A stretch of DNA of 64,000 bases from Bacteroidales bacterium. Lineage in GTDB: Bacteria > Bacteroidota > Bacteroidia > Bacteroidales > F082. The notes below the pieces were generated by a model. It did not search any database. It had not been told where the DNA came from and was given only the letters and a program-made list of their open reading frames with translations. How positions within the stretch are numbered: the first letter of the stretch is position 1; every line of letters begins with the position of its first letter. Below are positions 1 to 64,000 of the stretch, piece by piece. A program made the position numbers and the translations under genes. Location of the stretch: the NCBI GenBank assembly GCA_016291135.1, contig JAEFAE010000001.1:62001-126000 (forward strand), in the 5' to 3' direction.

Positions 1-1
1 C

Positions 2-526
2 GACAACCGGGTGACCCTCTCCTATCCCATGGTACGGACCTTCATCCGCCAGCAGTTCGTCGAGAAAGTGCTGCAACACTACGGCAAGCCGGACGTGATT
101 GCCGGCGTGGCCACGGGAGGCATCGCGCAAGGCGCCCTGGTGGCCCAGGAACTCGGCCTGCCTTTCGTCTACGTTCGGTCGGAGAAGAAGTCGCATGGCA
201 TGCAGAACCAGATTGAAGGCGTCGTTGAGCCCGGCCAGTCGGTCGTCGTCATCGAAGACCTGGTATCGACCGGCAAGTCGAGCCTGCTAGCGGTGGATGC
301 CCTCCGCGAGGCGGGTGCCGTCGTCAAGGGCATGGTGGCCATCTTCACCTACCAGCTGCCCACCGCAACGGAAAACTTCGCAGCCAAGGAATGTTCCCTG
401 CACACGCTGACCAACTACGAGACGCTGATCTACAAGGCCATCGAAGAAAAATACATCAGCGAGGAAGACCAGCAATCCCTGCTGGAATGGCGGAAAGACC
501 CGCAGGCGTGGTCGGACCAGCATTAA
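2..526 (+). CDS. pyrE: Orotate phosphoribosyltransferase, 5' end outside window
   Basis: Transfers phosphoribose from PRPP to orotate, giving OMP in cytosolic pyrimidine synthesis. The frame is open to the first base of the window. Reading it from base 2 gives DNRVTLSYPMVRTF, the conserved segment that follows the N-terminal helix of PyrE, so the GTG at base 11 is an internal valine and not the start. The PRPP-binding loop is clear (VVVIEDLVSTGKS, near base 240-285), as is the KSHGMQNQIEG flexible loop region. The visible part is 174 residues against roughly 210 for the family, so about 35-40 residues are missing upstream. It ends 13 bp before the converging birA gene, with no obvious terminator between them. 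Confidence 0.93.
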   Translation, partial: DNRVTLSYPMVRTFIRQQFVEKVLQHYGKPDVIAGVATGGIAQGALVAQELGLPFVYVRSEKKSHGMQNQIEGVVEPGQSVVVIEDLVSTGKSSLLAVDALREAGAVVKGMVAIFTYQLPTATENFAAKECSLHTLTNYETLIYKAIEEKYISEEDQQSLLEWRKDPQAWSDQH

Positions 527-539
527 AGACGGCAGCAGA

Positions 540-1292
540 CTAAAGGAATCGGATTTCCTTGATGTCGTAAACCCCTTCCCGCGTATGCTCATCGACCGTC
601 ATGAGGCGGCCGAAGGGATCGATTCCCGTGATGCACATCCGAACGGGTTCACCTTTTACTTCATAGCGCGCCCACTGCCGATAACGGTACAGCCGGTTCA
701 GGTATTCGTACCCTATACGGTCGGCTCCTTCTTCCATTCGTAGCATCGCCACCCGATGTTGCACCGCGTTCACCAAACGTTCCAGCAACGGCTGCAGTGC
801 CACCTCATGGCCCAGGATCTCCTTCAAGGAGATGGGATGGGAAGGCCAGTCCCGAAACTGCGTCTGGTTCACATTGAGGCCGATGCCCACCACCGACACC
901 CCCATGGCATCGCCATGAATCGTGCTGTTGATGAGGATGCCGCAAAGCTTCCGGTCACCGTAGTAAAGGTCGTTGGGCCATTTCACCGAAAGCTGGGCAT
1001 CGGGCATCGCCATCGACGGCTCACGGAGCAGCACCGTGTCGAGCACGTCAAGCAAGGCCAAAGGAACCGCTTGGGAAAGGGTGAACTGGTCGGCGGCCTT
1101 CATGAAGGACATGTCGACCCCCATGCTGAAGGTGAGGTTCTGCCCTGGAGCGCTCTCCCACGTGTTGTCCGCCATCCCCTTGCCGGCCACCTGCTCCGAC
1201 GCCGACACCACGGTGTCCACCCGTTCCTGCTCTTCAAAGCGGAGGAGATAGGCGTTGGTGGAATCGAGCTTTTCAAAATGGAAAAAACGCAT
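540..1292 (-). CDS. birA: Biotin--[acetyl-CoA-carboxylase] ligase, group I (no DNA-binding domain)
   Basis: Activates biotin with ATP and attaches it to the lysine of biotin carboxyl carrier protein. The 250-residue product begins directly at the catalytic domain (MRFFHFEKLDSTN), so it lacks the N-terminal HTH of E. coli BirA and should not be a repressor. Seen motifs are the biotinyl-AMP loop region GKGMADNTWES, the KWPNDLYY lysine motif, and GIGLNVN. A short C-terminal SH3-like domain follows (about residues 205-250). The frame stays open 20 codons further upstream, but that extension (MQKIFHILLEN...) is low-complexity and lies in the promoter region. The ATG at 1292 matches the normal start of the family. 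Confidence 0.92.
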   Translation of the reverse strand: MRFFHFEKLDSTNAYLLRFEEQERVDTVVSASEQVAGKGMADNTWESAPGQNLTFSMGVDMSFMKAADQFTLSQAVPLALLDVLDTVLLREPSMAMPDAQLSVKWPNDLYYGDRKLCGILINSTIHGDAMGVSVVGIGLNVNQTQFRDWPSHPISLKEILGHEVALQPLLERLVNAVQHRVAMLRMEEGADRIGYEYLNRLYRYRQWARYEVKGEPVRMCITGIDPFGRLMTVDEHTREGVYDIKEIRFL

Positions 1293-1349
1293 GGCAACTT
1301 TTTTGTGCAAAAATAGCAGATTTTCGAGCAGAATATGGAATATTTTTTG

Positions 1350-1357
1350 CATCTTTG
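1350..1357 (+). promoter_or_regulatory. Bacteroidota -7 promoter element for the T9SS cargo/folE pair
   Basis: CATCTTTG matches TAnnTTTG in seven of eight positions. It lies about 50 bases before the ATG at 1407, in the gap between divergent birA and the T9SS cargo gene. Confidence 0.5.
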
Positions 1358-1406
1358 CAGTCTATTATAGACCCTTAAGTATCAAATTTAAAAAAATAAC
1401 ATAACT

Positions 1407-2171
1407 ATGATCAAAAAAACTTTACTATCCATTGCTTTGTGCGGCTTGTTCGGATTCCTTTCCGCTCAATCGCTGCAATTCGGCTACTATGACGAGGAGG
1501 CCGCATTCCATGGCTACGACAACAACCTGCGCGTCATCTGCGACAACGCCCCCACCGAATGGGGTGAGATCGCCATGGAAAAGCTCGGCATCAAGAACCT
1601 CACTGCCAACGACATCAACGTCGTGGTCGAGAAGGAGGAGGTTTCCCTCGTTGAAGGCACGGAGAACTCCTTCTGCTGGGGCAATTGCTACACGCCGATG
1701 GTGTTTGTAAGCGACCCGCCGCTCCTGGTACCCGCTGGGACGGTTTCGGATCCGGGCGAACTTTCGTTCCACCACCAGATCGACCCCACTTTTGAGGGAA
1801 CCGGCATGATCCCCGGCACTTCGGTGGTCAAATACCACGCCTATCCCGCCGGACAACCCGAAGACCGCGCCACCCTCGAGGTCTGGTTTGCCTACCATGC
1901 GGAAAACGTGGTGGAGACGCCCGCCAGCTTCGGCAAGGCCTACCCCAACCCCGCCGTCAACACCGTCCGTTTCGATGTGCAAGGCGGCCATGGCACCATC
2001 AAGGCCGTCCTTTACAACCTGTTGGGTCAGGAAGTGAAGCACCAGATGGCAGACTGTGCCCAAGGCAAGATCGAATTCACCGTGAACGACCTGCAGGACG
2101 GCATCTACTTCTGCAGCTTCTTCGTCAACAACGAGAAGGTGAAGACCGAGAAATTTATCGTGAAACGCTAA
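1407..2171 (+). CDS. Small secreted protein with T9SS C-terminal sorting domain
   Basis: A 254-residue exported protein of unknown function. It has an N-terminal signal peptide (MIKKTLLSIALCGLFGF...SAQ, cleavage near residue 21). The C-terminal ~80 residues have the type IX sorting fold: AYPNPAVNTVRFDV, then YNLLGQEV, then LQDGIYFCSFFVN and a basic end (KFIVKR). The middle (residues 22-165) is not recognised; it has a CWGNC pair of cysteines and a beta-rich look. Known biology of this family: the protein crosses the outer membrane by the Por system and is surface-anchored or released. The stop is only 3 bases before the folE ATG, so the two are probably cotranscribed although no functional link is known. 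Confidence 0.8.
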   Translation: MIKKTLLSIALCGLFGFLSAQSLQFGYYDEEAAFHGYDNNLRVICDNAPTEWGEIAMEKLGIKNLTANDINVVVEKEEVSLVEGTENSFCWGNCYTPMVFVSDPPLLVPAGTVSDPGELSFHHQIDPTFEGTGMIPGTSVVKYHAYPAGQPEDRATLEVWFAYHAENVVETPASFGKAYPNPAVNTVRFDVQGGHGTIKAVLYNLLGQEVKHQMADCAQGKIEFTVNDLQDGIYFCSFFVNNEKVKTEKFIVKR

Positions 2172-2174
2172 GCA

Positions 2175-2765
2175 ATGATCACCGAAGAACAGGCCAAACA
2201 AGCCATCCGTGAGTTGATCGAATACATCGGGGATGACCCAGACCGTGTCGGTTTGCAGGCCACCCCCGATCGTATGTTACGGATGTTCAAAGAGATGTTC
2301 CGGGGCTACGACCCGGAACAGATGCCCGTCATCACCACCTTCCCCAACGGCCAGGACGGCATCATCTACGACAATATGGTCATCGACAACGGACCGTTTT
2401 ACTCCGTGTGCGAGCACCACTGCCGCACCTTCTTTGGGGAATACTGGTTCGCCTACATCCCCAACAAAAAGGGCCGCATCCTGGGGCTCTCCAAGATCGG
2501 CCGCGTGATCGACTACTGCTCCTCGAAGCTGCAGGTGCAGGAACGCTTGGTGCAGGAAGTGGTGGAAGTGCTCACCGAGGCCTTGGGCGAGGAGAACCCG
2601 CCGCGGGGCATGGCCCTGATGATGAAGGGACGCCACATGTGCAAGGAGAGCCGCGGCGCCCGCAAGGAGGGCTACATGATCTCCACCTACCTCACCGGGG
2701 TCTTCAAGTCGGACCTCCGCGTGCGGAACGAGTTCATGTCCTACATCAAAAACTGGAAACCTTAA
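2175..2765 (+). CDS. folE: GTP cyclohydrolase I
   Basis: Converts GTP to 7,8-dihydroneopterin triphosphate, the first step of folate/pterin synthesis; also feeds queuosine synthesis. The 196-residue protein shows the zinc and active-site motif CEHHCRTFFGEYWFAYIP, the GLSKIGRVIDYCSSKLQVQE segment (about residues 105-125), and the second zinc-ligand region RHMCKESRGA (about 153-162). The length is typical of type IA FolE. Its start is 3 bases after the stop of the T9SS cargo gene, implying translational coupling. No tetrahydrofolate-type riboswitch is visible in the leader because the gene is second in its unit. Confidence 0.97.
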   Translation: MITEEQAKQAIRELIEYIGDDPDRVGLQATPDRMLRMFKEMFRGYDPEQMPVITTFPNGQDGIIYDNMVIDNGPFYSVCEHHCRTFFGEYWFAYIPNKKGRILGLSKIGRVIDYCSSKLQVQERLVQEVVEVLTEALGEENPPRGMALMMKGRHMCKESRGARKEGYMISTYLTGVFKSDLRVRNEFMSYIKNWKP

Positions 2766-2778
2766 ACCCAGCACCCCG

Positions 2779-2817
2779 TAGGGGTGCGCTGTTGAAACCA
2801 CCCCGTAGGGGTATCCT
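2779..2817. repeat. Intergenic CCCCGTAGGGG repeat, copy A
   Basis: A 39-base element beginning TAGGGGTGCGCTG and ending CCCCGTAGGGGTATCCT. It recurs exactly at 2886-2924, 107 bases downstream. Each copy contains the near-palindrome ACCCCGTAGGGGT. Between the copies lies related sequence with CACGGGGTTG and CCCCTGG segments. Related sequence also precedes the glycosyltransferase gene at 10652-10710. Small ORFs over this element are artefacts of repeat translation. Confidence 0.85.
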
Positions 2818-2885
2818 GTCGGTAACCACGGGGTTGACCCTCCGGGAAACCCCTGGAACCAATACCATCCGCTTACCTCCCACCA

Positions 2886-2924
2886 TAGGGGTGCGCTGTT
2901 GAAACCACCCCGTAGGGGTATCCT
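2886..2924. repeat. Intergenic CCCCGTAGGGG repeat, copy B
   Basis: Exact second copy of the 39-base element at 2779-2817. It ends 3 bases from the stop codon of the converging phosphatase gene, so the array fills the whole 162-base gap between folE and that gene and may act as the terminator region for both. Confidence 0.85.
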
Positions 2925-2927
2925 TTT

Positions 2928-4496
2928 CTATTGTTTTATGGACCAATTCCCCAACGGCGTATCGTCGAGGGTTCCCTTTTCACGTGCCCATTCAATAAAT
3001 AAGGAGCGGAGGTCTTCCTCACTGTTCCAGATGCGGTGCGAGGCGATCTCGTCTTGCGTCCAGCCGCATCCGTTCACGAAATGGTTGCCGCCACCCATGG
3101 AACGGTACGAGTTGAGCACCACCCGGTAGGTGCTATCGGGCGAGAACGGCCTTCCGTCGGACATCCCCTTGATGACGACCCGCTCGCCGTATGGCTTCGA
3201 GGCATGGATGACATAGTCGATGCCGGCGGCACCGTCGAAGTTATAGATGGTGTTGCGGATCTCGTAGGAATACTCCAGATGGGCCTGCACATCACGCCCG
3301 GTCATCTCCATCACGGCCAAGGAGTTCTCAAAGGGATACCATTTGAAGAAATCGGCCACCGTCAGCATCCCCGGCTCCAACTCGAACCGACGGTTGAGCG
3401 GGGCGGCCAGCGAGAGGTCGGCGGGCATGCCCAGTCCGGCAACGATGTCGAGCTGGCAACGATGGATCTCGTCCACCCAGAGGCAGGATCCCTGGAACAC
3501 GGCCTCGGGCGAGATCTTGACGGGAAGCACGGCCACTTCTTGGTTTTGGTAGGCCTCGGCACGGTCGAGATAGGGCTGGAGCACGGCTTCGAAGCCAGGG
3601 TCGGGTTCCTGCTCGGCCGTCGGAACCAAGCCAATGGTGATCTCAGGCCGTCCCTTCCGTTGGAGGGTCACCTCCGCCTGCGCCAGGTTCGCGCCACGGG
3701 TGCCCGAGTTGAGCACACAAACGGTGTCGCCATTGCAGTTCAACACCTTTTCGGCACGGGCACGATGGTCATGCCCATAAAAAACCAAGTCGAACCCAGG
3801 GACGTTCTGCACGATCCATTTGGTAGCGTTCTCGCGACCCAAGGGCGCGTCTTCGGGAAGGTTCTGCTCCTGAGGTTCCCATCCCGAATGGAAGAGTCCC
3901 ACCATCAGGTCGGGGTGTTCCTTCTCCTGGATCACCTTGACCCAATGCGCCGCAGCGGCCTCCGCCTGCTCGAAGCGCAAGCCCGGCCGCAGCCGATCGG
4001 GCACCCAGGTCACCACATAGGGCGTCAGCAGTCCCAATACGGCGATCTTGAAACCGTCGCGTTCGAGGACCGTATAGGGTTGCCAAAAGGGATCGCCTGT
4101 GGCCTCATCGATGACGTTGGCGCAGACCACCGGCATCCGCATCTCGGAAAACACCCGGTCGAAGACCTCACGTCCCGCCTCAATATCGTGATTGCCCACC
4201 CCTACCACGTCGTAAGGGAAATAGTTAAGGAAGGCCGACACCAGGTTGGGATTCGAGGCATCGCGGTTCGAACCGTATTGGTAAGGCGTGCCTTGCAGGT
4301 TGTCGCCATTGTCCAGAAGGATCAGATGGTCGCCCAGCTTGGTTTTCATCTGCCGGATCAACGCGGCGTCGTTGGCACATTCCTGATAGGCACCATGGGT
4401 GTCGGTGGTTTCCAAAAAGGTAAGGGTGGTTTTTTTCGGGGAGCAGGCAGTAGCCAAGGTCAAAAGAGAAAGGATCATGGGATAAAAAACTTTCAT
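2928..4496 (-). CDS. Lipoprotein 5'-nucleotidase / 2',3'-cyclic phosphodiesterase (UshA-like)
   Basis: Predicted periplasmic metallophosphatase that removes phosphate from nucleotides for salvage. The N-terminus is a lipoprotein signal (MKVFYPMILSLLTLATACS, lipobox LATAC). The calcineurin-like metallophosphatase domain follows: ETTDTHGAY, LDNGDNLQGTP, GVGNHDIEAG, and GHDHRA carry the usual two-metal Asp/His/Asn ligands. The C-terminal 5'-nucleotidase domain (about residues 320-500) has the substrate-stacking region and ends YRVVLNSYRSMGGGNHF. At 522 residues the length fits the UshA/YfkN family. The ATG at 4496 is chosen because it gives a clean signal peptide; the frame extends 11 codons upstream. 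Confidence 0.88.
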   Translation of the reverse strand: MKVFYPMILSLLTLATACSPKKTTLTFLETTDTHGAYQECANDAALIRQMKTKLGDHLILLDNGDNLQGTPYQYGSNRDASNPNLVSAFLNYFPYDVVGVGNHDIEAGREVFDRVFSEMRMPVVCANVIDEATGDPFWQPYTVLERDGFKIAVLGLLTPYVVTWVPDRLRPGLRFEQAEAAAAHWVKVIQEKEHPDLMVGLFHSGWEPQEQNLPEDAPLGRENATKWIVQNVPGFDLVFYGHDHRARAEKVLNCNGDTVCVLNSGTRGANLAQAEVTLQRKGRPEITIGLVPTAEQEPDPGFEAVLQPYLDRAEAYQNQEVAVLPVKISPEAVFQGSCLWVDEIHRCQLDIVAGLGMPADLSLAAPLNRRFELEPGMLTVADFFKWYPFENSLAVMEMTGRDVQAHLEYSYEIRNTIYNFDGAAGIDYVIHASKPYGERVVIKGMSDGRPFSPDSTYRVVLNSYRSMGGGNHFVNGCGWTQDEIASHRIWNSEEDLRSLFIEWAREKGTLDDTPLGNWSIKQ

Positions 4497-4578
4497 GGCG
4501 TATTCCGTTTTAGGGGCGTAAAAATACATCTTTTTGCACTTTTTTGAAAAAAAACATTGCCATGACCCGACAAAATGC

Positions 4579-4586
4579 TATTTTTG
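4579..4586 (+). promoter_or_regulatory. Bacteroidota -7 promoter element for the coiled-coil/zapA unit
   Basis: TATTTTTG is a perfect TAnnTTTG match, 28 bases upstream of the ATG at 4614. Confidence 0.6.
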
Positions 4587-4613
4587 TAGCACAATTCGAA
4601 GTCTGAGAACGAG

Positions 4614-4910
4614 ATGACCGACCTGAGCATCATATTGTCCGAGATAGAGGTCAAAGTGAGGAAACTCCTTGATGCACAGCGCCAACTCATCGAGGAAAAC
4701 AGACGGCTGGCGAGCGAGAACCAAGCGTTTCGCGAAGAACACGAGCGATTGGTCCGGACCAACCAGGAGTTGCACGATAATATAAACAAAACAACAATTG
4801 CTAACGCACTCGGTAACAACGAGGAAGGAATAATAGAAGCAAGAAAGCTCATCAAGGAGTTGATGAAAGAGATTGATCAGTGCGTTTCGATTTTGAACAC
4901 CAAGGAGTAA
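4614..4910 (+). CDS. Small coiled-coil protein upstream of zapA
   Basis: A 98-residue protein without signal peptide or membrane segment. Residues 10-60 form a heptad-rich coiled coil (EIEVKVRKLLDAQRQLIEEN, then a second run around HERLVRTNQEL). A helical tail around residues 75-95 contains cysteine 90. The position directly ahead of zapA (21-base gap) and the ZapB-like size and composition suggest a division-associated coiled coil, but there is no diagnostic motif. The role is therefore inference from context only. Confidence 0.75.
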   Translation: MTDLSIILSEIEVKVRKLLDAQRQLIEENRRLASENQAFREEHERLVRTNQELHDNINKTTIANALGNNEEGIIEARKLIKELMKEIDQCVSILNTKE

Positions 4911-4931
4911 GCCAAATAAAACGCCAGCACC

Positions 4932-5216
4932 ATGGAAGAGATCACCATCAATATTGTCATTGCCGACAGGTCGTACAAGTTGACGGTGGCCCGTGCCGAC
5001 GAGGAAAAGGTGAGGAAGGCCGCGGCCTTGATCAACGACCGGGTAAAGTCCTATTCGAAGCATTACGCCTTCAAGGACGTCCAGGACCTGCTGTCGATGA
5101 CGGCCCTGCAGTTCGCCACCTCCACCGTAAAATACGAATCGGAGCTTGCTTACCGTGATCAACATCTGGAACAACAGCTCAACGATCTGAACGCCCTGTT
5201 GAGCGACCCATTATAG
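4932..5216 (+). CDS. zapA: Cell division protein ZapA
   Basis: ZapA bundles FtsZ protofilaments at midcell. The 94-residue product has the family layout: a beta-hairpin head (EITINIVIADRSYKLTVA), the helix EEKVRKAAALINDRVKSYS, then a long C-terminal coiled-coil helix (about residues 45-92) used for dimerisation. The phrase VQDLLSMTALQFA is typical of Bacteroidota ZapA. It follows the coiled-coil gene by 21 bases and is followed by a structured RNA region and then rny. Confidence 0.9.
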   Translation: MEEITINIVIADRSYKLTVARADEEKVRKAAALINDRVKSYSKHYAFKDVQDLLSMTALQFATSTVKYESELAYRDQHLEQQLNDLNALLSDPL

Positions 5217-5231
5217 TGGTTCTTTGAAAAT

Positions 5232-5432
5232 TTAGATTCTGTCTGTCCGAACGCATCAGGTAAACTCAACATTAAATACAATTCAACCGGTTTACTCGTG
5301 TACTGTAAAAACAGGCCTCATCCCTTCGGGGAGCACTTTGGTGCCAGTGGACGTTTGCGCATCGCGGTGACCACAAGCGTGTCGAACAGGGTTTATTCTT
5401 TTCCCTAAGGGCAGACAGAGTCTTTTTTCTTT
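5232..5432 (+). ncRNA. ssrS: Candidate 6S RNA between zapA and rny
   Basis: The 249 bases between zapA and rny hold no credible ORF but can form one long hairpin. Bases 5235-5248 pair along all 14 positions with 5409-5422 (two G-U), closing the structure. An inner segment GGTAAACTC near 5259 can pair with GTTTACT near 5289. The centre (5310-5400) holds further short hairpins, including CATCCCTTCGGGGAG. The closing stem is followed directly by a T-rich run (TCTTTTTTCTTTTCC), as in an intrinsic terminator. A weak -7 element ends at 5226. A ~190-base rod with a central bubble fits 6S RNA, which titrates RNA polymerase; 6S genes often lie beside zapA. The identity is inferred from structure and position. 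Confidence 0.68.
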
Positions 5433-5465
5433 TCCTCCTGTTCCCGAGTAAAACCACATTTTTCA

Positions 5466-7028
5466 ATGTTATTACTCAACATCACCCTATCCATCATCAT
5501 CCCGATCGCAGCCCTCGTATTGGGTCTGGCCTTGGGCTATTTCATCACTTCCACCTTGCTTAGGAAAGCGGTGACCAAAGAAGCGAACGCCTTCCTTGAA
5601 GAAGCCAAGGAGAAAGCCGAAGTCATCAAAAAAGAACGCATTCTCCAGGCCAAGGAAAAGTTCCTCCAAATGAAAGACGAGCACGAAAAAGCCTGTAACG
5701 AACGCAAACGCGAGCTGCAGAAGACCGAAAACAAGGTCAACCAGCTGCAGCAACAGGCCAACCAAAAGATGGAGGAGATCCAACGCAAGACCAAGGAAAT
5801 CCAGAACCTGCAGCAAAACGTGACGGCCCAGCACGAGGCCCTCAACAAACGCAAGGCCGAACTGGACCAGATTATCGAAGAAGAATCCAAGAAGCTGGAG
5901 ACCATCTCCGGTCTCTCGGCCAAAGACGCCAAGGAACAGCTCATCGAGATCATCAAGGACGACGCCAAGGCCGAAGCCATGGTCTATGTGAAGGAGATCA
6001 CCGAAGACGCCAAGATGAGCGCCAACCAGGTGGCCAAGAAGGTGGTCCTCGAGACCATCCAGCGCACCGCTGCCGAGACGGCCATTGAGAATACCGTCAG
6101 CGTGTTCAACATCGAGAACGACGAGATCAAGGGCCGCATCATCGGCCGTGAAGGCCGTAACATCCGCGCCCTCGAAGCCCTCACGGGTGTGGAGATCATC
6201 ATCGACGACAGCCCCGACGCCATCCTGCTCTCTGGCTTCGACCCGATCCGCCGCGAGATTGCCCGCCTGTCGCTCCAGAAGCTGGTCACCGACGGCCGCA
6301 TCCACCCCGCCCGCATCGAGGAGGTGGTCCACAAAGTCGAGAAACAAGTCGAGCAAGAGATCATCGAGACCGGCAAGCGCACCGTCATCGACCTCGGCAT
6401 CCACAACATGGCTGCCGACCTCATCAAGATGATCGGCCGCATGAAATACCGTTCGTCCTACGGACAGAACCTGCTCCAGCACTCCATCGAAGTGGCCAAG
6501 CTGAGCGCCACCATGGCCGCCGAACTGGGCCTGAACCCCAAGACCGCCAAACGCGCCGGCTTGCTCCACGACCTTGGCAAGGTGGCCGAAAACGAAGAAG
6601 AGCTGCCGCATGCCATCCTGGGTATGAAAGTCGCTGAGAAGTTCAAGGAGAAACCCGACGTGTGCAACGCCATCGGCGCCCACCACGACGAGATCGAGAT
6701 GGACACCCTCATCGCCCCCATCGTCCAGGTGTGCGACGCCATCTCCGGCGCCCGTCCTGGCGCCCGCCGCGAGGTCGTCGAGGCTTACATCCAGCGTCTC
6801 AACAAGCTGGAGGAGATGGCCATGAGCTATCCGGGCGTGGTCAAGACCTACGCCATCCAGGCTGGCCGTGAGTTGCGCGTCATCGTGGGTGCCGACAAGG
6901 TGACCGACCAAGACGCCGACCGCATCGCCTACGATCTCTCGAAGCAGATCCAGAACGAGATGACCTATCCGGGCCAGATCAAGATCACGGTGATCCGCGA
7001 GACCCGTGCGGTGAGCTTCGCCAAATAA
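5466..7028 (+). CDS. rny: Ribonuclease Y
   Basis: Membrane-anchored endoribonuclease that starts mRNA decay. The 520 residues show the full family order: an N-terminal membrane helix (about residues 4-28, [18 protein letters not shown]), a long charged coiled coil (about 35-205), a KH domain with [11 protein letters not shown] (near 228), and an HD domain with [11 protein letters not shown] (near 369) and AHHDEIE (near 402) supplying metal ligands. The length matches the family. It starts 33 bases after the terminator-like T run of the candidate 6S RNA. A strong hairpin terminator follows at 7060-7092. Confidence 0.96.
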
Positions 7029-7059
7029 GGAATAGAACGACAGAATTCCTATTGATGGA

Positions 7060-7092
7060 AAATGCCACCCTCCACGGGGTGGCATTTTTTTC
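7060..7092. terminator. Intrinsic terminator after rny
   Basis: AATGCCACCC and GGGGTGGCATT form a near-perfect stem with a short loop, followed by TTTTTT. A-run and T-run on both sides could make it work for rny and for the converging XRE regulator unit. Confidence 0.85.
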
Positions 7093-7096
7093 TCCA

Positions 7097-7297
7097 TCAA
7101 TCATCCTCTTCCAACATAAAGAGTTCCTCGACGCTTTTCCCGAATACCTGCGCCATCTTCAAAGCCAACACCGTGGAGGGCACATACCTTCCTGTCTCTA
7201 TGGCATTTATCGACTGACGACTTACGCCAATACGTTGCGCCAAATCCTCTTGTGTGAGGTCCATTTCAGCGCGGGCCACTTTCAAACGGTTCTTCAT
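7097..7297 (-). CDS. Small XRE-family HTH regulator
   Basis: A 66-residue stand-alone helix-turn-helix protein. The HTH is textbook: LKVARAEMDLTQEDLAQRIG, then VSRQSINAIETGRYVPST, with a short acidic C-terminal helix (FMLEEDD). It overlaps the upstream membrane-protein gene by ATGA, so the two are translationally coupled. Such XRE plus small membrane protein pairs are common and usually autoregulated. A perfect 16-base palindrome at the promoter of the pair (7805-7820) is the likely operator. The regulated process is unknown. Confidence 0.9.
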   Translation of the reverse strand: MKNRLKVARAEMDLTQEDLAQRIGVSRQSINAIETGRYVPSTVLALKMAQVFGKSVEELFMLEEDD

Positions 7298-7749
7298 TGT
7301 GCGCCTCCTTTGTTAAAACGGTACAACGCAATTTTGAACTTGATGATAAACAAGATGAGGAAGACGAAAAACACCAGATACGGCACATAGATATAGGTGA
7401 TTCCATAAATGAGCAAAGTGGCGATGATAAACAGCGTCGCCGTGACGTAGGTAGACCAAATGAGGCTTTGGGCACGGAGATAATGCACAAACTCATCCTC
7501 AACTTTTTCTTTCGAAAAGCCAATAAACAATAATCCAATCGTCAACAAAGGCATAGCGATGGACAGGATATTCGTGTTAGCCATCCGAAAGAAGCCTCCT
7601 TCGTTGTCATCATCGAAAAGGACATCTAAATACAAGGCAGGCATTTTGATATCCAATTCATTAATACAAATATACCCAACCACTGCCGCAATCGACAATA
7701 CCCATCCCATCACTTTGAACCAATGAGGAAACAAATAGTTTTTTTTCAT
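7294..7749 (-). CDS. Small multi-pass membrane protein paired with XRE regulator
   Basis: A 151-residue protein with four hydrophobic segments: about residues 10-26 (FKVMGWVLSIAAVVGYI), 56-76 (ILSIAMPLLTIGLLFIGF), 93-115 (STYVTATLFIIATLLIYGI) and 118-138 (YVPYLVFFVFLILFIIKF). No catalytic motif is visible and the function is not recognised. The ATG at 7749 is preferred over in-frame upstream codons because the latter would run through the promoter. It is the first gene of the unit and overlaps the regulator gene by 4 bases. Confidence 0.8.
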   Translation of the reverse strand: MKKNYLFPHWFKVMGWVLSIAAVVGYICINELDIKMPALYLDVLFDDDNEGGFFRMANTNILSIAMPLLTIGLLFIGFSKEKVEDEFVHYLRAQSLIWSTYVTATLFIIATLLIYGITYIYVPYLVFFVFLILFIIKFKIALYRFNKGGAQ

Positions 7750-7778
7750 AGTGCTTTGTTTTTTAAGGTTTGACACCG

Positions 7779-7786
7779 CAAAAGTA
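7779..7786 (-). promoter_or_regulatory. Bacteroidota -7 element for the membrane protein/XRE pair
   Basis: On the minus strand this reads TACTTTTG, a perfect TAnnTTTG match, 30 bases before the ATG at 7749. Confidence 0.6.
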
Positions 7787-7804
7787 AAGTAAACTTTCCA
7801 AATA

Positions 7805-7820
7805 GACAAATTAATTTGTC
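7805..7820. promoter_or_regulatory. Perfect 16-base palindrome, probable XRE operator
   Basis: GACAAATTAATTTGTC equals its own reverse complement. It begins 18 bases upstream of the minus-strand -7 element, where the -33 element should sit, and lies about 47 bases upstream of the -7 element of the divergent OPT transporter gene. Binding there by the XRE protein would repress its own unit and could also touch the transporter promoter. Confidence 0.6.
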
Positions 7821-7867
7821 ATTATTTTAAAAATCACTTGTAGGTTTTTTTCAAGCAACATTTTTGT

Positions 7868-7875
7868 TATCTTTG
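7868..7875 (+). promoter_or_regulatory. Bacteroidota -7 element for the OPT transporter
   Basis: TATCTTTG is a perfect TAnnTTTG match, 29 bases upstream of the ATG at 7905. Confidence 0.6.
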
Positions 7876-7904
7876 CTCACTTTGAAAATCAACACTTCAT
7901 CCTA

Positions 7905-9908
7905 ATGGAAAACGACCAATTCAAGCTGCCCGAGAACGCACAACGCGAACTGAAACCGGGCGAAGAGTATGAGCCCATACTCTCGAAAAACAAGAAGTAC
8001 CAAGAAGTTACGGTATGGTCGGTGTGCATCGGCCTGGTGATGACCATCCTGTTCTCAGCGGCCGCGGCCTACCTCGGCCTGAAAGTCGGACAGGTGTTTG
8101 AGGCCGCCATCCCGATTGCCATCATCGCCATCGGCCTGACGGGTCTGGCCCGCAAGAACGACGCTCTGTCGCAGAACGTCATCATCCAAAGCATCGGTGG
8201 ATGCTCGGGTGGCGTGGTGGCCGGCGCCATCTTCACCCTGCCCGCCCTCTACATCTTGCAAGGCAAGGGCTACCAGATCGAGATCAACTTCTGGCAGGTG
8301 TTCATCGCCTCCTTGCTGGGCGGCATCCTGGGCATCCTGTTCCTCATCCCCTTCCGCAAGTATTTCGTGAAGGAACAGCATGGCAAGTTCCCCTTCCCCG
8401 AAGCCACCGCCACCACCCAAGTGCTGGTCAGCGGACAAAAGAAGGGCAAGGACTCGTTGCTACTCGTCGTCAGCGGCTTGATTGGCGGTCTGTACGACTT
8501 CATTGTCTCCACCTTCGGCTGGTGGTCGGAGACCATCACCACCCGCATGATGGGTTGGGGCGCCGCCGTAGCCGACAAGGCCAAGCTGATGTTCAAGGTG
8601 AACACCGGTGCTGCCGTGCTCGGTTTGGGTTACATCATCGGCCTGAAATACGCCTTCATCATCTGCTGTGGCTCCATGCTGGTATGGTTCATCATCATCC
8701 CCGGCATGAACCTCATCTGGGGCGACAGCATCATCGACTTGATGAACACGGGCGTGGCCCAGACCATTGGCGAGATGGCTCCCGAGCAGCTCTTCAAGGA
8801 CTACGCACGCCATATCGGCATTGGCGGCATCGCCATGGCCGGCATCATCTCCATCATCAAGTCATGGGGCGTCATCAAGTCGTCGGTGAGCCTTGCCGCA
8901 AACGAATTCAAGGGCAAGAAAGGACCCAAAGAGGTGGTGGAGCGCACCCAGCAGGACATCCCCATGAAGTTCGTGGTCATCGGCATCGTGGCCGTGTTGA
9001 TCATCACCTTCCTGTTCTTCTGGCTCTTCGTCGTCCATAACGTATGGCACGCCTTGATTGGCATCTTGGTCGTGGCCGTCATCGCCTTCCTGTTTACCAC
9101 CGTGGCCGCCAACGCCATTGCCATCGTGGGCAGCAATCCCGTGAGCGGCATGACCCTGATGACCTTGATCCTGGCCTCCATCGTGATGGTGGCCGCCGGC
9201 TTGACCGGACCGCAAGGCATGAGCGCCACCTTGATCATCGGCGGCGTGGTCTGCACCGCCTTGGCCGTAGCCGGAGCCTTCATCACCGACTTGAAGGTGG
9301 GTTACTGGATTGGCACAACACCCAAGAAACAAGAGCTTTGGAAGTTTGTCGGCGTCGCTGTGGCCGCCGCTACCGTGGCCGGCGTCATCATGATCCTCAA
9401 CAAGGCCTACGGCTTTGTGGGAGAAGGTGCGCTAGTCGCGCCCCAAGCCAACGCCATGTCAGCCGTCATCGAGCCCATGATGTCGGGCGGCAATGCACCC
9501 TGGCTGCTTTACGGCATCGGTGCCGCCATCGCCCTGATCCTCAACTTCTGCAAGGTGCCGGCACTGCCGTTCGCCTTGGGTATGTTCATCCCCATCGACC
9601 TGAATATCCCGTTGCTCATCGGCGGCGCCATCTCCTGGTTTGTCAGCTCTCGCAGCAAGGACAAGGCCCTCAACGACGCCCGTTACAACCGGGGTACCCT
9701 CATCGCTTCGGGCTTCATCGCCGGCGGCGCCCTCATGGGCGTGGTCAGCGCCATCCTGAAGTTCGCCAACGTCGATCTGATGGCCCGCACCGCCGACGGC
9801 GGCTTCTTCAACGAGACCCCGCTGGCCGGCCTCATCGCCTTGGCCATGTATATCGTGATCATCATCTACATGATCTGGGATTCCAAACGAGCCAAAAAAG
9901 AAGAATGA
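7905..9908 (+). CDS. OPT-family oligopeptide transporter
   Basis: Inner-membrane importer of the oligopeptide transporter family, probably proton-coupled peptide uptake. The 667-residue protein has a short hydrophilic N-terminus (about 38 residues) and then some 15 hydrophobic segments throughout. Family signatures seen are SAAAAYLGLKVGQVFEAAIP near residue 50, NVIIQSIGGCSGGVVAGAIF near 90, FPFPEATATTQVL near 165, and NFCKVPALPFALGMFIP near 545. The last motif region is conserved in prokaryotic OPT proteins. The substrate cannot be read from sequence. The pyrH ATG is 18 bases after the stop, so pyrH may be cotranscribed. Confidence 0.9.
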   Translation: MENDQFKLPENAQRELKPGEEYEPILSKNKKYQEVTVWSVCIGLVMTILFSAAAAYLGLKVGQVFEAAIPIAIIAIGLTGLARKNDALSQNVIIQSIGGCSGGVVAGAIFTLPALYILQGKGYQIEINFWQVFIASLLGGILGILFLIPFRKYFVKEQHGKFPFPEATATTQVLVSGQKKGKDSLLLVVSGLIGGLYDFIVSTFGWWSETITTRMMGWGAAVADKAKLMFKVNTGAAVLGLGYIIGLKYAFIICCGSMLVWFIIIPGMNLIWGDSIIDLMNTGVAQTIGEMAPEQLFKDYARHIGIGGIAMAGIISIIKSWGVIKSSVSLAANEFKGKKGPKEVVERTQQDIPMKFVVIGIVAVLIITFLFFWLFVVHNVWHALIGILVVAVIAFLFTTVAANAIAIVGSNPVSGMTLMTLILASIVMVAAGLTGPQGMSATLIIGGVVCTALAVAGAFITDLKVGYWIGTTPKKQELWKFVGVAVAAATVAGVIMILNKAYGFVGEGALVAPQANAMSAVIEPMMSGGNAPWLLYGIGAAIALILNFCKVPALPFALGMFIPIDLNIPLLIGGAISWFVSSRSKDKALNDARYNRGTLIASGFIAGGALMGVVSAILKFANVDLMARTADGGFFNETPLAGLIALAMYIVIIIYMIWDSKRAKKEE

Positions 9909-9926
9909 AAAACCAACCTATTTACC

Positions 9927-10634
9927 ATGAAATACAACAGAGTATTATTGAAACTTAGCGGCGAAGCCCTGATGGGCAGCCAGCAATATGGCATCGACCC
10001 GCAACGTCTGAACGAATATGCCGACGAGATCATCGAAGCCGCCAAGACCGGCGTGCAGATCGGTATCGTCATCGGCGGCGGCAACATCTTCCGCGGATTG
10101 CAAGGCGCCTCGCAAGGCATGGACCGCATCCAAGGCGACTACATGGGCATGCTCGCCACCGTCATCAACTCCATGGCCATGCAATCCACCCTGCAAGGCA
10201 AAGGCCAAAAGGCCACCCTGCTCTCCGGCCTCTACATCGACCGCATCGCCGACACGATGAGCAGTGCCAAGGCGATCCGCTTGTTGGAAGATGGCCACAT
10301 CGTCATTATGGGCGCCGGCACGGGCAATCCCTTCTTCACCACCGACACCGGCAGCGCCCTCCGCGCCGTGGAGATCAAGGCCGACATCATCCTGAAGGGC
10401 ACCCGTGTGGACGGCATTTACACCGCCGACCCCGAGAAGGACCCCACCGCGACGAAGTTCAGCCAACTCACCTACGACGAGGCCTACAGCCGCAACCTCA
10501 AGGTGATGGACATGACCGCCTTCACCATGTGCAAAGAAAACAACATGCCGATGTACGTGTTCGACATGAATACCCGAGGCAACCTGCTTAAGGTGCTCCA
10601 AGGGGAACATATTGGAACCCTTGTAACCAAGTAG
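9927..10634 (+). CDS. pyrH: Uridylate kinase
   Basis: Phosphorylates UMP to UDP with ATP; hexameric and cytosolic. The 235-residue protein shows the amino-acid-kinase fold motifs: KLSGEALMG at the start, GIVIGGGNIFRG near residue 50, GAGTGNPFFTTDT near 130, and KGTRVDGIYTADPEKDP near 155. The length is normal. The gene lies 18 bases after the OPT gene with no separate -7 element in the gap. The usual partner frr is found 2 kb downstream, separated by a glycosyltransferase gene that has an intergenic repeat at its 5' side. Confidence 0.96.
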   Translation: MKYNRVLLKLSGEALMGSQQYGIDPQRLNEYADEIIEAAKTGVQIGIVIGGGNIFRGLQGASQGMDRIQGDYMGMLATVINSMAMQSTLQGKGQKATLLSGLYIDRIADTMSSAKAIRLLEDGHIVIMGAGTGNPFFTTDTGSALRAVEIKADIILKGTRVDGIYTADPEKDPTATKFSQLTYDEAYSRNLKVMDMTAFTMCKENNMPMYVFDMNTRGNLLKVLQGEHIGTLVTK

Positions 10635-10651
10635 GAAAACTGCAAGAAACG

Positions 10652-10710
10652 CCCCTGTAGGGGTCGTCCTATCGGCAGTCACGGGGTTGCCGACAGGCAA
10701 CCTCTGGGTC
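10652..10710. repeat. Divergent copy of the CCCC-GTAGGGG intergenic repeat
   Basis: GCCCCTGTAGGGGTCGTCC followed by CACGGGGTTGCCGACAGGC resembles the element at 2773-2860: a near-palindromic CCCC/GGGG core, then CCTATCGGCAGTCACGGGGTTG in place of CCTGTCGGTAACCACGGGGTTG. It fills the gap between pyrH and the next ATG and shows that the in-frame GTG/CTG codons upstream of 10717 are repeat sequence, not coding. Confidence 0.7.
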
Positions 10711-10716
10711 AAAGAA

Positions 10717-12597
10717 ATGAAAAGGAAACATCATCTGAGAACGGTCCGTAACGAGACCAGTCGCAAGCTGGATTACCTCCTGTTGGGGGTGATCCTGCTG
10801 GTGGCGGCCGTGCTGCGGTTGTGGAAGCTGGGACAGGTACCCTTCATGCACGACGAGTTCAGTGCCTTGTTCCGGCTTAAATTCGATAGTTTCCATGACT
10901 TGATCCAATACGGAATCAAGATGGACGGTCATCCTGCCGGAGTTCAGTCTTTTCTTTATTATTGGACCAAACTGGTCGGATGGAATGAGTTCTGGGTGAA
11001 GCTGCCCTTTGCCTTGATGGGCATCGGCTCGGTCTTTTTGATCTATGTAATTGGAAAACAGTGGTTTAACAGAAAAGTAGGCCTATTGGGCGCTGCCATC
11101 TTCGCCGTCAGCCAGTTCACGGTGTTCTACAGCCAGCTGGCCCGGCCCTATGCGGCAGGGCTTTTCTTCGTGCTGTTGACGACCTTCTTCTGGAACAAGA
11201 TCCTGTTCGACTTGAAGAAGCCTTCTGTCGGCACGGTGATCGGTTTTGCGGTCGCCGCTTGTCTATCTGCCCTGGCACACAACTTTTCCGCCGCCCAGGC
11301 AGGCTTGATCTTCCTGACCGGACTGTTCTTCCTGAAAAAGGAACGCCGCCTCGCCTACTGGCTCGGCGGCCTTGGCGCCCTGATCCTCTACGCCCCTCAC
11401 CTGCCGATCTTCTACCATCAGACCTTCGTCAACGGTGGCATCGGCGGCTGGCTCGCCAGGCCCGAGCTCTCTTTCCTCCCCGACTTCCTGCGATACACGA
11501 TGAACTACGCCCCGCTCTTCATGTTTGCGGTAGGACTGCTCATCGTCCTTCCCTTCATCCTGCAGAAGCCTGAGAAACGGCGCAAGCCCATCCGTTGGGC
11601 GCCCGTCGCCTGGTTCGTCATCGTGTTTGCGCTCGCTTTCGTGTATTCGCTGTTGCGAGAGCCCATCATCCAATACAGCACGATGCTGTTCTGCTACCCC
11701 TTCCTCGTCCTGGCCGCCCTCTCGTTCCACCGGAACAACTCCATGACCAAGATCGAGACGGCAATCGCCGTGCTGGCCATCCTGTTCATCGGCGCCATGA
11801 CACTGATCACCAACCGCCAGCATTACGACCTGATGTACCATCAAGGCTACGACCAGATCGCCCAGCGCATGCAGCAGGACCAGGAAGACCTCCAAGGCAT
11901 CCGCTTCGTCACCTTCACCGAATCGGCCAAGGTGCCGGAGTACTATCAGGCCCAAGCCGGAATCAAGGACCGCACCATCTTCGACTACGAAGACAACCTC
12001 GGGGACTTCCGGCATTGGCTCCAACGGAACGACAGCCCGATGCTGGGGTTCGGATGGACCGACTACGGCGACCCCGCCTGGGAGGCCCAGGCCGTAGCCT
12101 ACTATCCTTGGCTGGTCCACGAAGACACTTGGTTCACCTCACGTTATATGACCCTCTCAAGAGACTCCGTCGCCGGAGCGACCTCCTTGTTGCACCCGCT
12201 CTCGGAGCAACCCTTTGCCTTCACCAACATGGAATGGGGCAAGCCCCTCTTCCTCGACGGCGACTCCCTCGACCCCCACACCGACCTGCTCGGCGCAGCC
12301 GCCACCATCCGCACCAACGATACCATCCAGCAATGTATCCTGGTGATGGAGGTGCGCGACAAGGCCACCGACTCGGTGCTGCTGTGGCATGGCGGCAACG
12401 ACCAAGGTGCCCTCCTGCCCGGCACCAACCACCTGGTCAACGCCATCCGTTTCGACGAGAAGCGCTTCCCGCCCCAAGGCAAGACCATCAAAATCTTCCT
12501 TTGGGACCAACAAAAAGGCACGATGATTGCAGAGCGAATCGACTACTATTGTACCCGGTTCAACAGACGACTCACCGGACTCTATGAACCGCTTTGA
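10717..12597 (+). CDS. GT-C superfamily glycosyltransferase (GT39/ArnT-like)
   Basis: Predicted integral-membrane glycosyltransferase using a polyprenyl-phosphate sugar donor. The 626-residue protein has a first membrane helix at about residues 16-36 and then the acidic first-loop motif FMHDEFSALFR, where the Asp-Glu pair marks the GT-C active site. SQLARPYAAGLFF near residue 140 matches the loop seen in ArnT/PMT-like enzymes. About ten more membrane helices follow to residue 370, then a soluble C-terminal domain of about 250 residues. The acceptor is unknown; lipid A, a surface polysaccharide or a protein are all possible. The start at ATG 10717 excludes the intergenic repeat. Confidence 0.8.
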   Translation: MKRKHHLRTVRNETSRKLDYLLLGVILLVAAVLRLWKLGQVPFMHDEFSALFRLKFDSFHDLIQYGIKMDGHPAGVQSFLYYWTKLVGWNEFWVKLPFALMGIGSVFLIYVIGKQWFNRKVGLLGAAIFAVSQFTVFYSQLARPYAAGLFFVLLTTFFWNKILFDLKKPSVGTVIGFAVAACLSALAHNFSAAQAGLIFLTGLFFLKKERRLAYWLGGLGALILYAPHLPIFYHQTFVNGGIGGWLARPELSFLPDFLRYTMNYAPLFMFAVGLLIVLPFILQKPEKRRKPIRWAPVAWFVIVFALAFVYSLLREPIIQYSTMLFCYPFLVLAALSFHRNNSMTKIETAIAVLAILFIGAMTLITNRQHYDLMYHQGYDQIAQRMQQDQEDLQGIRFVTFTESAKVPEYYQAQAGIKDRTIFDYEDNLGDFRHWLQRNDSPMLGFGWTDYGDPAWEAQAVAYYPWLVHEDTWFTSRYMTLSRDSVAGATSLLHPLSEQPFAFTNMEWGKPLFLDGDSLDPHTDLLGAAATIRTNDTIQQCILVMEVRDKATDSVLLWHGGNDQGALLPGTNHLVNAIRFDEKRFPPQGKTIKIFLWDQQKGTMIAERIDYYCTRFNRRLTGLYEPL

Positions 12598-12637
12598 TTT
12601 TTTTTGAAAGGAAACGACAATATTTTCATCATTTCGC

Positions 12638-12645
12638 TATTTTTG
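12638..12645 (+). promoter_or_regulatory. Bacteroidota -7 element for frr
   Basis: TATTTTTG, a perfect TAnnTTTG match, 20 bases before the frr ATG at 12666. Confidence 0.6.
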
Positions 12646-12665
12646 CATCCAAAACCTTGAACAAC

Positions 12666-13229
12666 ATGACAGACGAATCTCAATTTGTATTAGACGAAGC
12701 CTCTGAGAGCATGGACAACACCATCAAGCACTTGGAGCACGAATTCCAGGGCATCAGAGCAGGAAAGGCCAGCCCAGCCATGCTGAATGGCGTGATGGTT
12801 GAATATTACGGCGCCACCGTCCCGATCGAGCAAACCGCCAACATCGGTTGCCCCGACGCCCGCATGATCGTGGTGGTCCCCTTCGACAAGAGCGCGCTGA
12901 ACAACATCGCCAAGGCCATCCAGAACGCCAACCTGGGCTTCAACCCCATCAACAACGGTGAACTGCTGCGTGTGGCCGTGCCCCCGTTGACCGAGGAACG
13001 CCGCCGTGAGCTGGTCAAGCGCACCAAGACGGCTGCCGAAGACGCCAAGGTCGGTATCCGCAACATCCGCCGCAACGCCAACGACGAAGCCAAGAAACTC
13101 GAGAAGGACACCATCTCGGAAGACGAGTCCAAGCTCCTTCAGGAAGAAATCCAAAAACTCACCGACAAATTCGTCAAGAAGATCGACGAGCTGACGGAAC
13201 TGAAATCGAAAGACATCCTTACCGTTTAA
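12666..13229 (+). CDS. frr: Ribosome recycling factor
   Basis: With EF-G, splits the post-termination ribosome. The 187-residue product begins MTDESQFVLDEASESMD and shows the RRF hallmarks: FQGIRAGKASPAMLNGVMVEYYG (three-helix bundle and hinge), ANIGCPDARMIVVVPFD, and VKRTKTAAEDAKVGIRNIRR. The length is exact for the family (about 185). The ATG at 12666 lies just downstream of a good -7 element; upstream in-frame codons overlap that promoter. It is followed by a strong terminator. Confidence 0.97.
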   Translation: MTDESQFVLDEASESMDNTIKHLEHEFQGIRAGKASPAMLNGVMVEYYGATVPIEQTANIGCPDARMIVVVPFDKSALNNIAKAIQNANLGFNPINNGELLRVAVPPLTEERRRELVKRTKTAAEDAKVGIRNIRRNANDEAKKLEKDTISEDESKLLQEEIQKLTDKFVKKIDELTELKSKDILTV

Positions 13230-13254
13230 TCGGCCAAGGATCCTTAAAATGAAG

Positions 13255-13284
13255 AAGGGGGCGGTCCGGTCGGACCGCCCCCTT
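13255..13284. terminator. Intrinsic terminator between frr and ddl
   Basis: AGGGGGCGGTCCG and CGGACCGCCCCCTT form a 13-bp GC-rich stem with a two-base loop, followed by a T/C-rich run. It sits between converging frr and ddl and can serve both. Confidence 0.85.
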
Positions 13285-13302
13285 CCTTATTCCTAGGGCC
13301 TT

Positions 13303-14280
13303 TCAACGGTTCAAGGCGTTTTCAATCGCCATGTCGAAAAGCTTGCCCAGCGTCAAGCCGAAGCAACGGGCCTGGGAGGGAATGATGCTCGCCTCCGACA
13401 TGCCGGGGACGATGTTGGCTTCGATGAAGAACACGCCTTCGTCGCTGACGATGTAGTCCATGCGCACAAAGCCCTTGCACTCCAGCTTCTCATACAGCAT
13501 CGCCGTCGTGGCCTTGATCTCGATCTCGATCGCCTCGTCCACCTGGGCAGGCGTCACTTCCTCGCATTTGCCTGCGGTATATTTGGCCTCATAGTCGAAG
13601 AACTCGTTCTTGCTGCAGATCTCGGTCAGCGGGAACACCATCATCTTGCCCTGATACTCCATGGCCCCGCATCCGAACTCACGTCCATCGACAAACTGTT
13701 CGCACATCACCTGACGGCCCGCCGCCCGAGCCGTGTAAATGGCAGGGACCAGCTCTTCGGCCGTCTTCACCTTCGACACGCCCACGCTCGACCCGTTGCA
13801 GGTGGGTTTGACAAACAGCGGCAAGCCCAACTCCTTGATGATGGCCTCAGCATCGTATTTCTCGCCTTCGTTGATCAGCACCGATGGCGCGACGTTGACA
13901 CCGTACGAAGCCACCAGACGCTTGCAAAAGTCCTTGTGGAAGGTAAGGGCACAGGTAGTCAGGCCCGACGAGGTGCAGGGGATGCCCAGCAGCTCCAGGT
14001 AGCCCGAAAGCGGCCCGTTCTCGCCCGGCTCACCATGCACGGCATTGAAAGCCACATCGAACTTCATCTTATGGCCGTGAACCTGAATGGAAAAATCGTT
14101 CTTGTCGACCTCCACGCGGGTACCGTCTTTCAGCAGGCCGTACCAGCCTTTCTTGGATACCACGACAATCTTGGAATCATAGCGTTCCGGATCCAGGTTG
14201 TTTTTCACCACCTGGGCACTCTTGACGGAAATCTCGAATTCTCCCGAGTCGCCGCCACAAACAATAGCCACATTCTTCAT
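13303..14280 (-). CDS. ddl: D-alanine--D-alanine ligase
   Basis: Makes D-Ala-D-Ala for the peptidoglycan stem peptide. The 325-residue protein has the ATP-grasp layout: MKNVAIVCGGDSGEFEISVK at the start, then GEPGENGPLSGYLELLGIPC near residue 80, the ATP-binding lysine region LPLFVKPTCNGSSVGVSKV near 150, VDGREFGCGAM near 205, and the catalytic C-terminal MDYIVSDEGVFFIEANIVPGMS. The ATG at 14280 is the correct start because the codon three positions upstream is TTG. It diverges from the PASTA-domain gene, with 45 bases between the start codons. Confidence 0.95.
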   Translation of the reverse strand: MKNVAIVCGGDSGEFEISVKSAQVVKNNLDPERYDSKIVVVSKKGWYGLLKDGTRVEVDKNDFSIQVHGHKMKFDVAFNAVHGEPGENGPLSGYLELLGIPCTSSGLTTCALTFHKDFCKRLVASYGVNVAPSVLINEGEKYDAEAIIKELGLPLFVKPTCNGSSVGVSKVKTAEELVPAIYTARAAGRQVMCEQFVDGREFGCGAMEYQGKMMVFPLTEICSKNEFFDYEAKYTAGKCEEVTPAQVDEAIEIEIKATTAMLYEKLECKGFVRMDYIVSDEGVFFIEANIVPGMSEASIIPSQARCFGLTLGKLFDMAIENALNR

Positions 14281-14299
14281 GTTCTTCAAAATTTTTTTC

Positions 14300-14307
14300 T
14301 AAATTTG
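14300..14307 (+). promoter_or_regulatory. Bacteroidota -7 element for the PASTA gene
   Basis: TAAATTTG is a perfect TAnnTTTG match only 18 bases before the ATG at 14326, implying a leader of about 15 bases. Confidence 0.6.
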
Positions 14308-14325
14308 CCTGCTAAATTAGTAAAT

Positions 14326-15246
14326 ATGGGCAAACTCCAGTTTCTAAAACAAAAGAAATTCTATATCCACCTGTTGGCCATCATCGTGCTCAGCTTCGTC
14401 CTGTTGTGGTTAACGATCAAATTATTAAACGTTTACACACGGCACGGAAAGGTTTATGAACTACCTGATTTCAGTGGCATGACCATCGAGCAAGTGGAAG
14501 ACCTCTATGGCCGATCCTATCACTTCATCCTGGTCGACAGCATCTATTCCAAGACGGAGGCACCCGGCACCATCGTCCAGCAGGATCCCTTGCCCCAGGC
14601 CAAGGTGAAACACGGCCGCAACGTGTATTACATCATCGTGGCCAAGACCCCTGAACGCACCACGATGCCGAACCTGAACAACCTCTCCCTGCGCCAGGCC
14701 TTGGTATTGCTCGAATCGAGCGGCCTGCTGGTGAAGGAACTGGTATATACCGACCATTTCGCACGGAACGCCATCTGCGAGCAACACTACAATGGCAAGG
14801 TGATCAAACCCGGTACGGAACTCGTCAAGGGAAGCAAGATCACCCTCTATGTGGGTCTGGGAACCGACCGTCGGAACACCAAGTTGCCCAAGCTCTACGA
14901 CACCCAGGCCGAAGACGTGCAGCACATCCTCAACATGGCTGGGCTGAACCTCGGCAACGAGACTTTCGAAGACAAAGACAGCATCCAGTACATGAAGGTG
15001 TACAAGATGGAGCCGCCCTACAGCAAGGGCTCGGTCAAGCCCGGCACCTTCGTCGATGTGTGGTACCGTTCCAGCAAGAAGTTCGACTTCGACAAGGAGC
15101 GGAACAAGATGCTGGCCGAAGACTCCCTCACCAACGCCAAGGAGCGCCAGGCGGTGCTCGATTCGCTGGCGGCGATCAACGATTCCATCGCTGCAACACA
15201 ACAAGACATTGAAGAAGACGATGAAAGCTATGAAGACGATTTTTAA
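14326..15246 (+). CDS. Single-pass membrane protein with three PASTA domains
   Basis: A 306-residue type II membrane protein: basic N-terminus, one membrane helix (about residues 14-34, IHLLAIIVLSFVLLWLTIKLL), then three tandem PASTA domains in the periplasm. These begin around ELPDFSGMTIEQVEDL (45-112), TMPNLNNLSLRQALVLLESS (115-185) and KLPKLYDTQAEDVQHILNMAG (188-258). The C-terminal 45 residues are charged and probably disordered. PASTA domains bind peptidoglycan in kinases and PBPs; this protein has neither domain. The surrounding ddl and rluD genes are the usual neighbours in Bacteroidota. Its stop lies inside the start of the next gene. Confidence 0.88.
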   Translation: MGKLQFLKQKKFYIHLLAIIVLSFVLLWLTIKLLNVYTRHGKVYELPDFSGMTIEQVEDLYGRSYHFILVDSIYSKTEAPGTIVQQDPLPQAKVKHGRNVYYIIVAKTPERTTMPNLNNLSLRQALVLLESSGLLVKELVYTDHFARNAICEQHYNGKVIKPGTELVKGSKITLYVGLGTDRRNTKLPKLYDTQAEDVQHILNMAGLNLGNETFEDKDSIQYMKVYKMEPPYSKGSVKPGTFVDVWYRSSKKFDFDKERNKMLAEDSLTNAKERQAVLDSLAAINDSIAATQQDIEEDDESYEDDF

Positions 15247-17095
15247 ATGGACCCTGGCAGCCCTGTTGTGCGGCCTGTTCCCACGCTGCCTCACCGCTCA
15301 GGAGGTCCTCACAGGATGGGCCCGTCCCGATCAGGAAGCGACGCTCCATACCCGCGACAGCCAGGTGCTGACCCTGCCGTTCTACGACGATTTCTCGAGC
15401 TCGTGGAACTACCCCGACGCCCAGAAATGGGCCGACCGCAACGCATACGTCAACCCGGGCTTCCCCCTCCACCCCATCACCCGCAACGCCGCCACGCTCG
15501 ACGTGCTCGATGCCGAGGGACGCGTCTATGACTACGCCATCAGCAATCCATTCATTGCAGAATACCTCACCTCGAACCTGATTCGGCTCGACTCGGTGTT
15601 CACCCCCGAGCCACGCCCGTTAACGCCTGCCGACTCGCTCTACTTGAGCTTCTTCTACCAGCCACAGGGTAATGGCAACGCACCCGAGGCCAACGACTCG
15701 CTGGTGCTGGAGTTCGGCATCGTCCACGACCTGGACACGGCCTGGCACAGCGTATGGAGCGCCCCCGGACAAACGCTCGAGGCGTTCTTGGAACAAAACG
15801 ATGGCCAGTACTTCAAGCAGGTGATGATCCCCATCGTCGACACGCAGTATTTCGTCAGCGGATTTGTCTTCCGTTTCTACAACTACGCCAGCATCGTCAG
15901 CCAGGCATTGCCCACCTACCGCGGCAACGAAGACAACTGGAACCTCGACGTGGTGTACCTGGACCGCAACCGGCGCCGCACCGACACCGGCTATCCGAAG
16001 CTCTGCTTCACCGGGGCGACGCCCAGTTTCTTGAAGCGCTACCGTTCGATGCCTTACCGTCATTACTGCACCAACCCCACCGCCAACATCCGCAACGAGT
16101 TCCCCCTGGAGCTTTCCAACCTCGACGACCAGCCCCACAACGCACGATACCACTACACCATCGACCAGGTGGAGGGCTACCAGCACTTCACTTCGGAAAC
16201 CGAGACCTTCCCGATGGAAGCCGGGGCGCTCTGCCAAGCGAAGACCGGCAAGGTGGACGTGCTGTTTACCATCGACACCCCCGCCGACTCCACCTCGTTC
16301 CTGATCCGTCACTACCTGGTTGACAACAGCGTCAATCCGCCCTTGGTCGATTCCCTTTGCACCCAACAGGGATTCTACAACTATTTCGCCTACGACGACG
16401 GCATCCCCGAGATGGGTTACGGCGTGGAACCCGCGAGCAGTTCCTTTGCCATACAATATGAGGTCTCGATGCCTGATACGCTGCAAGGGGTCCAGATCCT
16501 CTTCAACCACACCTTGAACAATGCCAACGACAAATACTTCAACATCGTGGTCTGGAAAGACAACAACGGCAAACCCGGCGAGGAGATCTACCGCCTCTCC
16601 AACCGGAAGCCGAAATGGGAAGACGGCCTGTACCGCTTCGTCTATTACGCCTTCGACCAGCCGGTGCGCCTGAACGGTCGTTTCTATGTGGGCATCGAGC
16701 AGCAAGGCTCCGGCATCATCAATGTCGGCTTCGACGGCTCGAACGACAATGCCCAGTATAACTTCTACAACTCCACGGGCTCGTGGCAGCAAAGCGCCAA
16801 GGCGGGTTCCATCATGATCCGTCCGGTGGTGGGCGCCCGGTATTTCATCGGCGTGGACGAGCCTTCTGAGACCACACTGCGGCTCTATCCCAACCCCGCC
16901 TCCGAGGTGCTTCACATCGAAGGCGTTGCGCAGGGCCGTTCCGTCATCCTCTTCGACTTGACCGGACGCAAGGTGGTCGAGACCGCCTTTGCACCTGAGA
17001 TCAGCCTGAACGGGCTTCCCGACGGCCTCTACCTCGTACGCATCATCACCGCCGACGGCAAGGCAATGCACCAAAAAATCAGCATCAGGCAATGA
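15230..17095 (+). CDS. Large secreted protein with T9SS C-terminal sorting domain
   Basis: A 621-residue exported protein. The N-terminal signal peptide is MKTIFKWTLAALLCGLFPRC with cleavage likely after TAQ; an alternative ATG lies 9 bases upstream. The C-terminus has the type IX sorting domain: LYPNPASEVLHIEG, then LFDLTGRKVVE, then LPDGLYLVRIITADG. The body begins LPFYDDFSSSWNYPDAQKW, which resembles the start of jelly-roll/concanavalin-like modules in Bacteroidota surface proteins, but no enzyme motif is visible. The gene overlaps the 3' end of the PASTA gene by 17 bases and its own stop overlaps the rluD ATG, so all three form one operon. Its role is unknown. Confidence 0.8.
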   Translation: MKTIFKWTLAALLCGLFPRCLTAQEVLTGWARPDQEATLHTRDSQVLTLPFYDDFSSSWNYPDAQKWADRNAYVNPGFPLHPITRNAATLDVLDAEGRVYDYAISNPFIAEYLTSNLIRLDSVFTPEPRPLTPADSLYLSFFYQPQGNGNAPEANDSLVLEFGIVHDLDTAWHSVWSAPGQTLEAFLEQNDGQYFKQVMIPIVDTQYFVSGFVFRFYNYASIVSQALPTYRGNEDNWNLDVVYLDRNRRRTDTGYPKLCFTGATPSFLKRYRSMPYRHYCTNPTANIRNEFPLELSNLDDQPHNARYHYTIDQVEGYQHFTSETETFPMEAGALCQAKTGKVDVLFTIDTPADSTSFLIRHYLVDNSVNPPLVDSLCTQQGFYNYFAYDDGIPEMGYGVEPASSSFAIQYEVSMPDTLQGVQILFNHTLNNANDKYFNIVVWKDNNGKPGEEIYRLSNRKPKWEDGLYRFVYYAFDQPVRLNGRFYVGIEQQGSGIINVGFDGSNDNAQYNFYNSTGSWQQSAKAGSIMIRPVVGARYFIGVDEPSETTLRLYPNPASEVLHIEGVAQGRSVILFDLTGRKVVETAFAPEISLNGLPDGLYLVRIITADGKAMHQKISIRQ

Positions 17096-18162
17096 GCGAA
17101 GAACGATTGGACGACCTGTTGGAGAACGATCCCTCCGAAGACGAGAGCGGGGAACTCTATGAGCACATCCGCATCGTGGTGGACAAAGGCCAGGCCCAGG
17201 AACGCATCGACACGTTCCTGACCAACCATATCCAGAACATCTCACGCAACCGCGTGCAGAACGCAGCCAAGGCCGGCAACATCCTGGTCAACGACAAGGC
17301 GGTCAAGCAGAACTACAAGGTAAAGCCCAACGATGTCATCTCCATCGTGTTCAGCTATCCTCCACGGGAGATCAACATCACCCCCCAGGAGATTCCGCTC
17401 AACATCGTCTACGAAGATGCGGATGTCATCGTCATCAACAAGCAGGCCGGGCTGGTGGTCCACCCCGGTCACGGCAATTTCGAGGGCACCCTGCTCCACG
17501 GACTGGCCTATCATTTTGAGCAGACCCATCAGGCAGTCGAGAACCATTTCGGATACCTGGTCCACCGCATCGACAAGGACACCACCGGGCTGATGATCGT
17601 GGCCAAAAACGAGACCGCCCAGGCCATCCTGGCCCACCAGTTCTTCGAGCACTCCATCCACCGCCGCTACCACGCCTTGGTGTGGGGCGACTTCGACGAA
17701 GACGAAGGCACCATCGTAGGAAACATCGGCCGCAGCGCCAACGACCGCCGCAAGATGACCGTCTATCCCAACGGCGACCACGGCAAGGAGGCCATCACCC
17801 ATTGGCACGTCCTGGAGCGGTTCGGCTACGTCACCCTGAACGAATACCGCCTGGAGACAGGACGCACCCACCAGATCCGTGTCCATTCCCAATACATCGG
17901 CCATCCACTCTTCAACGACGCGACCTATGGAGGCGATGTGATCCTCAAAGGCACCACCTTCTCAAAATACAAACAATTCATCGAAAACTGCTTCCGGCTG
18001 ATGCCCCGACACGCCCTCCATGCCAAGGAGCTGGGCTTTGTGCATCCCACCACCGGAAAGGAAATGCTGTTCACCTCCGACCTCCCCGACGACCTGGCCG
18101 CGGTGATCGAAAAATGGCGCAACTACACCGTCGCGAGCCTCAATGCCCGTGCTGGGCGCTGA
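17092..18162 (+). CDS. rluD: 23S rRNA pseudouridine synthase, RluD family
   Basis: Isomerises specific uridines in 23S rRNA helix 69 (RluD activity is the family inference; RluC/RluA specificity cannot be excluded). The 356-residue protein has an N-terminal S4 RNA-binding domain (about residues 35-95, ERIDTFLTNHIQNISRNRVQ) and a catalytic domain with the invariant Asp motif HRIDKDTTGLMIVAKN near residue 160. LETGRTHQIRVHSQYIGHP near 260 is also diagnostic. It overlaps the T9SS gene by ATGA, and its 3' end overlaps the converging MerR gene by 23 bases. Confidence 0.93.
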   Translation: MSEERLDDLLENDPSEDESGELYEHIRIVVDKGQAQERIDTFLTNHIQNISRNRVQNAAKAGNILVNDKAVKQNYKVKPNDVISIVFSYPPREINITPQEIPLNIVYEDADVIVINKQAGLVVHPGHGNFEGTLLHGLAYHFEQTHQAVENHFGYLVHRIDKDTTGLMIVAKNETAQAILAHQFFEHSIHRRYHALVWGDFDEDEGTIVGNIGRSANDRRKMTVYPNGDHGKEAITHWHVLERFGYVTLNEYRLETGRTHQIRVHSQYIGHPLFNDATYGGDVILKGTTFSKYKQFIENCFRLMPRHALHAKELGFVHPTTGKEMLFTSDLPDDLAAVIEKWRNYTVASLNARAGR

Positions 18163-18496
18163 CCTTGGCCAAGGACTGGTCCAGCTCCGCCAGGAACTTC
18201 CGGGTCTTGCCCAAGGTCTCCAACAGGATCACCCGTTCCTCGTATTCGGAAAACTTTTCCTTCAACGCCATCTTGGCCCCGGCCAAGGTATAGCCTTTCT
18301 CCTTGGTGAGATGGTAGATGATGTGGACGTAACGGACATCCCGTTCGGTGAACAGCCGGTTGCCTTTCTTGTTCTTGCGGGGACGGAGCACGTCGAACTC
18401 ATTCTCCCAATAACGAATCATCGAGGTGTTGACCCCAAACATGTCGGCCACTTCGCCGATGCTGTAATAGTATTTGCCGCTTTTGTTCTCTTCCAT
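18140..18496 (-). CDS. MerR-family HTH regulator
   Basis: A 118-residue protein whose N-terminal 75 residues are a MerR-type winged helix: YYSIGEVADMFGVNTSMIRYWENEF, then GNRLFTERDVRYVHIIYHL. A dimerisation helix follows; there is no C-terminal effector domain and no conserved cysteine, so metal sensing is unlikely. It lies 3 bases after the M23 peptidase gene and is cotranscribed with it. Short MerR proteins of this kind next to an M23 peptidase are typical of Bacteroidota, but the target is unknown. Confidence 0.88.
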   Translation of the reverse strand: MEENKSGKYYYSIGEVADMFGVNTSMIRYWENEFDVLRPRKNKKGNRLFTERDVRYVHIIYHLTKEKGYTLAGAKMALKEKFSEYEERVILLETLGKTRKFLAELDQSLAKVSAQHGH

Positions 18497-18499
18497 AGT

Positions 18500-19471
18500 C
18501 TAATCCATTGTGATTGAAGGGTTTTCCGCTTGTTTTAAGATATTCTCGTATTCTTCAGGCGTCAAGTCGTTGAAGAAGAAATGCATGGGATCGGTGGCTT
18601 CACCGTTCTTCAGCACCTCGTAATGGAGGTGGGTTCCGGTGGACTTGCCCGTACTGCCGACATAGCCGATCACCTGGCCGCGTTTCACCTGCTGCCCCGG
18701 CTCCACGCCGAACTTGGAGAGGTGCGCGTATTGGGTCTTGTAGCCGTAGCCGTGGTCGACCGTGATCAGGTTGCCGTAGCCCCAGTAGTTCTGTTCCGCC
18801 TTTTCCACCACGCCGTCGCCCGTGGCGAACACCTCGGTGCCGAGTCCCGAGGCGAAATCGATGCCGCTGTGGAACTTCGAGACCTTGTAGATGGGGTCGG
18901 AACGGTAGCCGAAATAAGACGAGATGTGCCAGATATCGGCCTGTTTGAGGGGAAGGATGGCAGGAATGCAGGCCAGCATCTTGGTCTTGTTCTTGGCCAT
19001 GGCGAACACCTCGTCGTACGACTTGGACTGCTCGTAAAGCTGGCTGGCCACCCGGTCGAGCTTGCGGGAGGCATGGAGCACGAGATCGGAATACGTATGG
19101 CCATACAGGGACGCGTAACGGTCCGGCCCACCGAGGCCCGCCATACGCACCGAGTCGGGAATGGGCTCCGCCTCGAAGATCACCCGGTAGATGTTGTCGT
19201 CGCGCTGCTCCAGGTCGGCCAACACGGCGTTCATCTGCTCCATTCGTTCGTCGAGGAGCTCGTACTGCAACTTCAGGAAATCGATCTCCCTTGCTTGGGC
19301 TTTCTCCTTGGGCGATCCGAAGAAGGCGTAGAACAGCAGCACCAACAGGAAGGCGAAGACCGCAGTGGAGAGCAGGAACAGGACCACCCGGCCGACACGC
19401 TTGCGTGTCGGCTCCTCAAAACGCTCATAACTCAGGGTCTTGTAGTTATATACGTACTTCTGTTTGGACAT
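18500..19471 (-). CDS. M23 peptidoglycan endopeptidase, membrane-anchored
   Basis: A 323-residue LytM/NlpD-type protein. It has a cytoplasmic N-terminus of about 27 residues, one membrane helix (about 28-50, VVLFLLSTAVFAFLLVLLFY), a coiled-coil stretch, and a C-terminal M23 domain. The zinc ligands are present: HSGIDFA (His and Asp) and THLHYEV (HxH), with intervening GYGNLITVDHGYGYKTQYAHL. The domain therefore looks catalytically intact and should cut peptidoglycan cross-links. It heads a two-gene unit with the MerR gene. Confidence 0.92.
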   Translation of the reverse strand: MSKQKYVYNYKTLSYERFEEPTRKRVGRVVLFLLSTAVFAFLLVLLFYAFFGSPKEKAQAREIDFLKLQYELLDERMEQMNAVLADLEQRDDNIYRVIFEAEPIPDSVRMAGLGGPDRYASLYGHTYSDLVLHASRKLDRVASQLYEQSKSYDEVFAMAKNKTKMLACIPAILPLKQADIWHISSYFGYRSDPIYKVSKFHSGIDFASGLGTEVFATGDGVVEKAEQNYWGYGNLITVDHGYGYKTQYAHLSKFGVEPGQQVKRGQVIGYVGSTGKSTGTHLHYEVLKNGEATDPMHFFFNDLTPEEYENILKQAENPSITMD

Positions 19472-19488
19472 TCCTACTCAAAACTGCA

Positions 19489-19496
19489 CAAAATTA
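19489..19496 (-). promoter_or_regulatory. Bacteroidota -7 element for the M23/MerR unit
   Basis: On the minus strand this reads TAATTTTG, a perfect match, 17 bases before the ATG at 19471. Confidence 0.55.
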
Positions 19497-19508
19497 TAAA
19501 AAAAAGCC

Positions 19509-19516
19509 TAACTTTG
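19509..19516 (+). promoter_or_regulatory. Bacteroidota -7 element for alaS
   Basis: TAACTTTG, a perfect TAnnTTTG match, 28 bases before the alaS ATG at 19545. It lies 12 bases from the divergent M23 element, so the two promoters are nearly back to back. Confidence 0.6.
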
Positions 19517-19544
19517 CAGTTTTTTAGAACTAGAAAGTACATCG

Positions 19545-22154
19545 ATGAACGCTTACGAAATCAGAAATAGCTTCTTGGATTTCTTCCGCTCCAAGGAGCA
19601 CGCCATTGTGCCCTCGGCACCCATCGTCGTCAAAAACGACCCGACCCTGATGTTCACCAACGCTGGCATGAACCAGTTCAAAGACATCTTCCTGGGCAAC
19701 CAGCCTTCGAAGTGGAAACGTGCCGCCGACTCCCAGAAATGCCTCCGGGTATCGGGCAAGCACAACGACTTGGAAGAAGTGGGCCACGACACCTACCACC
19801 ACACCATGTTCGAAATGCTGGGCAACTGGTCGTTTGGCGACTACTTCAAGAAAGAGGCCATCGCCTACGCCTGGGAGTACCTTACCGAGGTGGTGAAGAT
19901 CGACAAGAACCGCCTCTACGTCACCGTATTCGGCGGCGATGAGAAAGACGGGCAGCCTGCCGACATGGAAGCCTACGGCTACTGGAAAGAGCATGTGAGC
20001 GAAGACCGTATCATCTACGGCAACAAGAAAGACAATTTCTGGGAGATGGGCGAGACCGGCCCCTGCGGTCCCTGCTCCGAAATCCATATCGACCTGCGCG
20101 ACGACGAAGCCCGCAAGCAAGTGGCTGGTCGCGACCTCGTCAACATGGACGACCCACAGGTGATCGAGATCTGGAACCTCGTGTTCATGCAATACAACCG
20201 CATGGCCGACGGCCATCTGGTGGAACTCCCTGCCAAGCACGTCGACACGGGCATGGGCTTCGAACGCCTCGTCCGTGTGCTGCAAGGCAAGACCTCGAAC
20301 TACGACACCGACGTGTTCCAGCCCATCATCCAAGCCATCGCCAAGAAGTCGGGCATTGAATACGGCAAGGCCGAGAAGACCGACGTGGCCATGCGTGTCA
20401 TCGCCGACCACCTGCGTGCCGTGAGCTTCGCCATTGCCGACGGACAGCTGCCCTCGAACAACGGCGCCGGCTATGTCATCCGCCGCGTGTTGCGCCGTGC
20501 CGTACGCTATGGCTTCACTTTCCTCGGCTTCGAAGAGCCGTTCGTGTGCCAGCTCCTGCCCATCCTGGTGCAGCAGATGGAGCACAACTACCCCGAGATC
20601 AAGTCACAACAGGAACTCGTAGGCAAGGTCATCCGCGAAGAGGAAGCCTCGTTCCTGCGCACCCTGGCACAGGGCATCAAGCGTTTTGAAGGCTATGTGG
20701 AACAGCATCCCGGCCAGGACATCGACGGCAACTTCGCCTTCGAGCTGTTCGACACCTACGGCTTCCCCATCGACCTGACCCAGCTGATGGCCTCCGAGAA
20801 GGGCATCAACGTCGACATGGAAGGCTTCAAGGTCAACCTCGAGGAGCAGAAGAACCGCTCCCGCAAGGCCGCCGAGAAAGCCAACGGCGACTGGGTAGTG
20901 GTGAACGAAAGCGAACAACCCACCACGTTTGTCGGCTACACCGACATGAGCTGCGAGAGCCACATCCTGCGCTTCCGCGAGGTGGTTGCCAAGAAAAAGA
21001 CCCACTTCGAGATCGTCCTCGACAAGACCCCGTTCTATGCTGAGATGGGCGGTGAGGTGGGCGACACCGGCACCTTGACGTCCGAGAACGAGACCATCAA
21101 GATCGTGAACACCGTCAAGGAGAACAACCTCGTCATCCACATCACCGAGCAGCTGCCGCAGAACCCCGAGGTGGCCTTCACGGCCACCATCGACATGGAA
21201 CGCCGCCAGCGCATCGCCAACAACCACAGCGCCACCCACCTGATGCATGCCGCCTTAAGGCAGGTGTTGGGCAGCCATGTCGAGCAGAAGGGTTCGTTGG
21301 TCGACGACCAGCGTCTGCGCTTCGACTTCAGCCACTTCGCCAAGATGACCAACGAGGAGCTCCGCCAGGTGGAAAAGATCGTCAACCGTAAAATCCGCGA
21401 AAACATCCCGAATGTGACGTATGCCGAACTTCCGATCGACGAAGCCAAGGCCATGGGCGCCACGGCGCTGTTTGGAGAGAAATACGGCGACAAGGTACGC
21501 GTGGTGGTCTTCGACAAGGACTTCTCCATGGAGCTCTGCGGCGGTTGTCACACCAGCGCCACCGGCAACATCGGTTCCTTCAAGATCGTCAGCGAGGCGG
21601 CCATCGCCGCGGGAATCCGACGCATCGAGGCCATCACCGGCGAGGCGGTGGAAGACTATCTCGACGAGCAGCTCGACCTCATCGGACAGATCCGTGAGAC
21701 CGTCAAGGCAAACGACCTGGCCAAGGGTGTCGCGGCCCTCAGCGAGCAAAACAGCGCCTTGCGCAAGGAGGTGGAGCACCTGATGCAGGAAAAGGCCCAG
21801 GACACTGCCGAGAAGCTGCTTTCCAAGGCCGTCGACCATGAAGGGTGCCATCTGGTGGTGGACCAGCTGAAGTGCACCGGCGACCAGCTCCGCAACATCG
21901 CGTTGATGCTCAAGCAAGCCGATCCCAACGCCCTCGCCATCCTCGGCGCGGTCAGCGAAGGCAAGCCCTCGCTCTGCCTGCTCCTCCCCGACGCCTACGC
22001 CGAAGCCAAAGGCTTGGATGCGACCAAACTCATCCGTGAGGTGGCCAAGGAGATCCAAGGCGGTGGCGGCGGCCAAAAGACACTCTGCACGGCGGGTGGA
22101 CGCAATGCGGACGGCCTGCCCAAGGCCATGCAGATGCTGAGAGAAAAAATTTGA
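19545..22154 (+). CDS. alaS: Alanyl-tRNA synthetase
   Basis: Charges tRNA-Ala. The 869 residues include the class II core (SFLDFFRSKEHAIVPSAPIV; FTNAGMNQFKDIFLG; CLRVSGKHNDLEEVG; TGMGFERLVRVLQGKTSNYD). The editing domain follows with zinc ligands HSATHLMHAAL and CGGCHTSATGNIG (near 565 and 665), and then a C-terminal DHHA1 domain ending in the glycine-rich IQGGGGGQKTLCTAGG. The length is standard for AlaRS. A hairpin terminator follows the stop. Confidence 0.98.
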   Translation: MNAYEIRNSFLDFFRSKEHAIVPSAPIVVKNDPTLMFTNAGMNQFKDIFLGNQPSKWKRAADSQKCLRVSGKHNDLEEVGHDTYHHTMFEMLGNWSFGDYFKKEAIAYAWEYLTEVVKIDKNRLYVTVFGGDEKDGQPADMEAYGYWKEHVSEDRIIYGNKKDNFWEMGETGPCGPCSEIHIDLRDDEARKQVAGRDLVNMDDPQVIEIWNLVFMQYNRMADGHLVELPAKHVDTGMGFERLVRVLQGKTSNYDTDVFQPIIQAIAKKSGIEYGKAEKTDVAMRVIADHLRAVSFAIADGQLPSNNGAGYVIRRVLRRAVRYGFTFLGFEEPFVCQLLPILVQQMEHNYPEIKSQQELVGKVIREEEASFLRTLAQGIKRFEGYVEQHPGQDIDGNFAFELFDTYGFPIDLTQLMASEKGINVDMEGFKVNLEEQKNRSRKAAEKANGDWVVVNESEQPTTFVGYTDMSCESHILRFREVVAKKKTHFEIVLDKTPFYAEMGGEVGDTGTLTSENETIKIVNTVKENNLVIHITEQLPQNPEVAFTATIDMERRQRIANNHSATHLMHAALRQVLGSHVEQKGSLVDDQRLRFDFSHFAKMTNEELRQVEKIVNRKIRENIPNVTYAELPIDEAKAMGATALFGEKYGDKVRVVVFDKDFSMELCGGCHTSATGNIGSFKIVSEAAIAAGIRRIEAITGEAVEDYLDEQLDLIGQIRETVKANDLAKGVAALSEQNSALRKEVEHLMQEKAQDTAEKLLSKAVDHEGCHLVVDQLKCTGDQLRNIALMLKQADPNALAILGAVSEGKPSLCLLLPDAYAEAKGLDATKLIREVAKEIQGGGGGQKTLCTAGGRNADGLPKAMQMLREKI

Positions 22155-22157
22155 AAG

Positions 22158-22190
22158 TGATCAGGGCTGCCTTCCGGCAGCCCTGATGGT
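22158..22190. terminator. Intrinsic terminator between alaS and rdgB
   Basis: ATCAGGGCTGCC and GGCAGCCCTGAT form a 12-bp stem with a four-base TTCC loop. It ends 3 bases from the stop codon of converging rdgB; the T run is weak (GGTTTCT). Confidence 0.75.
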
Positions 22191-22192
22191 TT

Positions 22193-22774
22193 CTATTCGA
22201 CTTGTTTCAGAAAAGCGATCAGCTTCTGGGTGGCGCGTCCCCGGTGGCTGATGGCGTTTTTCCCTTCATGCCCCATCTCGGCAAAGGTCTGGTCAAAGCC
22301 ATCGGGTTGGAAAACGGGATCGTAGCCAAAGCCGTCGGTACCCCGCTGCACCTCGGTGATGTGTCCGTCGCAGCGGCCTTCAAAGTAATAGGATTTGCCG
22401 TCAAGGTTCAGCGCGATGCAAGTACGGAAGGCCGCTTTGCGGTTTCCGGCCCCTTTCAGGGCCTCCAGCAGCTTGTTTACGTTGTCCTGATAGCTGCAGT
22501 GTTCACCGGCATAACGGGCCGAATACACGCCCGGAGCGCCTCCCAGCGCCTCCACCTCCAGCCCCGTATCGTCGGCGAAGCAGTCCACATGGAATCTGTT
22601 TGTGACAAAGTCCGCCTTGATCTTGGCATTGCCTTCGATGGTGTCGGCATCCTCGATAATATCCTCATGGCAGCCGATTTCCTCGAGGCTCAAGACCTCA
22701 TAGAGGCCGTCCATGATTTCGCGCATCTCACGCAGTTTGTTCTTGTTGTTGGTGGCAAAAACGATCTGTTTCAT
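22193..22774 (-). CDS. rdgB: XTP/dITP pyrophosphatase (Ham1/RdgB)
   Basis: House-cleaning enzyme that hydrolyses ITP, dITP and XTP. The 193-residue protein starts MKQIVFATNNKNKLREMREI, the family signature. It continues with FADDTGLEVEALGGAPGVYSARYAG near residue 65, GYDPVFQPDG near 150, and ISHRGRATQKL at the end. The frame stays open 30 codons upstream, but the family start is at the ATG at 22774. Confidence 0.95.
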   Translation of the reverse strand: MKQIVFATNNKNKLREMREIMDGLYEVLSLEEIGCHEDIIEDADTIEGNAKIKADFVTNRFHVDCFADDTGLEVEALGGAPGVYSARYAGEHCSYQDNVNKLLEALKGAGNRKAAFRTCIALNLDGKSYYFEGRCDGHITEVQRGTDGFGYDPVFQPDGFDQTFAEMGHEGKNAISHRGRATQKLIAFLKQVE

Positions 22775-22832
22775 TGAATGATTCAAAGATTTAGGATTCA
22801 AAACGGTTTGGGAAAGGGAATGCATCGTATCT

Positions 22833-23510
22833 CTACAGGGACCAATCGATGGGTTCAACACCATGTTGCATCAAATAGGCATTAGTTTGGGAGAAATGAT
22901 GGCAGCCGAAGAAGCCGCGGCTTGCCGACAAGGGAGACGGATGCACGGACTTTAGGATCAGATGCTTGAAGGGATCTATCAAGGCCTGTTTGGCGATGGC
23001 GTAGTTGCCCCATAGGATGAATACGAGGTGTTCCCGCTGCTCCGAAAGGGCACGAATGGCCGCATCGGTGAACTGTTCCCAGCCATGGCGTGAATGGGAA
23101 GCCGCCTGGCCGGCGCGCACGGTGAGCGAGGCGTTCAAGAGCAGCACGCCTTCCCTGGCCCATTTCTCGAGGTTGCCGGAACGGGCCATCGGGATGCCCA
23201 GGTCGTTGTGCAACTCCTTGAAGATGTTCTGCAGACTGGGCGGGAAAGGCACCCCATCGGGCACCGAGAACGACAAGCCGTGGGCTTGACCCGGTCCGTG
23301 ATAGGGATCCTGTCCGAGGATGACCACCTTCACCTTGTCGAAGGGAGTCAGGTTGAAGGCATTGAAAATCAACGGACCGGGAGGGTACACGGCATAATGC
23401 CGTTTCTCCTCCACCAAAAAAGATTTCAGGTCGGAAAAGTACGGAGCGTCGAACTGGGGTTTCAACACCCTGTACCAGCTATCGTCAATATCAGGCTTGC
23501 GTACCTCCAT
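22833..23510 (-). CDS. ung: Uracil-DNA glycosylase, family 1
   Basis: Removes uracil from DNA for base-excision repair. The 225-residue protein has the water-activating motif [18 protein letters not shown] (catalytic Asp), [24 protein letters not shown] (Asn for uracil recognition) and the leucine-loop motif [15 protein letters not shown]. The length and order are as in E. coli Ung. The ATG at 23510 is the family start; the longer open frame upstream runs through the intergenic region. It is probably the upstream gene of rdgB, 58 bases apart. Confidence 0.96.
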
Positions 23511-23595
23511 GTGGGCATTTAGGCAAAAATTATTTGCAAAGATGGGAAATAATTCCGAAAAAAATGCGTTATTTTGCAAATCAATCCGGAAAAAA

Positions 23596-23724
23596 ATGAA
23601 GAGAATCTCCATCGTTTTGTTCATTGCACTTGCCCTCGGCCTCCTCATGTCCGCCTGCGGCTCGTCGACCACCTGCCCCGCCTACGGAGAGACCAGCAAG
23701 TATCAAATTGAGACACGCTATTGA
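23596..23724 (+). CDS. Very small lipoprotein (42 aa)
   Basis: The 42-codon frame starts [20 protein letters not shown] and continues [22 protein letters not shown]. Residues 1-20 are a lipoprotein signal with lipobox MSAC, so the mature peptide would be only 22 residues long, with one further cysteine (residue 27). The stop TGA overlaps the TTG start of the next gene (TTGA), which implies translational coupling. The function is unknown. The downstream partner is an outer-membrane-type protein, so the lipopeptide may assist or decorate it; that is inference. Confidence 0.7.
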
Positions 23725-24500
23725 AACTCCATCGCTTCTTCATCGCGATTACCTTTGCCCTTTCCCCCGCCATCCTAGAGGCGCAGGAGATCGCTATTGG
23801 CTCAGATGAAGGGAAACCCCTGGGGGAGCGGATTCTTTACAACCACGAAAACAGCCTGCACGCATCCCTCCACACCCAAGGACTGGGCTTTGGGGGACGC
23901 ATTGGTCGGATCAAGAGCATCGAAAAGACCACCTACTGGGAGATCGAAGCCTCCTATCTCAAGTCACTGAAACAAATCCGGCTGGTCAACCCTTCCCTTT
24001 TCAGCTTCAGCTCCTTCGTCTTTGGCAAGCTGAACGACGTCTTGGTGGTTCGTGGCGGTTATGGCGGTACCCAGAGGATTTACGGCAAACCCTACTGGGG
24101 TGGTGTGGAACTTAGCTGGATCTATGAATACGGCGCCTCTGTGGCCCTGCTGAAGCCCTATTACTACGTGGTGGCCATCGCCGAGTACAACGCAGGCACC
24201 TACACGGAGGTCCTTGAAAACCAAAAATGGGAAGACACCTCCAACTGGATCGACGTGTTGGGGAAATCCTCTTTCAAATACGGCCTCAACGAAATCAAGT
24301 TCCGTCCTGGAATCCACGCCAAGGGCGGCATGAGTTTCGAGTTCGGTTCCACACGGACCCGGATGCAAGCCATCGAAGTGGGTGCGGAAGCCGAGTACTT
24401 CCCGCAAGGGTTGGACATCATGGCCGAGAACCCACGCGAATATGTTTTCCTCACCTTATATCTATCGTATCATTGGGGAACGCGCTTCAATAAATACTGA
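23721..24500 (+). CDS. Predicted outer-membrane beta-barrel protein, TTG start
   Basis: A 259-residue exported protein: signal peptide [20 protein letters not shown], then amphipathic beta strands to a C-terminus ending in an aromatic-rich strand (LTLYLSYHWGTRFNKY). The strand spacing and the conserved-looking GGRIGRIKSIEK and GGYGGTQRIYG turns suggest an 8-stranded barrel. There is no in-frame ATG before the signal peptide; the only codon giving an intact signal peptide is TTG at 23721, overlapping the TGA of the preceding lipoprotein gene. The function is unknown. The next structure downstream is a strong symmetrical terminator. Confidence 0.72.
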   Translation: MKLHRFFIAITFALSPAILEAQEIAIGSDEGKPLGERILYNHENSLHASLHTQGLGFGGRIGRIKSIEKTTYWEIEASYLKSLKQIRLVNPSLFSFSSFVFGKLNDVLVVRGGYGGTQRIYGKPYWGGVELSWIYEYGASVALLKPYYYVVAIAEYNAGTYTEVLENQKWEDTSNWIDVLGKSSFKYGLNEIKFRPGIHAKGGMSFEFGSTRTRMQAIEVGAEAEYFPQGLDIMAENPREYVFLTLYLSYHWGTRFNKY

Positions 24501-24588
24501 GATCCGTTCGCAGTAAGGGAATCGCACCGTCAAGGGAAAAAGGATAGGAAACAATCAAGGAAAAACCATTTCGAAAAAAGAGAAAAAC

Positions 24589-24621
24589 AAAAAAGGATCG
24601 GGGTTTCCCGATCCTTTTTTG
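24589..24621. terminator. Bidirectional intrinsic terminator
   Basis: CAAAAAAGGATCGGG and CCCGATCCTTTTTTG are exact inverted complements around a three-base loop. A-run and T-run on both sides make it a terminator for the outer-membrane gene and for the converging T9SS gene. Confidence 0.9.
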
Positions 24622-24639
24622 TTACCGTGAATGTCCAGA

Positions 24640-27579
24640 TCAATAGACCAGGAACTTCACCGTGGAAAGGTTGCGTCCGGCATTCAGACGGAGCACGTAG
24701 GCGCCCGTGGTGAGACCATCCATGGCAATGTCCATTTCGTGCTTGCCATTGGAGAGGGTACCCAGGTTGGCGCTCTTGACCATACGGCCCATCATGTCGA
24801 ACACCTGATAGCTGACGCTGGCGGTCTCATTCATGTTGAAGCTGACCTTGGCGCTTTCACGCACCGGGTTGGGATACATGCTGACCGTCGGGGCTTGGGC
24901 AACCGTCTCATCGACATTCGCGCCAATGTGCTGCAGGTAGTTCTCGCAACGGAACAGGCCTCTGCCGTAGGTAGCGGCGTAGATGGCACCTTGGTTGCGG
25001 ATGCCCGGGACTTCGGTCACAACGGTCACCGAGTCAACCACGGTCTCAATGTACTGGGCAGGATGATAGAGGGTCTGCTGCTTCAGATCCATGACCGGGA
25101 CAACGCCCATGTTGCTTTGGGCAGGCACCCATTCCACGTTGGAAGCGGTGATGTCTTCCGTCATCCAGATACCGCGCTCGGTACCGACCATCACATAACC
25201 GTTCTCCAACACGATCACGCTGGAGTAAACCGGCATCAGCGGCAGGTTGCCCTGCACGGAGATCCACGTCGGTTCATCGGCCATGGCGTTGTTAGAGAAG
25301 AAGACGTATTGTTCGTTACCATAGTTACCCAAGGTCACCACCACCTTGTTGGAATTGTTGGGATCCACAGCGATGCTGGTCACCACCTGACGGTTGACAG
25401 GAAGATTCAAGTCGACAGTCTCAATGGCGAAGGCATCGTTGTTCATGGTGGAGGTAGCCGCATCCACCGCGCTGTTCAGGTTGCTCACACGAACCACCTT
25501 GCCCGATCTCATACCGGCGAAGAGCACATCGCCATCGGTGCTGACAGCCAAGCAGGTCGGGATGCCGTTGAAACCAGCCTTACGGTCGGCGAGCTTGTAC
25601 CACTTCGGAACCACATTGAAACGGAGGGGTTCGCGAGTGACATACAAGGCATTGCTGATACCGACATACAATTTGGCAGTAATGGGATCGTGGACCTGGA
25701 TGGAATCCTGCTCCGTCATGTTTTGAGGCAGGACATAGTCGAAGGGATAATCGGCAATGTTGCTGTAGCACTGAACCACATCGCCAGCCTTGTCACCATT
25801 CTTGCCATAATACCACACGGAGTCAAGGTTGTTCTGATCCTCATAGTTTTCAAAGAGGGTGAAGGGCAGGCTGTAACCCGAGAAGCCGGTAAAGGACTGG
25901 CCGGAAGTAAAGTTGGAGATGTCGTAGTCCTGACCAGCGGTTTCACTACGCTTCAGGTTACCGTTCTTGCTCGAGAAAATCAAGGCGTTCGGGTTGATGG
26001 TCGAAACGGCGCAGGTACCGGCATGGTAGCTCTCCTCGAACAGTCCGAAACTGCTCGGCATGGCATTCGGAAGCAAGGTAACACCCGTATTCATGTGGTC
26101 GGCGTTTTCGTCACCTTCGATGAGGATGGGACCATGATCCAGGAAACCAGCCACCACACGTTCAGCCTTGCCGGACACACCCACATTGAGGGCGCGGGTC
26201 GTCGTATAGCCTCTGTTGCAGTTGCTGAAGTCCAGATAGATGCTGTTCGGTTCGTCGTATGCCTTGAAGATACCGCCATCGGTGGCCACGTAGGCCTTGC
26301 GGGAATCTCTCGGGTCGAAGGCAATCCAGTTGATACCCACATGGAGGTAGCGGTTCGTTCCGTCATACATGGGGGTGCTGTTGCCATCGGAAAGCTTCAT
26401 GGCGATGTAATAGCCGTAAGGATCGGAAGCGGTTCTTTCCAAACGCCAGAGGTTGTAGCCACAGATATAGAGCCAATCGGTGTTTTCGGGGTCGATGACC
26501 AGACCATGGTTAAACAGGGCACGGCCTTCATACACCTGATGGCCGAAGGTGCCGTTCACGCTCGGGAGGGCGATATGCCAGGTGGCACCCTTGTCTTCCG
26601 TGGTATAGATGGAAGTATGCTGACCATTGACATTGAAGGTGGCGGCATACATGACGTTGGCGTTCTTGGGAGAGACAGCCACGTCAAGCACATTGGCAGA
26701 GGTGGCAATCTGGGTGATGTGACCGTTTTCGTCCAACACGTCGGCGGCAGCGGAGCAGCATCTCAGGTTGTCGATCGGTCCAACATACAGTCTTCCTTTG
26801 ACAGAAGCCACGATGTCGTGGTCAGGAGCCACAAACACCTCGTCGGCACGGTCGGTAAGTTCAGCTCCGTCGCAGACGGCGAACTGCCAGGTGGCGCAAC
26901 CGTCGGTGCTGTAACGCAGACCGTCGTCGGTAGCAACGATGATCATGTCGCCATCGGTGGCAATGGCGTTGATGAAGCACCATTCCGTAACATCGTTCTG
27001 AACGGTAGGCTGGGTGCCAGGGACGGGTTCCATCACATTGTTCTTGATCGTGTAAAGGCCGCTACCAATGAAGCTGTTGCTGTAACCAAGGTCGGTCAGG
27101 ATGTTGTAACTATGGGCGCTGTTGCCGTCGCCGGTACCGACGTAGATGGTACCATCTTCGGCCTGGGCCATGCAGCTGACCATGAGGTTCTCACCCACCT
27201 GATGCCAGGTGACACCTTGGTTCCAAGTGTAGAACACACCGCCTCCCATGGAGCCGATGTAGACTTCGTTCATGTTGGCATTGTTGTACACAATGCTGGT
27301 TGTACGGCCACCGAAATTGTCAGGACCCATAGCCACCCAGTACACCGGGGTCTCGTCCTTGCTGTTAACGGCGTTTTCGGTTTGCTTGGCAGATTTGATC
27401 ATCCAGGCAGGATCGATCAAGCCCGTGTTTTGATTGACACGCATGCTGGCGATATAGGCCGCGGCATTGTCTGAATCTTTTTCACGAGGGACGTAATGTC
27501 CACCCTGATCAGCCATCAATGACTGACCTAAAACCATGATTACCAGAAGTAAACTGAAAGGTAAAAATCTCTTCTTCAT
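24640..27579 (-). CDS. Large T9SS-secreted beta-propeller (BNR/Asp-box) protein
   Basis: A 979-residue surface or secreted protein. The signal peptide is MKKRFLPFSLLLVIMVLGQS (cleavage near residue 23). The body carries several Asp-box (BNR) turns, such as WNQGVTWHQ, STDGCATWQF and TEDKGATWHI, plus many repeated propeller strands with VAVSPKNANVMYA and VDPENTDWLYI motifs, so one or two sortilin-like propellers fill residues 60-880. The last 80 residues are a type IX sorting domain (MYPNPVRESAKVSFNM, FDMMGRMVKS, LTTGAYVLRLNAG). No sialidase catalytic residues are evident; binding is more likely than catalysis. Its promoter is at 27616-27623. Confidence 0.85.
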   Translation of the reverse strand: MKKRFLPFSLLLVIMVLGQSLMADQGGHYVPREKDSDNAAAYIASMRVNQNTGLIDPAWMIKSAKQTENAVNSKDETPVYWVAMGPDNFGGRTTSIVYNNANMNEVYIGSMGGGVFYTWNQGVTWHQVGENLMVSCMAQAEDGTIYVGTGDGNSAHSYNILTDLGYSNSFIGSGLYTIKNNVMEPVPGTQPTVQNDVTEWCFINAIATDGDMIIVATDDGLRYSTDGCATWQFAVCDGAELTDRADEVFVAPDHDIVASVKGRLYVGPIDNLRCCSAAADVLDENGHITQIATSANVLDVAVSPKNANVMYAATFNVNGQHTSIYTTEDKGATWHIALPSVNGTFGHQVYEGRALFNHGLVIDPENTDWLYICGYNLWRLERTASDPYGYYIAMKLSDGNSTPMYDGTNRYLHVGINWIAFDPRDSRKAYVATDGGIFKAYDEPNSIYLDFSNCNRGYTTTRALNVGVSGKAERVVAGFLDHGPILIEGDENADHMNTGVTLLPNAMPSSFGLFEESYHAGTCAVSTINPNALIFSSKNGNLKRSETAGQDYDISNFTSGQSFTGFSGYSLPFTLFENYEDQNNLDSVWYYGKNGDKAGDVVQCYSNIADYPFDYVLPQNMTEQDSIQVHDPITAKLYVGISNALYVTREPLRFNVVPKWYKLADRKAGFNGIPTCLAVSTDGDVLFAGMRSGKVVRVSNLNSAVDAATSTMNNDAFAIETVDLNLPVNRQVVTSIAVDPNNSNKVVVTLGNYGNEQYVFFSNNAMADEPTWISVQGNLPLMPVYSSVIVLENGYVMVGTERGIWMTEDITASNVEWVPAQSNMGVVPVMDLKQQTLYHPAQYIETVVDSVTVVTEVPGIRNQGAIYAATYGRGLFRCENYLQHIGANVDETVAQAPTVSMYPNPVRESAKVSFNMNETASVSYQVFDMMGRMVKSANLGTLSNGKHEMDIAMDGLTTGAYVLRLNAGRNLSTVKFLVY

Positions 27580-27615
27580 ATTACGTGATTTTGATTGTAT
27601 TTGCATAATAGGTTG

Positions 27616-27623
27616 CAAATATA
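27616..27623 (-). promoter_or_regulatory. Bacteroidota -7 element for the BNR/T9SS protein
   Basis: On the minus strand this reads TATATTTG, a perfect match, 37 bases before the ATG at 27579. Upstream lies a hairpin with arms CTTCCAAA and TTTGGAAG (27632-27668) beside a long A/T tract. Confidence 0.6.
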
Positions 27624-27730
27624 AAACATTCTTCCAAAGAAAAAGAATTTTGGAAGTTTTTTTTTATTTTTTTTTCGGCAAAAATCCGATGCCGCACGAA
27701 AAGAAAAAGAGAATCGACTCCTTCAGGAAA

Positions 27731-28498
27731 TCAGAATGCGATCATGTCGCTTGCAGGCAACCAGCCCTCGCTGCCATCGGCGATCCGAACCTTGTTCCAA
27801 TCGGCGGTGCGATCCAGAATGGACACCTTGGCGCCCTCATGTAGGACAAACAAATCCACACTCGTTTCGCTGGGCGAACTCATCACCGTGACCGTAGGCG
27901 TCATGATAATGGCTTCGCCCTGATGCTTCAGTTCGGCTTGCTTGCCCCAGGCAAAAGCCACGGACAACGCCAGTGCCACCAACATCGGCAACCCGACAAA
28001 GAAGCCCAACTTGCGAAGGCCGGTCCGTCGCGCCATCAAGAAGACGAAGAGGCACAACAAGGTCAAGGCAAAGGCCACGATGCTGACCCACGCCCAGCCG
28101 TCGGCCGAAGCCATCGCCTTGAGACGGTTCCACCAACGCTCATAAAACGGCTGCGGAATGGGTTCGATCTTGTCGGCAACCGCCAAATTGGCGATCTCCA
28201 GGTTGGTCTTGAGGTCGGCATTGCCGGGATCGAGCTTCAACGCCTTCTCATAGTACAGGATGGCCATGGGATAGGCCTTCGATTTGTAGTAGGCATTGCC
28301 CATGTTGTAGTACAACTCGGCCGATTCCAACCCGAAATCGACGATTTTGCCATAGTGTTCCAAGGCTTGCTCATAATTGCCTTCGTTGTAGGCGGCATTG
28401 CCCTCCTCAAACCAGGTAAGGGGCATTTCGGACTGGGCCATGGCGATTGACGAGACCATCAGTCCCATCACGATGACGATGCTTGCGATTCTTTTCAT
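27731..28498 (-). CDS. batE: BatE: TPR plus SH3-like protein of the Bat system
   Basis: Last gene of the bat operon. The 255-residue protein has a signal peptide (cleavage after AMAQ, residue 22) and TPR repeats at about residues 28-105 (WFEEGNAAYNEGNYEQALEH; YYNMGNAYYKSKAYPMAILY). Two membrane helices follow (about 135-158 and 168-186), then a bacterial SH3-like domain (about 195-255, VTVMSSPSETSVDLFVLHEG ending GSEGWLPASDMIAF). This order is that of Bacteroides BatE, an aerotolerance-associated protein. It lies 19 bases after batD. Confidence 0.9.
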   Translation of the reverse strand: MKRIASIVIVMGLMVSSIAMAQSEMPLTWFEEGNAAYNEGNYEQALEHYGKIVDFGLESAELYYNMGNAYYKSKAYPMAILYYEKALKLDPGNADLKTNLEIANLAVADKIEPIPQPFYERWWNRLKAMASADGWAWVSIVAFALTLLCLFVFLMARRTGLRKLGFFVGLPMLVALALSVAFAWGKQAELKHQGEAIIMTPTVTVMSSPSETSVDLFVLHEGAKVSILDRTADWNKVRIADGSEGWLPASDMIAF

Positions 28499-28517
28499 CT
28501 TCTTAGGTTTTTTCGGA

Positions 28518-30383
28518 TTAGACGGCTTTCTCCACTTTCATGATCAGATCCAATCCCCGATCGTACAGGTCCTTCATCTTGGAGGCGGCGTCGCCGGGAG
28601 CGAAACGGGCAAACTCACAGCTGTTCAAGACGTCCACGAACGCATCGGGAAGCGGATCGTGGATTCCCTTGTTCACCATGGCCTCCTTCACGGTATCCAT
28701 GGAAAGCACCGAGCGTTCGATGCCCAACTTGTCGGAAATGTAGCCCCAAAGCGCTTGCGACAGTTCCTCGTAGAAGTGGTCTTGGTCGTTTTCCTTCAGG
28801 AAGGCGTAGGCTTTCTTCAGCCGGCCCTTGGCCACCTTGGTGGCCTGCTTGTTACGCACCAACACCACGTCCTGGCGGAACTGGCGGCGGCGCTTGACCA
28901 ACACCAGGACCACCACAAAGAGCAAGACCAGGAAAGCCAGGATGAGGATATAACCCAACGAGCCGAAGAACGTCGAATACAAGGGCTTCAGCTGCGGCTG
29001 GCCCGTCACGATATGACGGATGTCGCTGCCCAAATGCTTGACGCCCTCCTGGTTGGAGGCATACACCCCACCGCCTTGTTCGTCGCCCGAACCTTTTTCG
29101 ACATGGACCTCATGCTGGGGCGAATGGAGCGTGACGTAGGTTCCCTTGGCCGGATTGAAATACGAGAACTCCATCGGCGGAAGGGTGAAATCACCCGCCC
29201 GACGAGGGATGGCAAGGACCTCCGCCTTCTTGGTACCGCTCATGCCCTGCCCGTTGGCGTCGATGTTCGAGACGATCTTCGGGTCGTAGACCTCGAAGTC
29301 GGGCGGGAAGTTCGGCGTGGGGAGGTTCAGCAGCTCGATGTTGCCACTGCCCGAGACCGTCACCGTGACGGTGACAGCTTCGTTGGAACGCACCTCGTCA
29401 CGGTCGAGGGCCGTCGAGAAATTGTAGTTGCCCACGGCACCGGAGAAACTGTCGGGACGGCCTTCGGTAGGCAGGTTCTTCACCGTCAGGTTGATCGTCG
29501 GAGTCTCCACGTTTTTCTGGACGTTGGTGATGCTCCGGTTGAAGAACGGATCGTTGAAGAAGATGTCGAAAGGATCGTTGCTGCGTTGGGAGTTGCGCTG
29601 GGTTTGGATCTGGGCGATGCAATCCAGCCCCATGGGTTCGATCGTGAGGGTGCCCGACTTTTGAGGCACCAGCACCACCTTTTTCACTTCGGCGACGGTA
29701 TATTCGATGCCGTTCACCGTCTCGTTGGTCTGGCGCAGCGTGCTACTGTTGTCGCCCACCTCGCGCATCCAGAAGCCTCCGTAGGAAGGCATCCTCGATA
29801 CCGAGAGCTGGGAGACCGGAACCCGGGTATAGAGCTTATAGGTCATCACCACCGGCTCACCCACATACACCGTCTTCTTGGAAGGACTCACGGTGAAGAA
29901 CAGGTCTTTGCCGCTCACCGAAGGGTCACTCGTGCTGGGACGGGCAGTTGCCGTACCGGAGGACGACCCGGCCGGAGCACTGGAATTGGAAGGCTCCGCG
30001 GCAGCCGTCACCGTAATGGTGTAGGGCTCACTCGTCACGGTTTCACCGTCCACAACCAACGAAGCGGCACCGATGGTGAAGGTGCCCTCTTTCTCCGCAC
30101 GCAACACGTACGAAAAAGTGTGGCTGACCGAACGGCTCATCGATCCGTTGATGATCTGAACGCTGGAGCTGGTCGAGTTGAAGGGCCCGCCCACCACGGT
30201 GAAACCGTTGAAGGACGGCGCCGAGAACTGCTTCCCCTCTGCGTTGGCCTCGAAGGCGATCTTGAACTGTTCCCCGACCGCCACCTGAGGCTTGGCGGAG
30301 ACCTTGATGCTGGGTTGCTGTGCCCGTAGCGGCAGGGCGACGAGCAACGCGACGATGATTCCTATGATGCTGATCCTTTTCAT
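28518..30383 (-). CDS. batD: BatD oxygen-tolerance protein
   Basis: The 621-residue protein has a signal peptide (MKRISIIGIIVALLVALPLR, cleavage after RAQ), a long periplasmic region of immunoglobulin-like beta domains, and one membrane helix near residue 455-477 (LGYILILAFLVLLFVVVLVL). A cytoplasmic tail ends LDLIMKVEKAV. Family marks include VAVGEQFKIAFEANAEGKQF at the first domain, KTVYVGEPVVMTYKLYT near 160, and SGGFWMREVGD-like text in the second domain. Bat proteins are linked to oxidative-stress tolerance in Bacteroides fragilis. It sits 39 bases after batC. Confidence 0.92.
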   Translation of the reverse strand: MKRISIIGIIVALLVALPLRAQQPSIKVSAKPQVAVGEQFKIAFEANAEGKQFSAPSFNGFTVVGGPFNSTSSSVQIINGSMSRSVSHTFSYVLRAEKEGTFTIGAASLVVDGETVTSEPYTITVTAAAEPSNSSAPAGSSSGTATARPSTSDPSVSGKDLFFTVSPSKKTVYVGEPVVMTYKLYTRVPVSQLSVSRMPSYGGFWMREVGDNSSTLRQTNETVNGIEYTVAEVKKVVLVPQKSGTLTIEPMGLDCIAQIQTQRNSQRSNDPFDIFFNDPFFNRSITNVQKNVETPTINLTVKNLPTEGRPDSFSGAVGNYNFSTALDRDEVRSNEAVTVTVTVSGSGNIELLNLPTPNFPPDFEVYDPKIVSNIDANGQGMSGTKKAEVLAIPRRAGDFTLPPMEFSYFNPAKGTYVTLHSPQHEVHVEKGSGDEQGGGVYASNQEGVKHLGSDIRHIVTGQPQLKPLYSTFFGSLGYILILAFLVLLFVVVLVLVKRRRQFRQDVVLVRNKQATKVAKGRLKKAYAFLKENDQDHFYEELSQALWGYISDKLGIERSVLSMDTVKEAMVNKGIHDPLPDAFVDVLNSCEFARFAPGDAASKMKDLYDRGLDLIMKVEKAV

Positions 30384-30422
30384 CTGATGATTGTTCCAAA
30401 CATTCCGTTATTCCACTTTCTT

Positions 30423-32078
30423 TTACCAGTCTTTGTCCGATTTCCGTTTCGGTTGTTGTCTGACTTTCTGCTCGTTGACCTTTTCTATGGTCTTCTTCTC
30501 CTGATTCTCCAGCGCGTCGAGCATACGTTGGGCATCCTCGATCGACATCTGCTGGTTCTGTTGCTGTTGGTTCTGCTGTTGGTTTTGGTTCTGTTGCTGA
30601 TCCTGCTGCTGGTCTTGTTGTTGGTCCTGCTGCTGATCCTGTTGTTGCTCTTGCTGCTGGTCTTGTTGCTGCTCTTGCTGCTCCTGCTGCTCTTGTTGTT
30701 GCTGGTCCTGATTGTCCCCTTCCTGCTTCTCGAAGACGGCACTGACCATCACATCGAAGCCAGGCATGGTGAAGAAATTGCCCAGCGGCTGTACATGGAC
30801 CGAAGTGTCGCCCAGTTGGCTGATCTGGTACTCCTTGAATTTGTACCCAGGTTCCGGGACGTTACGGAGCATGACACTCTCACCCCGGGTGGCCTGCGCC
30901 ACTTCGGGCATGACATGACCGCCCTCCAGCGTGCTGTCGGCAACCACCTTGTAATAGGCATCCGTCTCAACGAACGTTGCCTTCACCGTGACGTCTTCGT
31001 CCAACATCTGGAAGACGTTCATCTCCGATACCGGCGCGGTGGTGGAGGGATCCTTGTCGCTGACCACCGTCAACGCGTCGAGCTGATAGCCCGCCTCAGG
31101 TTTCACGATGACACCGACGGTCTGTCCCGGCAAGGCCAGGGTGTCGGTAACCCGGATGGTCCCATGCTCGGTGGAATCCACATGGACGTGCAGGGCCGTA
31201 CGGAAGGTGGCAGACACCGTCACATCGAAATCGGGCATCTTGAACACCGTGTCGTTCACCGGCACGGTATCTTGCGGAGCCCCCGTGCGATACACACGGT
31301 AGCGTTCCACCCGATAGCGGGGCTCGGGATGGGCATACAGCGTCACCTGCTGGCCCTCGATGGCCTTGGTGCGATCGGCCGAAACCGTTCCATGCTGGGT
31401 GTTCTTGTCGATGGTGATCTTGTGCGAAAGCTTGAACTCCGCCGACACCAACACATCGAACTTGGGCATTTCGAAACGGTTGCCGCTGACATTGACAGTC
31501 ACCTGCGGATCATCGGCCTTGACCACGACATATTGCGAAAGCGCATAGTCCGTGTCGGGCACGGCATTCAAGCCCACCATCTGGCCGTTGAAGGCCATGG
31601 TCTCGCTCGCGGATACGCTGCCATGCGGAATGGACGGTTTCACCCGGACGTGGCTCTTGACCAGATGCGCTCGGCAGTATTCCAGGTTGTACAAGGCGTC
31701 GTCGTTGTCGGGATTGAATTTCAACGCGGCCTTGAAGAGGTTGAACGCGTCGTAGTATTTCTCCTGTTCCAGCAGGCACACACCCATGTTATATACCGCC
31801 TGCGACTTGACCTTGGCGTCAGGGGTGGTCTCCAACACTTTCTGGAAGGCCTGCATGGCATCGGCATAGTTCTGCTGCTTGTACAAGGCATCTCCGAGGT
31901 TGAACTGGGCATCCACGTTGAGCGGCTGCGCATCGAGTGCCTTCCGATAGTTCGTTTCCGCTTCGGTGTAGTGCTCCTTGCGGTATTGACGGTTGCCCTT
32001 GCGGATGAGCTTGTCCGTCGTCTGGGCCTGCGTGACCAACGCCACGAGCAGGCAACATAGGGTCAAAATCCTTTTCAT
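30423..32078 (-). CDS. batC: BatC: TPR protein with four inserted InlB-like repeats and Q-rich tail
   Basis: The 551-residue protein has a signal peptide (cleavage near residue 19, VTQAQT) and TPR repeats at about residues 25-135 (GNRQYRKEHYTEAETNYRKA and two more). Then come four repeats of about 75-80 residues ending in motifs such as FEMPKFDVLVSAEF, FKMPDFDVTVSATF, FQMLDEDVTVKATF and FTMPGFDVMVSAVF. A Q/E/D-rich low-complexity run (about 455-505) follows, then the conserved BatC end MSIEDAQRMLDALENQEKKT. Typical BatC has only TPRs, the Q-rich run and that end, so the repeats are an insertion of roughly 310 residues. It overlaps batB by ATGA. Confidence 0.88.
   Translation of the reverse strand: MKRILTLCCLLVALVTQAQTTDKLIRKGNRQYRKEHYTEAETNYRKALDAQPLNVDAQFNLGDALYKQQNYADAMQAFQKVLETTPDAKVKSQAVYNMGVCLLEQEKYYDAFNLFKAALKFNPDNDDALYNLEYCRAHLVKSHVRVKPSIPHGSVSASETMAFNGQMVGLNAVPDTDYALSQYVVVKADDPQVTVNVSGNRFEMPKFDVLVSAEFKLSHKITIDKNTQHGTVSADRTKAIEGQQVTLYAHPEPRYRVERYRVYRTGAPQDTVPVNDTVFKMPDFDVTVSATFRTALHVHVDSTEHGTIRVTDTLALPGQTVGVIVKPEAGYQLDALTVVSDKDPSTTAPVSEMNVFQMLDEDVTVKATFVETDAYYKVVADSTLEGGHVMPEVAQATRGESVMLRNVPEPGYKFKEYQISQLGDTSVHVQPLGNFFTMPGFDVMVSAVFEKQEGDNQDQQQQEQQEQQEQQQDQQQEQQQDQQQDQQQDQQQDQQQNQNQQQNQQQQNQQMSIEDAQRMLDALENQEKKTIEKVNEQKVRQQPKRKSDKDW
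30540..30716. repeat. CAG/CTG-type low-complexity tract coding the BatC Q-rich tail
   Basis: Minus-strand CAG/CAA runs encode alternating QQQD, QQQE and QQN units. The tract is imperfect with period near 12 bases and could change length by slippage without shifting frame. The long leucine-rich frame on the other strand is its mirror image and not a gene. Confidence 0.8.
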
Positions 32079-33130
32079 TGCGCTCCCTCCTTCCGTTCAA
32101 AGAGATTCCATTTGCTTTCCCATTCCTTTCGCCCAGACGACATGAAAATGCCTAACAGGAGGAAAAGGATGGCGGCACCCACAAACCACTGGTATTGGTC
32201 CTCGTAGTCGGTGAAGACCTTGGTCTCGATCTCGGTCTTGTCCATCTTGGAGATGTCGTCGTAGATCTGTTCCAGACCCACATTGGAGTTGCTGGCCCGG
32301 ACATAGCGTCCACCGCCAGCGTCGGCAATGCGGCGCAACATGTCCTCGTCGAGTCGGGTGACGATGGTATTGCCGCTCCGGTCTTTCTTGTAGCCGGTCA
32401 TGCGGCCGTATTGGTCATACACCGGAATGGGCGCGCCGTCGGGCAATCCCATGCCGATGGTGAAGATGCGGATGCCTTTCTTGGCAGCCTCACGGGCGGC
32501 GTTCATGGCAGCCTCGTTCTCATGATCTTCACCGTCGGAGATGACAATGATCGCCTTGCTCCGCTCGTCGTCGTTGAACGACTTCAGGGCCAGGTTGATC
32601 GCCTCCCCGATGGCCGTACCCTGCGAGGCCACACTGTTGGTGTTGACCGAAGAGAGGAACATCTTGGCGGCGGCATAGTCGGTGGTGATGGGCAGTTGCA
32701 CAAAGGCTTTGTCGGCAAACACAATCACGCCGATGCGGTCGCCTTGGAGGCCGGCAATCAGCTTGTTGATGGCTTGCTTGGAGCGGTCGAGACGACTTGG
32801 CACGATGTCTTGGGCGTTCATGGAGTTGGAGACGTCCACGGCCAGGAACAGGTCGATGCCTTCGCGCTTCACCTCTTCCATCTTCGAGCCGCTCTGCAGG
32901 TTGGCCAAGCCCAATATGAGGCTGGTGATGGTCAACAGGTAAAGCACGAACTTGAAGACGTTGCGCCGGCTGGAATGGCGAGGCACCAGATAGTTCCGCA
33001 TCTTGACGTCGGCGAACCGACGGAAGGTCTTGTCTTGCCAGAGACGAAGCACGACATAGAGAATGATCAGCAACGGAATGACAAGCAAACCGTACAGATA
33101 CTCGGGATGTTCAAATCGCAATACTTCCAT
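32075..33130 (-). CDS. batB: BatB: VWA-domain membrane protein
   Basis: A 351-residue protein with two N-terminal membrane helices (about residues 10-28 and 55-75), a von Willebrand A domain (about 85-275) and a C-terminal helix (QYQWFVGAAILFLLLGIFMS). The MIDAS metal site is intact: DLFLAVDVSNSMNAQD (DxSxS), a threonine in SQGTAIGEA, and IVISDGEDHE. The start is ambiguous: ATG at 33130 gives MEVLRFEHPEYLYG, the usual BatB opening, while a GTG two codons upstream would overlap the batA stop. VWA proteins of this operon likely assemble with BatA and the MoxR ATPase. Confidence 0.92.
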   Translation of the reverse strand: MEVLRFEHPEYLYGLLVIPLLIILYVVLRLWQDKTFRRFADVKMRNYLVPRHSSRRNVFKFVLYLLTITSLILGLANLQSGSKMEEVKREGIDLFLAVDVSNSMNAQDIVPSRLDRSKQAINKLIAGLQGDRIGVIVFADKAFVQLPITTDYAAAKMFLSSVNTNSVASQGTAIGEAINLALKSFNDDERSKAIIVISDGEDHENEAAMNAAREAAKKGIRIFTIGMGLPDGAPIPVYDQYGRMTGYKKDRSGNTIVTRLDEDMLRRIADAGGGRYVRASNSNVGLEQIYDDISKMDKTEIETKVFTDYEDQYQWFVGAAILFLLLGIFMSSGRKEWESKWNLFERKEGAQ

Positions 33131-33135
33131 AGCCA

Positions 33136-34134
33136 CTACTCCGAAATCGTTCTAAAAACCGTTCTACGCAACAAAAACTCCAGCAGCAGCAGGGCAAGGG
33201 CCCAGGCCACCAAGGGATAAAACTCCTCGTGAAGGCGCTTGAATTCCATCACTTCGATCTTCGAGCGTTCCAGCTTGTCGATCTCTTGATAGATCTCGTC
33301 CAACTTCTGGTTGGAAGTGGCGCGGAAATACCGGCCTCCCGAGTTGTTGGCAATTGTCTGCAGCAGCTTCTCGTCGATCTCGACCTTCATCTGCTGGTAT
33401 TGGGTACCGAAGATGGTCTGCACCGGGAAAGGCGCCGTGCCATAGGTTCCCACGCCGATGGTATAGACCCGGATGCCATACAGCTTGGCCATCTCCGCGG
33501 CGGTGTAGGGGTCGACGGAACCCGCCGTGTTCATGCCGTCGGTGAGCAAGATGATCACCTTCGACACCGCTTCGCTGTCTTTCAGGCGGTTGATGGCCGT
33601 GGCCAACCCATCGCCAATGGCGGTGCCGTCTTCGATCATGCCGTTCTTCAATTCGCTCAGCATGTTCAGCATCACCCCGTGGTCGGTGGTCAACGGCACT
33701 TGGGTGAACGACTCCCCGGAAAACACCACCAGGCCCATACGGTCGCCCGGACGACCCTCCACGAACTCGGAGGCCACCTTCTTGGAGGCTTCCAAGCGGT
33801 CGGGTTTGAAGTCGCGGGCCAGCATACTGCCCGAGATGTCTTGCGCCAGGATGATGTCGATGCCTTCGATGTTGGATTTCTGGCTCGAAGAGGAACTCTG
33901 GGGTCGGGCCATGGCCACCAGCAAGAGGGCCAGCGAAGCCATCTCCAAGGCAAAGAGGAGGTGGCGTCCATACACCTTCCAACTCTTCGGCAGGGATTGG
34001 AATCCCTCCGTGTCGGAGAACCGCACCGAGGCTTCCTGTTTCTTGTGGCGGAGGATGTACCACACCGTTGCCAGCGGGATCAGCAACAGCCCCCAGAAAA
34101 AGGCCGGATTGGCAAAGGTAAGGTTCTCAAACAT
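33136..34134 (-). CDS. batA: BatA: VWA-domain membrane protein
   Basis: A 332-residue paralogue of BatB: two N-terminal membrane helices (about residues 8-25, 58-76), a VWA domain with MIDAS residues DIILAQDISGSMLARD, TAIGDGLATAI and ILLTDGMNTAG, and a C-terminal helix near 305-325. It starts MFENLTFANPAFFWGLLLIP. Its start overlaps the upstream gene by 8 bases and its stop almost meets batB, so translation along the operon is tightly coupled. Confidence 0.93.
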   Translation of the reverse strand: MFENLTFANPAFFWGLLLIPLATVWYILRHKKQEASVRFSDTEGFQSLPKSWKVYGRHLLFALEMASLALLLVAMARPQSSSSSQKSNIEGIDIILAQDISGSMLARDFKPDRLEASKKVASEFVEGRPGDRMGLVVFSGESFTQVPLTTDHGVMLNMLSELKNGMIEDGTAIGDGLATAINRLKDSEAVSKVIILLTDGMNTAGSVDPYTAAEMAKLYGIRVYTIGVGTYGTAPFPVQTIFGTQYQQMKVEIDEKLLQTIANNSGGRYFRATSNQKLDEIYQEIDKLERSKIEVMEFKRLHEEFYPLVAWALALLLLEFLLRRTVFRTISE

Positions 34135-35116
34135 GGCTGGGAGCCTCCTTCTCCTGGGCTTGTTCCTGGGCCTTCATGGCCTGGTAATGGGCATAGCTGC
34201 CGTTCACAAAATCCGTCATGTCGTTCATGGCATTGTCGTTCTCCAACGAAGAGGCCGAATATTTGGCGAACTTCACCAGGTCGGACAATCCCATCGTATC
34301 TTTCAATTTACCATATAACCGTTCATCGAAATGCAACTCCTTGACTTCTTCCAGAATCGTATCGGTGGTCATCTCCACGGCATTGACCTGGAACTGTCCC
34401 TCAATGTATTCACGGGCGATGTCGGACAATCCGGAGTAATACTCCTTCACCTTGCCCACCTGCCACAGCTTCTGTTGGCGCAACTGCTCCAAGTCGCCGA
34501 TGGCCTTGGTGTAAGGCGGGACGACCGGACCCTTGACAGGTTGCCCATCCACTAGCACGCGAGGCTGACGTCGACGGAGGTACAGCCACAGGCCGAGACC
34601 GGCCAGCACCAACAGCAAGGCACCCAACAGCCAGGGGAACAGCTCTTTCATGGAGACCGGCTTGGCAACCGGCGGCACCACAGGACGAAACGCCTGCGTG
34701 GTATCGACCGTGATGGTGGTGACATAGAGGTCCACCGGATCCGTAAAGGCTTTCATCCGCATCGGGTCGTCGGCAGAACGGGCATAGACAAGATCCACGG
34801 AAGGGACCTGAACCGCACCCGTGTCGAAGGTCATCAAGGTCAGCTCCTGCTGTACGATGATGTTGCTGTCGGCATCGGCCGTCCGAACCACATCGCCCCG
34901 TTTGAGGATGTCGATCTGCTCCGAAAGGGTGTCGCGCGAAAAGTCGTTCCATTCCACATAATAGCCGTAGGGCACCTTCATCGTCAAGTCGAGGGAGAAG
35001 GGCTTGCCCACGGCGACCGTGGTTTCCTTGACCTGGGCCGAGACCTCGACTTCCTGTGCCGAAGCCGTCGCCACCCATCCCAAGAGCACTACGATCATCA
35101 AAATCCATCTTTTCAT
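34127..35116 (-). CDS. Bat-operon exported/membrane protein upstream of BatA
   Basis: A 329-residue protein with a signal peptide (MKRWILMIVVLLGWVATASA, cleavage after SAQ), a periplasmic beta-rich domain (residues 21-165) and one membrane helix (about 170-192, LFPWLLGALLLVLAGLGLWLY). A cytoplasmic helical tail contains LWQVGKVKEYYSGLSDIAREYIEGQF. The position between DUF58 and BatA and the single central helix are typical of this slot in Bacteroidota bat operons; the tail resembles DUF4381-like proteins. No enzymatic motif is seen. The ATG at 35116 is chosen because it begins a clean signal peptide; it overlaps the DUF58 gene by ATGA. Confidence 0.82.
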   Translation of the reverse strand: MKRWILMIVVLLGWVATASAQEVEVSAQVKETTVAVGKPFSLDLTMKVPYGYYVEWNDFSRDTLSEQIDILKRGDVVRTADADSNIIVQQELTLMTFDTGAVQVPSVDLVYARSADDPMRMKAFTDPVDLYVTTITVDTTQAFRPVVPPVAKPVSMKELFPWLLGALLLVLAGLGLWLYLRRRQPRVLVDGQPVKGPVVPPYTKAIGDLEQLRQQKLWQVGKVKEYYSGLSDIAREYIEGQFQVNAVEMTTDTILEEVKELHFDERLYGKLKDTMGLSDLVKFAKYSASSLENDNAMNDMTDFVNGSYAHYQAMKAQEQAQEKEAPSHV

Positions 35117-35991
35117 CGTCTTGATCCTCTCTTCTTGAAAAGTTGCATCAATGGTTTCACATAATCCTCGTCGGTATAGATCAGCGTGTTGTCGACGCCC
35201 TGCATCGTAAAGAGCCGGTTCAGTCGGGCCGCCTCTTGCAGGATCATGCTGCGATAGGCCTCGTGCCAAGCGCGGCTGGAGGTGTCCACCCAACGCTCGC
35301 GACCCGTCTCGGCATCCTTGAACTTCACCAAACCCACCTTGGGGATCTCCATCTCACGTCGGTCGGTGATGCGCAAGGCCACCAGGTCGTGCTTGTTGGC
35401 GGCGATCCGGAGTTCCTGCTCGAAATCCTTTGCGGTCATGAAATCGGAGATCAAAAAGGCCGTGGTCCGCCGTTTGATGGCGGAGGTGAGGAAACGGAGT
35501 CCCTCGCCGATGTCGGTGCCGCGTTCTTCCGGCTTGAAGTCGACAATCTCGCGGATGATGCGGAGGATATGGGAACTCCCTTTCTTGGGCGGGATGAACT
35601 TCTCCACCTTGCTGCTGAAGAAAATGACCCCCACCTTGTCGTTGTTTTGGATGGCGGAAAACGCCAACACGGCCGCCAACTCGGCAGTCAGGTCGCGTTT
35701 CGACTGTTCGAGCGAGCCGAAGTCGTTGGAACCCGACACGTCGATGAGCAACATCACCGTCATCTCACGCTCTTCCTCGAAGACCTTCACGAAAGGCCGG
35801 TTGAAGCGGGCGGTCACATTCCAGTCGATGTTGCGGATGTCGTCGCCATACTGGTATTCGCGCACCTCGCTGAAGGTCATACCCCGTCCCTTGAAGGCAC
35901 TGTGGTACTGACCCGAGAAGATGTGGTTCGACAGTCCTCGCGTCTTGATCTCGATTTTCTTGACCTTTTTGAAAATGTCGTTTGCTTCCAT
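35113..35991 (-). CDS. DUF58 / VWA-like protein of the Bat operon
   Basis: A 292-residue cytosolic protein. It opens with MEANDIFKKVKKIEIKTRGL and has the DUF58 signature FSEVREYQYGDDIRNIDWNVTAR (about residues 40-62). A VWA-like fold follows with LLIDVSGSNDFGS in place of the MIDAS first loop, and then TTAFLISDFMTA. It is the usual partner of MoxR ATPases. It begins 32 bases after moxR and overlaps the next gene by 4 bases. Confidence 0.9.
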   Translation of the reverse strand: MEANDIFKKVKKIEIKTRGLSNHIFSGQYHSAFKGRGMTFSEVREYQYGDDIRNIDWNVTARFNRPFVKVFEEEREMTVMLLIDVSGSNDFGSLEQSKRDLTAELAAVLAFSAIQNNDKVGVIFFSSKVEKFIPPKKGSSHILRIIREIVDFKPEERGTDIGEGLRFLTSAIKRRTTAFLISDFMTAKDFEQELRIAANKHDLVALRITDRREMEIPKVGLVKFKDAETGRERWVDTSSRAWHEAYRSMILQEAARLNRLFTMQGVDNTLIYTDEDYVKPLMQLFKKRGSRR

Positions 35992-36023
35992 TTTACAACG
36001 CTAGCATTCCCAAGGGATTCGGT

Positions 36024-37016
36024 TTACGGAACCTCAACCGTATTCAGGATTTCGTTGATGATCTCTTCGGTGGTCACATTCTCCGCCTCTGCCTCGTAGG
36101 TCAGGCCGATACGGTGACGCAGCACATCGTGGGCGACGGCACGGACATCCTCGGGGATGACATAGCCGCGGCGCTTGATGAAGGCGTATGCCTTGGCGGC
36201 CAGGGCCAGGTTGATGGTGGCACGGGGCGAACCACCGTAGCTGATCATGTTGGTGAATTTCTTCAGCTTGTAGTCGGACGGGAAACGGGAGGCAAACACG
36301 ATGTCGGTGATGTAGTTCTCGATCTTCTCGTCGAGATAGATCTCACGGCACACCTCACGGGCACGCAGGATGTCTTCCGGCTTGATCACCGCGTTGATCT
36401 TGGCGACCGCGTTGCCGATGTTCTGACGGAGGATCAGTTTCTCTTCTTCCTTCTTGGGATAGTTGATCACCACCTTGAGCATGAAACGGTCCACCTGGGC
36501 TTCCGGCAACGGATAGGTACCCTCTTGTTCGATGGGGTTCTGGGTAGCCATCACCAGGAAGGGATCCGGCAGCTGGAACGTCTCTTCGCCGATGGTCACC
36601 TGATGTTCCTGCATGGCCTCGAGCAGGGCGCTCTGCACCTTGGCAGGGGAACGGTTGATCTCATCGGCAAGGATGAAGTTGGCGAAGATGGGGCCGCGAC
36701 GGACCACAAACTCCTCGTTCTTCTGGCTATAGATCATGGTGCCGATCAAGTCGGCCGGCAACAGGTCAGGAGTGAATTGGATTCGGGCGAAGTCGGCGTC
36801 GATGGCCTGGGCCAACGATTTGATGGCGAGGGTCTTGGCCAGTCCCGGAACGCCCTCAAGGAGGATGTGGCCGTTGGCCAGCAGACCGATCAGCAGTCGT
36901 TCGGTCATCTGTTTCTGTCCGACGATGACCTTGTTCATCTCCAGGTTGATCAAATCCAAAAACTGGCTCTCACGCTGGATTTTCTCGTTCAATTCACGAA
37001 TGTCAGTCTCTATCAT
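36024..37016 (-). CDS. MoxR-family AAA+ ATPase
   Basis: The 330-residue first gene of the bat operon, proposed to act as a chaperone for VWA proteins. Visible motifs are the Walker A variant LLEGVPGLAKTLAIKSLA near residue 53, Walker B FILADEINRSPAKVQSALLEAM near 110, sensor 1 LVMATQNPIEQEGTYPLPEAQ near 150, and the C-terminal lid domain. The GVPGLAKT P-loop is the MoxR form. The promoter at 37092-37099 lies 76 bases upstream with a hairpin in the leader. Confidence 0.95.
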   Translation of the reverse strand: MIETDIRELNEKIQRESQFLDLINLEMNKVIVGQKQMTERLLIGLLANGHILLEGVPGLAKTLAIKSLAQAIDADFARIQFTPDLLPADLIGTMIYSQKNEEFVVRRGPIFANFILADEINRSPAKVQSALLEAMQEHQVTIGEETFQLPDPFLVMATQNPIEQEGTYPLPEAQVDRFMLKVVINYPKKEEEKLILRQNIGNAVAKINAVIKPEDILRAREVCREIYLDEKIENYITDIVFASRFPSDYKLKKFTNMISYGGSPRATINLALAAKAYAFIKRRGYVIPEDVRAVAHDVLRHRIGLTYEAEAENVTTEEIINEILNTVEVP

Positions 37017-37054
37017 TTTGTCAGTTGTTTAGTTGTTCAAGTATTACAGTGATT

Positions 37055-37074
37055 CCGCCGTCTGGGGACGGCGG
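37055..37074. other. Hairpin in the 5' leader of the MoxR/bat operon
   Basis: CCGCCGTC and GACGGCGG form an 8-bp stem with a four-base loop, inside the ~65-base leader that runs from the -7 element at 37092-37099 to the ATG at 37016. There is no T run, so it is not a plain terminator for either direction. Confidence 0.5.
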
Positions 37075-37091
37075 CCCCGTCAAAAAGCGTG

Positions 37092-37099
37092 CAAAAATA
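37092..37099 (-). promoter_or_regulatory. Bacteroidota -7 element for the MoxR/bat operon
   Basis: On the minus strand this reads TATTTTTG, a perfect match. It is the only good match in the gap upstream of moxR and presumably drives all eight bat genes. Confidence 0.6.
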
Positions 37100-37153
37100 C
37101 CGCTTTGTCAGGAAAAATAACTCCTATTTAATTATTTTATTGCAGGACTTTCT

Positions 37154-37161
37154 TAATTTTG
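37154..37161 (+). promoter_or_regulatory. Bacteroidota -7 element for lysC
   Basis: TAATTTTG, a perfect match, 22 bases before the ATG at 37184. Confidence 0.55.
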
Positions 37162-37183
37162 TGCGTCTATCTACGAAAAGCAA

Positions 37184-38473
37184 ATGATTAAGAAGATCTA
37201 TAAATTCGGCGGCGCCTCGGTGAAGGACGGCAACGCCGTCCGCAACCTCAAGAACATCGTGGCGGCGCACAAGGACGAAGACATCTTCCTGGTGGTGTCG
37301 GCCATGGGAAAGACCACCAACATGCTGGAGAAAGCCCTGAAGGATTTCCGCGAGCATGAGGGCGCATTGGGCATCGAAGCCCTCGGCGAAGTCATGGACT
37401 ATCACGAGCGCATCATCCTCGACCTCTTCGACAACAACCAGCAACACCCGGTCATCGAGTCGGTCTCGAGCCTCTTCATCGAGCTTTGGGAAAAGCTCCA
37501 AAACACCGACCAGCCCTACGACTACCAATACGACCAGACGGTGAGTTACGGGGAGCTGATCTCCACCACCATCATCCAGGAGTACCTCAACCACTGCGAC
37601 GTGCCCTGCCGTTGGCTGGATGCCAGAAAATACGTGCTGACCGATGACCGCTTCCGTTCCGCCTCCCCCGATTGGGACGAAACCAGACTGAAGATCAGCA
37701 AGTTGAACGATGAGCATATCCACGGCATCGTATGCATCACCCAAGGTTTTATCGGGGCCACCGTCGATGGCAAGCACACCGTCACGTTGGGCCGCGAAGG
37801 CTCCGACTACACTGCGGCCATCTTCGCCAATTGCCTCGATGCCGAGGAAGTCACCATCTGGAAAGACGTGGACGGCCTGCTCAACGCCGACCCGAAACGC
37901 TTCGGGGAGACGGTCCAACTGCCGCACATCACCTACTCCGAAGCCATCGAGCTCGCCTTCTACGGAGCCTCCATCATCCACCCCAAGACCCTCAAGCCGC
38001 TACAAAACAAGGGCATCCCCCTCAAGGTACAGTCGTTCCTCCATCCCGAGCACATGCCTTCCCTCATCGACGGGAAAGCCGATCGGAACATCGGAAGGGT
38101 CCCCTCCTATATCGTCAAGGACAACCAGACGCTGGTCTCCATCTCGCCGCGGGACTATTCGTTCATGAATGAGCACAACTTACGGCTGATCTTCGCCGCC
38201 TGCGACGAGCTGAACCTCCACGCCAACGTCATCCAGACCTCGGCCTTGATGCTTTCGTTCTGCTTCGACCACGACGACCTGAAACTGAAAGGCCTCATCG
38301 GATCGCTCCGTGAGACCTTCACCGTGAAATACAACAAGGGGCTGACCCTGTTTACGATCCGGCATTACGACAACGCCTACACCATGGGCGACCGCTTTCT
38401 CGAAGGGAAGAAAATCCTCCTCAAGCAAAGCAGCCGAAGCACCTTGCAATATGTTGTGGGATCACCTCAATAG
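37184..38473 (+). CDS. lysC: Aspartate kinase (monofunctional)
   Basis: Phosphorylates aspartate at the head of the lysine/threonine/methionine/DAP pathway. The 429-residue protein begins KIYKFGGASVKDGNAVRNL, the Bacteroidota form of the kinase motif. It continues with TLGREGSDYTAAIFANCLDA (aspartate binding, near residue 200) and IWKDVDGLLNADPKRF. The C-terminal 130 residues form ACT regulatory domains (NQTLVSISPRDYSFMNEHNL), so feedback inhibition is likely. There is no homoserine dehydrogenase fusion. The last 7 bases overlap the converging small gene. Confidence 0.94.
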   Translation: MIKKIYKFGGASVKDGNAVRNLKNIVAAHKDEDIFLVVSAMGKTTNMLEKALKDFREHEGALGIEALGEVMDYHERIILDLFDNNQQHPVIESVSSLFIELWEKLQNTDQPYDYQYDQTVSYGELISTTIIQEYLNHCDVPCRWLDARKYVLTDDRFRSASPDWDETRLKISKLNDEHIHGIVCITQGFIGATVDGKHTVTLGREGSDYTAAIFANCLDAEEVTIWKDVDGLLNADPKRFGETVQLPHITYSEAIELAFYGASIIHPKTLKPLQNKGIPLKVQSFLHPEHMPSLIDGKADRNIGRVPSYIVKDNQTLVSISPRDYSFMNEHNLRLIFAACDELNLHANVIQTSALMLSFCFDHDDLKLKGLIGSLRETFTVKYNKGLTLFTIRHYDNAYTMGDRFLEGKKILLKQSSRSTLQYVVGSPQ

Positions 38474-38889
38474 TCCCACTTGTCGTATTTGAGCTTGGCG
38501 TTTGCCGCCTTTCGCTCGGCGTTGACGGCTTCGTATTTCGAGGCATCGACATTGCCTGAACCTTTCTTGCCGGCGTTCTTGTCCTTGGCGGCCTGTTGTT
38601 CTTTTTCAAGCTTCTCCTGCTCCTCGTTCAAGGCTTCATTGGCATCCTTGACGGCTTGGTTGATGGAGTCGAGCTGGGCAGCCTGCTTTTCAATCTCCTT
38701 TTCGGCCGCCTCTTCGATGGTTTGGGAGATTTTTTCCGATTGTTTGTCGATCTCTTTCTGAACGGCCTTCTCTACCCCTTTTTCAACGCCTTTTTTTACG
38801 GCTCTTCCAATGATGCCGCCCAATTGGGCATATGACGGGACCACGGCGACAGCGAACAGGATCGCAATCAATGCTACTATCTTTTTCAT
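38467..38889 (-). CDS. Small exported helical protein
   Basis: A 140-residue protein with a signal peptide (MKKIVALIAILFAVAVVPSY, cleavage after YAQ). The mature part is highly charged and helical, with a GVEKGVEKAVQKEIDKQSEK coiled coil (residues 30-105), and has no cysteine. The start LGGIIGRAVKKG could be a short amphipathic segment. No family is recognised. It lies 19 bases after the following exported-protein gene in the same direction and is probably cotranscribed. Confidence 0.75.
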   Translation of the reverse strand: MKKIVALIAILFAVAVVPSYAQLGGIIGRAVKKGVEKGVEKAVQKEIDKQSEKISQTIEEAAEKEIEKQAAQLDSINQAVKDANEALNEEQEKLEKEQQAAKDKNAGKKGSGNVDASKYEAVNAERKAANAKLKYDKWDY

Positions 38890-38908
38890 CGTATGCTGGT
38901 TTTAATGG

Positions 38909-39544
38909 TTATTTTTTCATGGAGGTCAACACCGAAGAACTGAGGAGTTCGCCCTTGGAGTACGACTCCCTCTTGACCATGCCGATGCCACGGGCATACC
39001 ACATCTTGAGGGTAGTGGCACTTTTGATGCCCATCACACGGCCTTCGGAGGTCTGTTTGATTACATAACACTTGAAGGTGCCTGCCGGGGTGGTGATCTC
39101 TTCACGGTCAACCACCTCGTTCTCGGTGACCGTGCTCTTCACGCGGAAGCCGCCCAGGTCAACGATCATCTCTCCCAGCGGCAGCTGGTAGCCCACGGCC
39201 AGTTGGTTGGGGATCCGCATCAGTTCCGGATCGGTGGCGGTCAGGTCGATGCTGCCCTGTCCCATGGAGATCATGGCACTGCCGTTACGCACCTCCATCG
39301 CGGTCTCCACCGTCGTTTTTTGGCCACCCGCATTCACCGTGGTTTCCACGGTGACGTCGTAATCCAAGTCGCCGACGATTTTCACATCCTTAAAGACCTC
39401 GACGGTCGTCCCCGTTTCCTTGCCCTTGGCATCATAGTCGGTGTAAGTCAACTCAGCCCCTTGGGTCACACAACAATAAGGGGCCTGTGCATGAACCTGG
39501 ACAAATCCTGCCATCAGCAGGAAGCATAAGAGTACTTTTTTCAT
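38909..39544 (-). CDS. Exported DUF3108/TapB-like protein
   Basis: A 211-residue periplasmic protein. The signal peptide is MKKVLLCFLLMAGFVQVHAQ. The mature part is beta-rich: GAELTYTDYDAKGKE, then YQLPLGEMIVDLGGF, then ITTPAGTFKCYVIKQTSEG, then KMWYARGIGMVKRESYSKG. The last two strings are typical of DUF3108-like lipocalin-related proteins found in Bacteroidota. The ligand is unknown. Its promoter is at 39601-39608. Confidence 0.75.
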   Translation of the reverse strand: MKKVLLCFLLMAGFVQVHAQAPYCCVTQGAELTYTDYDAKGKETGTTVEVFKDVKIVGDLDYDVTVETTVNAGGQKTTVETAMEVRNGSAMISMGQGSIDLTATDPELMRIPNQLAVGYQLPLGEMIVDLGGFRVKSTVTENEVVDREEITTPAGTFKCYVIKQTSEGRVMGIKSATTLKMWYARGIGMVKRESYSKGELLSSSVLTSMKK

Positions 39545-39600
39545 GTTGGTAGGTTGTATTGGTTTCTAATTCCTTTGTTATCAGCTTTATTAACAAAATT

Positions 39601-39608
39601 CAAAAATA
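39601..39608 (-). promoter_or_regulatory. Bacteroidota -7 element for the DUF3108-like gene
   Basis: On the minus strand this reads TATTTTTG, a perfect match, about 57 bases upstream of the ATG at 39544. Confidence 0.5.
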
Positions 39609-39648
39609 CAAAAAAAATAACAATCGCAACAATCATTCCAAAAAAATG

Positions 39649-39656
39649 TACTTTTG
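39649..39656 (+). promoter_or_regulatory. Bacteroidota -7 element for trmO, implying a near-leaderless mRNA
   Basis: TACTTTTG ends only 5 bases before the ATG at 39662. With the usual start site a few bases after this element, the transcript would begin at or just before the ATG. Confidence 0.55.
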
Positions 39657-39661
39657 TGCCC

Positions 39662-40345
39662 ATGAAGGTCATCGCACACATCCATACCGCTTTCCCGACG
39701 AAATTCGGGATCCCCCGTCAAAGCGGCATCATCGAGACGCTCCAAGGAACCATTGTGTTTGAGCCGGAATACCGCGTCCCCGAGGCGGTCCGGGGCTTGG
39801 AAGGGTTTTCGCACCTCTGGCTGATCTGGGAGTTCTCGGAAGCCAAGCGCGACACATGGTCGCCCACGGTGCGTCCTCCCCGACTGGGCGGAAACACCCG
39901 AATGGGCGTCTTCGCCACCCGCTCGCCCTTCCGACCCAATCCCATCGGGCTCTCCTCGGTGAAGCTGGAAACGATTGAAACCGACCCGAACCTCGGTCCC
40001 GTGCTCCACGTCAGCGGGGCCGACCTGATGGACGACACGCCGATCTACGACATCAAGCCCTACATCGCCTACACCGACAGCCATCCCGAGGCCGTATGCG
40101 GCTTTGCCAACAAACCGGCGGAACAACTGCTGGAAGTGGATTGCCCGACCATACTGCTGCAACAGGTCGACATAAGCCTGCGCGACAGTCTCCTTGCCGT
40201 GCTGGCACACGACCCGCGCCCCCAATACCAAGACGATCCCGAACGGGTGTATGGCATGGCATTTGGCCCATACGAAGTGAGGTTCAAAGTCAACGACCTG
40301 AACCTCACCGTTTTGGAAATCACGAAAACCGCCGATTCTATTTGA
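39662..40345 (+). CDS. trmO: tRNA (adenine37-N6)-methyltransferase TrmO (TsaA)
   Basis: Adds a methyl group to t6A37 in tRNA-Thr. The 227-residue protein opens MKVIAHIHTAFPTKFGIPRQ and has the UPF0066/TsaA signatures FEPEYRVPEAVRGLEGFSHL, then RMGVFATRSPFRPNPIGLSS (the SAM-binding loop), then LMDDTPIYDIKPYIAYTD. A short C-terminal domain follows. The ATG at 39662 is the family start; the frame upstream lies in the promoter. The last 8 bases overlap the converging Omp28-type gene. Confidence 0.93.
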   Translation: MKVIAHIHTAFPTKFGIPRQSGIIETLQGTIVFEPEYRVPEAVRGLEGFSHLWLIWEFSEAKRDTWSPTVRPPRLGGNTRMGVFATRSPFRPNPIGLSSVKLETIETDPNLGPVLHVSGADLMDDTPIYDIKPYIAYTDSHPEAVCGFANKPAEQLLEVDCPTILLQQVDISLRDSLLAVLAHDPRPQYQDDPERVYGMAFGPYEVRFKVNDLNLTVLEITKTADSI

Positions 40346-41678
40346 TCTTCGTCACCGCCGTCTGCAGGATCTTGTCTCCCTGGGTCTTTTCATAAACATA
40401 GACCATCAGGTAGCATTCGTCCGCATTGTAGGCGGCATCGAGTTCGGTGTCGTAGCTGAAATGGAAGGTGTCGTCAGGATCGACATGGCTATCTTCGAAG
40501 GCATCCCCGTAGGCACCGTTGAGGGTGCCACGGAACACATTGCGGAAATCATATTCCTTGTCGATGCCACTCGGCGTGGTCTGCCAACCCACGATATGGT
40601 CTTCGACCAGGCAAGCCGTGATGTAAAACTGTCCATCCAACGCCACCAGCGGCAAGACGCGCACGCCCACGTCCAGACGACGGCTAGCCTCGTCATAGCG
40701 AGGTGTCAACACGATCTCGAACGTCTGTTCCTCTTGCAAAGCAGCCGCCACGGGAGCGTCGATTTGCTCGACAAACAAGGTGTTCCCCTCCGTCAGTGCG
40801 ACATGATCCACGGAGAACAAAGGATTGGAGTTGTTGTTGTTGTACCAAGCCGTACCCTCATCCGTAAGGAAATGCGGAAACTGTCCGGCGGGTTGGGCAA
40901 GATAGCCGGCATGGACGCTCATGATGAAGATATGGTCTTCATCCAGCTGGTGCTGCAGGTTATGGGCGTAATCGGCCGCTTCGGGGCAGTTGACGCAACG
41001 GGCACCCGTGAAGTCCTTGATCAGCACGGTCTTCCCTGTCAGCGTCACCACACCGTCATCGACGATGACCGTCACCGTATAAACGGCGGTGGTCCCGTTG
41101 GGGGCGCTCACGGTATAGGCCACCGGGGTGGTGAAGTCTTGGGCCTCGCCCGAAGCGGGGCTGACCGTGGCGCCTTCGGACACTTCGATGGTCGGAACCA
41201 GATGGGTGACGTCGGTACCCTCGGGCATATACACCAGCACGGTCTTGGCGACTTCATTGATCACGCCTTCCTCGCCGTCGATGACGAAGGAAAGGATGCT
41301 CTTTTCATTGTCCGCATCATGGACGACCGCCTCCACCTGATACTGAGCCGTCGTTCCGTTCTTGGCAGTGACGGTGTAGCAGACCGGTTCCGTGAAGTCT
41401 TGCGGCACGCCCGAGGCTGGCGTGATGGTGGCGTAGGTGGAAATGAGGATGGTGGGGGTCAGATGGCTCACGTCGGTGCCCTCGGGGAAATCCAGCCGCA
41501 CCGTCTTGGCATCCTCGTCCACCAGGCCCACAACGTCATACACTTCGAACAACAGGATCTTTTTTTCGTCTTCGGCCCCTTCGATAAAAGGTTCTTCCAG
41601 GACATCGCACGCCGGTATCAGCAGGGCAAGGGCAAACAGGGCAAAAACGGTTTTTATCAGTTTTTTCATGAGATTCAT
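40338..41678 (-). CDS. Lipoprotein with two Ig-like repeats and an Omp28-type domain
   Basis: A 446-residue lipoprotein (signal MKKLIKTVFALFALALLIPA with lipobox cysteine next; an in-frame ATG lies 9 bases upstream). Two similar ~85-residue beta domains follow at about 40-125 and 127-215; each carries EGTDV(S/T)HL and PASG(V/E)(P/A)QDFT motifs. The C-terminal 230 residues are Omp28-like: VLIKDFTGARCVNCPEAADY has a CxxC pair in a thioredoxin-like context, then IFIMSVHAGYLAQPAGQFP. Omp28 proteins are surface adhesins or redox-like lipoproteins; function here is not known. It is the third gene after tlpA-like and DUF6029. Confidence 0.85.
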   Translation of the reverse strand: MNLMKKLIKTVFALFALALLIPACDVLEEPFIEGAEDEKKILLFEVYDVVGLVDEDAKTVRLDFPEGTDVSHLTPTILISTYATITPASGVPQDFTEPVCYTVTAKNGTTAQYQVEAVVHDADNEKSILSFVIDGEEGVINEVAKTVLVYMPEGTDVTHLVPTIEVSEGATVSPASGEAQDFTTPVAYTVSAPNGTTAVYTVTVIVDDGVVTLTGKTVLIKDFTGARCVNCPEAADYAHNLQHQLDEDHIFIMSVHAGYLAQPAGQFPHFLTDEGTAWYNNNNSNPLFSVDHVALTEGNTLFVEQIDAPVAAALQEEQTFEIVLTPRYDEASRRLDVGVRVLPLVALDGQFYITACLVEDHIVGWQTTPSGIDKEYDFRNVFRGTLNGAYGDAFEDSHVDPDDTFHFSYDTELDAAYNADECYLMVYVYEKTQGDKILQTAVTKIK

Positions 41679-41693
41679 TTTTTGGAGTAAGGG

Positions 41694-43442
41694 TTAAAAA
41701 CTTGTTGAGACGGTCAAGGAGACACCGCTGGAGGCGGGGACGGTACGGCACACGCCGCCCACACACACCACACCTTCGCTTTGGCGACCGGCGCTCAGCA
41801 TGACGCGGGTGGCATCGTGGAGATAGGTGACCGTGCCCGTGAAGTAATGGTCGCGGTATTCAGGAACCGGGTTGCCGTAATTCCATTTGTCGGCGATGGA
41901 GAACGACCAGTGCGGCGTGATGGTGTATTCCAGCAGGCCAGCGGCCCAGTGACCACGTTTCTGGTAGTCTTTTTTCTCGCTCTCCTCGTATTCGTAGCCT
42001 TTGTGGACTTCGTTCTCCCACAGGCCTTGAAGCTCGAAACGCAGGCTTTGGCGGTTGTTGATCTTGTAGGTCACATCCATGAAGCCGATGTTGGCTTTCA
42101 CCACCGGCGTCCCGACATGGCCTTCGATGGTCTCCATGTCATAATACAGGTTGATATATTGCGCCGTCACATGCCAGTCCTTGTTGATCTTCTTGTCAAT
42201 CTCGAAGTTGAAGTCGCGGAAGAAACGGTGGTCGCTGACAGCGAAGAACTTAGAGGTGTAGCCCAAGGTTCCGGGAACGTTCACGCCGGTCTCATTGCCG
42301 AAAGCGATCGTGTCGCGGACGATGTCGTTCACCTGACTGAAGTTCAAGGCGAGTTTGGTGCCGTATTTTCCACCGAGGGCAGAACCTTTGGGGATGGTGT
42401 AGTTCACCTGGAACTGGGCCGCCATCTCACCATTGGGCTGCGTCGAATAGGTATAAAGCGACGGCAGGCTGTGGGTATGCGTATAATTGATCGGCGGGAT
42501 GAAGTTGATGTCGAGGTCGTTCTGCTTGGCGGCATAGGACGACTTGAAGCTCATGTTGTCGGTACGTTTCAGCTGAAGCACCACCCCAAGTCCTTTCTGG
42601 GAATAGGAGAGCGAAGACAGCAGCGACCTTCCTTCCTTGTAGATGAAGTTGTTGATGGCCGAGGGGTCGTTGACCTTATAGGCATACTCCGTGCTGAAGT
42701 TGAACCGTCCGTAACCCAAGTTGATGCGGCCTGCAGCAGCGCCCACGTTTTCGGGGATGGCATAGAACAGGCTCTGGTCCTTCTGTTTCTTGCTGACGAA
42801 GCTGGCGCCCACCAACACTTTGAGCTCGCTGTCGTTCATGGAGCCGATGCTTTGGTTGAGATCCCACTCACCGTCCACGCCGCGCACGATGCCACGATAG
42901 TCGTCGGTGCCGAAGTCACGTTCGTTGTAGGGAGCCCAGTAAAAACGCTGACGGCCATAGACCCCTTTCAGGGTGATCCCCTGGAACGGCCTCAGCACGA
43001 CCCGCATGCCACGGAGGGCGTTATCCATGCCCAACGACCATTCCTCATAGGTGCGGAACGTCAATCCACTGCCGAACTGGTCATAGACGTCACCCACGGT
43101 GACCCCGATGAAGCCGTTGTCGTAGGTGGCGAAGAAGTTGGCCAGGCCGACGCCGTTGAGTTCGCTCCGGAAGCCGTTCAGCTCCGGCAGGAACGCTTCG
43201 AAGCGGAGCCCCGCGGAGAAGTCGCCATAAGTATAGCCGACCTTTCCGAAACCATTGATACCGAGCTTCTTGCCATTGATGGCAGCTTCGGTGATGTCGA
43301 TACCCGTGTCCGGCATGTAATACTGTGCATCCGTCTGGAAGCTGCCGTTGACCTGGGCGTTTTCAACAAAAGACTGGGCACGCAACGAGAGGGCACCCAG
43401 CAGCAAAAAGGAAACTAAAAGTGTGCGTAGTCCTATGTTCAT
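41694..43442 (-). CDS. DUF6029 outer-membrane protein
   Basis: A 582-residue exported protein with signal peptide (MNIGLRTLLVSFLLLGALSL, cleavage after RAQ). The rest is beta-strand rich with aromatic-girdle patterns: VGDVYDQFGSGLTFRTYEEW, LRGMRVVLRPFQGITLKGVY, LEYTITPHWSFSIADKWNYG, and a C-terminal strand ending SLTVSTSF, a typical barrel end. The GSGLxFRTYEE text is the DUF6029 mark. It lies between the TlpA-like gene (69-base gap containing a hairpin) and the Omp28-type lipoprotein (15-base gap). Confidence 0.85.
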   Translation of the reverse strand: MNIGLRTLLVSFLLLGALSLRAQSFVENAQVNGSFQTDAQYYMPDTGIDITEAAINGKKLGINGFGKVGYTYGDFSAGLRFEAFLPELNGFRSELNGVGLANFFATYDNGFIGVTVGDVYDQFGSGLTFRTYEEWSLGMDNALRGMRVVLRPFQGITLKGVYGRQRFYWAPYNERDFGTDDYRGIVRGVDGEWDLNQSIGSMNDSELKVLVGASFVSKKQKDQSLFYAIPENVGAAAGRINLGYGRFNFSTEYAYKVNDPSAINNFIYKEGRSLLSSLSYSQKGLGVVLQLKRTDNMSFKSSYAAKQNDLDINFIPPINYTHTHSLPSLYTYSTQPNGEMAAQFQVNYTIPKGSALGGKYGTKLALNFSQVNDIVRDTIAFGNETGVNVPGTLGYTSKFFAVSDHRFFRDFNFEIDKKINKDWHVTAQYINLYYDMETIEGHVGTPVVKANIGFMDVTYKINNRQSLRFELQGLWENEVHKGYEYEESEKKDYQKRGHWAAGLLEYTITPHWSFSIADKWNYGNPVPEYRDHYFTGTVTYLHDATRVMLSAGRQSEGVVCVGGVCRTVPASSGVSLTVSTSF

Positions 43443-43466
43443 AACGATACGTATTAATCCAACAAG

Positions 43467-43490
43467 GGGCTTTCCCCTAGGAGAAAGCCC
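43467..43490. other. Hairpin between the TlpA-like and DUF6029 genes
   Basis: GGGCTTTC and GAAAGCCC pair around an 8-base loop. No T run follows on the minus strand, so it may be a processing or stability element inside the operon, or a weak attenuator. Confidence 0.45.
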
Positions 43491-43511
43491 TCTGGTTATC
43501 CAAACGTTTGA

Positions 43512-44015
43512 TTATTTCTTTTTTCCGGCGGCCTTCAAAATCTCTTCGTAAAGATCGTTCTCAGCCCCTTCGAAGTAGCCCGAGTGCTGATACACCAGCT
43601 TGCCTTGGCCGTCGAAGAGGAAAGTGTACGGCGGGTTGTTCACGTTCATGGCGCGGGCCAGGTCCTTGTTGACATCGAGCAGCACTTCGAACTCCCATCC
43701 CTTGCCTTCCACAAAAGGCTTCACCTTGGCGGTGGAGCGCGAGTCGTCGATCGACACGGAGTAGATCTTCACGCCGGTCTCGTCCTTCCAGTCTTGATAG
43801 ACCTCGTCGAGGGCGTTGTGTTCCTTGATGCAAGGTCCGCACCAGGTGGCCCAGAAGGTCATCACGAATGGCTTGCCGTTGTTCGACAGCTTGGCAATAT
43901 TGACATCCTTGCCTTGCAAGTTTTTGATGGTGACGTTCGGGAGGTCCGACTTCTGCTGGGCTTGAACGCCAAAGCCAACCAACACAGCGACTAAAAGAGC
44001 AAACAGTTTTTTCAT
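43512..44015 (-). CDS. TlpA-family thiol-disulfide oxidoreductase
   Basis: A 167-residue exported thioredoxin-fold protein. The signal peptide is MKKLFALLVAVLVGFGVQAQ. The active site is MTFWATWCGPCIKEHNALDE (WCGPC, about residues 57-61), with the cis-proline region NNPPYTFLFDGQG near 128. The length fits a stand-alone TlpA/ResA-like reductase in the periplasm. It heads a unit with DUF6029 and a CxxC-bearing Omp28-like lipoprotein, so it may service disulfides in those exported partners; that is inference. Confidence 0.92.
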   Translation of the reverse strand: MKKLFALLVAVLVGFGVQAQQKSDLPNVTIKNLQGKDVNIAKLSNNGKPFVMTFWATWCGPCIKEHNALDEVYQDWKDETGVKIYSVSIDDSRSTAKVKPFVEGKGWEFEVLLDVNKDLARAMNVNNPPYTFLFDGQGKLVYQHSGYFEGAENDLYEEILKAAGKKK

Positions 44016-44061
44016 AGCTTATCTATTATCTAAATTGTTTCTTGTTTCTTACTACAATCTT

Positions 44062-45042
44062 CTATCCGTTCACATAAACCTCAAGGAGCTTGCATCCTTC
44101 CTTGGCATTGATATTGACTTTTTCAATGACATTTGGGATCAATACAAGCTCACCTAATGATACAAATACCGAGCCATTTTCCCATTCCACAGCAAAATTT
44201 CCTTCGACCGGCATCAAGATCACGAAAGAATCCAGTTCCGAGTAGTCCTTGGCCATCTCGCCCTGGAGGTGAAGCAGGTTGGTGGTGAAGTAAGGGCTGT
44301 CCACCGTGGGAACCGTCTTGTTGAGGGCTTTTTCATAATCCGTCTTGTACTGTTCCACGGGGTCGAAGTCGATGGCGTCGATGGATTGGGGAATGTGCAG
44401 TTCGCGGCGCATCCCGGCCAGGTCGATGCGATCCCAGTCGTAGATCCGATAGGTGACGTCGCTGGTCTGCTGGATCTCCGCCACCATGATGCCGGGACCC
44501 AGGGCATGCACACGGCCGGCAGGGATGTAGAAGACGTCGCCCTTTGCAACAGGCTCATGATTCAGCACCGTCTGGAGGGTGCCGTCTTTCATCACGCGGA
44601 GGTATTTCATCCGGCTCATCTCGCTGTTGAAGCCCATCACCAGCTCGGCGTCAGGGTCGGCCTGCATCACGTACCACATCTCCGTCTTGCCGTTGCCCAA
44701 CTCCCGTTTCTCGGCCAGTTCGTCGTCGGGATGCACCTGTACCGACAGCCAGTCGTTGGCATCGATGATCTTGATGAGCAGCGGGAATTGTTCGCCGTAA
44801 CGGTCGAAGACATCCTCCCCCACCAGGTCGCCCATGAAGGTCTCCACCAGGTCGTTGATCTCGTCGCCCTCGAAGTCGCCGTTGAGGACCACGCTCTGCT
44901 CGTCCCAGAGGCCGGAGAGCAGCCACACCTCGCCACAGTTGGGCAGGGGGCCATAGTCCATGCCAAGCACCTCTTTGATCTTGCGTCCGCCCCAGATCTT
45001 GTCTTTGAAGAGGGGCTTGAATTTCAGGGGATAGAGTACCAT
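44062..45042 (-). CDS. manA: Type I mannose-6-phosphate isomerase
   Basis: Interconverts fructose-6-P and mannose-6-P. The 326-residue protein starts MVLYPLKFKPLFKDKIWGG. It has the zinc-binding cupin motifs SVQVHPDDELAEKR (QxH), KTEMWYVMQADPDAELVMGF (Glu ligand) and GDVFYIPAGRVHALGPGIMV (His), then ISDVTYRIYDWDR-like text (SDVTYRIYDWDR). The short (~320) form is the Firmicutes/Bacteroidota class. The ATG at 45042 is the family start; the longer frame crosses the divergent promoter. Confidence 0.94.
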   Translation of the reverse strand: MVLYPLKFKPLFKDKIWGGRKIKEVLGMDYGPLPNCGEVWLLSGLWDEQSVVLNGDFEGDEINDLVETFMGDLVGEDVFDRYGEQFPLLIKIIDANDWLSVQVHPDDELAEKRELGNGKTEMWYVMQADPDAELVMGFNSEMSRMKYLRVMKDGTLQTVLNHEPVAKGDVFYIPAGRVHALGPGIMVAEIQQTSDVTYRIYDWDRIDLAGMRRELHIPQSIDAIDFDPVEQYKTDYEKALNKTVPTVDSPYFTTNLLHLQGEMAKDYSELDSFVILMPVEGNFAVEWENGSVFVSLGELVLIPNVIEKVNINAKEGCKLLEVYVNG

Positions 45043-45059
45043 GGTTGAAATTTTGGGGG

Positions 45060-45067
45060 CAAAGATA
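45060..45067 (-). promoter_or_regulatory. Bacteroidota -7 element for manA
   Basis: On the minus strand this reads TATCTTTG, a perfect match, 17 bases before the ATG at 45042. Confidence 0.6.
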
Positions 45068-45110
45068 ATGTTTTTCTTCTTTACTTTTCCCATCGATGAA
45101 AAAGTATCCT

Positions 45111-45118
45111 TACCTTTG
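45111..45118 (+). promoter_or_regulatory. Bacteroidota -7 element for the M20 amidohydrolase
   Basis: TACCTTTG, a perfect match, 19 bases before the ATG at 45138. It lies inside the frame upstream of 45138, which rules out the earlier in-frame ATG at 45096 as the start. Confidence 0.6.
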
Positions 45119-45137
45119 CGAAACAACAGCAAGCCTT

Positions 45138-46268
45138 ATGGAGAACCTCATTGAATTACGACATATCCTACACGCCCATCCCGAGTTGTCGGGCAACGAA
45201 AAGCTCACCAACAAGATCCTGAACGAATGGGTAAGACAGACCCGGCCGGACAGGCTGATCGAAAAGATCGGCGGCTACGGACTGGCAGCCATATATAAAG
45301 GTGCCAAACCCGGAAAGCGCATCCTCATCCGCGGCGACATCGACGCGCTGCACATCCCTGAGCCGAACGACCTCCCCTACCGCTCACAAAATCCAGGCGT
45401 GTCGCACAAATGCGGGCATGACGGCCACGCCACCATCCTCTGCGGACTGGCCCAGTGGCTCGGCGAACAACGGCCCGACCAAGGCGAGGTGGTGTTGCTG
45501 TTCCAACCTGCCGAAGAGACCGGACAAGGGGCCAAAGCGATCTTGGAAGACCCTTTGTTTGAGCAGATCAAACCCGATGTCGCCTACGGGCTGCACAACC
45601 TGCCCGGCTTCGAGAAAGGGAAAGTGATGTGGCGTCAGGGCTGCTTTGCAGCAGCTTCCTTCGGACTGAAGCTCTGCTTCGACGGCCGCACCGCCCACGC
45701 CTCGCAGCCGGAGACAGGCCACAGCCCCGCGGAGCTGATGGCCCTGCTCATCCACCAGCTGGAGAAGAAACGGGAGCTATTAAAAGAGGTGAAGCCCTTG
45801 ACCACCTTCGTCATCACCCACGCCGTGTTGGGCGAGGAGACCTTCGGCGTGGCCCCAGGCCACGCCGAACTCTGGCTCACCTTGCGCAGCTACGACGACC
45901 GCAACCTGGCGCTGATGGCCGCTCAGGTCATCGACCTCTGCCGCGCCAAAGCCAAAGACCATCTCTTCGACTTCAGCTTTTCCGAGCACGAGGCCTTCGC
46001 CGCCACCAACTGCGACAACCGTTGCATCGACCTGATCCGGCAGGCCGCCACCCACTTGGAGCTCAACCTCGGCCAGCTGGAAGAACCTTTCCGTTGGTCG
46101 GAGGACTTCGGCCGCTTCGGCAGCGTCTGCCCCATCGGCTTCTTCGGACTGGGTTCGGGCTTGGAGCAGCCCGCTTTGCACGACCCGGAATTCGACTTCC
46201 CCGACGACATCCTGGAGATCGGGATGACGATGTTTTGGGAAATCATAAGGCAAGAGATAGAAGGATAA
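45138..46268 (+). CDS. M20-family amidohydrolase
   Basis: A 376-residue zinc-dependent hydrolase of N-acyl amino acids or related amides (M20D type, like HipO/AbgA). Metal ligands are visible: RGDIDALHIPE, SHKCGHDGHATIL (Cys/His cluster) and PAEETGQGAKAILED (catalytic Glu pair). The dimerisation domain follows at about residues 175-290 (LCFDGRTAHASQPETGHSPAEL). The protein opens MENLIELRHILHAHPELSGNE, which is typical. It has no signal peptide. The substrate is not deducible. The gene is the last host-type gene before the defence island. Confidence 0.9.
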   Translation: MENLIELRHILHAHPELSGNEKLTNKILNEWVRQTRPDRLIEKIGGYGLAAIYKGAKPGKRILIRGDIDALHIPEPNDLPYRSQNPGVSHKCGHDGHATILCGLAQWLGEQRPDQGEVVLLFQPAEETGQGAKAILEDPLFEQIKPDVAYGLHNLPGFEKGKVMWRQGCFAAASFGLKLCFDGRTAHASQPETGHSPAELMALLIHQLEKKRELLKEVKPLTTFVITHAVLGEETFGVAPGHAELWLTLRSYDDRNLALMAAQVIDLCRAKAKDHLFDFSFSEHEAFAATNCDNRCIDLIRQAATHLELNLGQLEEPFRWSEDFGRFGSVCPIGFFGLGSGLEQPALHDPEFDFPDDILEIGMTMFWEIIRQEIEG

Positions 46269-46346
46269 ACTCAAAAACCATCTATTTAGTAAATTTGATA
46301 CTAAGGAATTTTTGCAAAATTTACTTGGCTTTTTCAAAAAGTTTTG

Positions 46347-46354
46347 TATTTTTG
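46347..46354 (+). promoter_or_regulatory. Bacteroidota -7 element at the head of the RM/defence island
   Basis: TATTTTTG, a perfect match, ending 4 bases before the ATG at 46359. It is the only clear promoter upstream of the restriction-modification cluster and implies a near-leaderless first cistron. Confidence 0.6.
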
Positions 46355-46358
46355 CAAT

Positions 46359-46940
46359 ATGAATAATTGTAGTAACAAAAATACTAAACCCAAGAAGATT
46401 CTTTCTGAAATAGCAGAAGTGTTTTCAGGTGTATACCTGCAGGCTGAACCTTATGGAGACGTCTCCTATTTGCAGATAAAAGATCTGTTTTCTGAATTGC
46501 CCGAGAGAACAGCTTCAAAAGTCACTCTTTCTGCCAAAAACGAACGTTATTTGTTGGCAAAAGGCGACCTGTTGTTTGCCGGAAAAGGGACAACCTACCT
46601 TTGCGAAGTGTTTGACCTCGACATTCCAGCCATCGCCTCCACCACCTTATATGTTATACGCCTTGCCTCAAAAGACATCCTCCCCGATTACCTTTGCTGG
46701 TACTTGAATCAACCCAGCGTGATGGCGGCCATGAAAGCACAACAAGTAGGTACTGGCACACCGCTTATCCATAAACAAGTCGTTGAAAACTTTGAAATCC
46801 CCGTTCCAGATATAAACACACAACGTCAGATTGTTGAATTGGCAAAACTTCAAACCAGGGAAAAAGAGCTTTACAAGGCCATCGCCGAAAAACGAAACCT
46901 AATTACCAACCAACTCATAATGAATATATTAAACAAATAA
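46359..46940 (+). CDS. Half-size type I specificity subunit (single target-recognition domain)
   Basis: A 193-residue protein resembling one half of HsdS: an N-terminal TRD (KKILSEIAEVFSGVYLQAEP, DVSYLQIKDLFS, LAKGDLLFAGKGTTYLCEVF), the conserved turn IPVPDINTQRQIVELAKLQT, and one coiled-coil spacer (EKELYKAIAEKRNLITNQLI). Full HsdS has two TRDs and two spacers in about 400 residues. The stop is 2 bases before the hsdM ATG, so it is coupled to the methylase. The sequence is AT-rich compared with hsdM. It may dimerise to recognise a palindromic site, or pair with HsdM as an alternative specificity; both are inference. Confidence 0.8.
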   Translation: MNNCSNKNTKPKKILSEIAEVFSGVYLQAEPYGDVSYLQIKDLFSELPERTASKVTLSAKNERYLLAKGDLLFAGKGTTYLCEVFDLDIPAIASTTLYVIRLASKDILPDYLCWYLNQPSVMAAMKAQQVGTGTPLIHKQVVENFEIPVPDINTQRQIVELAKLQTREKELYKAIAEKRNLITNQLIMNILNK

Positions 46941-46942
46941 AT

Positions 46943-48472
46943 ATGGAAACCAAGAAAATCACCCAAGACGACATCAACCGCACCGTTTGGAAGGCTTGCG
47001 ACACCTTTCGCGGCGTCATTGACCCGAGCCAATACAAGGACTACATCCTTACCATGCTGTTCCTGAAATATGTCAGCGACGTGTATAAATCGAAATTGAA
47101 CGATTACCTTATTAAATATGAGGGAGAAGTGGAACGCGCCGAGCGCGCCATGCGCCACGAGCGTTTTGTGGTGCCCGAGAAGAGTTCGTTCGACTTCCTC
47201 TATGAACACCGCAACGCCTCCAACATCGGTGAGTTGATTGACGAGGCGCTGGCCGACCTCGAAGACGCCAACCGCGAGAAGATGAGCAGCGAGGACGGCA
47301 GCAGCATCTTCCGCAACATCAGCTTCAACAGCGCCAATCTGGGCGAGCCGAAAGAGAAAAACGCTCGATTGAAAAACCTGCTGCAAGATTTCAACGGGGT
47401 GGATTTGGACGAGTCGCATTTGGAGAACAACGACATCATTGGTGATGCCTATATGTACCTCGTCTCCACCTTTGCAGGGGAGGCTGGCAAGAAAGCGGGC
47501 GACTTCTTCACCCCTGCCGAGGTTTCCACCTTACTTGCAAAGCTGACCAAGAGCAAACCTGGCGCTCGCATCTGCGATGTCACCTGCGGCTCCGGCTCCT
47601 TGCTCATCAAGGCGGGTAAGGAAGTGGGCAACAACAACTTCTCGCTCTACGGGCAAGAAGTGAACGGCAGCACCTGGGCGTTGGCGATGATGAACATGTT
47701 TTTGCACGGCTTCGACAATGCCGTCATCCGCTGGGGTGACACCTTGCGTAACCCCAAGCTGAAAATGAACGACAAACTGATGAAGTTCGACACGGTGGTG
47801 GCCAATCCTCCTTTCAGCCTCGACAAATGGGGCGCGGAGGAAGCCGCGTCCGACCCTTACAACCGTTTCTGGCGCGGCATCCCGCCCAAGAGCAAGGGCG
47901 ACTGGGCCTTCATCAGCCACATGCTGGAGGTGGCTGACGACCAAAGCGGCAAAGTAGGTGTCATCATCCCCCACGGCGTGTTGTTCCGTGGCGGTAGCGA
48001 AGGTAAAATCCGTCAGTATATCCTTGAAAACGAGCACACCCTGGAGGCTGTCATCGGTTTGCCCGCCAACCTCTTCTATGGCACAGGCATCCCTGCTGCC
48101 ATTGCCATCTTCCGCAAGGGCCGTGGCTCGGAGAATGTGCTGTTCATCGATGCCAGCCGCGAATACGAAAACGGCAAGAACCAAAACAAGCTCCGCCCGC
48201 AGGACATCGAGCACATTGTGGGTATCTACCGCAAGTTTGCCGCTGGAGAGCTGCAGCCTGGCGTGGTGGAAGACAAATACGCCTACGTGGCCACCCCCAA
48301 CGAGATCCGCGAGAATGACTTCAACCTCAACATCCCGCGCTATGTGGACACCTACGAGGAAGAAGCCGGAATCGACATCCCTGCCGTGCAGAAAGAGATT
48401 GAGCAGCTGGAAACGGAATTGGCTGAGGTACAGGGAAAAATGAAGGAATATTTGAAGGAATTAGGATATTAA
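46943..48472 (+). CDS. hsdM: Type I restriction-modification methyltransferase subunit
   Basis: N6-adenine methyltransferase that, with HsdS, protects and recognises the site. The 509 residues contain the N-terminal HsdM helical domain (VWKACDTFRGVIDPSQYKDY), the SAM-binding motif ICDVTCGSGSLLIKAG (near 210) and the catalytic motif VVANPPFSLDKWG (NPPF at 288-291). The helical C-terminus ends in a coiled coil. KKAGDFFTPAEVSTLLAKL is also standard. The length fits. Base composition is close to the flanking chromosome, unlike the half-S gene before it and the Fic gene after it. Confidence 0.96.
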   Translation: METKKITQDDINRTVWKACDTFRGVIDPSQYKDYILTMLFLKYVSDVYKSKLNDYLIKYEGEVERAERAMRHERFVVPEKSSFDFLYEHRNASNIGELIDEALADLEDANREKMSSEDGSSIFRNISFNSANLGEPKEKNARLKNLLQDFNGVDLDESHLENNDIIGDAYMYLVSTFAGEAGKKAGDFFTPAEVSTLLAKLTKSKPGARICDVTCGSGSLLIKAGKEVGNNNFSLYGQEVNGSTWALAMMNMFLHGFDNAVIRWGDTLRNPKLKMNDKLMKFDTVVANPPFSLDKWGAEEAASDPYNRFWRGIPPKSKGDWAFISHMLEVADDQSGKVGVIIPHGVLFRGGSEGKIRQYILENEHTLEAVIGLPANLFYGTGIPAAIAIFRKGRGSENVLFIDASREYENGKNQNKLRPQDIEHIVGIYRKFAAGELQPGVVEDKYAYVATPNEIRENDFNLNIPRYVDTYEEEAGIDIPAVQKEIEQLETELAEVQGKMKEYLKELGY

Positions 48473-48486
48473 AACGACATAAAGTT

Positions 48487-49809
48487 ATGAACAAGATAGA
48501 AACACTATTCAAAGAATGGCAGTCGCTTCAACCAGTAAAAGAAGAGTATCAACAGAGACTGGACCAAAAATTTATGCTGGAGTTCAACTACAACTCCAAC
48601 CACATTGAAGGCAACACTCTTACTTACGGGCAAACCGAGATGCTATTGATGTTTGGTAAAGTGGTGGATGAAGCCAACATGAAGGATTTAGAAGAAATGA
48701 AGGCTTCCAATGTCGGATTGAAAATGGTAAAAGAGATGGCCTTGGATAAAGAGCAACCCCTCACCGAGTATTTCATTAGAACCCTACATAAGACTTTGCT
48801 TCGAGAGGATTATACTGTTTATCGTCAACTACCTGACGGCACGAGCACTTCGTATGTAGTACACGCAGGACAATACAAGACCCGCCCAAATTCTGTTATC
48901 ACTGCCACTGGTGAGCGCTTCGAATATGCCTCGCCCGAAGAAACGCCGGCCTTGATGACGGATTTGCTTCAATGGTATAACCAAGCCGAGACAGAAGGAA
49001 CCATGACACCCTTAGAACTGGCGTCATTGTTCCATTATCGCTATATCCGAATTCATCCATTTGAAGATGGAAACGGAAGAATCTCCCGACTAATGGTGAA
49101 CTATATTCTCTATCGTCATGGTTATCCCATGATCGTCGTAAAAAGCGCAGATAAAACAAACTATCTCACCGCACTTAACCGCTGCGATGTAACCACAGGC
49201 CCCGTCCCTTCCGATGGCGCTCACGCCGATCTATCCCAAATCACGCCCTTTGTGGATTACATGAGCAAATGTCTTTTTAGAGCATTGGAGATCAGCATTA
49301 AAGGTGCAAAAGGCGAACGCATTGAGGAAGCCGATGACTGGAAGAAGAATCTCAAAACCAAGTATCGCAATCAAATTAACAAACCAGAAGTTACCGATGA
49401 TATTGCGAACAGAATATTAGATGATGATTTCAAGACACTTCTTCAACAAATAGACAAAGAGTTATCTGAGTTTTATTCTGTATTTACTTCGGCTTATTGG
49501 ACACCATCAATTGGTAATTATACGACTTCCGAACAAGGCATTTATTATTCAGACATCAATTTCTATAAGGATTTCGGCAATATTAAATCATCGTTTTCGA
49601 TACGGATAGAATTAACCATCCAGCAATTCCTATACAAAACAACAATCTATAATGTCAGATATGGTTCAGGGTCTATCTTATACAATAAACAATATTCTTA
49701 CGACGAGCGCATTTCTGAACAGGACAGAACCGATATGGTGAACACGATCGGCAAGTACTTAAATTCTTTCATTGAAACCAAAGGAGGCTTCATAACGAAC
49801 AACAATTAA
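48487..49809 (+). CDS. Fic-domain protein inside the type I RM operon
   Basis: A 440-residue protein. Fic enzymes transfer AMP or another nucleotide group to hydroxyls of target proteins. The catalytic motif is complete: HPFEDGNGRISR (His190). A class II N-terminal inhibitory helix is suggested by FNYNSNHIEGNTL (Ser37 to Asn43). The C-terminal 160 residues (after about 280) are AT-rich in codons and not recognised; a winged-helix or effector role is possible. It lies 14 bases after hsdM and 3 bases before hsdS. Fic genes are recurrent cargo of type I loci, but their role there is not established. Confidence 0.9.
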   Translation: MNKIETLFKEWQSLQPVKEEYQQRLDQKFMLEFNYNSNHIEGNTLTYGQTEMLLMFGKVVDEANMKDLEEMKASNVGLKMVKEMALDKEQPLTEYFIRTLHKTLLREDYTVYRQLPDGTSTSYVVHAGQYKTRPNSVITATGERFEYASPEETPALMTDLLQWYNQAETEGTMTPLELASLFHYRYIRIHPFEDGNGRISRLMVNYILYRHGYPMIVVKSADKTNYLTALNRCDVTTGPVPSDGAHADLSQITPFVDYMSKCLFRALEISIKGAKGERIEEADDWKKNLKTKYRNQINKPEVTDDIANRILDDDFKTLLQQIDKELSEFYSVFTSAYWTPSIGNYTTSEQGIYYSDINFYKDFGNIKSSFSIRIELTIQQFLYKTTIYNVRYGSGSILYNKQYSYDERISEQDRTDMVNTIGKYLNSFIETKGGFITNNN

Positions 49810-49812
49810 TCA

Positions 49813-51036
49813 ATGGCTAAACAAACCCCACATATCCCCTCCGGCTACAAGCCCTCGCCCCTTGGCCCCATTCCCGAAGACTGGGAAGTGAAGAGACTAG
49901 GAGAAGTGTGCACTTTCTTGCGTACCAATACATTATCACGCAATCAACTTAATGATACGGATGGTGAAGTTCGAAATATTCATTATGGAGATGTTCTTAT
50001 AAAATATCCCTCAATTATTGATATTCGAAAACAATCTATTCCATTCGTAAATCAAGAAGATTACAAAGAATCGATGAATGATTTTATCGAAGATGGTGAT
50101 GTTGTACTGGCGGATACCGCAGAAGACGAAACAGTTGGAAAAGCATGTGAAATAGCCAATGTTGGTTCAGAAAAAATACTTTCCGGACTTCATACAATGT
50201 TGATTCGCCCTCAAAAAGGGTTATTTTCCCCTTGGTTTTTAGGCTATCAAGTTAATTCTGTTTCATACCGAAAACAATTAAATGCTCTAGTACAAGGTAT
50301 AAAAGTATGTTCATTAGGAAAGCAGGCAATCGCTAACACTTACTTCGCCATCCCCCCTCTCCACGAGCAGCAAAGCATCGTCTCCGTCCTTTCCCTTTGG
50401 GACACCGCCATCGCCAAGCAGACCGCCCTGATAGAGAAGCTCTCCCTGCGCAAGCGCGGCCTTATGCAGCAGCTGCTCACGGGGAAGAAGCGGCTGGAAG
50501 GGTTTAGTGGGGAGTGGAAAGAGGTGAGGTTGGGAGAAGTATGCCCAATGGAAAGAGGAGAAATGCTAACATCAGATAACTATTTGCAAGGAGATATTCC
50601 TGTGATTGCCGGAGGCAAAGAGCCAGCTGGATTTCATTCTTACGCAAATAGGCAAAAAAACACCATTACCATCAGTTGTTCAGGAGCAAGCGCAGGTTTT
50701 GTGGCATTTCATGATGTACCTATATTTGCCACAGACTGTTTCACTATATCAGAATCAAACGCCTATAACATTTGGTTCATTTATCATGTGCTCACTAATC
50801 TCCAAGAAAAAATATACAAGTTGCAAACCGGTGGAGCACAACCGCATGTACATCCCAAAGATGTATATCCAATGAAAATACATGTTCCAAGCATCAAAGA
50901 ACAAAACGCAATCGCTTCGGTTTTGGTCAATGCCGACAAAGAAATCGAGATACAAAAACAAAAGCTGGCGGCCATGCAGGAGCAGAAGAGGGGGCTGATG
51001 CAGGTGTTGCTAAGTGGAAAGAAAAGAATTAATTAA
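49813..51036 (+). CDS. hsdS: Type I restriction-modification specificity subunit (two TRDs)
   Basis: The 407-residue DNA-recognition subunit. It has an N-terminal anchor PIPEDWEVKRLGEV, TRD1 (about 25-165), spacer 1 with PPLHEQQSIVSVLSLWDTAI and RGLMQQLLTGKKRLEGF (about 178-235), TRD2 (about 236-360) and spacer 2 with EQNAIASVLVNADKEI and KRGLMQVLLSGKKRI. The two spacers are repeats of each other. The DNA for anchor and spacers is GC-rich, but both TRD segments are clearly AT-rich, as expected if the TRDs were swapped in by recombination. It follows the Fic gene by 3 bases. Confidence 0.95.
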   Translation: MAKQTPHIPSGYKPSPLGPIPEDWEVKRLGEVCTFLRTNTLSRNQLNDTDGEVRNIHYGDVLIKYPSIIDIRKQSIPFVNQEDYKESMNDFIEDGDVVLADTAEDETVGKACEIANVGSEKILSGLHTMLIRPQKGLFSPWFLGYQVNSVSYRKQLNALVQGIKVCSLGKQAIANTYFAIPPLHEQQSIVSVLSLWDTAIAKQTALIEKLSLRKRGLMQQLLTGKKRLEGFSGEWKEVRLGEVCPMERGEMLTSDNYLQGDIPVIAGGKEPAGFHSYANRQKNTITISCSGASAGFVAFHDVPIFATDCFTISESNAYNIWFIYHVLTNLQEKIYKLQTGGAQPHVHPKDVYPMKIHVPSIKEQNAIASVLVNADKEIEIQKQKLAAMQEQKRGLMQVLLSGKKRIN

Positions 51037-51048
51037 ATAACCAAGCAT

Positions 51049-54000
51049 ATGAAACTCACTGTGTTTTTTTCATGGCAATCGGACATTGACAACGATATAT
51101 TAAACAATAAAAGTTTTTTGTGTAATTGCATTAATTCAGCATTAAAAAACATTGAAAACAAAGGAGAGTTAAAGAATGTCTTCTTTGAATTCCAAGAAAG
51201 CACAAGTAACATTTCAGGTAACCCATCAATACCAAACACTCTAAATAAAAGGATTGAGAACTGTGACATTTTCATTGCAGACCTATCAATTGTTGACTCA
51301 TATTCTAGACTTGAATTATTCTTTCGTAAACTAAGAAAAGCAAAAACCAAACGAGGTCCAAACAATAATGTATTTGGAGAATATAATAAAGCCTTAGCTT
51401 CTCATTGTGAGGAACAAGTCATCACAATAATGAATTATTTAAATGGCAACCCAAAAGACAATAATAGTTTAATACCATTCGATGTCAGAGAGCGCAGGTT
51501 CCCAATAGGTTACCTTCTAAAATCAGATAAGGACATTGAGGAAGTCAAAAAATCTGTCATCACACAACTCGAAAACGCTATAAAAGGATGTGCTCTATCA
51601 GCAATACGGAACGCCAAATCCAAATACTATCCTTTTATAAATCACCAAGAACAACAAAAACAACTTAGAAATACAGGGGGATTTATTCAAACAGATGAAC
51701 TTTGCGCTTTTCAAAAGCAGATACGAGACAACAAAGAAAACATTCGTTTAATTGGTTTATCTGGATTAGGAAAGACCCGCATTGTTTTTGAATCTTTTAA
51801 AAATTCTCAAGATAACGTAAATTATTTATATTGCAATTGTTATGCCAACGAGGAATCTTCTATAATTGGTGCTGCCAATAAGATATATGAGGAGTTCAAA
51901 GAGGCTATAATTGTCATTGACAACTGCCCCAAAATGCTTCTTGAAAAACTGATTTTTATCAAGAACAACCTTCAAGCTCCCAATCCAATAATTGCAATTT
52001 ATCATGATGTAAACGAAACAAACATAAAGGATACTAATCAAATAATACTTCCAAGAAAGCAAATGGAGGTCGTTGAAGGTATTGTTGACAGATATAAATC
52101 ATATTATAAGCCAGAACAAAGAGATAGACTAATTGAGTTTTCCGGTGGCATTCCTCTTATTGCCATTGGATTATGCAAGTCTTTAAAAGAAGGTAATCCT
52201 ATTGGTGTATTCAATGACGAAACTTTGCTTTCAAAACTATTAGGCACTGATGAGAATTCAACCGAAAGAAAAATGCTTAGAAGTCTTTCTTTGTTTGATT
52301 TTATTGGCTCATTTGAAGAAGCACGAATTGAACTATCTTTTGTTGCAAACAACAAAGACATCACTCCTATTGAAGGGTCAACAGAAGTGATAATGAACAA
52401 TTTTGATAGTTTAATCAACAAATCAATCGAACGAGAAATAATGGAACGAAATGGTCGATTTGTTGCTATTAGACCAAAACCAATTGGCTTGCAACTTACT
52501 TCAGAATGGATTTCTGATTGTAGTTCTGATAGATTATTACGTGTTGTAAAAGCCATTCAAGAAAGTGATTGCGCAAAATCTCTGACAGAATCCTTTTCGC
52601 AACATTTTAGATATATGCAACATGATGAAAAGGCGGTATTGGTATTAGAATCTTTACTTCAACCCAACAGCCCTTTTCATAATGCGGAAGTCATAAATAC
52701 TGACTTGGGTTCACGGCTCTTCCGCTCATTTGTTGAAGTGAACCCAGTTGCTGTAGCAAATTGTCTTTGGTCTGTTTTCGGCAATATGAACACAGAACAA
52801 ATACATCAAATCAAGGAAGGAAGAAGAAATCTTGTTTGGACTCTTGAAAAACTATGTTTTGATGCTCGCACATACGAACTAGGAATGAAATTGCTGTTGA
52901 TGTTCGGCGTTGCAGAAAATGAAACTTGGGGAAATAACGCCTCAAATGAATTCATTCATTTATTTAAAATATATCTACCAGGGACACAAGCTTCTCTTTC
53001 CGAGAGATTAGAGGTATTAAGATGGGGCATCAATCATGCTCAATATAAGGAGTTATCTCTTAAGGCTTTAGCATCAGCTTTAGAAACCTCACATTTCACA
53101 TACATGAGCGGTGCGGAGAATCAAGGCACAAAACAGTTAGAACACTATCAACCTAAAATTTGGAAAGAAGTATTCGACTATTGGGCGGCGTGCATTGATA
53201 TTATCTCCAATGAAATCCTCAATGGGACCAACTACTCCGTGTTTTGTTGCGAAACACTTACTCAATGTATCTCGGGTCTATGCAGTTCAGGAGCGGCTTT
53301 TATCGTATTACCCGCAGTAAAAGAAATATGCAACAAAAAGAACAATGATTGGGACGATATGCTTAATAGCCTTATGTGGATAAAGACACACATATCATTG
53401 AAATTGGAAACAAATTGGCAGACTTTAATTGACGAAATGATTGAAGCGCTTACAAAAAAAGACTTCGTGTCCCGTTTTAAGGCTGTTGAGAATCGACATT
53501 ATTATTTGGAAGAAAAACTCAATTTCGAAGAACGAATAAAAAAACAGCAAGAAAAATACGAAGCTTATGCAAAAGAGTATGTTGAAAATGAATTTAACGA
53601 CGTCCCGACTCTATTAAAACTCTACCAAATTGACAGTACCTTTTCCCATCCTTTTGGATACACTATTGCAAAACTAATTGAACATAACCCCAACAAGCTT
53701 AGATGGTTTATTATCGCATCTATCGGTTGTTTTCACTCATTAGAAAAATACAATCCTTCTATTTTGTTTGATTTTGCAAGAGGACTTGATGGTGAAGCAT
53801 TTGACTATTTAGTTATATCTTTAGAGAAGGACGACAAATGTTCATACTTGTTGTTTTCCATACTTGCAAATCACGGAATAACCTTGCCAAACACTCAATT
53901 ACTATTTGAATTAGTAAGAAAAAGAACCGCTCACATTAGATCATTTTTAGATTTTTGGAGATATTCCAACAGTATTACAACTTCATCAGAAAAAGAAATA

Positions 54001-54822
54001 ATTGATTTCTTCGCCAACATAATCCACTGCAACCAAGATGGATTTGATGTTGTCGTTACCATGCTAAAAGACATGATGTATTTCGATAATAAACGGAATT
54101 ATGATGCTATTGCAGATTATATAATTTCTGAGTTTGAGAATAGGTACATTGCCGTTGATGTTTTTATGCAAAATAATGATTATTTAGAAGTTATCGAACA
54201 ATTATTAACGATATGCAACAAGTCAAAGCTAGCAGTTTTTATCAATAAAACCATAATAGAAATTTCAAAAAAGCCTGGTTCTCACATTTCAAGTGATTAT
54301 CGTATCGAACGTATCTATAGCATATTATTTGATAAGTACTTTAAAGATGTTTCCGACGATTTGTTTGCAGCATTAGTCTCAGCTAATCCGTTTACCGAAT
54401 TGTCGTTTCAGTTCTTATTGATGCCAAAAGAAGTTTATGATTTATCGCAAAAGCTCTTCCAAAAAGACAATCTTGATGTCATTCTTCAGTTTTGCGAAAA
54501 AACGCCACAAGCTCGAAACAGGATAATGAGATTGGTTCCTGCAATTCAAAATGAAGAATTCAGCCCCTTTACAATGGAATTGTTGAACAGATATGGTGAT
54601 GACGCTGATATGCTTAATAGTTTAAGCTGCAATATAGGTTCATTTGGTATTGTTGGATCCTTAATCCCGGCCTATGAAAGCAACAAGAAAACTCTATCTA
54701 CTTTATTGACACATTCAAATCCTAATGTGGTTGAATGGGCTCAAAAAAAGATAGCGCAATTAGATAAAGACATTGCATTTGAAAAAAAGAGAGAAGCCGA
54801 AAACAAGTTCTTATATGGTTAA
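51049..54822 (+). CDS. TIR-like/STAND NTPase defence protein (NLR-like)
   Basis: A 1257-residue protein with three parts. Residues 1-180 resemble the TIR-like (nucleotide-signal/NADase) domain of bacterial defence proteins: VFFSWQSDIDND at the first strand, NCDIFIADLSIVDS near 71-84, and GPNNNVFGEYNKAL (about 103-116) where Glu111 sits in the position of the conserved NVxxELGxA-type motif. Residues 185-480 are a STAND NTPase: Walker A GLSGLGKTR (236-244), Walker B AIIVIDNC (286-293) and a helical/winged end with FSGGIPLIAIGLCKSL. Residues 480-1257 are helical with no recognised motif, the usual place for a sensor. It is AT-rich and lies 12 bases after hsdS. The role is inferred. Confidence 0.8.
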   Translation: MKLTVFFSWQSDIDNDILNNKSFLCNCINSALKNIENKGELKNVFFEFQESTSNISGNPSIPNTLNKRIENCDIFIADLSIVDSYSRLELFFRKLRKAKTKRGPNNNVFGEYNKALASHCEEQVITIMNYLNGNPKDNNSLIPFDVRERRFPIGYLLKSDKDIEEVKKSVITQLENAIKGCALSAIRNAKSKYYPFINHQEQQKQLRNTGGFIQTDELCAFQKQIRDNKENIRLIGLSGLGKTRIVFESFKNSQDNVNYLYCNCYANEESSIIGAANKIYEEFKEAIIVIDNCPKMLLEKLIFIKNNLQAPNPIIAIYHDVNETNIKDTNQIILPRKQMEVVEGIVDRYKSYYKPEQRDRLIEFSGGIPLIAIGLCKSLKEGNPIGVFNDETLLSKLLGTDENSTERKMLRSLSLFDFIGSFEEARIELSFVANNKDITPIEGSTEVIMNNFDSLINKSIEREIMERNGRFVAIRPKPIGLQLTSEWISDCSSDRLLRVVKAIQESDCAKSLTESFSQHFRYMQHDEKAVLVLESLLQPNSPFHNAEVINTDLGSRLFRSFVEVNPVAVANCLWSVFGNMNTEQIHQIKEGRRNLVWTLEKLCFDARTYELGMKLLLMFGVAENETWGNNASNEFIHLFKIYLPGTQASLSERLEVLRWGINHAQYKELSLKALASALETSHFTYMSGAENQGTKQLEHYQPKIWKEVFDYWAACIDIISNEILNGTNYSVFCCETLTQCISGLCSSGAAFIVLPAVKEICNKKNNDWDDMLNSLMWIKTHISLKLETNWQTLIDEMIEALTKKDFVSRFKAVENRHYYLEEKLNFEERIKKQQEKYEAYAKEYVENEFNDVPTLLKLYQIDSTFSHPFGYTIAKLIEHNPNKLRWFIIASIGCFHSLEKYNPSILFDFARGLDGEAFDYLVISLEKDDKCSYLLFSILANHGITLPNTQLLFELVRKRTAHIRSFLDFWRYSNSITTSSEKEIIDFFANIIHCNQDGFDVVVTMLKDMMYFDNKRNYDAIADYIISEFENRYIAVDVFMQNNDYLEVIEQLLTICNKSKLAVFINKTIIEISKKPGSHISSDYRIERIYSILFDKYFKDVSDDLFAALVSANPFTELSFQFLLMPKEVYDLSQKLFQKDNLDVILQFCEKTPQARNRIMRLVPAIQNEEFSPFTMELLNRYGDDADMLNSLSCNIGSFGIVGSLIPAYESNKKTLSTLLTHSNPNVVEWAQKKIAQLDKDIAFEKKREAENKFLYG

Positions 54823-54858
54823 CTCAAGCATTGATTAAATACAAAAGACACCCTCACT

Positions 54859-55128
54859 ATGATAACAAAACCCGAACTGCAAGAATTACTGCAAAGCACC
54901 GAGACCTATCGCGTGGGGCGCACCAGTTCCACCAGTGTCCCTCAAGATGTCACTCAAGATGTCACTCAAGGTGGCACCAAAGGTGGCACTCAAGAAATAT
55001 AAATGGAAACCGTTTAAGTTATTGATTATATTGTTGAGAATAAACATATTACAAACGACAAAAAAATTTTGAAAGACCTTTACGAAATACAATATCTCGA
55101 CATCGAATTTAAATACTCGACATCATGA
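54859..55128 (+). pseudogene. Relic of an AlbA_2-type regulator gene
   Basis: From ATG 54859 the frame reads MITKPELQELLQSTETYRVG and then RTSSTSVPQDVTQDVTQGGT to a TAA at 55000. The first 25 residues match the start of AlbA_2-domain/RecG-like ATP-binding proteins (usually ...STETYRVERTTST). The text then jumps straight to the four-residue-repeat linker found before the C-terminal winged helix of those proteins, so some 400 residues are missing. The same frame continues past TAA at 55000 and 55015 as VIDYIVENKHITNDKKIL, like a winged helix, until TGA 55126, which overlaps the ATG of the intact AlbA_2 gene. Confidence 0.6.
54944..54993 (+). repeat. Short 12-base tandem repeat in the relic
   Basis: GATGTCACTCAA occurs twice, followed by GGTGGCACCAAA and GGTGGCACTCAA. 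These encode DVTQ, DVTQ, GGTK and GGTQ. The 12-base period and Gln-ending unit resemble the array at 56645-56716. Confidence 0.75.
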
Positions 55129-56645
55129 CCCTCCCCGTAAACATAGAATCGCTGATTGACGGCCGTGTGGTCGAAAGCGACAGAATAGAATTCAAGAAAG
55201 GATGGAATCCCGATGCCATCTACCGCACCATCTGTGCCTTTGCCAATGACTTTGAAGACATTGGCGGCGGTTACATTGTGGTAGGTGTCGAAGAAGAGAA
55301 GGGCAGAGCCAAACGGCCTGTCTTTGGATTAGACATCAACGAATTAGACACCATCCAGAAGTCGATGGTAGGCTTCAACAATTTGATTCAGCCTTATTAC
55401 CAACCACGTACCGCCATCGAAGATGTTGACGGAAAGAAAGTTTTCGTTATTTGGGCGACACCAGGCGACCGCCGCCCATACAAAGTACCCGACAACGTCA
55501 CGGCAAAGCATAAGGAATACAACTATTATATACGATACAACTCCAGTACGATAATAGCCAAAGGCGACTATGAGATTGAGCTACTAAACATGGCCAACAG
55601 AGTACCTTTCGATGACAGAGGGAACCTATCAGCAACAACTAGCGATGTATCAATGTTGCTCATTAGGGATTATTTGACCCAAACCGGCAGCAAACTGGTT
55701 GAGCAACTTGAGACTAGTTCTCCTCTGCAAATTCTTCGTCAAATGGATTTAGTCGAAGGTCCTAATGAAAACATCAGGGTAAAAAACATTGCCCTAATGC
55801 TTTTCTCATACCAACCGGAAAAATATTTTCCAGGGACTCAAGTGGATATTGTCATCTACCCAAAAGGGAAAGATGTAGATCCAGATAATTTCATAGAGAT
55901 AAACCCCATAAAAGGACCCGTGCATCAAATTATCAGAAGAACGCTAGACTATGTTAGGACGATGGTGATTCGGCAGAAAGTTACCAAAGTTTCTACCAAA
56001 GCCGAAGCGAACAAAACTTCCAACTACCCCTATCAAGCATTAGAAGAACTCATTGTGAACGCATTATACCACCGCTCATATCAAGAGCGAGAGCCTGTCG
56101 AAATCTCTATCATGCCTGAACATATTGAAATCATTAGTTACAATGGAGCAGACCGAAGCATTAAGCTTGAGGATTTAAGGGCTGGCAAAAGAATCCATGC
56201 ACGAAGATACAGGAACAGAAGATTAGGAGATTTCTTAAAAGAACTCGACTTAACAGAAGGCCGTGGCACAGGCATACCGACCGTCAAAAAAGAATTGGAG
56301 AAAAACGGTTCAGAAAACGCTTCTTATGAATCCGATGAAGATAGAACCTACTTCTATGTATCTATTCCTTGCCATAAAGATTTCGCATGCAAAGAACTTA
56401 TGATTGATGAAGAAGGACATATCCGCGACCGAAAACTCACTATCGCAACAGCCAACGACATACGAAAACAAATATTCTCTTTAATTGTTGAAAACAATCG
56501 CATAACCAGACGAGAGTTATCCGAATCAATCGGAATCAACCAATCAGCCATCCAAAAACACATCGAGGCCCTCATCAACAATGGAAACATCAAAAGAGAA
56601 GGGAAAACCCGTGCAAGTTATTTCATTATTTTGAAAGATTTCTAG
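55125..56645 (+). CDS. AlbA_2 domain / GHKL-ATPase transcriptional regulator-like protein
   Basis: A 506-residue protein often annotated as putative RecG-like or ATP-binding protein. The N-terminal AlbA_2 domain (about 1-150) has SDRIEFKKGWNPDAIYRTIC, AFANDFEDIGGGYIVVGVEE and FVIWATPGDRRPYKV. The C-terminal half of the ATPase-like domain contains ALEELIVNALYHRSYQEREP (Asn of the Bergerat fold) and LTEGRGTGIPTVKKEL. A winged helix follows at about 440-500 (NNRITRRELSESIGINQSAI). Such proteins accompany defence loci, and their role may be regulation. The gene follows the relic and ends just where the 12-base array begins. Confidence 0.85.
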   Translation: MTLPVNIESLIDGRVVESDRIEFKKGWNPDAIYRTICAFANDFEDIGGGYIVVGVEEEKGRAKRPVFGLDINELDTIQKSMVGFNNLIQPYYQPRTAIEDVDGKKVFVIWATPGDRRPYKVPDNVTAKHKEYNYYIRYNSSTIIAKGDYEIELLNMANRVPFDDRGNLSATTSDVSMLLIRDYLTQTGSKLVEQLETSSPLQILRQMDLVEGPNENIRVKNIALMLFSYQPEKYFPGTQVDIVIYPKGKDVDPDNFIEINPIKGPVHQIIRRTLDYVRTMVIRQKVTKVSTKAEANKTSNYPYQALEELIVNALYHRSYQEREPVEISIMPEHIEIISYNGADRSIKLEDLRAGKRIHARRYRNRRLGDFLKELDLTEGRGTGIPTVKKELEKNGSENASYESDEDRTYFYVSIPCHKDFACKELMIDEEGHIRDRKLTIATANDIRKQIFSLIVENNRITRRELSESIGINQSAIQKHIEALINNGNIKREGKTRASYFIILKDF

Positions 56646-56716
56646 GTGGTCAAATAAGTGGTCAAATAAGTGGTCAAATAAGTGGTCAAATAGGTGGTCA
56701 AATAGGTGGTCAAAAA
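56645..56716 (+). repeat. Six-copy 12-base tandem array before hsdR
   Basis: Units of the form (A/G)GTGGTCAAATA repeat six times; the last unit ends CAAAAA. The array begins on the last base of the AlbA_2 stop codon and ends 9 bases before the hsdR ATG. In the hsdR frame the units spell GGQI/SGQI, the linker text seen in AlbA_2-family proteins. The array is thus probably a leftover linker of another family member, not an independent element. Unit-number change would keep the frame. Confidence 0.85.
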
Positions 56717-56725
56717 AGAAAAACA

Positions 56726-59700
56726 ATGGACAGAATCTCCTTCAAAGAAAACGATATCAGCCAAAAACCGGCATTGGAACTGCTGCAAAAGCTGGGCTAT
56801 CAGTACCTCTCGCCAGAAGAGGCGCTGGAATTGCGCGGCGGAAAAACCTCCAACGTGCTGCTGGAAGAGGTGCTGCGGCGACAGTTGCGGGCACTGAACT
56901 CCATCCGCATCGGTAGCCATAGCGAGGCGCGCTTCTCGGAGCAAAACATCGAGAATGGCGTCATCGCCATGCGCAACGTGCCCATGGAAGGCGGTTACCT
57001 CAACGGCAACGAGGCGGTGTATAACATGCTCACTCTCGGAAAAGCCTTTGAGCAAAGCATCGACGGCGACAAGAAGAGCTACACCATGCGCTACATCGAC
57101 TGGCAACATCCCGAGAACAATGTCTATCACGTCACCGAGGAGTTTGCCGTCACACGTTCTGGTTCCAGCGATACCTACCGTCCTGACATCGTGCTCTTCG
57201 TGAACGGCATCCCCCTGGTCATCATTGAATGCAAGCGTCCCGACATCAAAGGCGCCGAGGAACAAGCCGTATCGCAACACCTGCGCAACCAAAAAGACGA
57301 CGGCATCCGTAGCCTCTATGTCTATAGTGCCCTGCTTTTGTCCATCGGCAACAGCTTCGGCAGCTATGCCACCACGGGATCGGCCGCCCAGTTCTGGAGC
57401 AAATGGCATGAGATGTTCATCAACAAAGAGGCAGAGATGGCGTATCACAAGCGGTTGCTGGAACTGGTCAACGAAGGTCGCGAGGAAATGCGCGCCCCCA
57501 CCCTGCAAGACGAATACCTCTACAACCTCTGTCGCCCCGAACGCCTATTGGAACTCATCTTCCACTTTACCATCTTCGATGCTGGCATCAAGAAACTGGC
57601 ACGCTATCAGCAGTTTTTCACCGTGAAAGAAACCGTCGAACGCGTGAAGACCATCGAAGCCGGGCACAGAAACGGTGGTGTGGTATGGCATACCCAAGGC
57701 AGCGGCAAATCGCTGACCATGGTGATGCTGGCCCAGAAAATCGCACAAGAGCCCAGCATCCACAACCCGCGCATCGCGTTGGTCACCGACCGCACCGACT
57801 TGGACGACCAAATCACCAAGACTTTCCGCAAATGCGGCAAACAGGTGGAGAACGCCACTACGGGAAAACGACTTGTGGAACTGCTGGAAAGCAACACCGA
57901 TGCCGTCATCACTACCGTCATCAACAAGTTTGCCACGGCCATCAAAAAGATCAAGCAACCCCTCACCGACCCCAACATCTTCATCCTGATCGACGAGGCA
58001 CACCGCAGCCAATACAAGGAACTGGCCATCCAGATGAACCGCGTGCTGCCCAACGCTTGCAAAATCGCCTTCACCGGAACGCCTTTGATGAAGAAAGACA
58101 AGAACACCGCCCTGACCTTTGGCGGCATCATCAAACCCGTATATACCGTCAAGCAAGCCGTTGACGACAAGGCCGTTGTGCCGCTGCTTTACGAAGGACG
58201 CCTTTCGCCCCAAACGGTGAGCGAAGGCCCCATCGACAACTTCTTCAGCCAAGCCTGCGAAGACCTCACCTATGAGCAGTCCACCGACTTAAAGAAAAAA
58301 TTCTCGCGCACCGACATCCTCAACCAAACCGAGCAACGCATCTATTCCATCGCCTCCGACATTTCCGACCATTACTCGAAAAACTGGCAAGGCACAGGCT
58401 TCAAAGCCATGCTGGTAACGCCCATCAAACGCGTGGCCATCCTATACAAAAAGTATTTGGACAAAATCGGGAAAGTATCGTCGGAAGTACTCATTACCGC
58501 ACCGGATGACCGCGAAGGCGAAGAGATTGCCTACGGAGGTACGCCACAAGAAGTAAAAGCGTTCTGGAAACAAATGATGGACGAGCACGGAACTCCTGCC
58601 AAATACCAGGAGAATCTCATCTCGAGGTTCAAAAACCAAGAGTTTCCAGAAATCATGATTGTGGTGGACAAGTTGCTCACTGGATTCGACGAGCCCAAAG
58701 TGGCTATCATGTACCTCGACCGCAACCTCAAAGGCCATACCCTGCTGCAAGCCGTTGCGCGCGTAAACCGTACTTGCGAAGGGAAAGACTACGGTTATAT
58801 CATTGACTATTACGGCGTGTTGAGGGAGCTGGACGATGCTTTGAGCATCTACTCCGAATACGACGAGGACGACCGAGAGGTGTTCCGCGACACCTTGGTG
58901 CCTGTGATTGACAAAATCGCCGAGCTGCCCCAACGATACAACGACTTGTGGGACATGTTCAAGACCATCCCTAACAAGCGCGACTTGGAAGCCTACGCCC
59001 AATCGCTGCGTTTGGAAGACCGACGTCACGAGTTTTACGACCGACTCACTGCGTATTCTTCGGTGTTGCAACTGGCCTTATCCACAATGGAATTCCATGA
59101 GAATACCGACGAAAAAACCATACAACGCTATAAAGACGACCTGAACATGTTCGCCAAACTGCGCACTGCCGTACAACTCCGCTATTCCGACACGGTCGAT
59201 TACAAGAAATACGAGGCACGCATTGAGAAACTCATCAACCATCATGTGGAGAGCGATGCCGTAAGGGTCATCACCAATCTCGTCAACATCTTCGACAAGG
59301 AGAACTTCAAGAAAGAGGTGGACAGCATCGTGGGCACAGCCGCCAAAGCCGACACCATCGCCACACGCACTTCAAAATACATCCGTGAGAACATGGACTC
59401 CGATCCGGCGTTTTACAAGAAATTCTCCCAACTCATCAAGGAAGCCATCGAGTTGTATGAACAAGGGCGCCTAACCGACAATGAGTATTTAGAGAAAATG
59501 ATGCAATACAAAGAAGACGTGCTCAACCATACGGATAGCGAACTCCCCTCTGAACTGGAACACAACAACGCGGCAAAGGCCTATTTCGGTATTGCTTTGG
59601 AGAACTACAAGCGACTCTTCCCCGACATGCCCGTCCGAGATATGGCTTTGGAAACCACTCGTGCCTTCGATGAAATCATTCGCAAGACAGTCATTGTCGA

Positions 59701-59878
59701 CGGCTCTGTCCTAGTGGACTGGCAATCGAAAAGCGACATCATCGGCCGTTTGAAAATCGAACTGGAAGACGAGCTTATCGACAACATCAAACGCAAATAC
59801 GGCTTGAATTTCGCATTCAGCGATATGGACATCATCATTGACGGCTGCGTCGACGTGGCAAAAATCTGGATCCGATGA
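56726..59878 (+). CDS. hsdR: Type I restriction endonuclease/translocase subunit
   Basis: DNA translocase and nuclease subunit of the type I enzyme. The 1050 residues contain an N-terminal PD-(D/E)xK nuclease domain, RPDIVLFVNGIPLVIIECKR (Asp154, Glu168, Lys170). The SF2 motor follows: Walker A VVWHTQGSGKSLTMVMLAQK (about 317-336), DEAH box ILIDEAHRSQYKEL (about 419-432), and motif VI ARVNRTCEGKDYGYIIDY. The C-terminal helical domain binds HsdM. Length and order are those of active HsdR. Composition is closer to the host chromosome than that of the STAND and AlbA_2 genes. It overlaps the metallopeptidase gene by ATGA. Confidence 0.96.
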   Translation: MDRISFKENDISQKPALELLQKLGYQYLSPEEALELRGGKTSNVLLEEVLRRQLRALNSIRIGSHSEARFSEQNIENGVIAMRNVPMEGGYLNGNEAVYNMLTLGKAFEQSIDGDKKSYTMRYIDWQHPENNVYHVTEEFAVTRSGSSDTYRPDIVLFVNGIPLVIIECKRPDIKGAEEQAVSQHLRNQKDDGIRSLYVYSALLLSIGNSFGSYATTGSAAQFWSKWHEMFINKEAEMAYHKRLLELVNEGREEMRAPTLQDEYLYNLCRPERLLELIFHFTIFDAGIKKLARYQQFFTVKETVERVKTIEAGHRNGGVVWHTQGSGKSLTMVMLAQKIAQEPSIHNPRIALVTDRTDLDDQITKTFRKCGKQVENATTGKRLVELLESNTDAVITTVINKFATAIKKIKQPLTDPNIFILIDEAHRSQYKELAIQMNRVLPNACKIAFTGTPLMKKDKNTALTFGGIIKPVYTVKQAVDDKAVVPLLYEGRLSPQTVSEGPIDNFFSQACEDLTYEQSTDLKKKFSRTDILNQTEQRIYSIASDISDHYSKNWQGTGFKAMLVTPIKRVAILYKKYLDKIGKVSSEVLITAPDDREGEEIAYGGTPQEVKAFWKQMMDEHGTPAKYQENLISRFKNQEFPEIMIVVDKLLTGFDEPKVAIMYLDRNLKGHTLLQAVARVNRTCEGKDYGYIIDYYGVLRELDDALSIYSEYDEDDREVFRDTLVPVIDKIAELPQRYNDLWDMFKTIPNKRDLEAYAQSLRLEDRRHEFYDRLTAYSSVLQLALSTMEFHENTDEKTIQRYKDDLNMFAKLRTAVQLRYSDTVDYKKYEARIEKLINHHVESDAVRVITNLVNIFDKENFKKEVDSIVGTAAKADTIATRTSKYIRENMDSDPAFYKKFSQLIKEAIELYEQGRLTDNEYLEKMMQYKEDVLNHTDSELPSELEHNNAAKAYFGIALENYKRLFPDMPVRDMALETTRAFDEIIRKTVIVDGSVLVDWQSKSDIIGRLKIELEDELIDNIKRKYGLNFAFSDMDIIIDGCVDVAKIWIR

Positions 59879-60573
59879 CAAAAGACAGCATTCAATACGG
59901 CACCACTCTCATCGAATATGACATCGAATTTGTCGACCGAAAAACACTTGGCATCAAAGTGCTTCCCGATGGCGCCGTTTCCTTGAACGCGCCTATCAAT
60001 GCAACGCTTGATGACATCCGCAACAAAGTGCATCACAGAGCCGCTTGGATCCTTCGTCAGAAGCGCTATTTTGAATCTTTTGGCACTCCGACTACCGAAA
60101 GACAATACATCAGTGGCGAGTCGCATCTCTATCTGGGACGGCAATATATGTTGAAAATCAAGGAAGGGAGGAGCAATGTGGTGCATTACCAAAACAACAT
60201 CCTAGAGGTTGTATGCCAAAACAAAAAAGAAGCTGCTAAAGTGTTACAACTTTGGTATCTGGAACGGGCACAGATCAAGTTTCCGGAATATGCCAAGCCC
60301 ATTATTGAGCAATTTGTCGCATACGGAGTGCAGCCGAAAAGAATAGGCATAAGAAAGATGGAAAAACGATGGGGGTATTGCACTACTGACGGCAACATCT
60401 ACTTGAATCCCAGACTGATCTGCGCTCCAAGATGCTGTATCGAATACGTCATCACTCATGAACTTTGCCATTTGGTGCATCGCAATCATAACAAAGAATT
60501 CTATACCCTATTGAGCAAAGAAATGCCTCATTGGGAAAAATGGAAAGCTAAACTTGAACGATTAATGAATTAA
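59875..60573 (+). CDS. YgjP-like metallopeptidase (DUF45/M48-type)
   Basis: A 232-residue protein with the zinc motif YVITHELCHLVHRNHNKEFY (HELCH at about 199-203) and the upstream signature KRWGYCTTDGNIYLNPRLIC. YgjP-type proteins frequently accompany type I restriction genes as the last cistron. Their substrate is unknown; a protease or a structural partner is possible. Coupling to hsdR by a 4-base overlap supports a role with the RM complex. It is the last gene of the island by overlap, with the next ATG 8 bases after its stop. Confidence 0.9.
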   Translation: MTKDSIQYGTTLIEYDIEFVDRKTLGIKVLPDGAVSLNAPINATLDDIRNKVHHRAAWILRQKRYFESFGTPTTERQYISGESHLYLGRQYMLKIKEGRSNVVHYQNNILEVVCQNKKEAAKVLQLWYLERAQIKFPEYAKPIIEQFVAYGVQPKRIGIRKMEKRWGYCTTDGNIYLNPRLICAPRCCIEYVITHELCHLVHRNHNKEFYTLLSKEMPHWEKWKAKLERLMN

Positions 60574-60580
60574 GAAGAAT

Positions 60581-62161
60581 ATGGAAACCACCGTAAAAAA
60601 CCCCTTAGTGATCCGCTGCGAATACTGCGGCGGCGACCAGAGCTACGACATCGTCAAGCAGAAATATTGCTGCGCCCACTGCGGTGCGGAGGCCAATGCC
60701 GCCGAGAAAAAGGCCGAATACCACCGCTGGAAAAGCATCCGGCATGAAGCCGTCTTGCAGGACGTCGCCAAGGTCAAGACCTTCTCCTGTCCCAGCTGCG
60801 GCGCCCAGACCATGGCCACCGGCGACGACGTCTCGGCGCAATGCCCCTTCTGCCAAAACACCATGATCGACACGGCGTTCGCCGGCAACGACCTGCCCGA
60901 GGTGATCCTGCCTTTCAAGTTAAGCAAGCAAGAGGCCCTAGACCAGCTGAAGGCTTGGCTCTCGGCCAACAAAGGCAACCCCGCCGCCAAGTTGATCGAG
61001 AAGAACCTCCACCGTTTCACGGGATGTTACCTCCCCTACCATATCGTCCGTGGCGGCTACAACGGGGATCTGGCCATCAACCTGCAGGATGGATCGGCCG
61101 CCCATTATCCCTTCCGGGCTTACCTGAGCCACACCGCGGTGAACGCTTCCAAAGACTGGGACAACCTGTTCCTTGACGGCATCGAGCCTTTCGACTTCGA
61201 CGAGGCACGGGCATTCGACTTCGGCTTCCTGAACCACCAGAACGCCAAAATCCAGAATGTGGTGGGCAAGGCGCTAAACAACCGCATCACCCAGGAGACG
61301 CAGTCCGAGTTGTACCAGGACCTGTCAAAAAAGGTGCGCACCAAGGAGATGACCGTCTATCTCAACGAAAACGAAAACGAGTCCATCCCGGCGTTGATGC
61401 CCGTGTATCTGGTGAAATGCAAGGACGGGGTCGCCGCCGCAGTGAACGGTCAGACCGGCAAGGTCTCCATCGCCACAGGGAAAAAGAAGAATCTCACCCG
61501 TCTCTGGTGGCTTTGGCCTACCCTGGCTACTTTAGTGGTCGGCCTGGTGTCCTGGTTGTGGATTGGAGAGGCGATGGCCGCCGGGGGCATTGCCCTGGTG
61601 TTTGGCATGGTCTTCTTTGCCGTCGCCCATAACCGCCACCATGCGGAGATCATCGACGAAGTGATCACCAACCCAAAAACCAAAGCGAGCCACAACGACA
61701 CCCGGACGGAGTTCTTTGCCGACTTTGGACGGGGTCCCGTCCCCGCCGAGTTGAAGTTCTTCACCTTCTGGCGAATCGCCAAGCTCGTCATCGGGATGTT
61801 GCTCCTCACCTTCCTTCCGGTGCTGATCGCCATACCGATACAACTCCTCAGGGGGCAGCCCCTCTCCGCCCTCCATATCGGCTACGGGGCGGCTTGGTAC
61901 ATCGTCCCGGTGTTCATGGCCATCGTGTTGGCGGGCGGTGCGGGCAAGGCCATGATGTACGGCGAACCGTTGTATTTCGAGAAACAACCCAATGGAAAAC
62001 GGGTGCGGCGGCGACTGCCTTCCCAGAAAAAGTTCTCGCTCAAGCAGCTGCTTCCTCGGCTTAAAAACATAGAATCCACCCAAGGAACAGGGAAAACCAT
62101 AGGATGCGCCATTGCCATCGTCCTCTTCCTGCTGATTGGCAGTGTAGCCGCCATGTTATAA
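60581..62161 (+). CDS. Zinc-ribbon membrane protein
   Basis: A 526-residue protein with two N-terminal zinc ribbons: IRCEYCGGDQSYDIVKQKYC (CxxC ... CxxC ending CCAHCGA, about 10-36) and FSCPSCGAQTMATGDDVSAQ ending CPFCQ (about 64-92). A soluble domain follows (about 100-300) with LHRFTGCYLPYHIVRGGYNG. Four hydrophobic segments lie after residue 305 (LWWLWPTLATLVVGLVSWLW; MLLLTFLPVLIAIPIQLL; YIVPVFMAIVLAGGAGKAM; CAIAIVLFLLIGSVAAML). Base composition is host-like and high GC. It may be a chromosomal gene truncated into the same transcript by its 8-base distance from the island. The function is unknown. Confidence 0.8.
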   Translation: METTVKNPLVIRCEYCGGDQSYDIVKQKYCCAHCGAEANAAEKKAEYHRWKSIRHEAVLQDVAKVKTFSCPSCGAQTMATGDDVSAQCPFCQNTMIDTAFAGNDLPEVILPFKLSKQEALDQLKAWLSANKGNPAAKLIEKNLHRFTGCYLPYHIVRGGYNGDLAINLQDGSAAHYPFRAYLSHTAVNASKDWDNLFLDGIEPFDFDEARAFDFGFLNHQNAKIQNVVGKALNNRITQETQSELYQDLSKKVRTKEMTVYLNENENESIPALMPVYLVKCKDGVAAAVNGQTGKVSIATGKKKNLTRLWWLWPTLATLVVGLVSWLWIGEAMAAGGIALVFGMVFFAVAHNRHHAEIIDEVITNPKTKASHNDTRTEFFADFGRGPVPAELKFFTFWRIAKLVIGMLLLTFLPVLIAIPIQLLRGQPLSALHIGYGAAWYIVPVFMAIVLAGGAGKAMMYGEPLYFEKQPNGKRVRRRLPSQKKFSLKQLLPRLKNIESTQGTGKTIGCAIAIVLFLLIGSVAAML

Positions 62162-62174
62162 ATGGGGAACCGTT

Positions 62175-62930
62175 TTAAAGCAGCCTCATGAGCTCGCTGA
62201 TGATGGCCCGTGAATAGGCGTTGGCCACCTCCACGATGAACTTGTTGAAGTCGATGCGGGCGTTGTGGTCCGCCGTGTCGCTGATGGTACGGATCACCGT
62301 GAACGGCACGCCGAACTCCAGGCAGACCTGCGCCACGGCGGCCCCTTCCATCTCGACACACTGAATCCCAGGCAGGAAACCAAGGATCTCCTCCCGTTTC
62401 TCATCGCTGTTGATGAACTGGTCGCCCGAAGCGATGTCGCCATAAACCAACTTGGGCGCTAGGTTGAAGTCCTTGACCGCCTGCTCGCCCACCATCTTCT
62501 CCACGCCCCGTTCCAGCAAGTTCGTGACCGCCTTACCGGCCAACTCCGTAAGTACCGGATCGCTGTCCACATAGATGCGGTTGAGCAGCGGAAGTTCGAA
62601 ACGCGAGATCATGGGACGGGCATCCAAGTCGTGCTGGACCAGCCGTTTGGAGATGACGATATCGCCCACTTTCAAGCCATCCGCCAAGGCACCGGCCGTC
62701 CCAATGAAGAACAGATCGGTCACGCCAAACTCCTGGACCATCAACGTAGCGGTGATGGTGGCAGCTACTTTGCCCCACTTGGAGAAAGCCACCACACAGG
62801 CGATGCCGTTGATCTTGCCCACGACGAACTCGCGGTTCCCCATGGTGACAACGGTTTTGTTTTGCAAGAGGGCTTTCACCTCGTCAATCTCCTGGGCCAT
62901 CGCACCCAAAATGCCAATCGTACGATCCAT
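62175..62930 (-). CDS. mtnN: 5'-methylthioadenosine/S-adenosylhomocysteine nucleosidase
   Basis: Hydrolyses MTA and SAH to adenine and the thioribose product, clearing SAM by-products. The 251-residue protein begins MDRTIGILGAMAQEIDEVKA with the acid Glu of MTAN. It shows VTDLFFIGTAGALADGLKVG, QCVEMEGAAVAQVCLEFGVP (substrate Met-Glu) and TISDTADHNARIDFNKF (catalytic Asp). The ATG at 62930 is the family start. Its promoter is at 62952-62959. Confidence 0.93.
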   Translation of the reverse strand: MDRTIGILGAMAQEIDEVKALLQNKTVVTMGNREFVVGKINGIACVVAFSKWGKVAATITATLMVQEFGVTDLFFIGTAGALADGLKVGDIVISKRLVQHDLDARPMISRFELPLLNRIYVDSDPVLTELAGKAVTNLLERGVEKMVGEQAVKDFNLAPKLVYGDIASGDQFINSDEKREEILGFLPGIQCVEMEGAAVAQVCLEFGVPFTVIRTISDTADHNARIDFNKFIVEVANAYSRAIISELMRLL

Positions 62931-62951
62931 GATATTTCTATTTTGAACATG

Positions 62952-62959
62952 CAAAACTA
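62952..62959 (-). promoter_or_regulatory. Bacteroidota -7 element for mtnN
   Basis: On the minus strand this reads TAGTTTTG, a perfect match, 21 bases before the ATG at 62930. Confidence 0.55.
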
Positions 62960-62971
62960 CACGAAAAAACC

Positions 62972-62979
62972 TATCTTTG
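62972..62979 (+). promoter_or_regulatory. Bacteroidota -7 element for the LOG-family gene
   Basis: TATCTTTG, a perfect match, 16 bases before the ATG at 62996. Confidence 0.6.
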
Positions 62980-62995
62980 CAAAAATTTACCCTTT

Positions 62996-63595
62996 ATGAA
63001 GAAGATCTGTATCTTTTGTGGCAGCAGCATGGGCTTTGATCCCGTGTATCGCGAGAAGGCCACCGAGCTGGGACATGCCATGGCCGACCGCGATTGCGAG
63101 CTGTTGTATGGTGGAGGCAGTGTAGGATTGATGAAAATCATCGCCGACGTGATGATGGAGCGGAAATGCAAGGTCATCGGCACCATCACCAGCCATCTAA
63201 TGGACATGGAGGTCGGCTACAACGACATCGACGAGCTCATCGTAGTGGATTCGATGGCCGAGCGGAAAAAACTCCTGGAGGATATGGCCGACGGCTTCAT
63301 TGCCATGCCAGGCGGACTGGGCACCATGGACGAGTTCTTCGAAGCCTTTGTGCTGAGCCAGCTACGGGTCTTCGACAAGCCCGTGGCGCTCTATAACGTG
63401 AACGGCTTCTACGACGACATCATCCGGTTCATCGACCATTCCGCCAAGGAAGGTTTCATCCGGAAAGAACATGCCTATAACCTCATCGTCGATGACGACC
63501 CGAAAGCGCTGCTGGAGAAGATGGAGCGGTTTCAGCCGACCGACGTGAAGAAGTGGGTCGTGGAGATTAAGGAACAAGTGCAAAACGGAAAATAA
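62996..63595 (+). CDS. LOG-family nucleotide phosphoribohydrolase-like protein
   Basis: A 199-residue Rossmann-fold protein of the LOG/TIGR00730 family; members release the base from cytokinin-type N6-substituted AMP or hydrolyse AMP-like nucleotides. Motifs seen are KICIFCGSSMGFDPVYREKA, LYGGGSVGLMKIIADVMM, and the active-site PGGLGTMDEFFEAFVLSQL (PGGxGTxxE, about 102-112). No signal or membrane segment. The exact substrate in bacteria is unsettled. Confidence 0.92.
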   Translation: MKKICIFCGSSMGFDPVYREKATELGHAMADRDCELLYGGGSVGLMKIIADVMMERKCKVIGTITSHLMDMEVGYNDIDELIVVDSMAERKKLLEDMADGFIAMPGGLGTMDEFFEAFVLSQLRVFDKPVALYNVNGFYDDIIRFIDHSAKEGFIRKEHAYNLIVDDDPKALLEKMERFQPTDVKKWVVEIKEQVQNGK

Positions 63596-63643
63596 ATCTT
63601 GAAATCAGAAATCTTGAAATTAGAAATCCAGAAATCTTGAAAT
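63594..63643 (+). repeat. Three copies of AAATCTTGAAAT
   Basis: The 12-base word AAATCTTGAAAT occurs exactly at 63594-63605, 63609-63620 and 63632-63643. It fills the gap between the LOG stop and the kinase start. Spacing is 15 and 23 bases, so the array is not strictly periodic. Confidence 0.85.
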
Positions 63644-63648
63644 AAAAA

Positions 63649-64000
63649 ATGATCATCATTGGCATTACGGGGACGCTGGGCGCTGGGAAGGGCACCATCG
63701 TCGATTATCTGGTGAAAGAAAGAGGGTTCGTACATTATTCGGTACGGGCTTTTATCGCCGAGGAGATTGAAAAGAAAGGACAGGAAGTGAATCGCGACAC
63801 GCTGACCGCCATGGGCAACGAGCTACGCGCCAACCATTGTCCGAGTTACATCACCGACCAGCTCTTTGAGCGGGCCAAGGCCAACGGCAAGAACGCCGTC
63901 ATCGAGAGCGTGCGTACCCCGGGCGAGATCGCCTCGCTCCGTCAGAAAGGGGAGTTCTACCTCTTCGCCGTCGATGCCGACCGCAAGATCCGCTACGACC
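63649..64000 (+). CDS. P-loop nucleotide kinase-like protein, 3' end outside window
   Basis: Partial gene; 117 codons are visible. The frame starts MIIIGITGTLGAGKGTIVDY, with P-loop GTLGAGKG, and continues KERGFVHYSVRAFIAEEIEK, MGNELRANHCPSYI, IESVRTPGEIASLRQKG and FYLFAVDADRKIRYD. This matches the N-terminal part of dephospho-CoA-kinase-like/adenylate-kinase-like proteins that in Bacteroidota are often fused to a C-terminal dCMP-deaminase-like domain. The fusion cannot be checked because the window ends. The start ATG at 63649 follows the AAATCTTGAAAT repeats by 5 bases. Confidence 0.8.
   Translation, partial: MIIIGITGTLGAGKGTIVDYLVKERGFVHYSVRAFIAEEIEKKGQEVNRDTLTAMGNELRANHCPSYITDQLFERAKANGKNAVIESVRTPGEIASLRQKGEFYLFAVDADRKIRYD

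What the first reader, a model, noticed from the sequence alone, without database searches (positions are those of the whole stretch)
51049..54822. Giant TIR-like/STAND protein embedded in a type I restriction operon
The sequence shows a 1257-residue protein with an N-terminal TIR-like domain (FSWQSD; Glu111 in an NVFGEYNKAL motif), a STAND-type P-loop (GLSGLGKTR, 236-244) and a long helical C-terminus, lying 12 bases after hsdS in a cluster that ends with hsdR. Established knowledge: TIR-STAND proteins are bacterial NLR-like defence genes that sense phage proteins and deplete NAD or signal by nucleotides. Inference: the RM cluster carries an abortive-infection arm as cargo, perhaps triggered when phage disarm the RM enzyme. 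The C-terminal 770 residues match nothing I recognise and may be a new sensor class.
Basis: partly seen in the sequence, partly recalled or inferred. Interest (0 to 1): 0.85.

Follow-up and report, generated by a model that had tools for sequence, protein, structure and literature searches.

The report
Phage-alarm protein in a swappable slot
A bacterium carries a large protein, built like the immune alarm receptors of plants and animals, in a gene slot inside a DNA-cutting defence system; related species keep the same cutter but fill that slot with different genes, several of them defence genes.

Summary
ORF 51049-54822 encodes a TIR domain (1-190; predicted fold near SfSTING's TIR), a STAND-type NTPase (about 195-490) and a long alpha-solenoid. 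Two corrections: the Walker-A lysine is K242, not 241, and the C-terminus is no orphan. Residues about 195-1257 are the core of the PD-lambda-4_A family (PADLOC, E=3e-48), which carries at least five kinds of N-terminus. In the window's clade residues 1-700 stay 75-94% identical while 701-1257 fall to 54-68%; alleles are recombinants, one sharing the N-half at 100% and the C-half at 53%, as expected of an exchangeable sensor.

The context matters more. A 14.3-kb island (half-hsdS, hsdM, hsdS, hsdR, ygjP) lies between two genes that adjoin in 7 of 7 inspected relatives. The chassis is readable through the hsdS-hsdR slot in 13 other species of the genus: HsdM and HsdR are kept, the slot holds other genes (Thoeris-like, AbiTii, PifA-like, unknowns). 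Embedded cargo in type I RM loci is known; the chassis comparison and mosaic sensors are the new parts. No activity was tested.

The parts
46259..60577 (.). RM island inserted between the M20 peptidase gene (45096-46268) and the 526-aa gene (60581-62161); boundaries good to about 10-20 bases
   Evidence: in 7 of 7 fetched relatives the two flanking genes adjoin with none of the window's hsd genes between; homology to the empty sites ends at 46244-46258 and resumes from 60577 at the earliest
46344..46940 (+). half-size HsdS (198 aa, one specificity domain), part of the chassis
   Evidence: Pfam Methylase_S 6.9e-12; present before hsdM in the relatives whose sequence reaches there
46943..48472 (+). 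HsdM, chassis gene with host-like GC3 (0.745)
   Evidence: TIGR00497 above cut-off; in genus genomes 96-98% identical in 8 others, 92% in 3, 78-85% in 3 and a partial copy at 99%; GC3
48487..49809 (+). slot 1 cargo: Fic protein (AT-rich)
   Evidence: Pfam Fic 7.7e-20, PADLOC PDC-S04 1.4e-35; other genes there in other chassis copies, e.g. Bro-N (L108, L115), YhcG (L110), AlbA-type (L113)
49813..51036 (+). HsdS, with conserved blocks about 49827-49910, 50347-50520 and 50899-51029; the rest diverges
   Evidence: Pfam Methylase_S 1.2e-34; DNA blocks against relatives
51049..54822 (+). TIR-STAND-solenoid protein, 1257 aa: slot 2 payload
   Evidence: PD-Lambda-4_A E=3e-48 over 218-719
51049..51618 (+). 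TIR domain, residues 1-190, catalytic-type Glu111 (51379-51381)
51631..52518 (+). STAND-type NTPase with helical and winged-helix-like parts, residues about 195-490; Walker A 236-244 (K242), Walker B-like IIVIDNC 287-293
52519..54819 (+). alpha-solenoid, residues about 491-1257; 701-1257 is the variable, exchanged part
   Evidence: model pLDDT 90.3; generic HEAT/ARM matches; identity drop and recombinants
54854..55000 (+). relic: the start of another AlbA-type gene joined to a piece of its repeat linker
   Evidence: 89-91% identity over 75-80 bp to AlbA gene starts in L107, L109, L113; linker piece matches L107
55125..56645 (+). second slot 2 gene: Schlafen/AlbA_2 + HATPase_c_4 + winged-helix protein
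   Evidence: Pfam
56726..59878 (+). HsdR, chassis gene
   Evidence: TIGR00348 above cut-off; 93-98% identical in 8 other genus genomes, 85% in 3, 59-72% in 3; DNA homology restarts at 56726-56735 in 10 of 11 loci compared, at 57048 in L118
59875..60573 (+). YgjP-like metallopeptidase gene, last gene of the chassis
   Evidence: Pfam YgjP-like 1.2e-54; directly after hsdR in the chassis copies whose sequence reaches beyond hsdR

Best explanation
The protein is an NLR-like anti-phage alarm: a TIR-armed member of the PD-lambda-4_A STAND family. In the uninfected cell it is held off by its STAND NTPase. A phage product binds the C-terminal solenoid, the NTPase exchanges nucleotide and oligomerises, the TIR domains are brought together and become an NADase, and the cell stops growing or dies before phage release. 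The gene is the current payload of an exchangeable slot between hsdS and hsdR of a type I RM island. That island passes between species as a conserved frame (HsdM, HsdR, YgjP) with changing specificity subunit and cargo, so a cell gains a cutter and a second-line system together. Shown here: domain folds (predicted), conserved catalytic-type residues, changing N-termini on a conserved core, recombinant alleles, island insertion, differing cargo in one chassis. Inferred: ligand binding, oligomerisation, NADase activity, abortive infection, and that exchange is by homologous recombination.
Confidence: 0.68

Rival explanations
1. RM guard, PrrC-style: the protein senses inhibition of the neighbouring type I enzyme by phage anti-restriction proteins and then fires.
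For: It lies 12 bases after hsdS and before hsdR; the order hsdM-hsdS-TIR-STAND-hsdR occurs with distant hsd genes in L007 and L008. PrrC, embedded in a type IC locus, is a known guard (passages of PMC12707154).
Against: Of 26 TIR-type loci from genome contigs only L007 and L008 were found between hsdS and hsdR (six of the 26 have under 5 kb of flank on a side and the HMMs are home-made, so this is a lower bound; L013 and L017 have other HsdM-like genes nearby). The slot takes unrelated systems. The C-terminal half is exchanged between close alleles, although HsdM and HsdR are nearly constant in the close relatives.
Confidence: 0.12
2. The TIR makes a nucleotide signal instead of depleting NAD+, with the neighbouring AlbA/Schlafen-HATPase or Fic protein as receiver.
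For: Thoeris-type TIRs signal by nucleotides (recalled); Thoeris-like genes occupy the same slot in L109 and L111.
Against: The other N-termini recognised on the core are hydrolase-type enzymes, which suggests direct action (inference). TIR-STAND homologues L007 and L008 have no AlbA or Fic gene detected beside them.
Confidence: 0.12
3. The N-terminal domain is a nucleotide-binding or deoxyribosyltransferase-like relative without NADase activity, acting only as an oligomerisation module.
For: Weak Pfam Nuc_deoxyrib_tr matches in relatives (E 5e-4 to 0.055); the window's own domain has no Pfam hit.
Against: PF10137 scores better in the same proteins and passes its cut-off in L124 and L074; E111 and N107 in 35/35 rows; match to SfSTING's TIR.
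Confidence: 0.08
4. Passenger gene: AT-rich cargo caught in the island, no longer selected.
For: GC3 0.30 against 0.70-0.75 for hsdM/hsdR; decayed cargo pieces in the same slot.
Against: Intact 1257-codon frame; catalytic-type and P-loop residues kept; eight homologues at 69-95% identity over the full length.
Confidence: 0.05

Closest known systems
PD-lambda-4 (PADLOC PD-Lambda-4_A; named after the E. coli selection of Vassallo et al. 2022, PMC9519451)
   Same: The NTPase core and solenoid: residues 218-719 match the profile at E=3e-48, and relative L012 matches 219-1277 of 1283.
   Different: The N-terminus: the profile's first 220 positions fit L039 (3-1276), not the TIR. No PD-Lambda-4_B partner found.
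Avs/AVAST and bacterial NACHT (bNACHT) proteins
   Same: Effector - STAND NTPase - helical repeat C-terminus; Foldseek hits to Avs3, Avs4 and Avs5 structures.
   Different: PADLOC models other than PD-Lambda-4_A did not hit the window protein at E<=0.01; the ligand is unknown.
STING-TIR and CAP12/Pycsar TIR effectors (PF10137)
   Same: TIR fold and an N-V-x-x-E motif (shared motif recalled).
   Different: Fused to a STAND NTPase instead of a STING sensor or a separate cyclase partner.
Type I RM loci with embedded defence genes: prrC (PMC12707154), DarTG2 between hsdS and hsdR in EPEC (PMC12255303), TgvAB (PMC11411939), RloF (cited in PMC11411939); passages seen
   Same: Defence cargo inside a type I RM operon, in several cases between hsdS and hsdR.
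   Different: Here one chassis with near-constant HsdM/HsdR is compared across one genus with different payloads, its empty chromosomal site and DNA breakpoints.
Thoeris
   Same: TIR-based; Thoeris-like genes occupy the same slot in L109 and L111.
   Different: The window's protein is single-chain and its TIR is nearer the CAP12/STING kind than ThsB.

Membership tests
PD-lambda-4 (PD-Lambda-4_A) | Match to the A-protein profile over NTPase and C-terminus | tested here: met
   PDLC03991 E=3e-48 over 218-719; TIR-type L012 219-1277, E=7.5e-61; control rings in 0 of 14 genomes
PD-lambda-4 (PD-Lambda-4_A) | N-terminal domain of the prototype (profile 1-220) | tested here: not met
   alignment starts at profile position 223; the TIR is there instead, while L039 aligns from 3
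PD-lambda-4 (PD-Lambda-4_A) | Partner gene B (existence recalled from the PADLOC naming) | tested here: inconclusive
   no PD-Lambda-4_B hit in the 10 window genes scanned; I have not seen that B is obligatory
PD-lambda-4 (PD-Lambda-4_A) | Protection against phage | not testable with these tools
   needs plaque assays
TIR domain, CAP12/Pycsar/STING type (PF10137) | Profile match above cut-off | tested here: inconclusive
   window protein none, L009 none; L074 27.2 and L124 27.0 vs cut-off 24.7; L004 23.0, L125 21.6, L043 20.7, P0134 18.9
TIR domain, CAP12/Pycsar/STING type (PF10137) | TIR fold | tested here: met
TIR domain, CAP12/Pycsar/STING type (PF10137) | Catalytic glutamate | tested here: met
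   E111 in 35/35 rows; its catalytic role is by analogy (recalled)
STAND NTPase (NLR-like) | Walker A and Walker B | tested here: met
   K242, D291 in 35/35 rows
STAND NTPase (NLR-like) | NBD followed by helical and winged-helix parts as in Apaf-1/NLRC4 | tested here: inconclusive
Avs/AVAST | Sequence match to Avs models | tested here: inconclusive
   only PD-Lambda-4_A models hit at E<=0.01 in PADLOC; that PADLOC holds Avs models is recalled
Avs/AVAST | Recognises terminase or portal | not testable with these tools
   no ligand data
Type I RM locus with embedded defence cargo | Cargo between hsdS and hsdR, same strand, close spacing | tested here: met
   window 12 bp after hsdS; 14 of 14 readable slots filled, gap -20 to 85 bp

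The most novel reading that the evidence does not exclude
The type I RM island is a dedicated loading bay. Homologous recombination at near-constant hsdM/hsdS-repeat and hsdR flanks swaps second-line immune payloads between species as cassettes, and the TIR-STAND payload itself is assembled combinatorially, with its sensor half (breaks near residues 420-550) exchanged between alleles like an HsdS specificity domain. That would give natural populations a shared, shuffled repertoire of phage sensors.
Probability: 0.4. Interest if true: 0.8.

Novelty: new variant of a known kind. Interest (0 to 1): 0.64.

Why it matters
It ties an unnamed TIR-STAND family, mostly of Bacteroidota, to a core named after an experimentally selected defence system, and shows by comparison which half varies, so the phage ligand can be sought with natural alleles that differ mainly in the sensor. 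The repeated chassis gives a simple rule for finding new defence genes: read what lies between hsdS and hsdR. Eight of the 14 readable slots (L107, L110, L113, L114, L115, L117, L118, L119) hold at least one gene that matched no Pfam or PADLOC model at E<=0.001.

Tried and rejected

Rows dropped: P0122 spoiled A4, so the TIR alignment was rebuilt as A5. Of 166 related loci 80 were returned. Of 75 C-terminal rows 65 were aligned with the window. Of 14 other genomes with the downstream 526-aa gene I fetched seven for the empty-site test; one more (G028, L111) has the island, six were not read. Chassis slots cut by contig or fetch ends (L112, L116, L133, L135, L136, L137) are left out of the 14. 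L003 and L056 are the same gene, so the metallophosphoesterase count of 7 is 6 genes.
Full report
What is there. Window 51049-54822 (+) encodes one intact 1257-aa protein, 12 bases after the hsdS stop. Genes by Pfam, PADLOC and NCBIfam: half HsdS, HsdM, Fic, HsdS, this protein, an AlbA/Schlafen-HATPase-winged-helix protein, HsdR and YgjP. GC3 is 0.745 for hsdM and 0.70 for hsdR (0.76-0.79 for three flanking genes) but 0.30 for this gene and 0.41-0.49 for Fic, hsdS, AlbA and YgjP. So the cargo is compositionally foreign between two host-like RM genes.

Family. PADLOC matches residues 218-719 to PD-Lambda-4_A at E=3e-48; the same profile rings in 0 of 14 control genomes. TIR-type L012 matches 219-1277 of the 1283-position profile; proteins on Lelliottia and Enterobacter plasmids match it at E<=1.9e-180; L039 matches it from position 3. 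PD-lambda-4 takes its name from a functional selection with phage lambda-vir in E. coli (naming rule in passages of PMC9519451). The name itself was not found in that main text but appears in a table of PMC10952713 as a P-loop NTPase system. In 86 loci the core of about residues 195-1262 recurs while the N-terminus changes. 30 have a TIR-type N-terminus (this counts the window's own copy, two TIR-only proteins and one genus homologue). 49 others had an N-terminus long enough to cluster: 40 in one linked cluster that mixes alpha/beta-hydrolases and an unnamed type, 7 metallophosphoesterases (6 genes, since L003 is L056) and 2 trypsin-like singletons. The remaining 7 are cut short. Pfam on nine representatives: six had a hydrolase, phosphoesterase or trypsin-like match (the trypsin-like ones and one hydrolase below cut-off), three no informative match. 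By record titles the hosts include Bacteroidota, Pseudomonadota, Bacillota and archaea; 25 of the 26 TIR-type loci there are titled as Bacteroidota. 55 of 72,556 plasmid records carry a relative of part of the protein. It is rare: in 393 genomes of the order 9 match at E<=1e-20 (own included; 3 TIR-STAND, 2 core with another N-terminus, 4 TIR part only); in 395 of the phylum 8 match at E<=1e-60, and the seven others all lack the TIR part.

Variable half. Among the eight nearest alleles (P0001-P0008) mean pairwise identity per 50 residues is 75-94% up to residue 700 and 54-68% after. Alleles are recombinant. P0005 follows P0001 at 316 of 317 informative sites up to residue 541 and at 6 of 271 from 552 on, where it follows P0010 (0 of 5000 shuffles reach the statistic). 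P0001 itself follows P0005 at 50 of 50 sites up to 418 and P0002 at 291 of 292 from 454 on. Of six such tests five had 0 of 5000 shuffles and one (P0009) 23 of 5000. Among 128 full-length homologues, 260 pairs share at least one half at 85% or more; 22 of these differ by 25 points or more between halves (20 of them within P0001-P0010), 135 by less than 10. So strong discordance is mostly a feature of the window's own clade. These are database protein clusters, probably from metagenome contigs, so chimeric assembly is possible, though several have multiple members.

Island and slot. The downstream 526-aa gene is matched in 14 other genus genomes (15 of 99 with own). In the seven of these that I fetched for the purpose it adjoins the M20 peptidase gene with none of the window's hsd genes between. 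So about 46259-60577 is an insertion. HsdR at E<=1e-100 is in 15 of 99 genus genomes, own included: 93-98% identical in 8 others, 85% in 3, 59-72% in 3. HsdM at E<=1e-200 is in 16 of 99, own included. Six fetched relatives (L107, L109, L110, L111, L113, L114) carry the island after the same M20 gene; L115, L117 and L120 show none of these flanks, so they sit elsewhere. Pooled over the six, four-fold-site identity to the window is 69.8% for hsdM and 71.4% for hsdR (single values 60-80%), against 49-57% for four flanking genes (single values 44-60%, and 74% for one short gene in L114) and 58.7% for ygjP. This suggests exchange of the chassis between species, though codon constraint is not excluded. 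Where slot 1 differs, chassis homology stops at the hsdM stop; it resumes in three hsdS blocks, and restarts at 56726-56735, the hsdR start, in 10 of 11 loci compared.

Slot contents. In the 14 copies with hsdS to hsdR readable (window plus L107-L111, L113-L115, L117-L120, L134) the slot always holds same-strand genes, the first -20 to 85 bp after hsdS. They are: the TIR-STAND and an AlbA gene (window; no TIR-STAND match in the other 13); ThsB-type TIRs plus a TIR-SLOG protein, i.e. Thoeris-like (L109, L111); AbiTii (L114, L118); a KAP NTPase like PifA with DUF2971 (L120); a HAD-like protein (L108); DUF3800 and weakly GNAT-like genes (L110; also beside other cargo in L111 (DUF3800 only) and L114); unnamed genes (L107, L113, L115, L117, L119), with another AlbA-type gene in L107, L109 and L113; and a kinase/response-regulator-like pair in L134. 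Recognised defence families are thus in 6 of 14, counting the window. Some cargo pieces are shared between species at 91-99% DNA identity over 0.75-2.6 kb, others at 67-83%, and decayed AlbA pieces lie in the window's own slot.

Elsewhere. The order hsdM-hsdS-TIR-STAND-hsdR recurs with distant hsd genes in L007 (AbiEi/AbiEii-type genes before hsdR) and L008 (hsdR overlapping by one base). So 3 of 27 TIR-type loci (window plus 26 from genome contigs) were found between hsdS and hsdR, a lower bound since six flanks are short. Most homologues therefore seem to work outside RM loci, which weighs against a strict RM-guard role. Which slots the mosaic alleles P0002-P0010 occupy is unknown.

Known background. 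Cargo in type I RM loci is established: PrrC (passages of PMC12707154); DarTG2 between hsdS and hsdR, with that site called a potential recombination hotspot (passages of PMC12255303); TgvAB and RloF (passages of PMC11411939). [quoted passage not shown] What I did not find in the searches listed under Tried and rejected is the one-chassis-many-payloads comparison, the tie of this TIR-STAND family to PD-lambda-4_A, or its mosaic sensor halves.

Mechanism, likelihoods (my estimates). TIR-STAND-solenoid architecture: about 0.95. Anti-phage role: about 0.8. NADase abortive infection triggered through the solenoid: about 0.65. RM guard: about 0.12. Exchangeable payload slot in this genus: about 0.85.

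Noticed in passing
window 56643-56718: Tandem copies of a 12-bp unit (TAAGTGGTCAAA-like) between the AlbA stop and the hsdR start; either decayed coding linker or repeated binding sites.
   Followed up: no
window 54854-55000 and 55083-55165: Relics of earlier cargo: the start and linker of another AlbA-type gene and short pieces matching cargo flanks of L110 and L114.
   Followed up: partly
L109 and L111, slot between hsdS and hsdR: Thoeris-like gene set (three ThsB-type TIR genes in L109, two in L111, plus a TIR-SLOG protein) inside a type I RM operon, 98.5% identical over 2.6 kb between two species.
   Followed up: partly
L113:9882-11132 (-): A 416-aa ORF on the opposite strand between hsdM and hsdS with no Pfam match; it overlaps a stretch that matches Fic on the other strand, so it may be spurious.
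   Followed up: no
L134:7595-9983: Slot cargo that looks like a histidine kinase-like protein and a response regulator, not a known defence pair.
   Followed up: no
L115:13106-14821 and L117:12444-14156: A 570-aa AT-rich slot protein in two chassis copies; no Pfam or PADLOC match for the L115 copy; a candidate new defence gene.
   Followed up: no
L137:3453-7685: Slot 1 of another chassis copy holds a protein with Mrr-type restriction and M78 peptidase domains, and slot 2 begins with an AAA_15 ATPase.
   Followed up: no
L125 (Ruegeria plasmid): A protein with this TIR domain but no STAND core directly follows AbiEi and AbiEii genes; AbiEi/AbiEii-type genes also sit beside the TIR-STAND in L007.
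   Followed up: no
L054: A core homologue (its N-terminus was not scanned) lies after a methylase, a YhcG nuclease and a helicase-like gene and is followed by an HsdR-like gene and YgjP, the same hsdR-ygjP end as in the window.
   Followed up: partly
L003 (G056, same genus as the window): Identical over 4971 bases to L056, titled Bacteroidia MAG RUG11511; RUG as a rumen series is recalled.
   Followed up: yes
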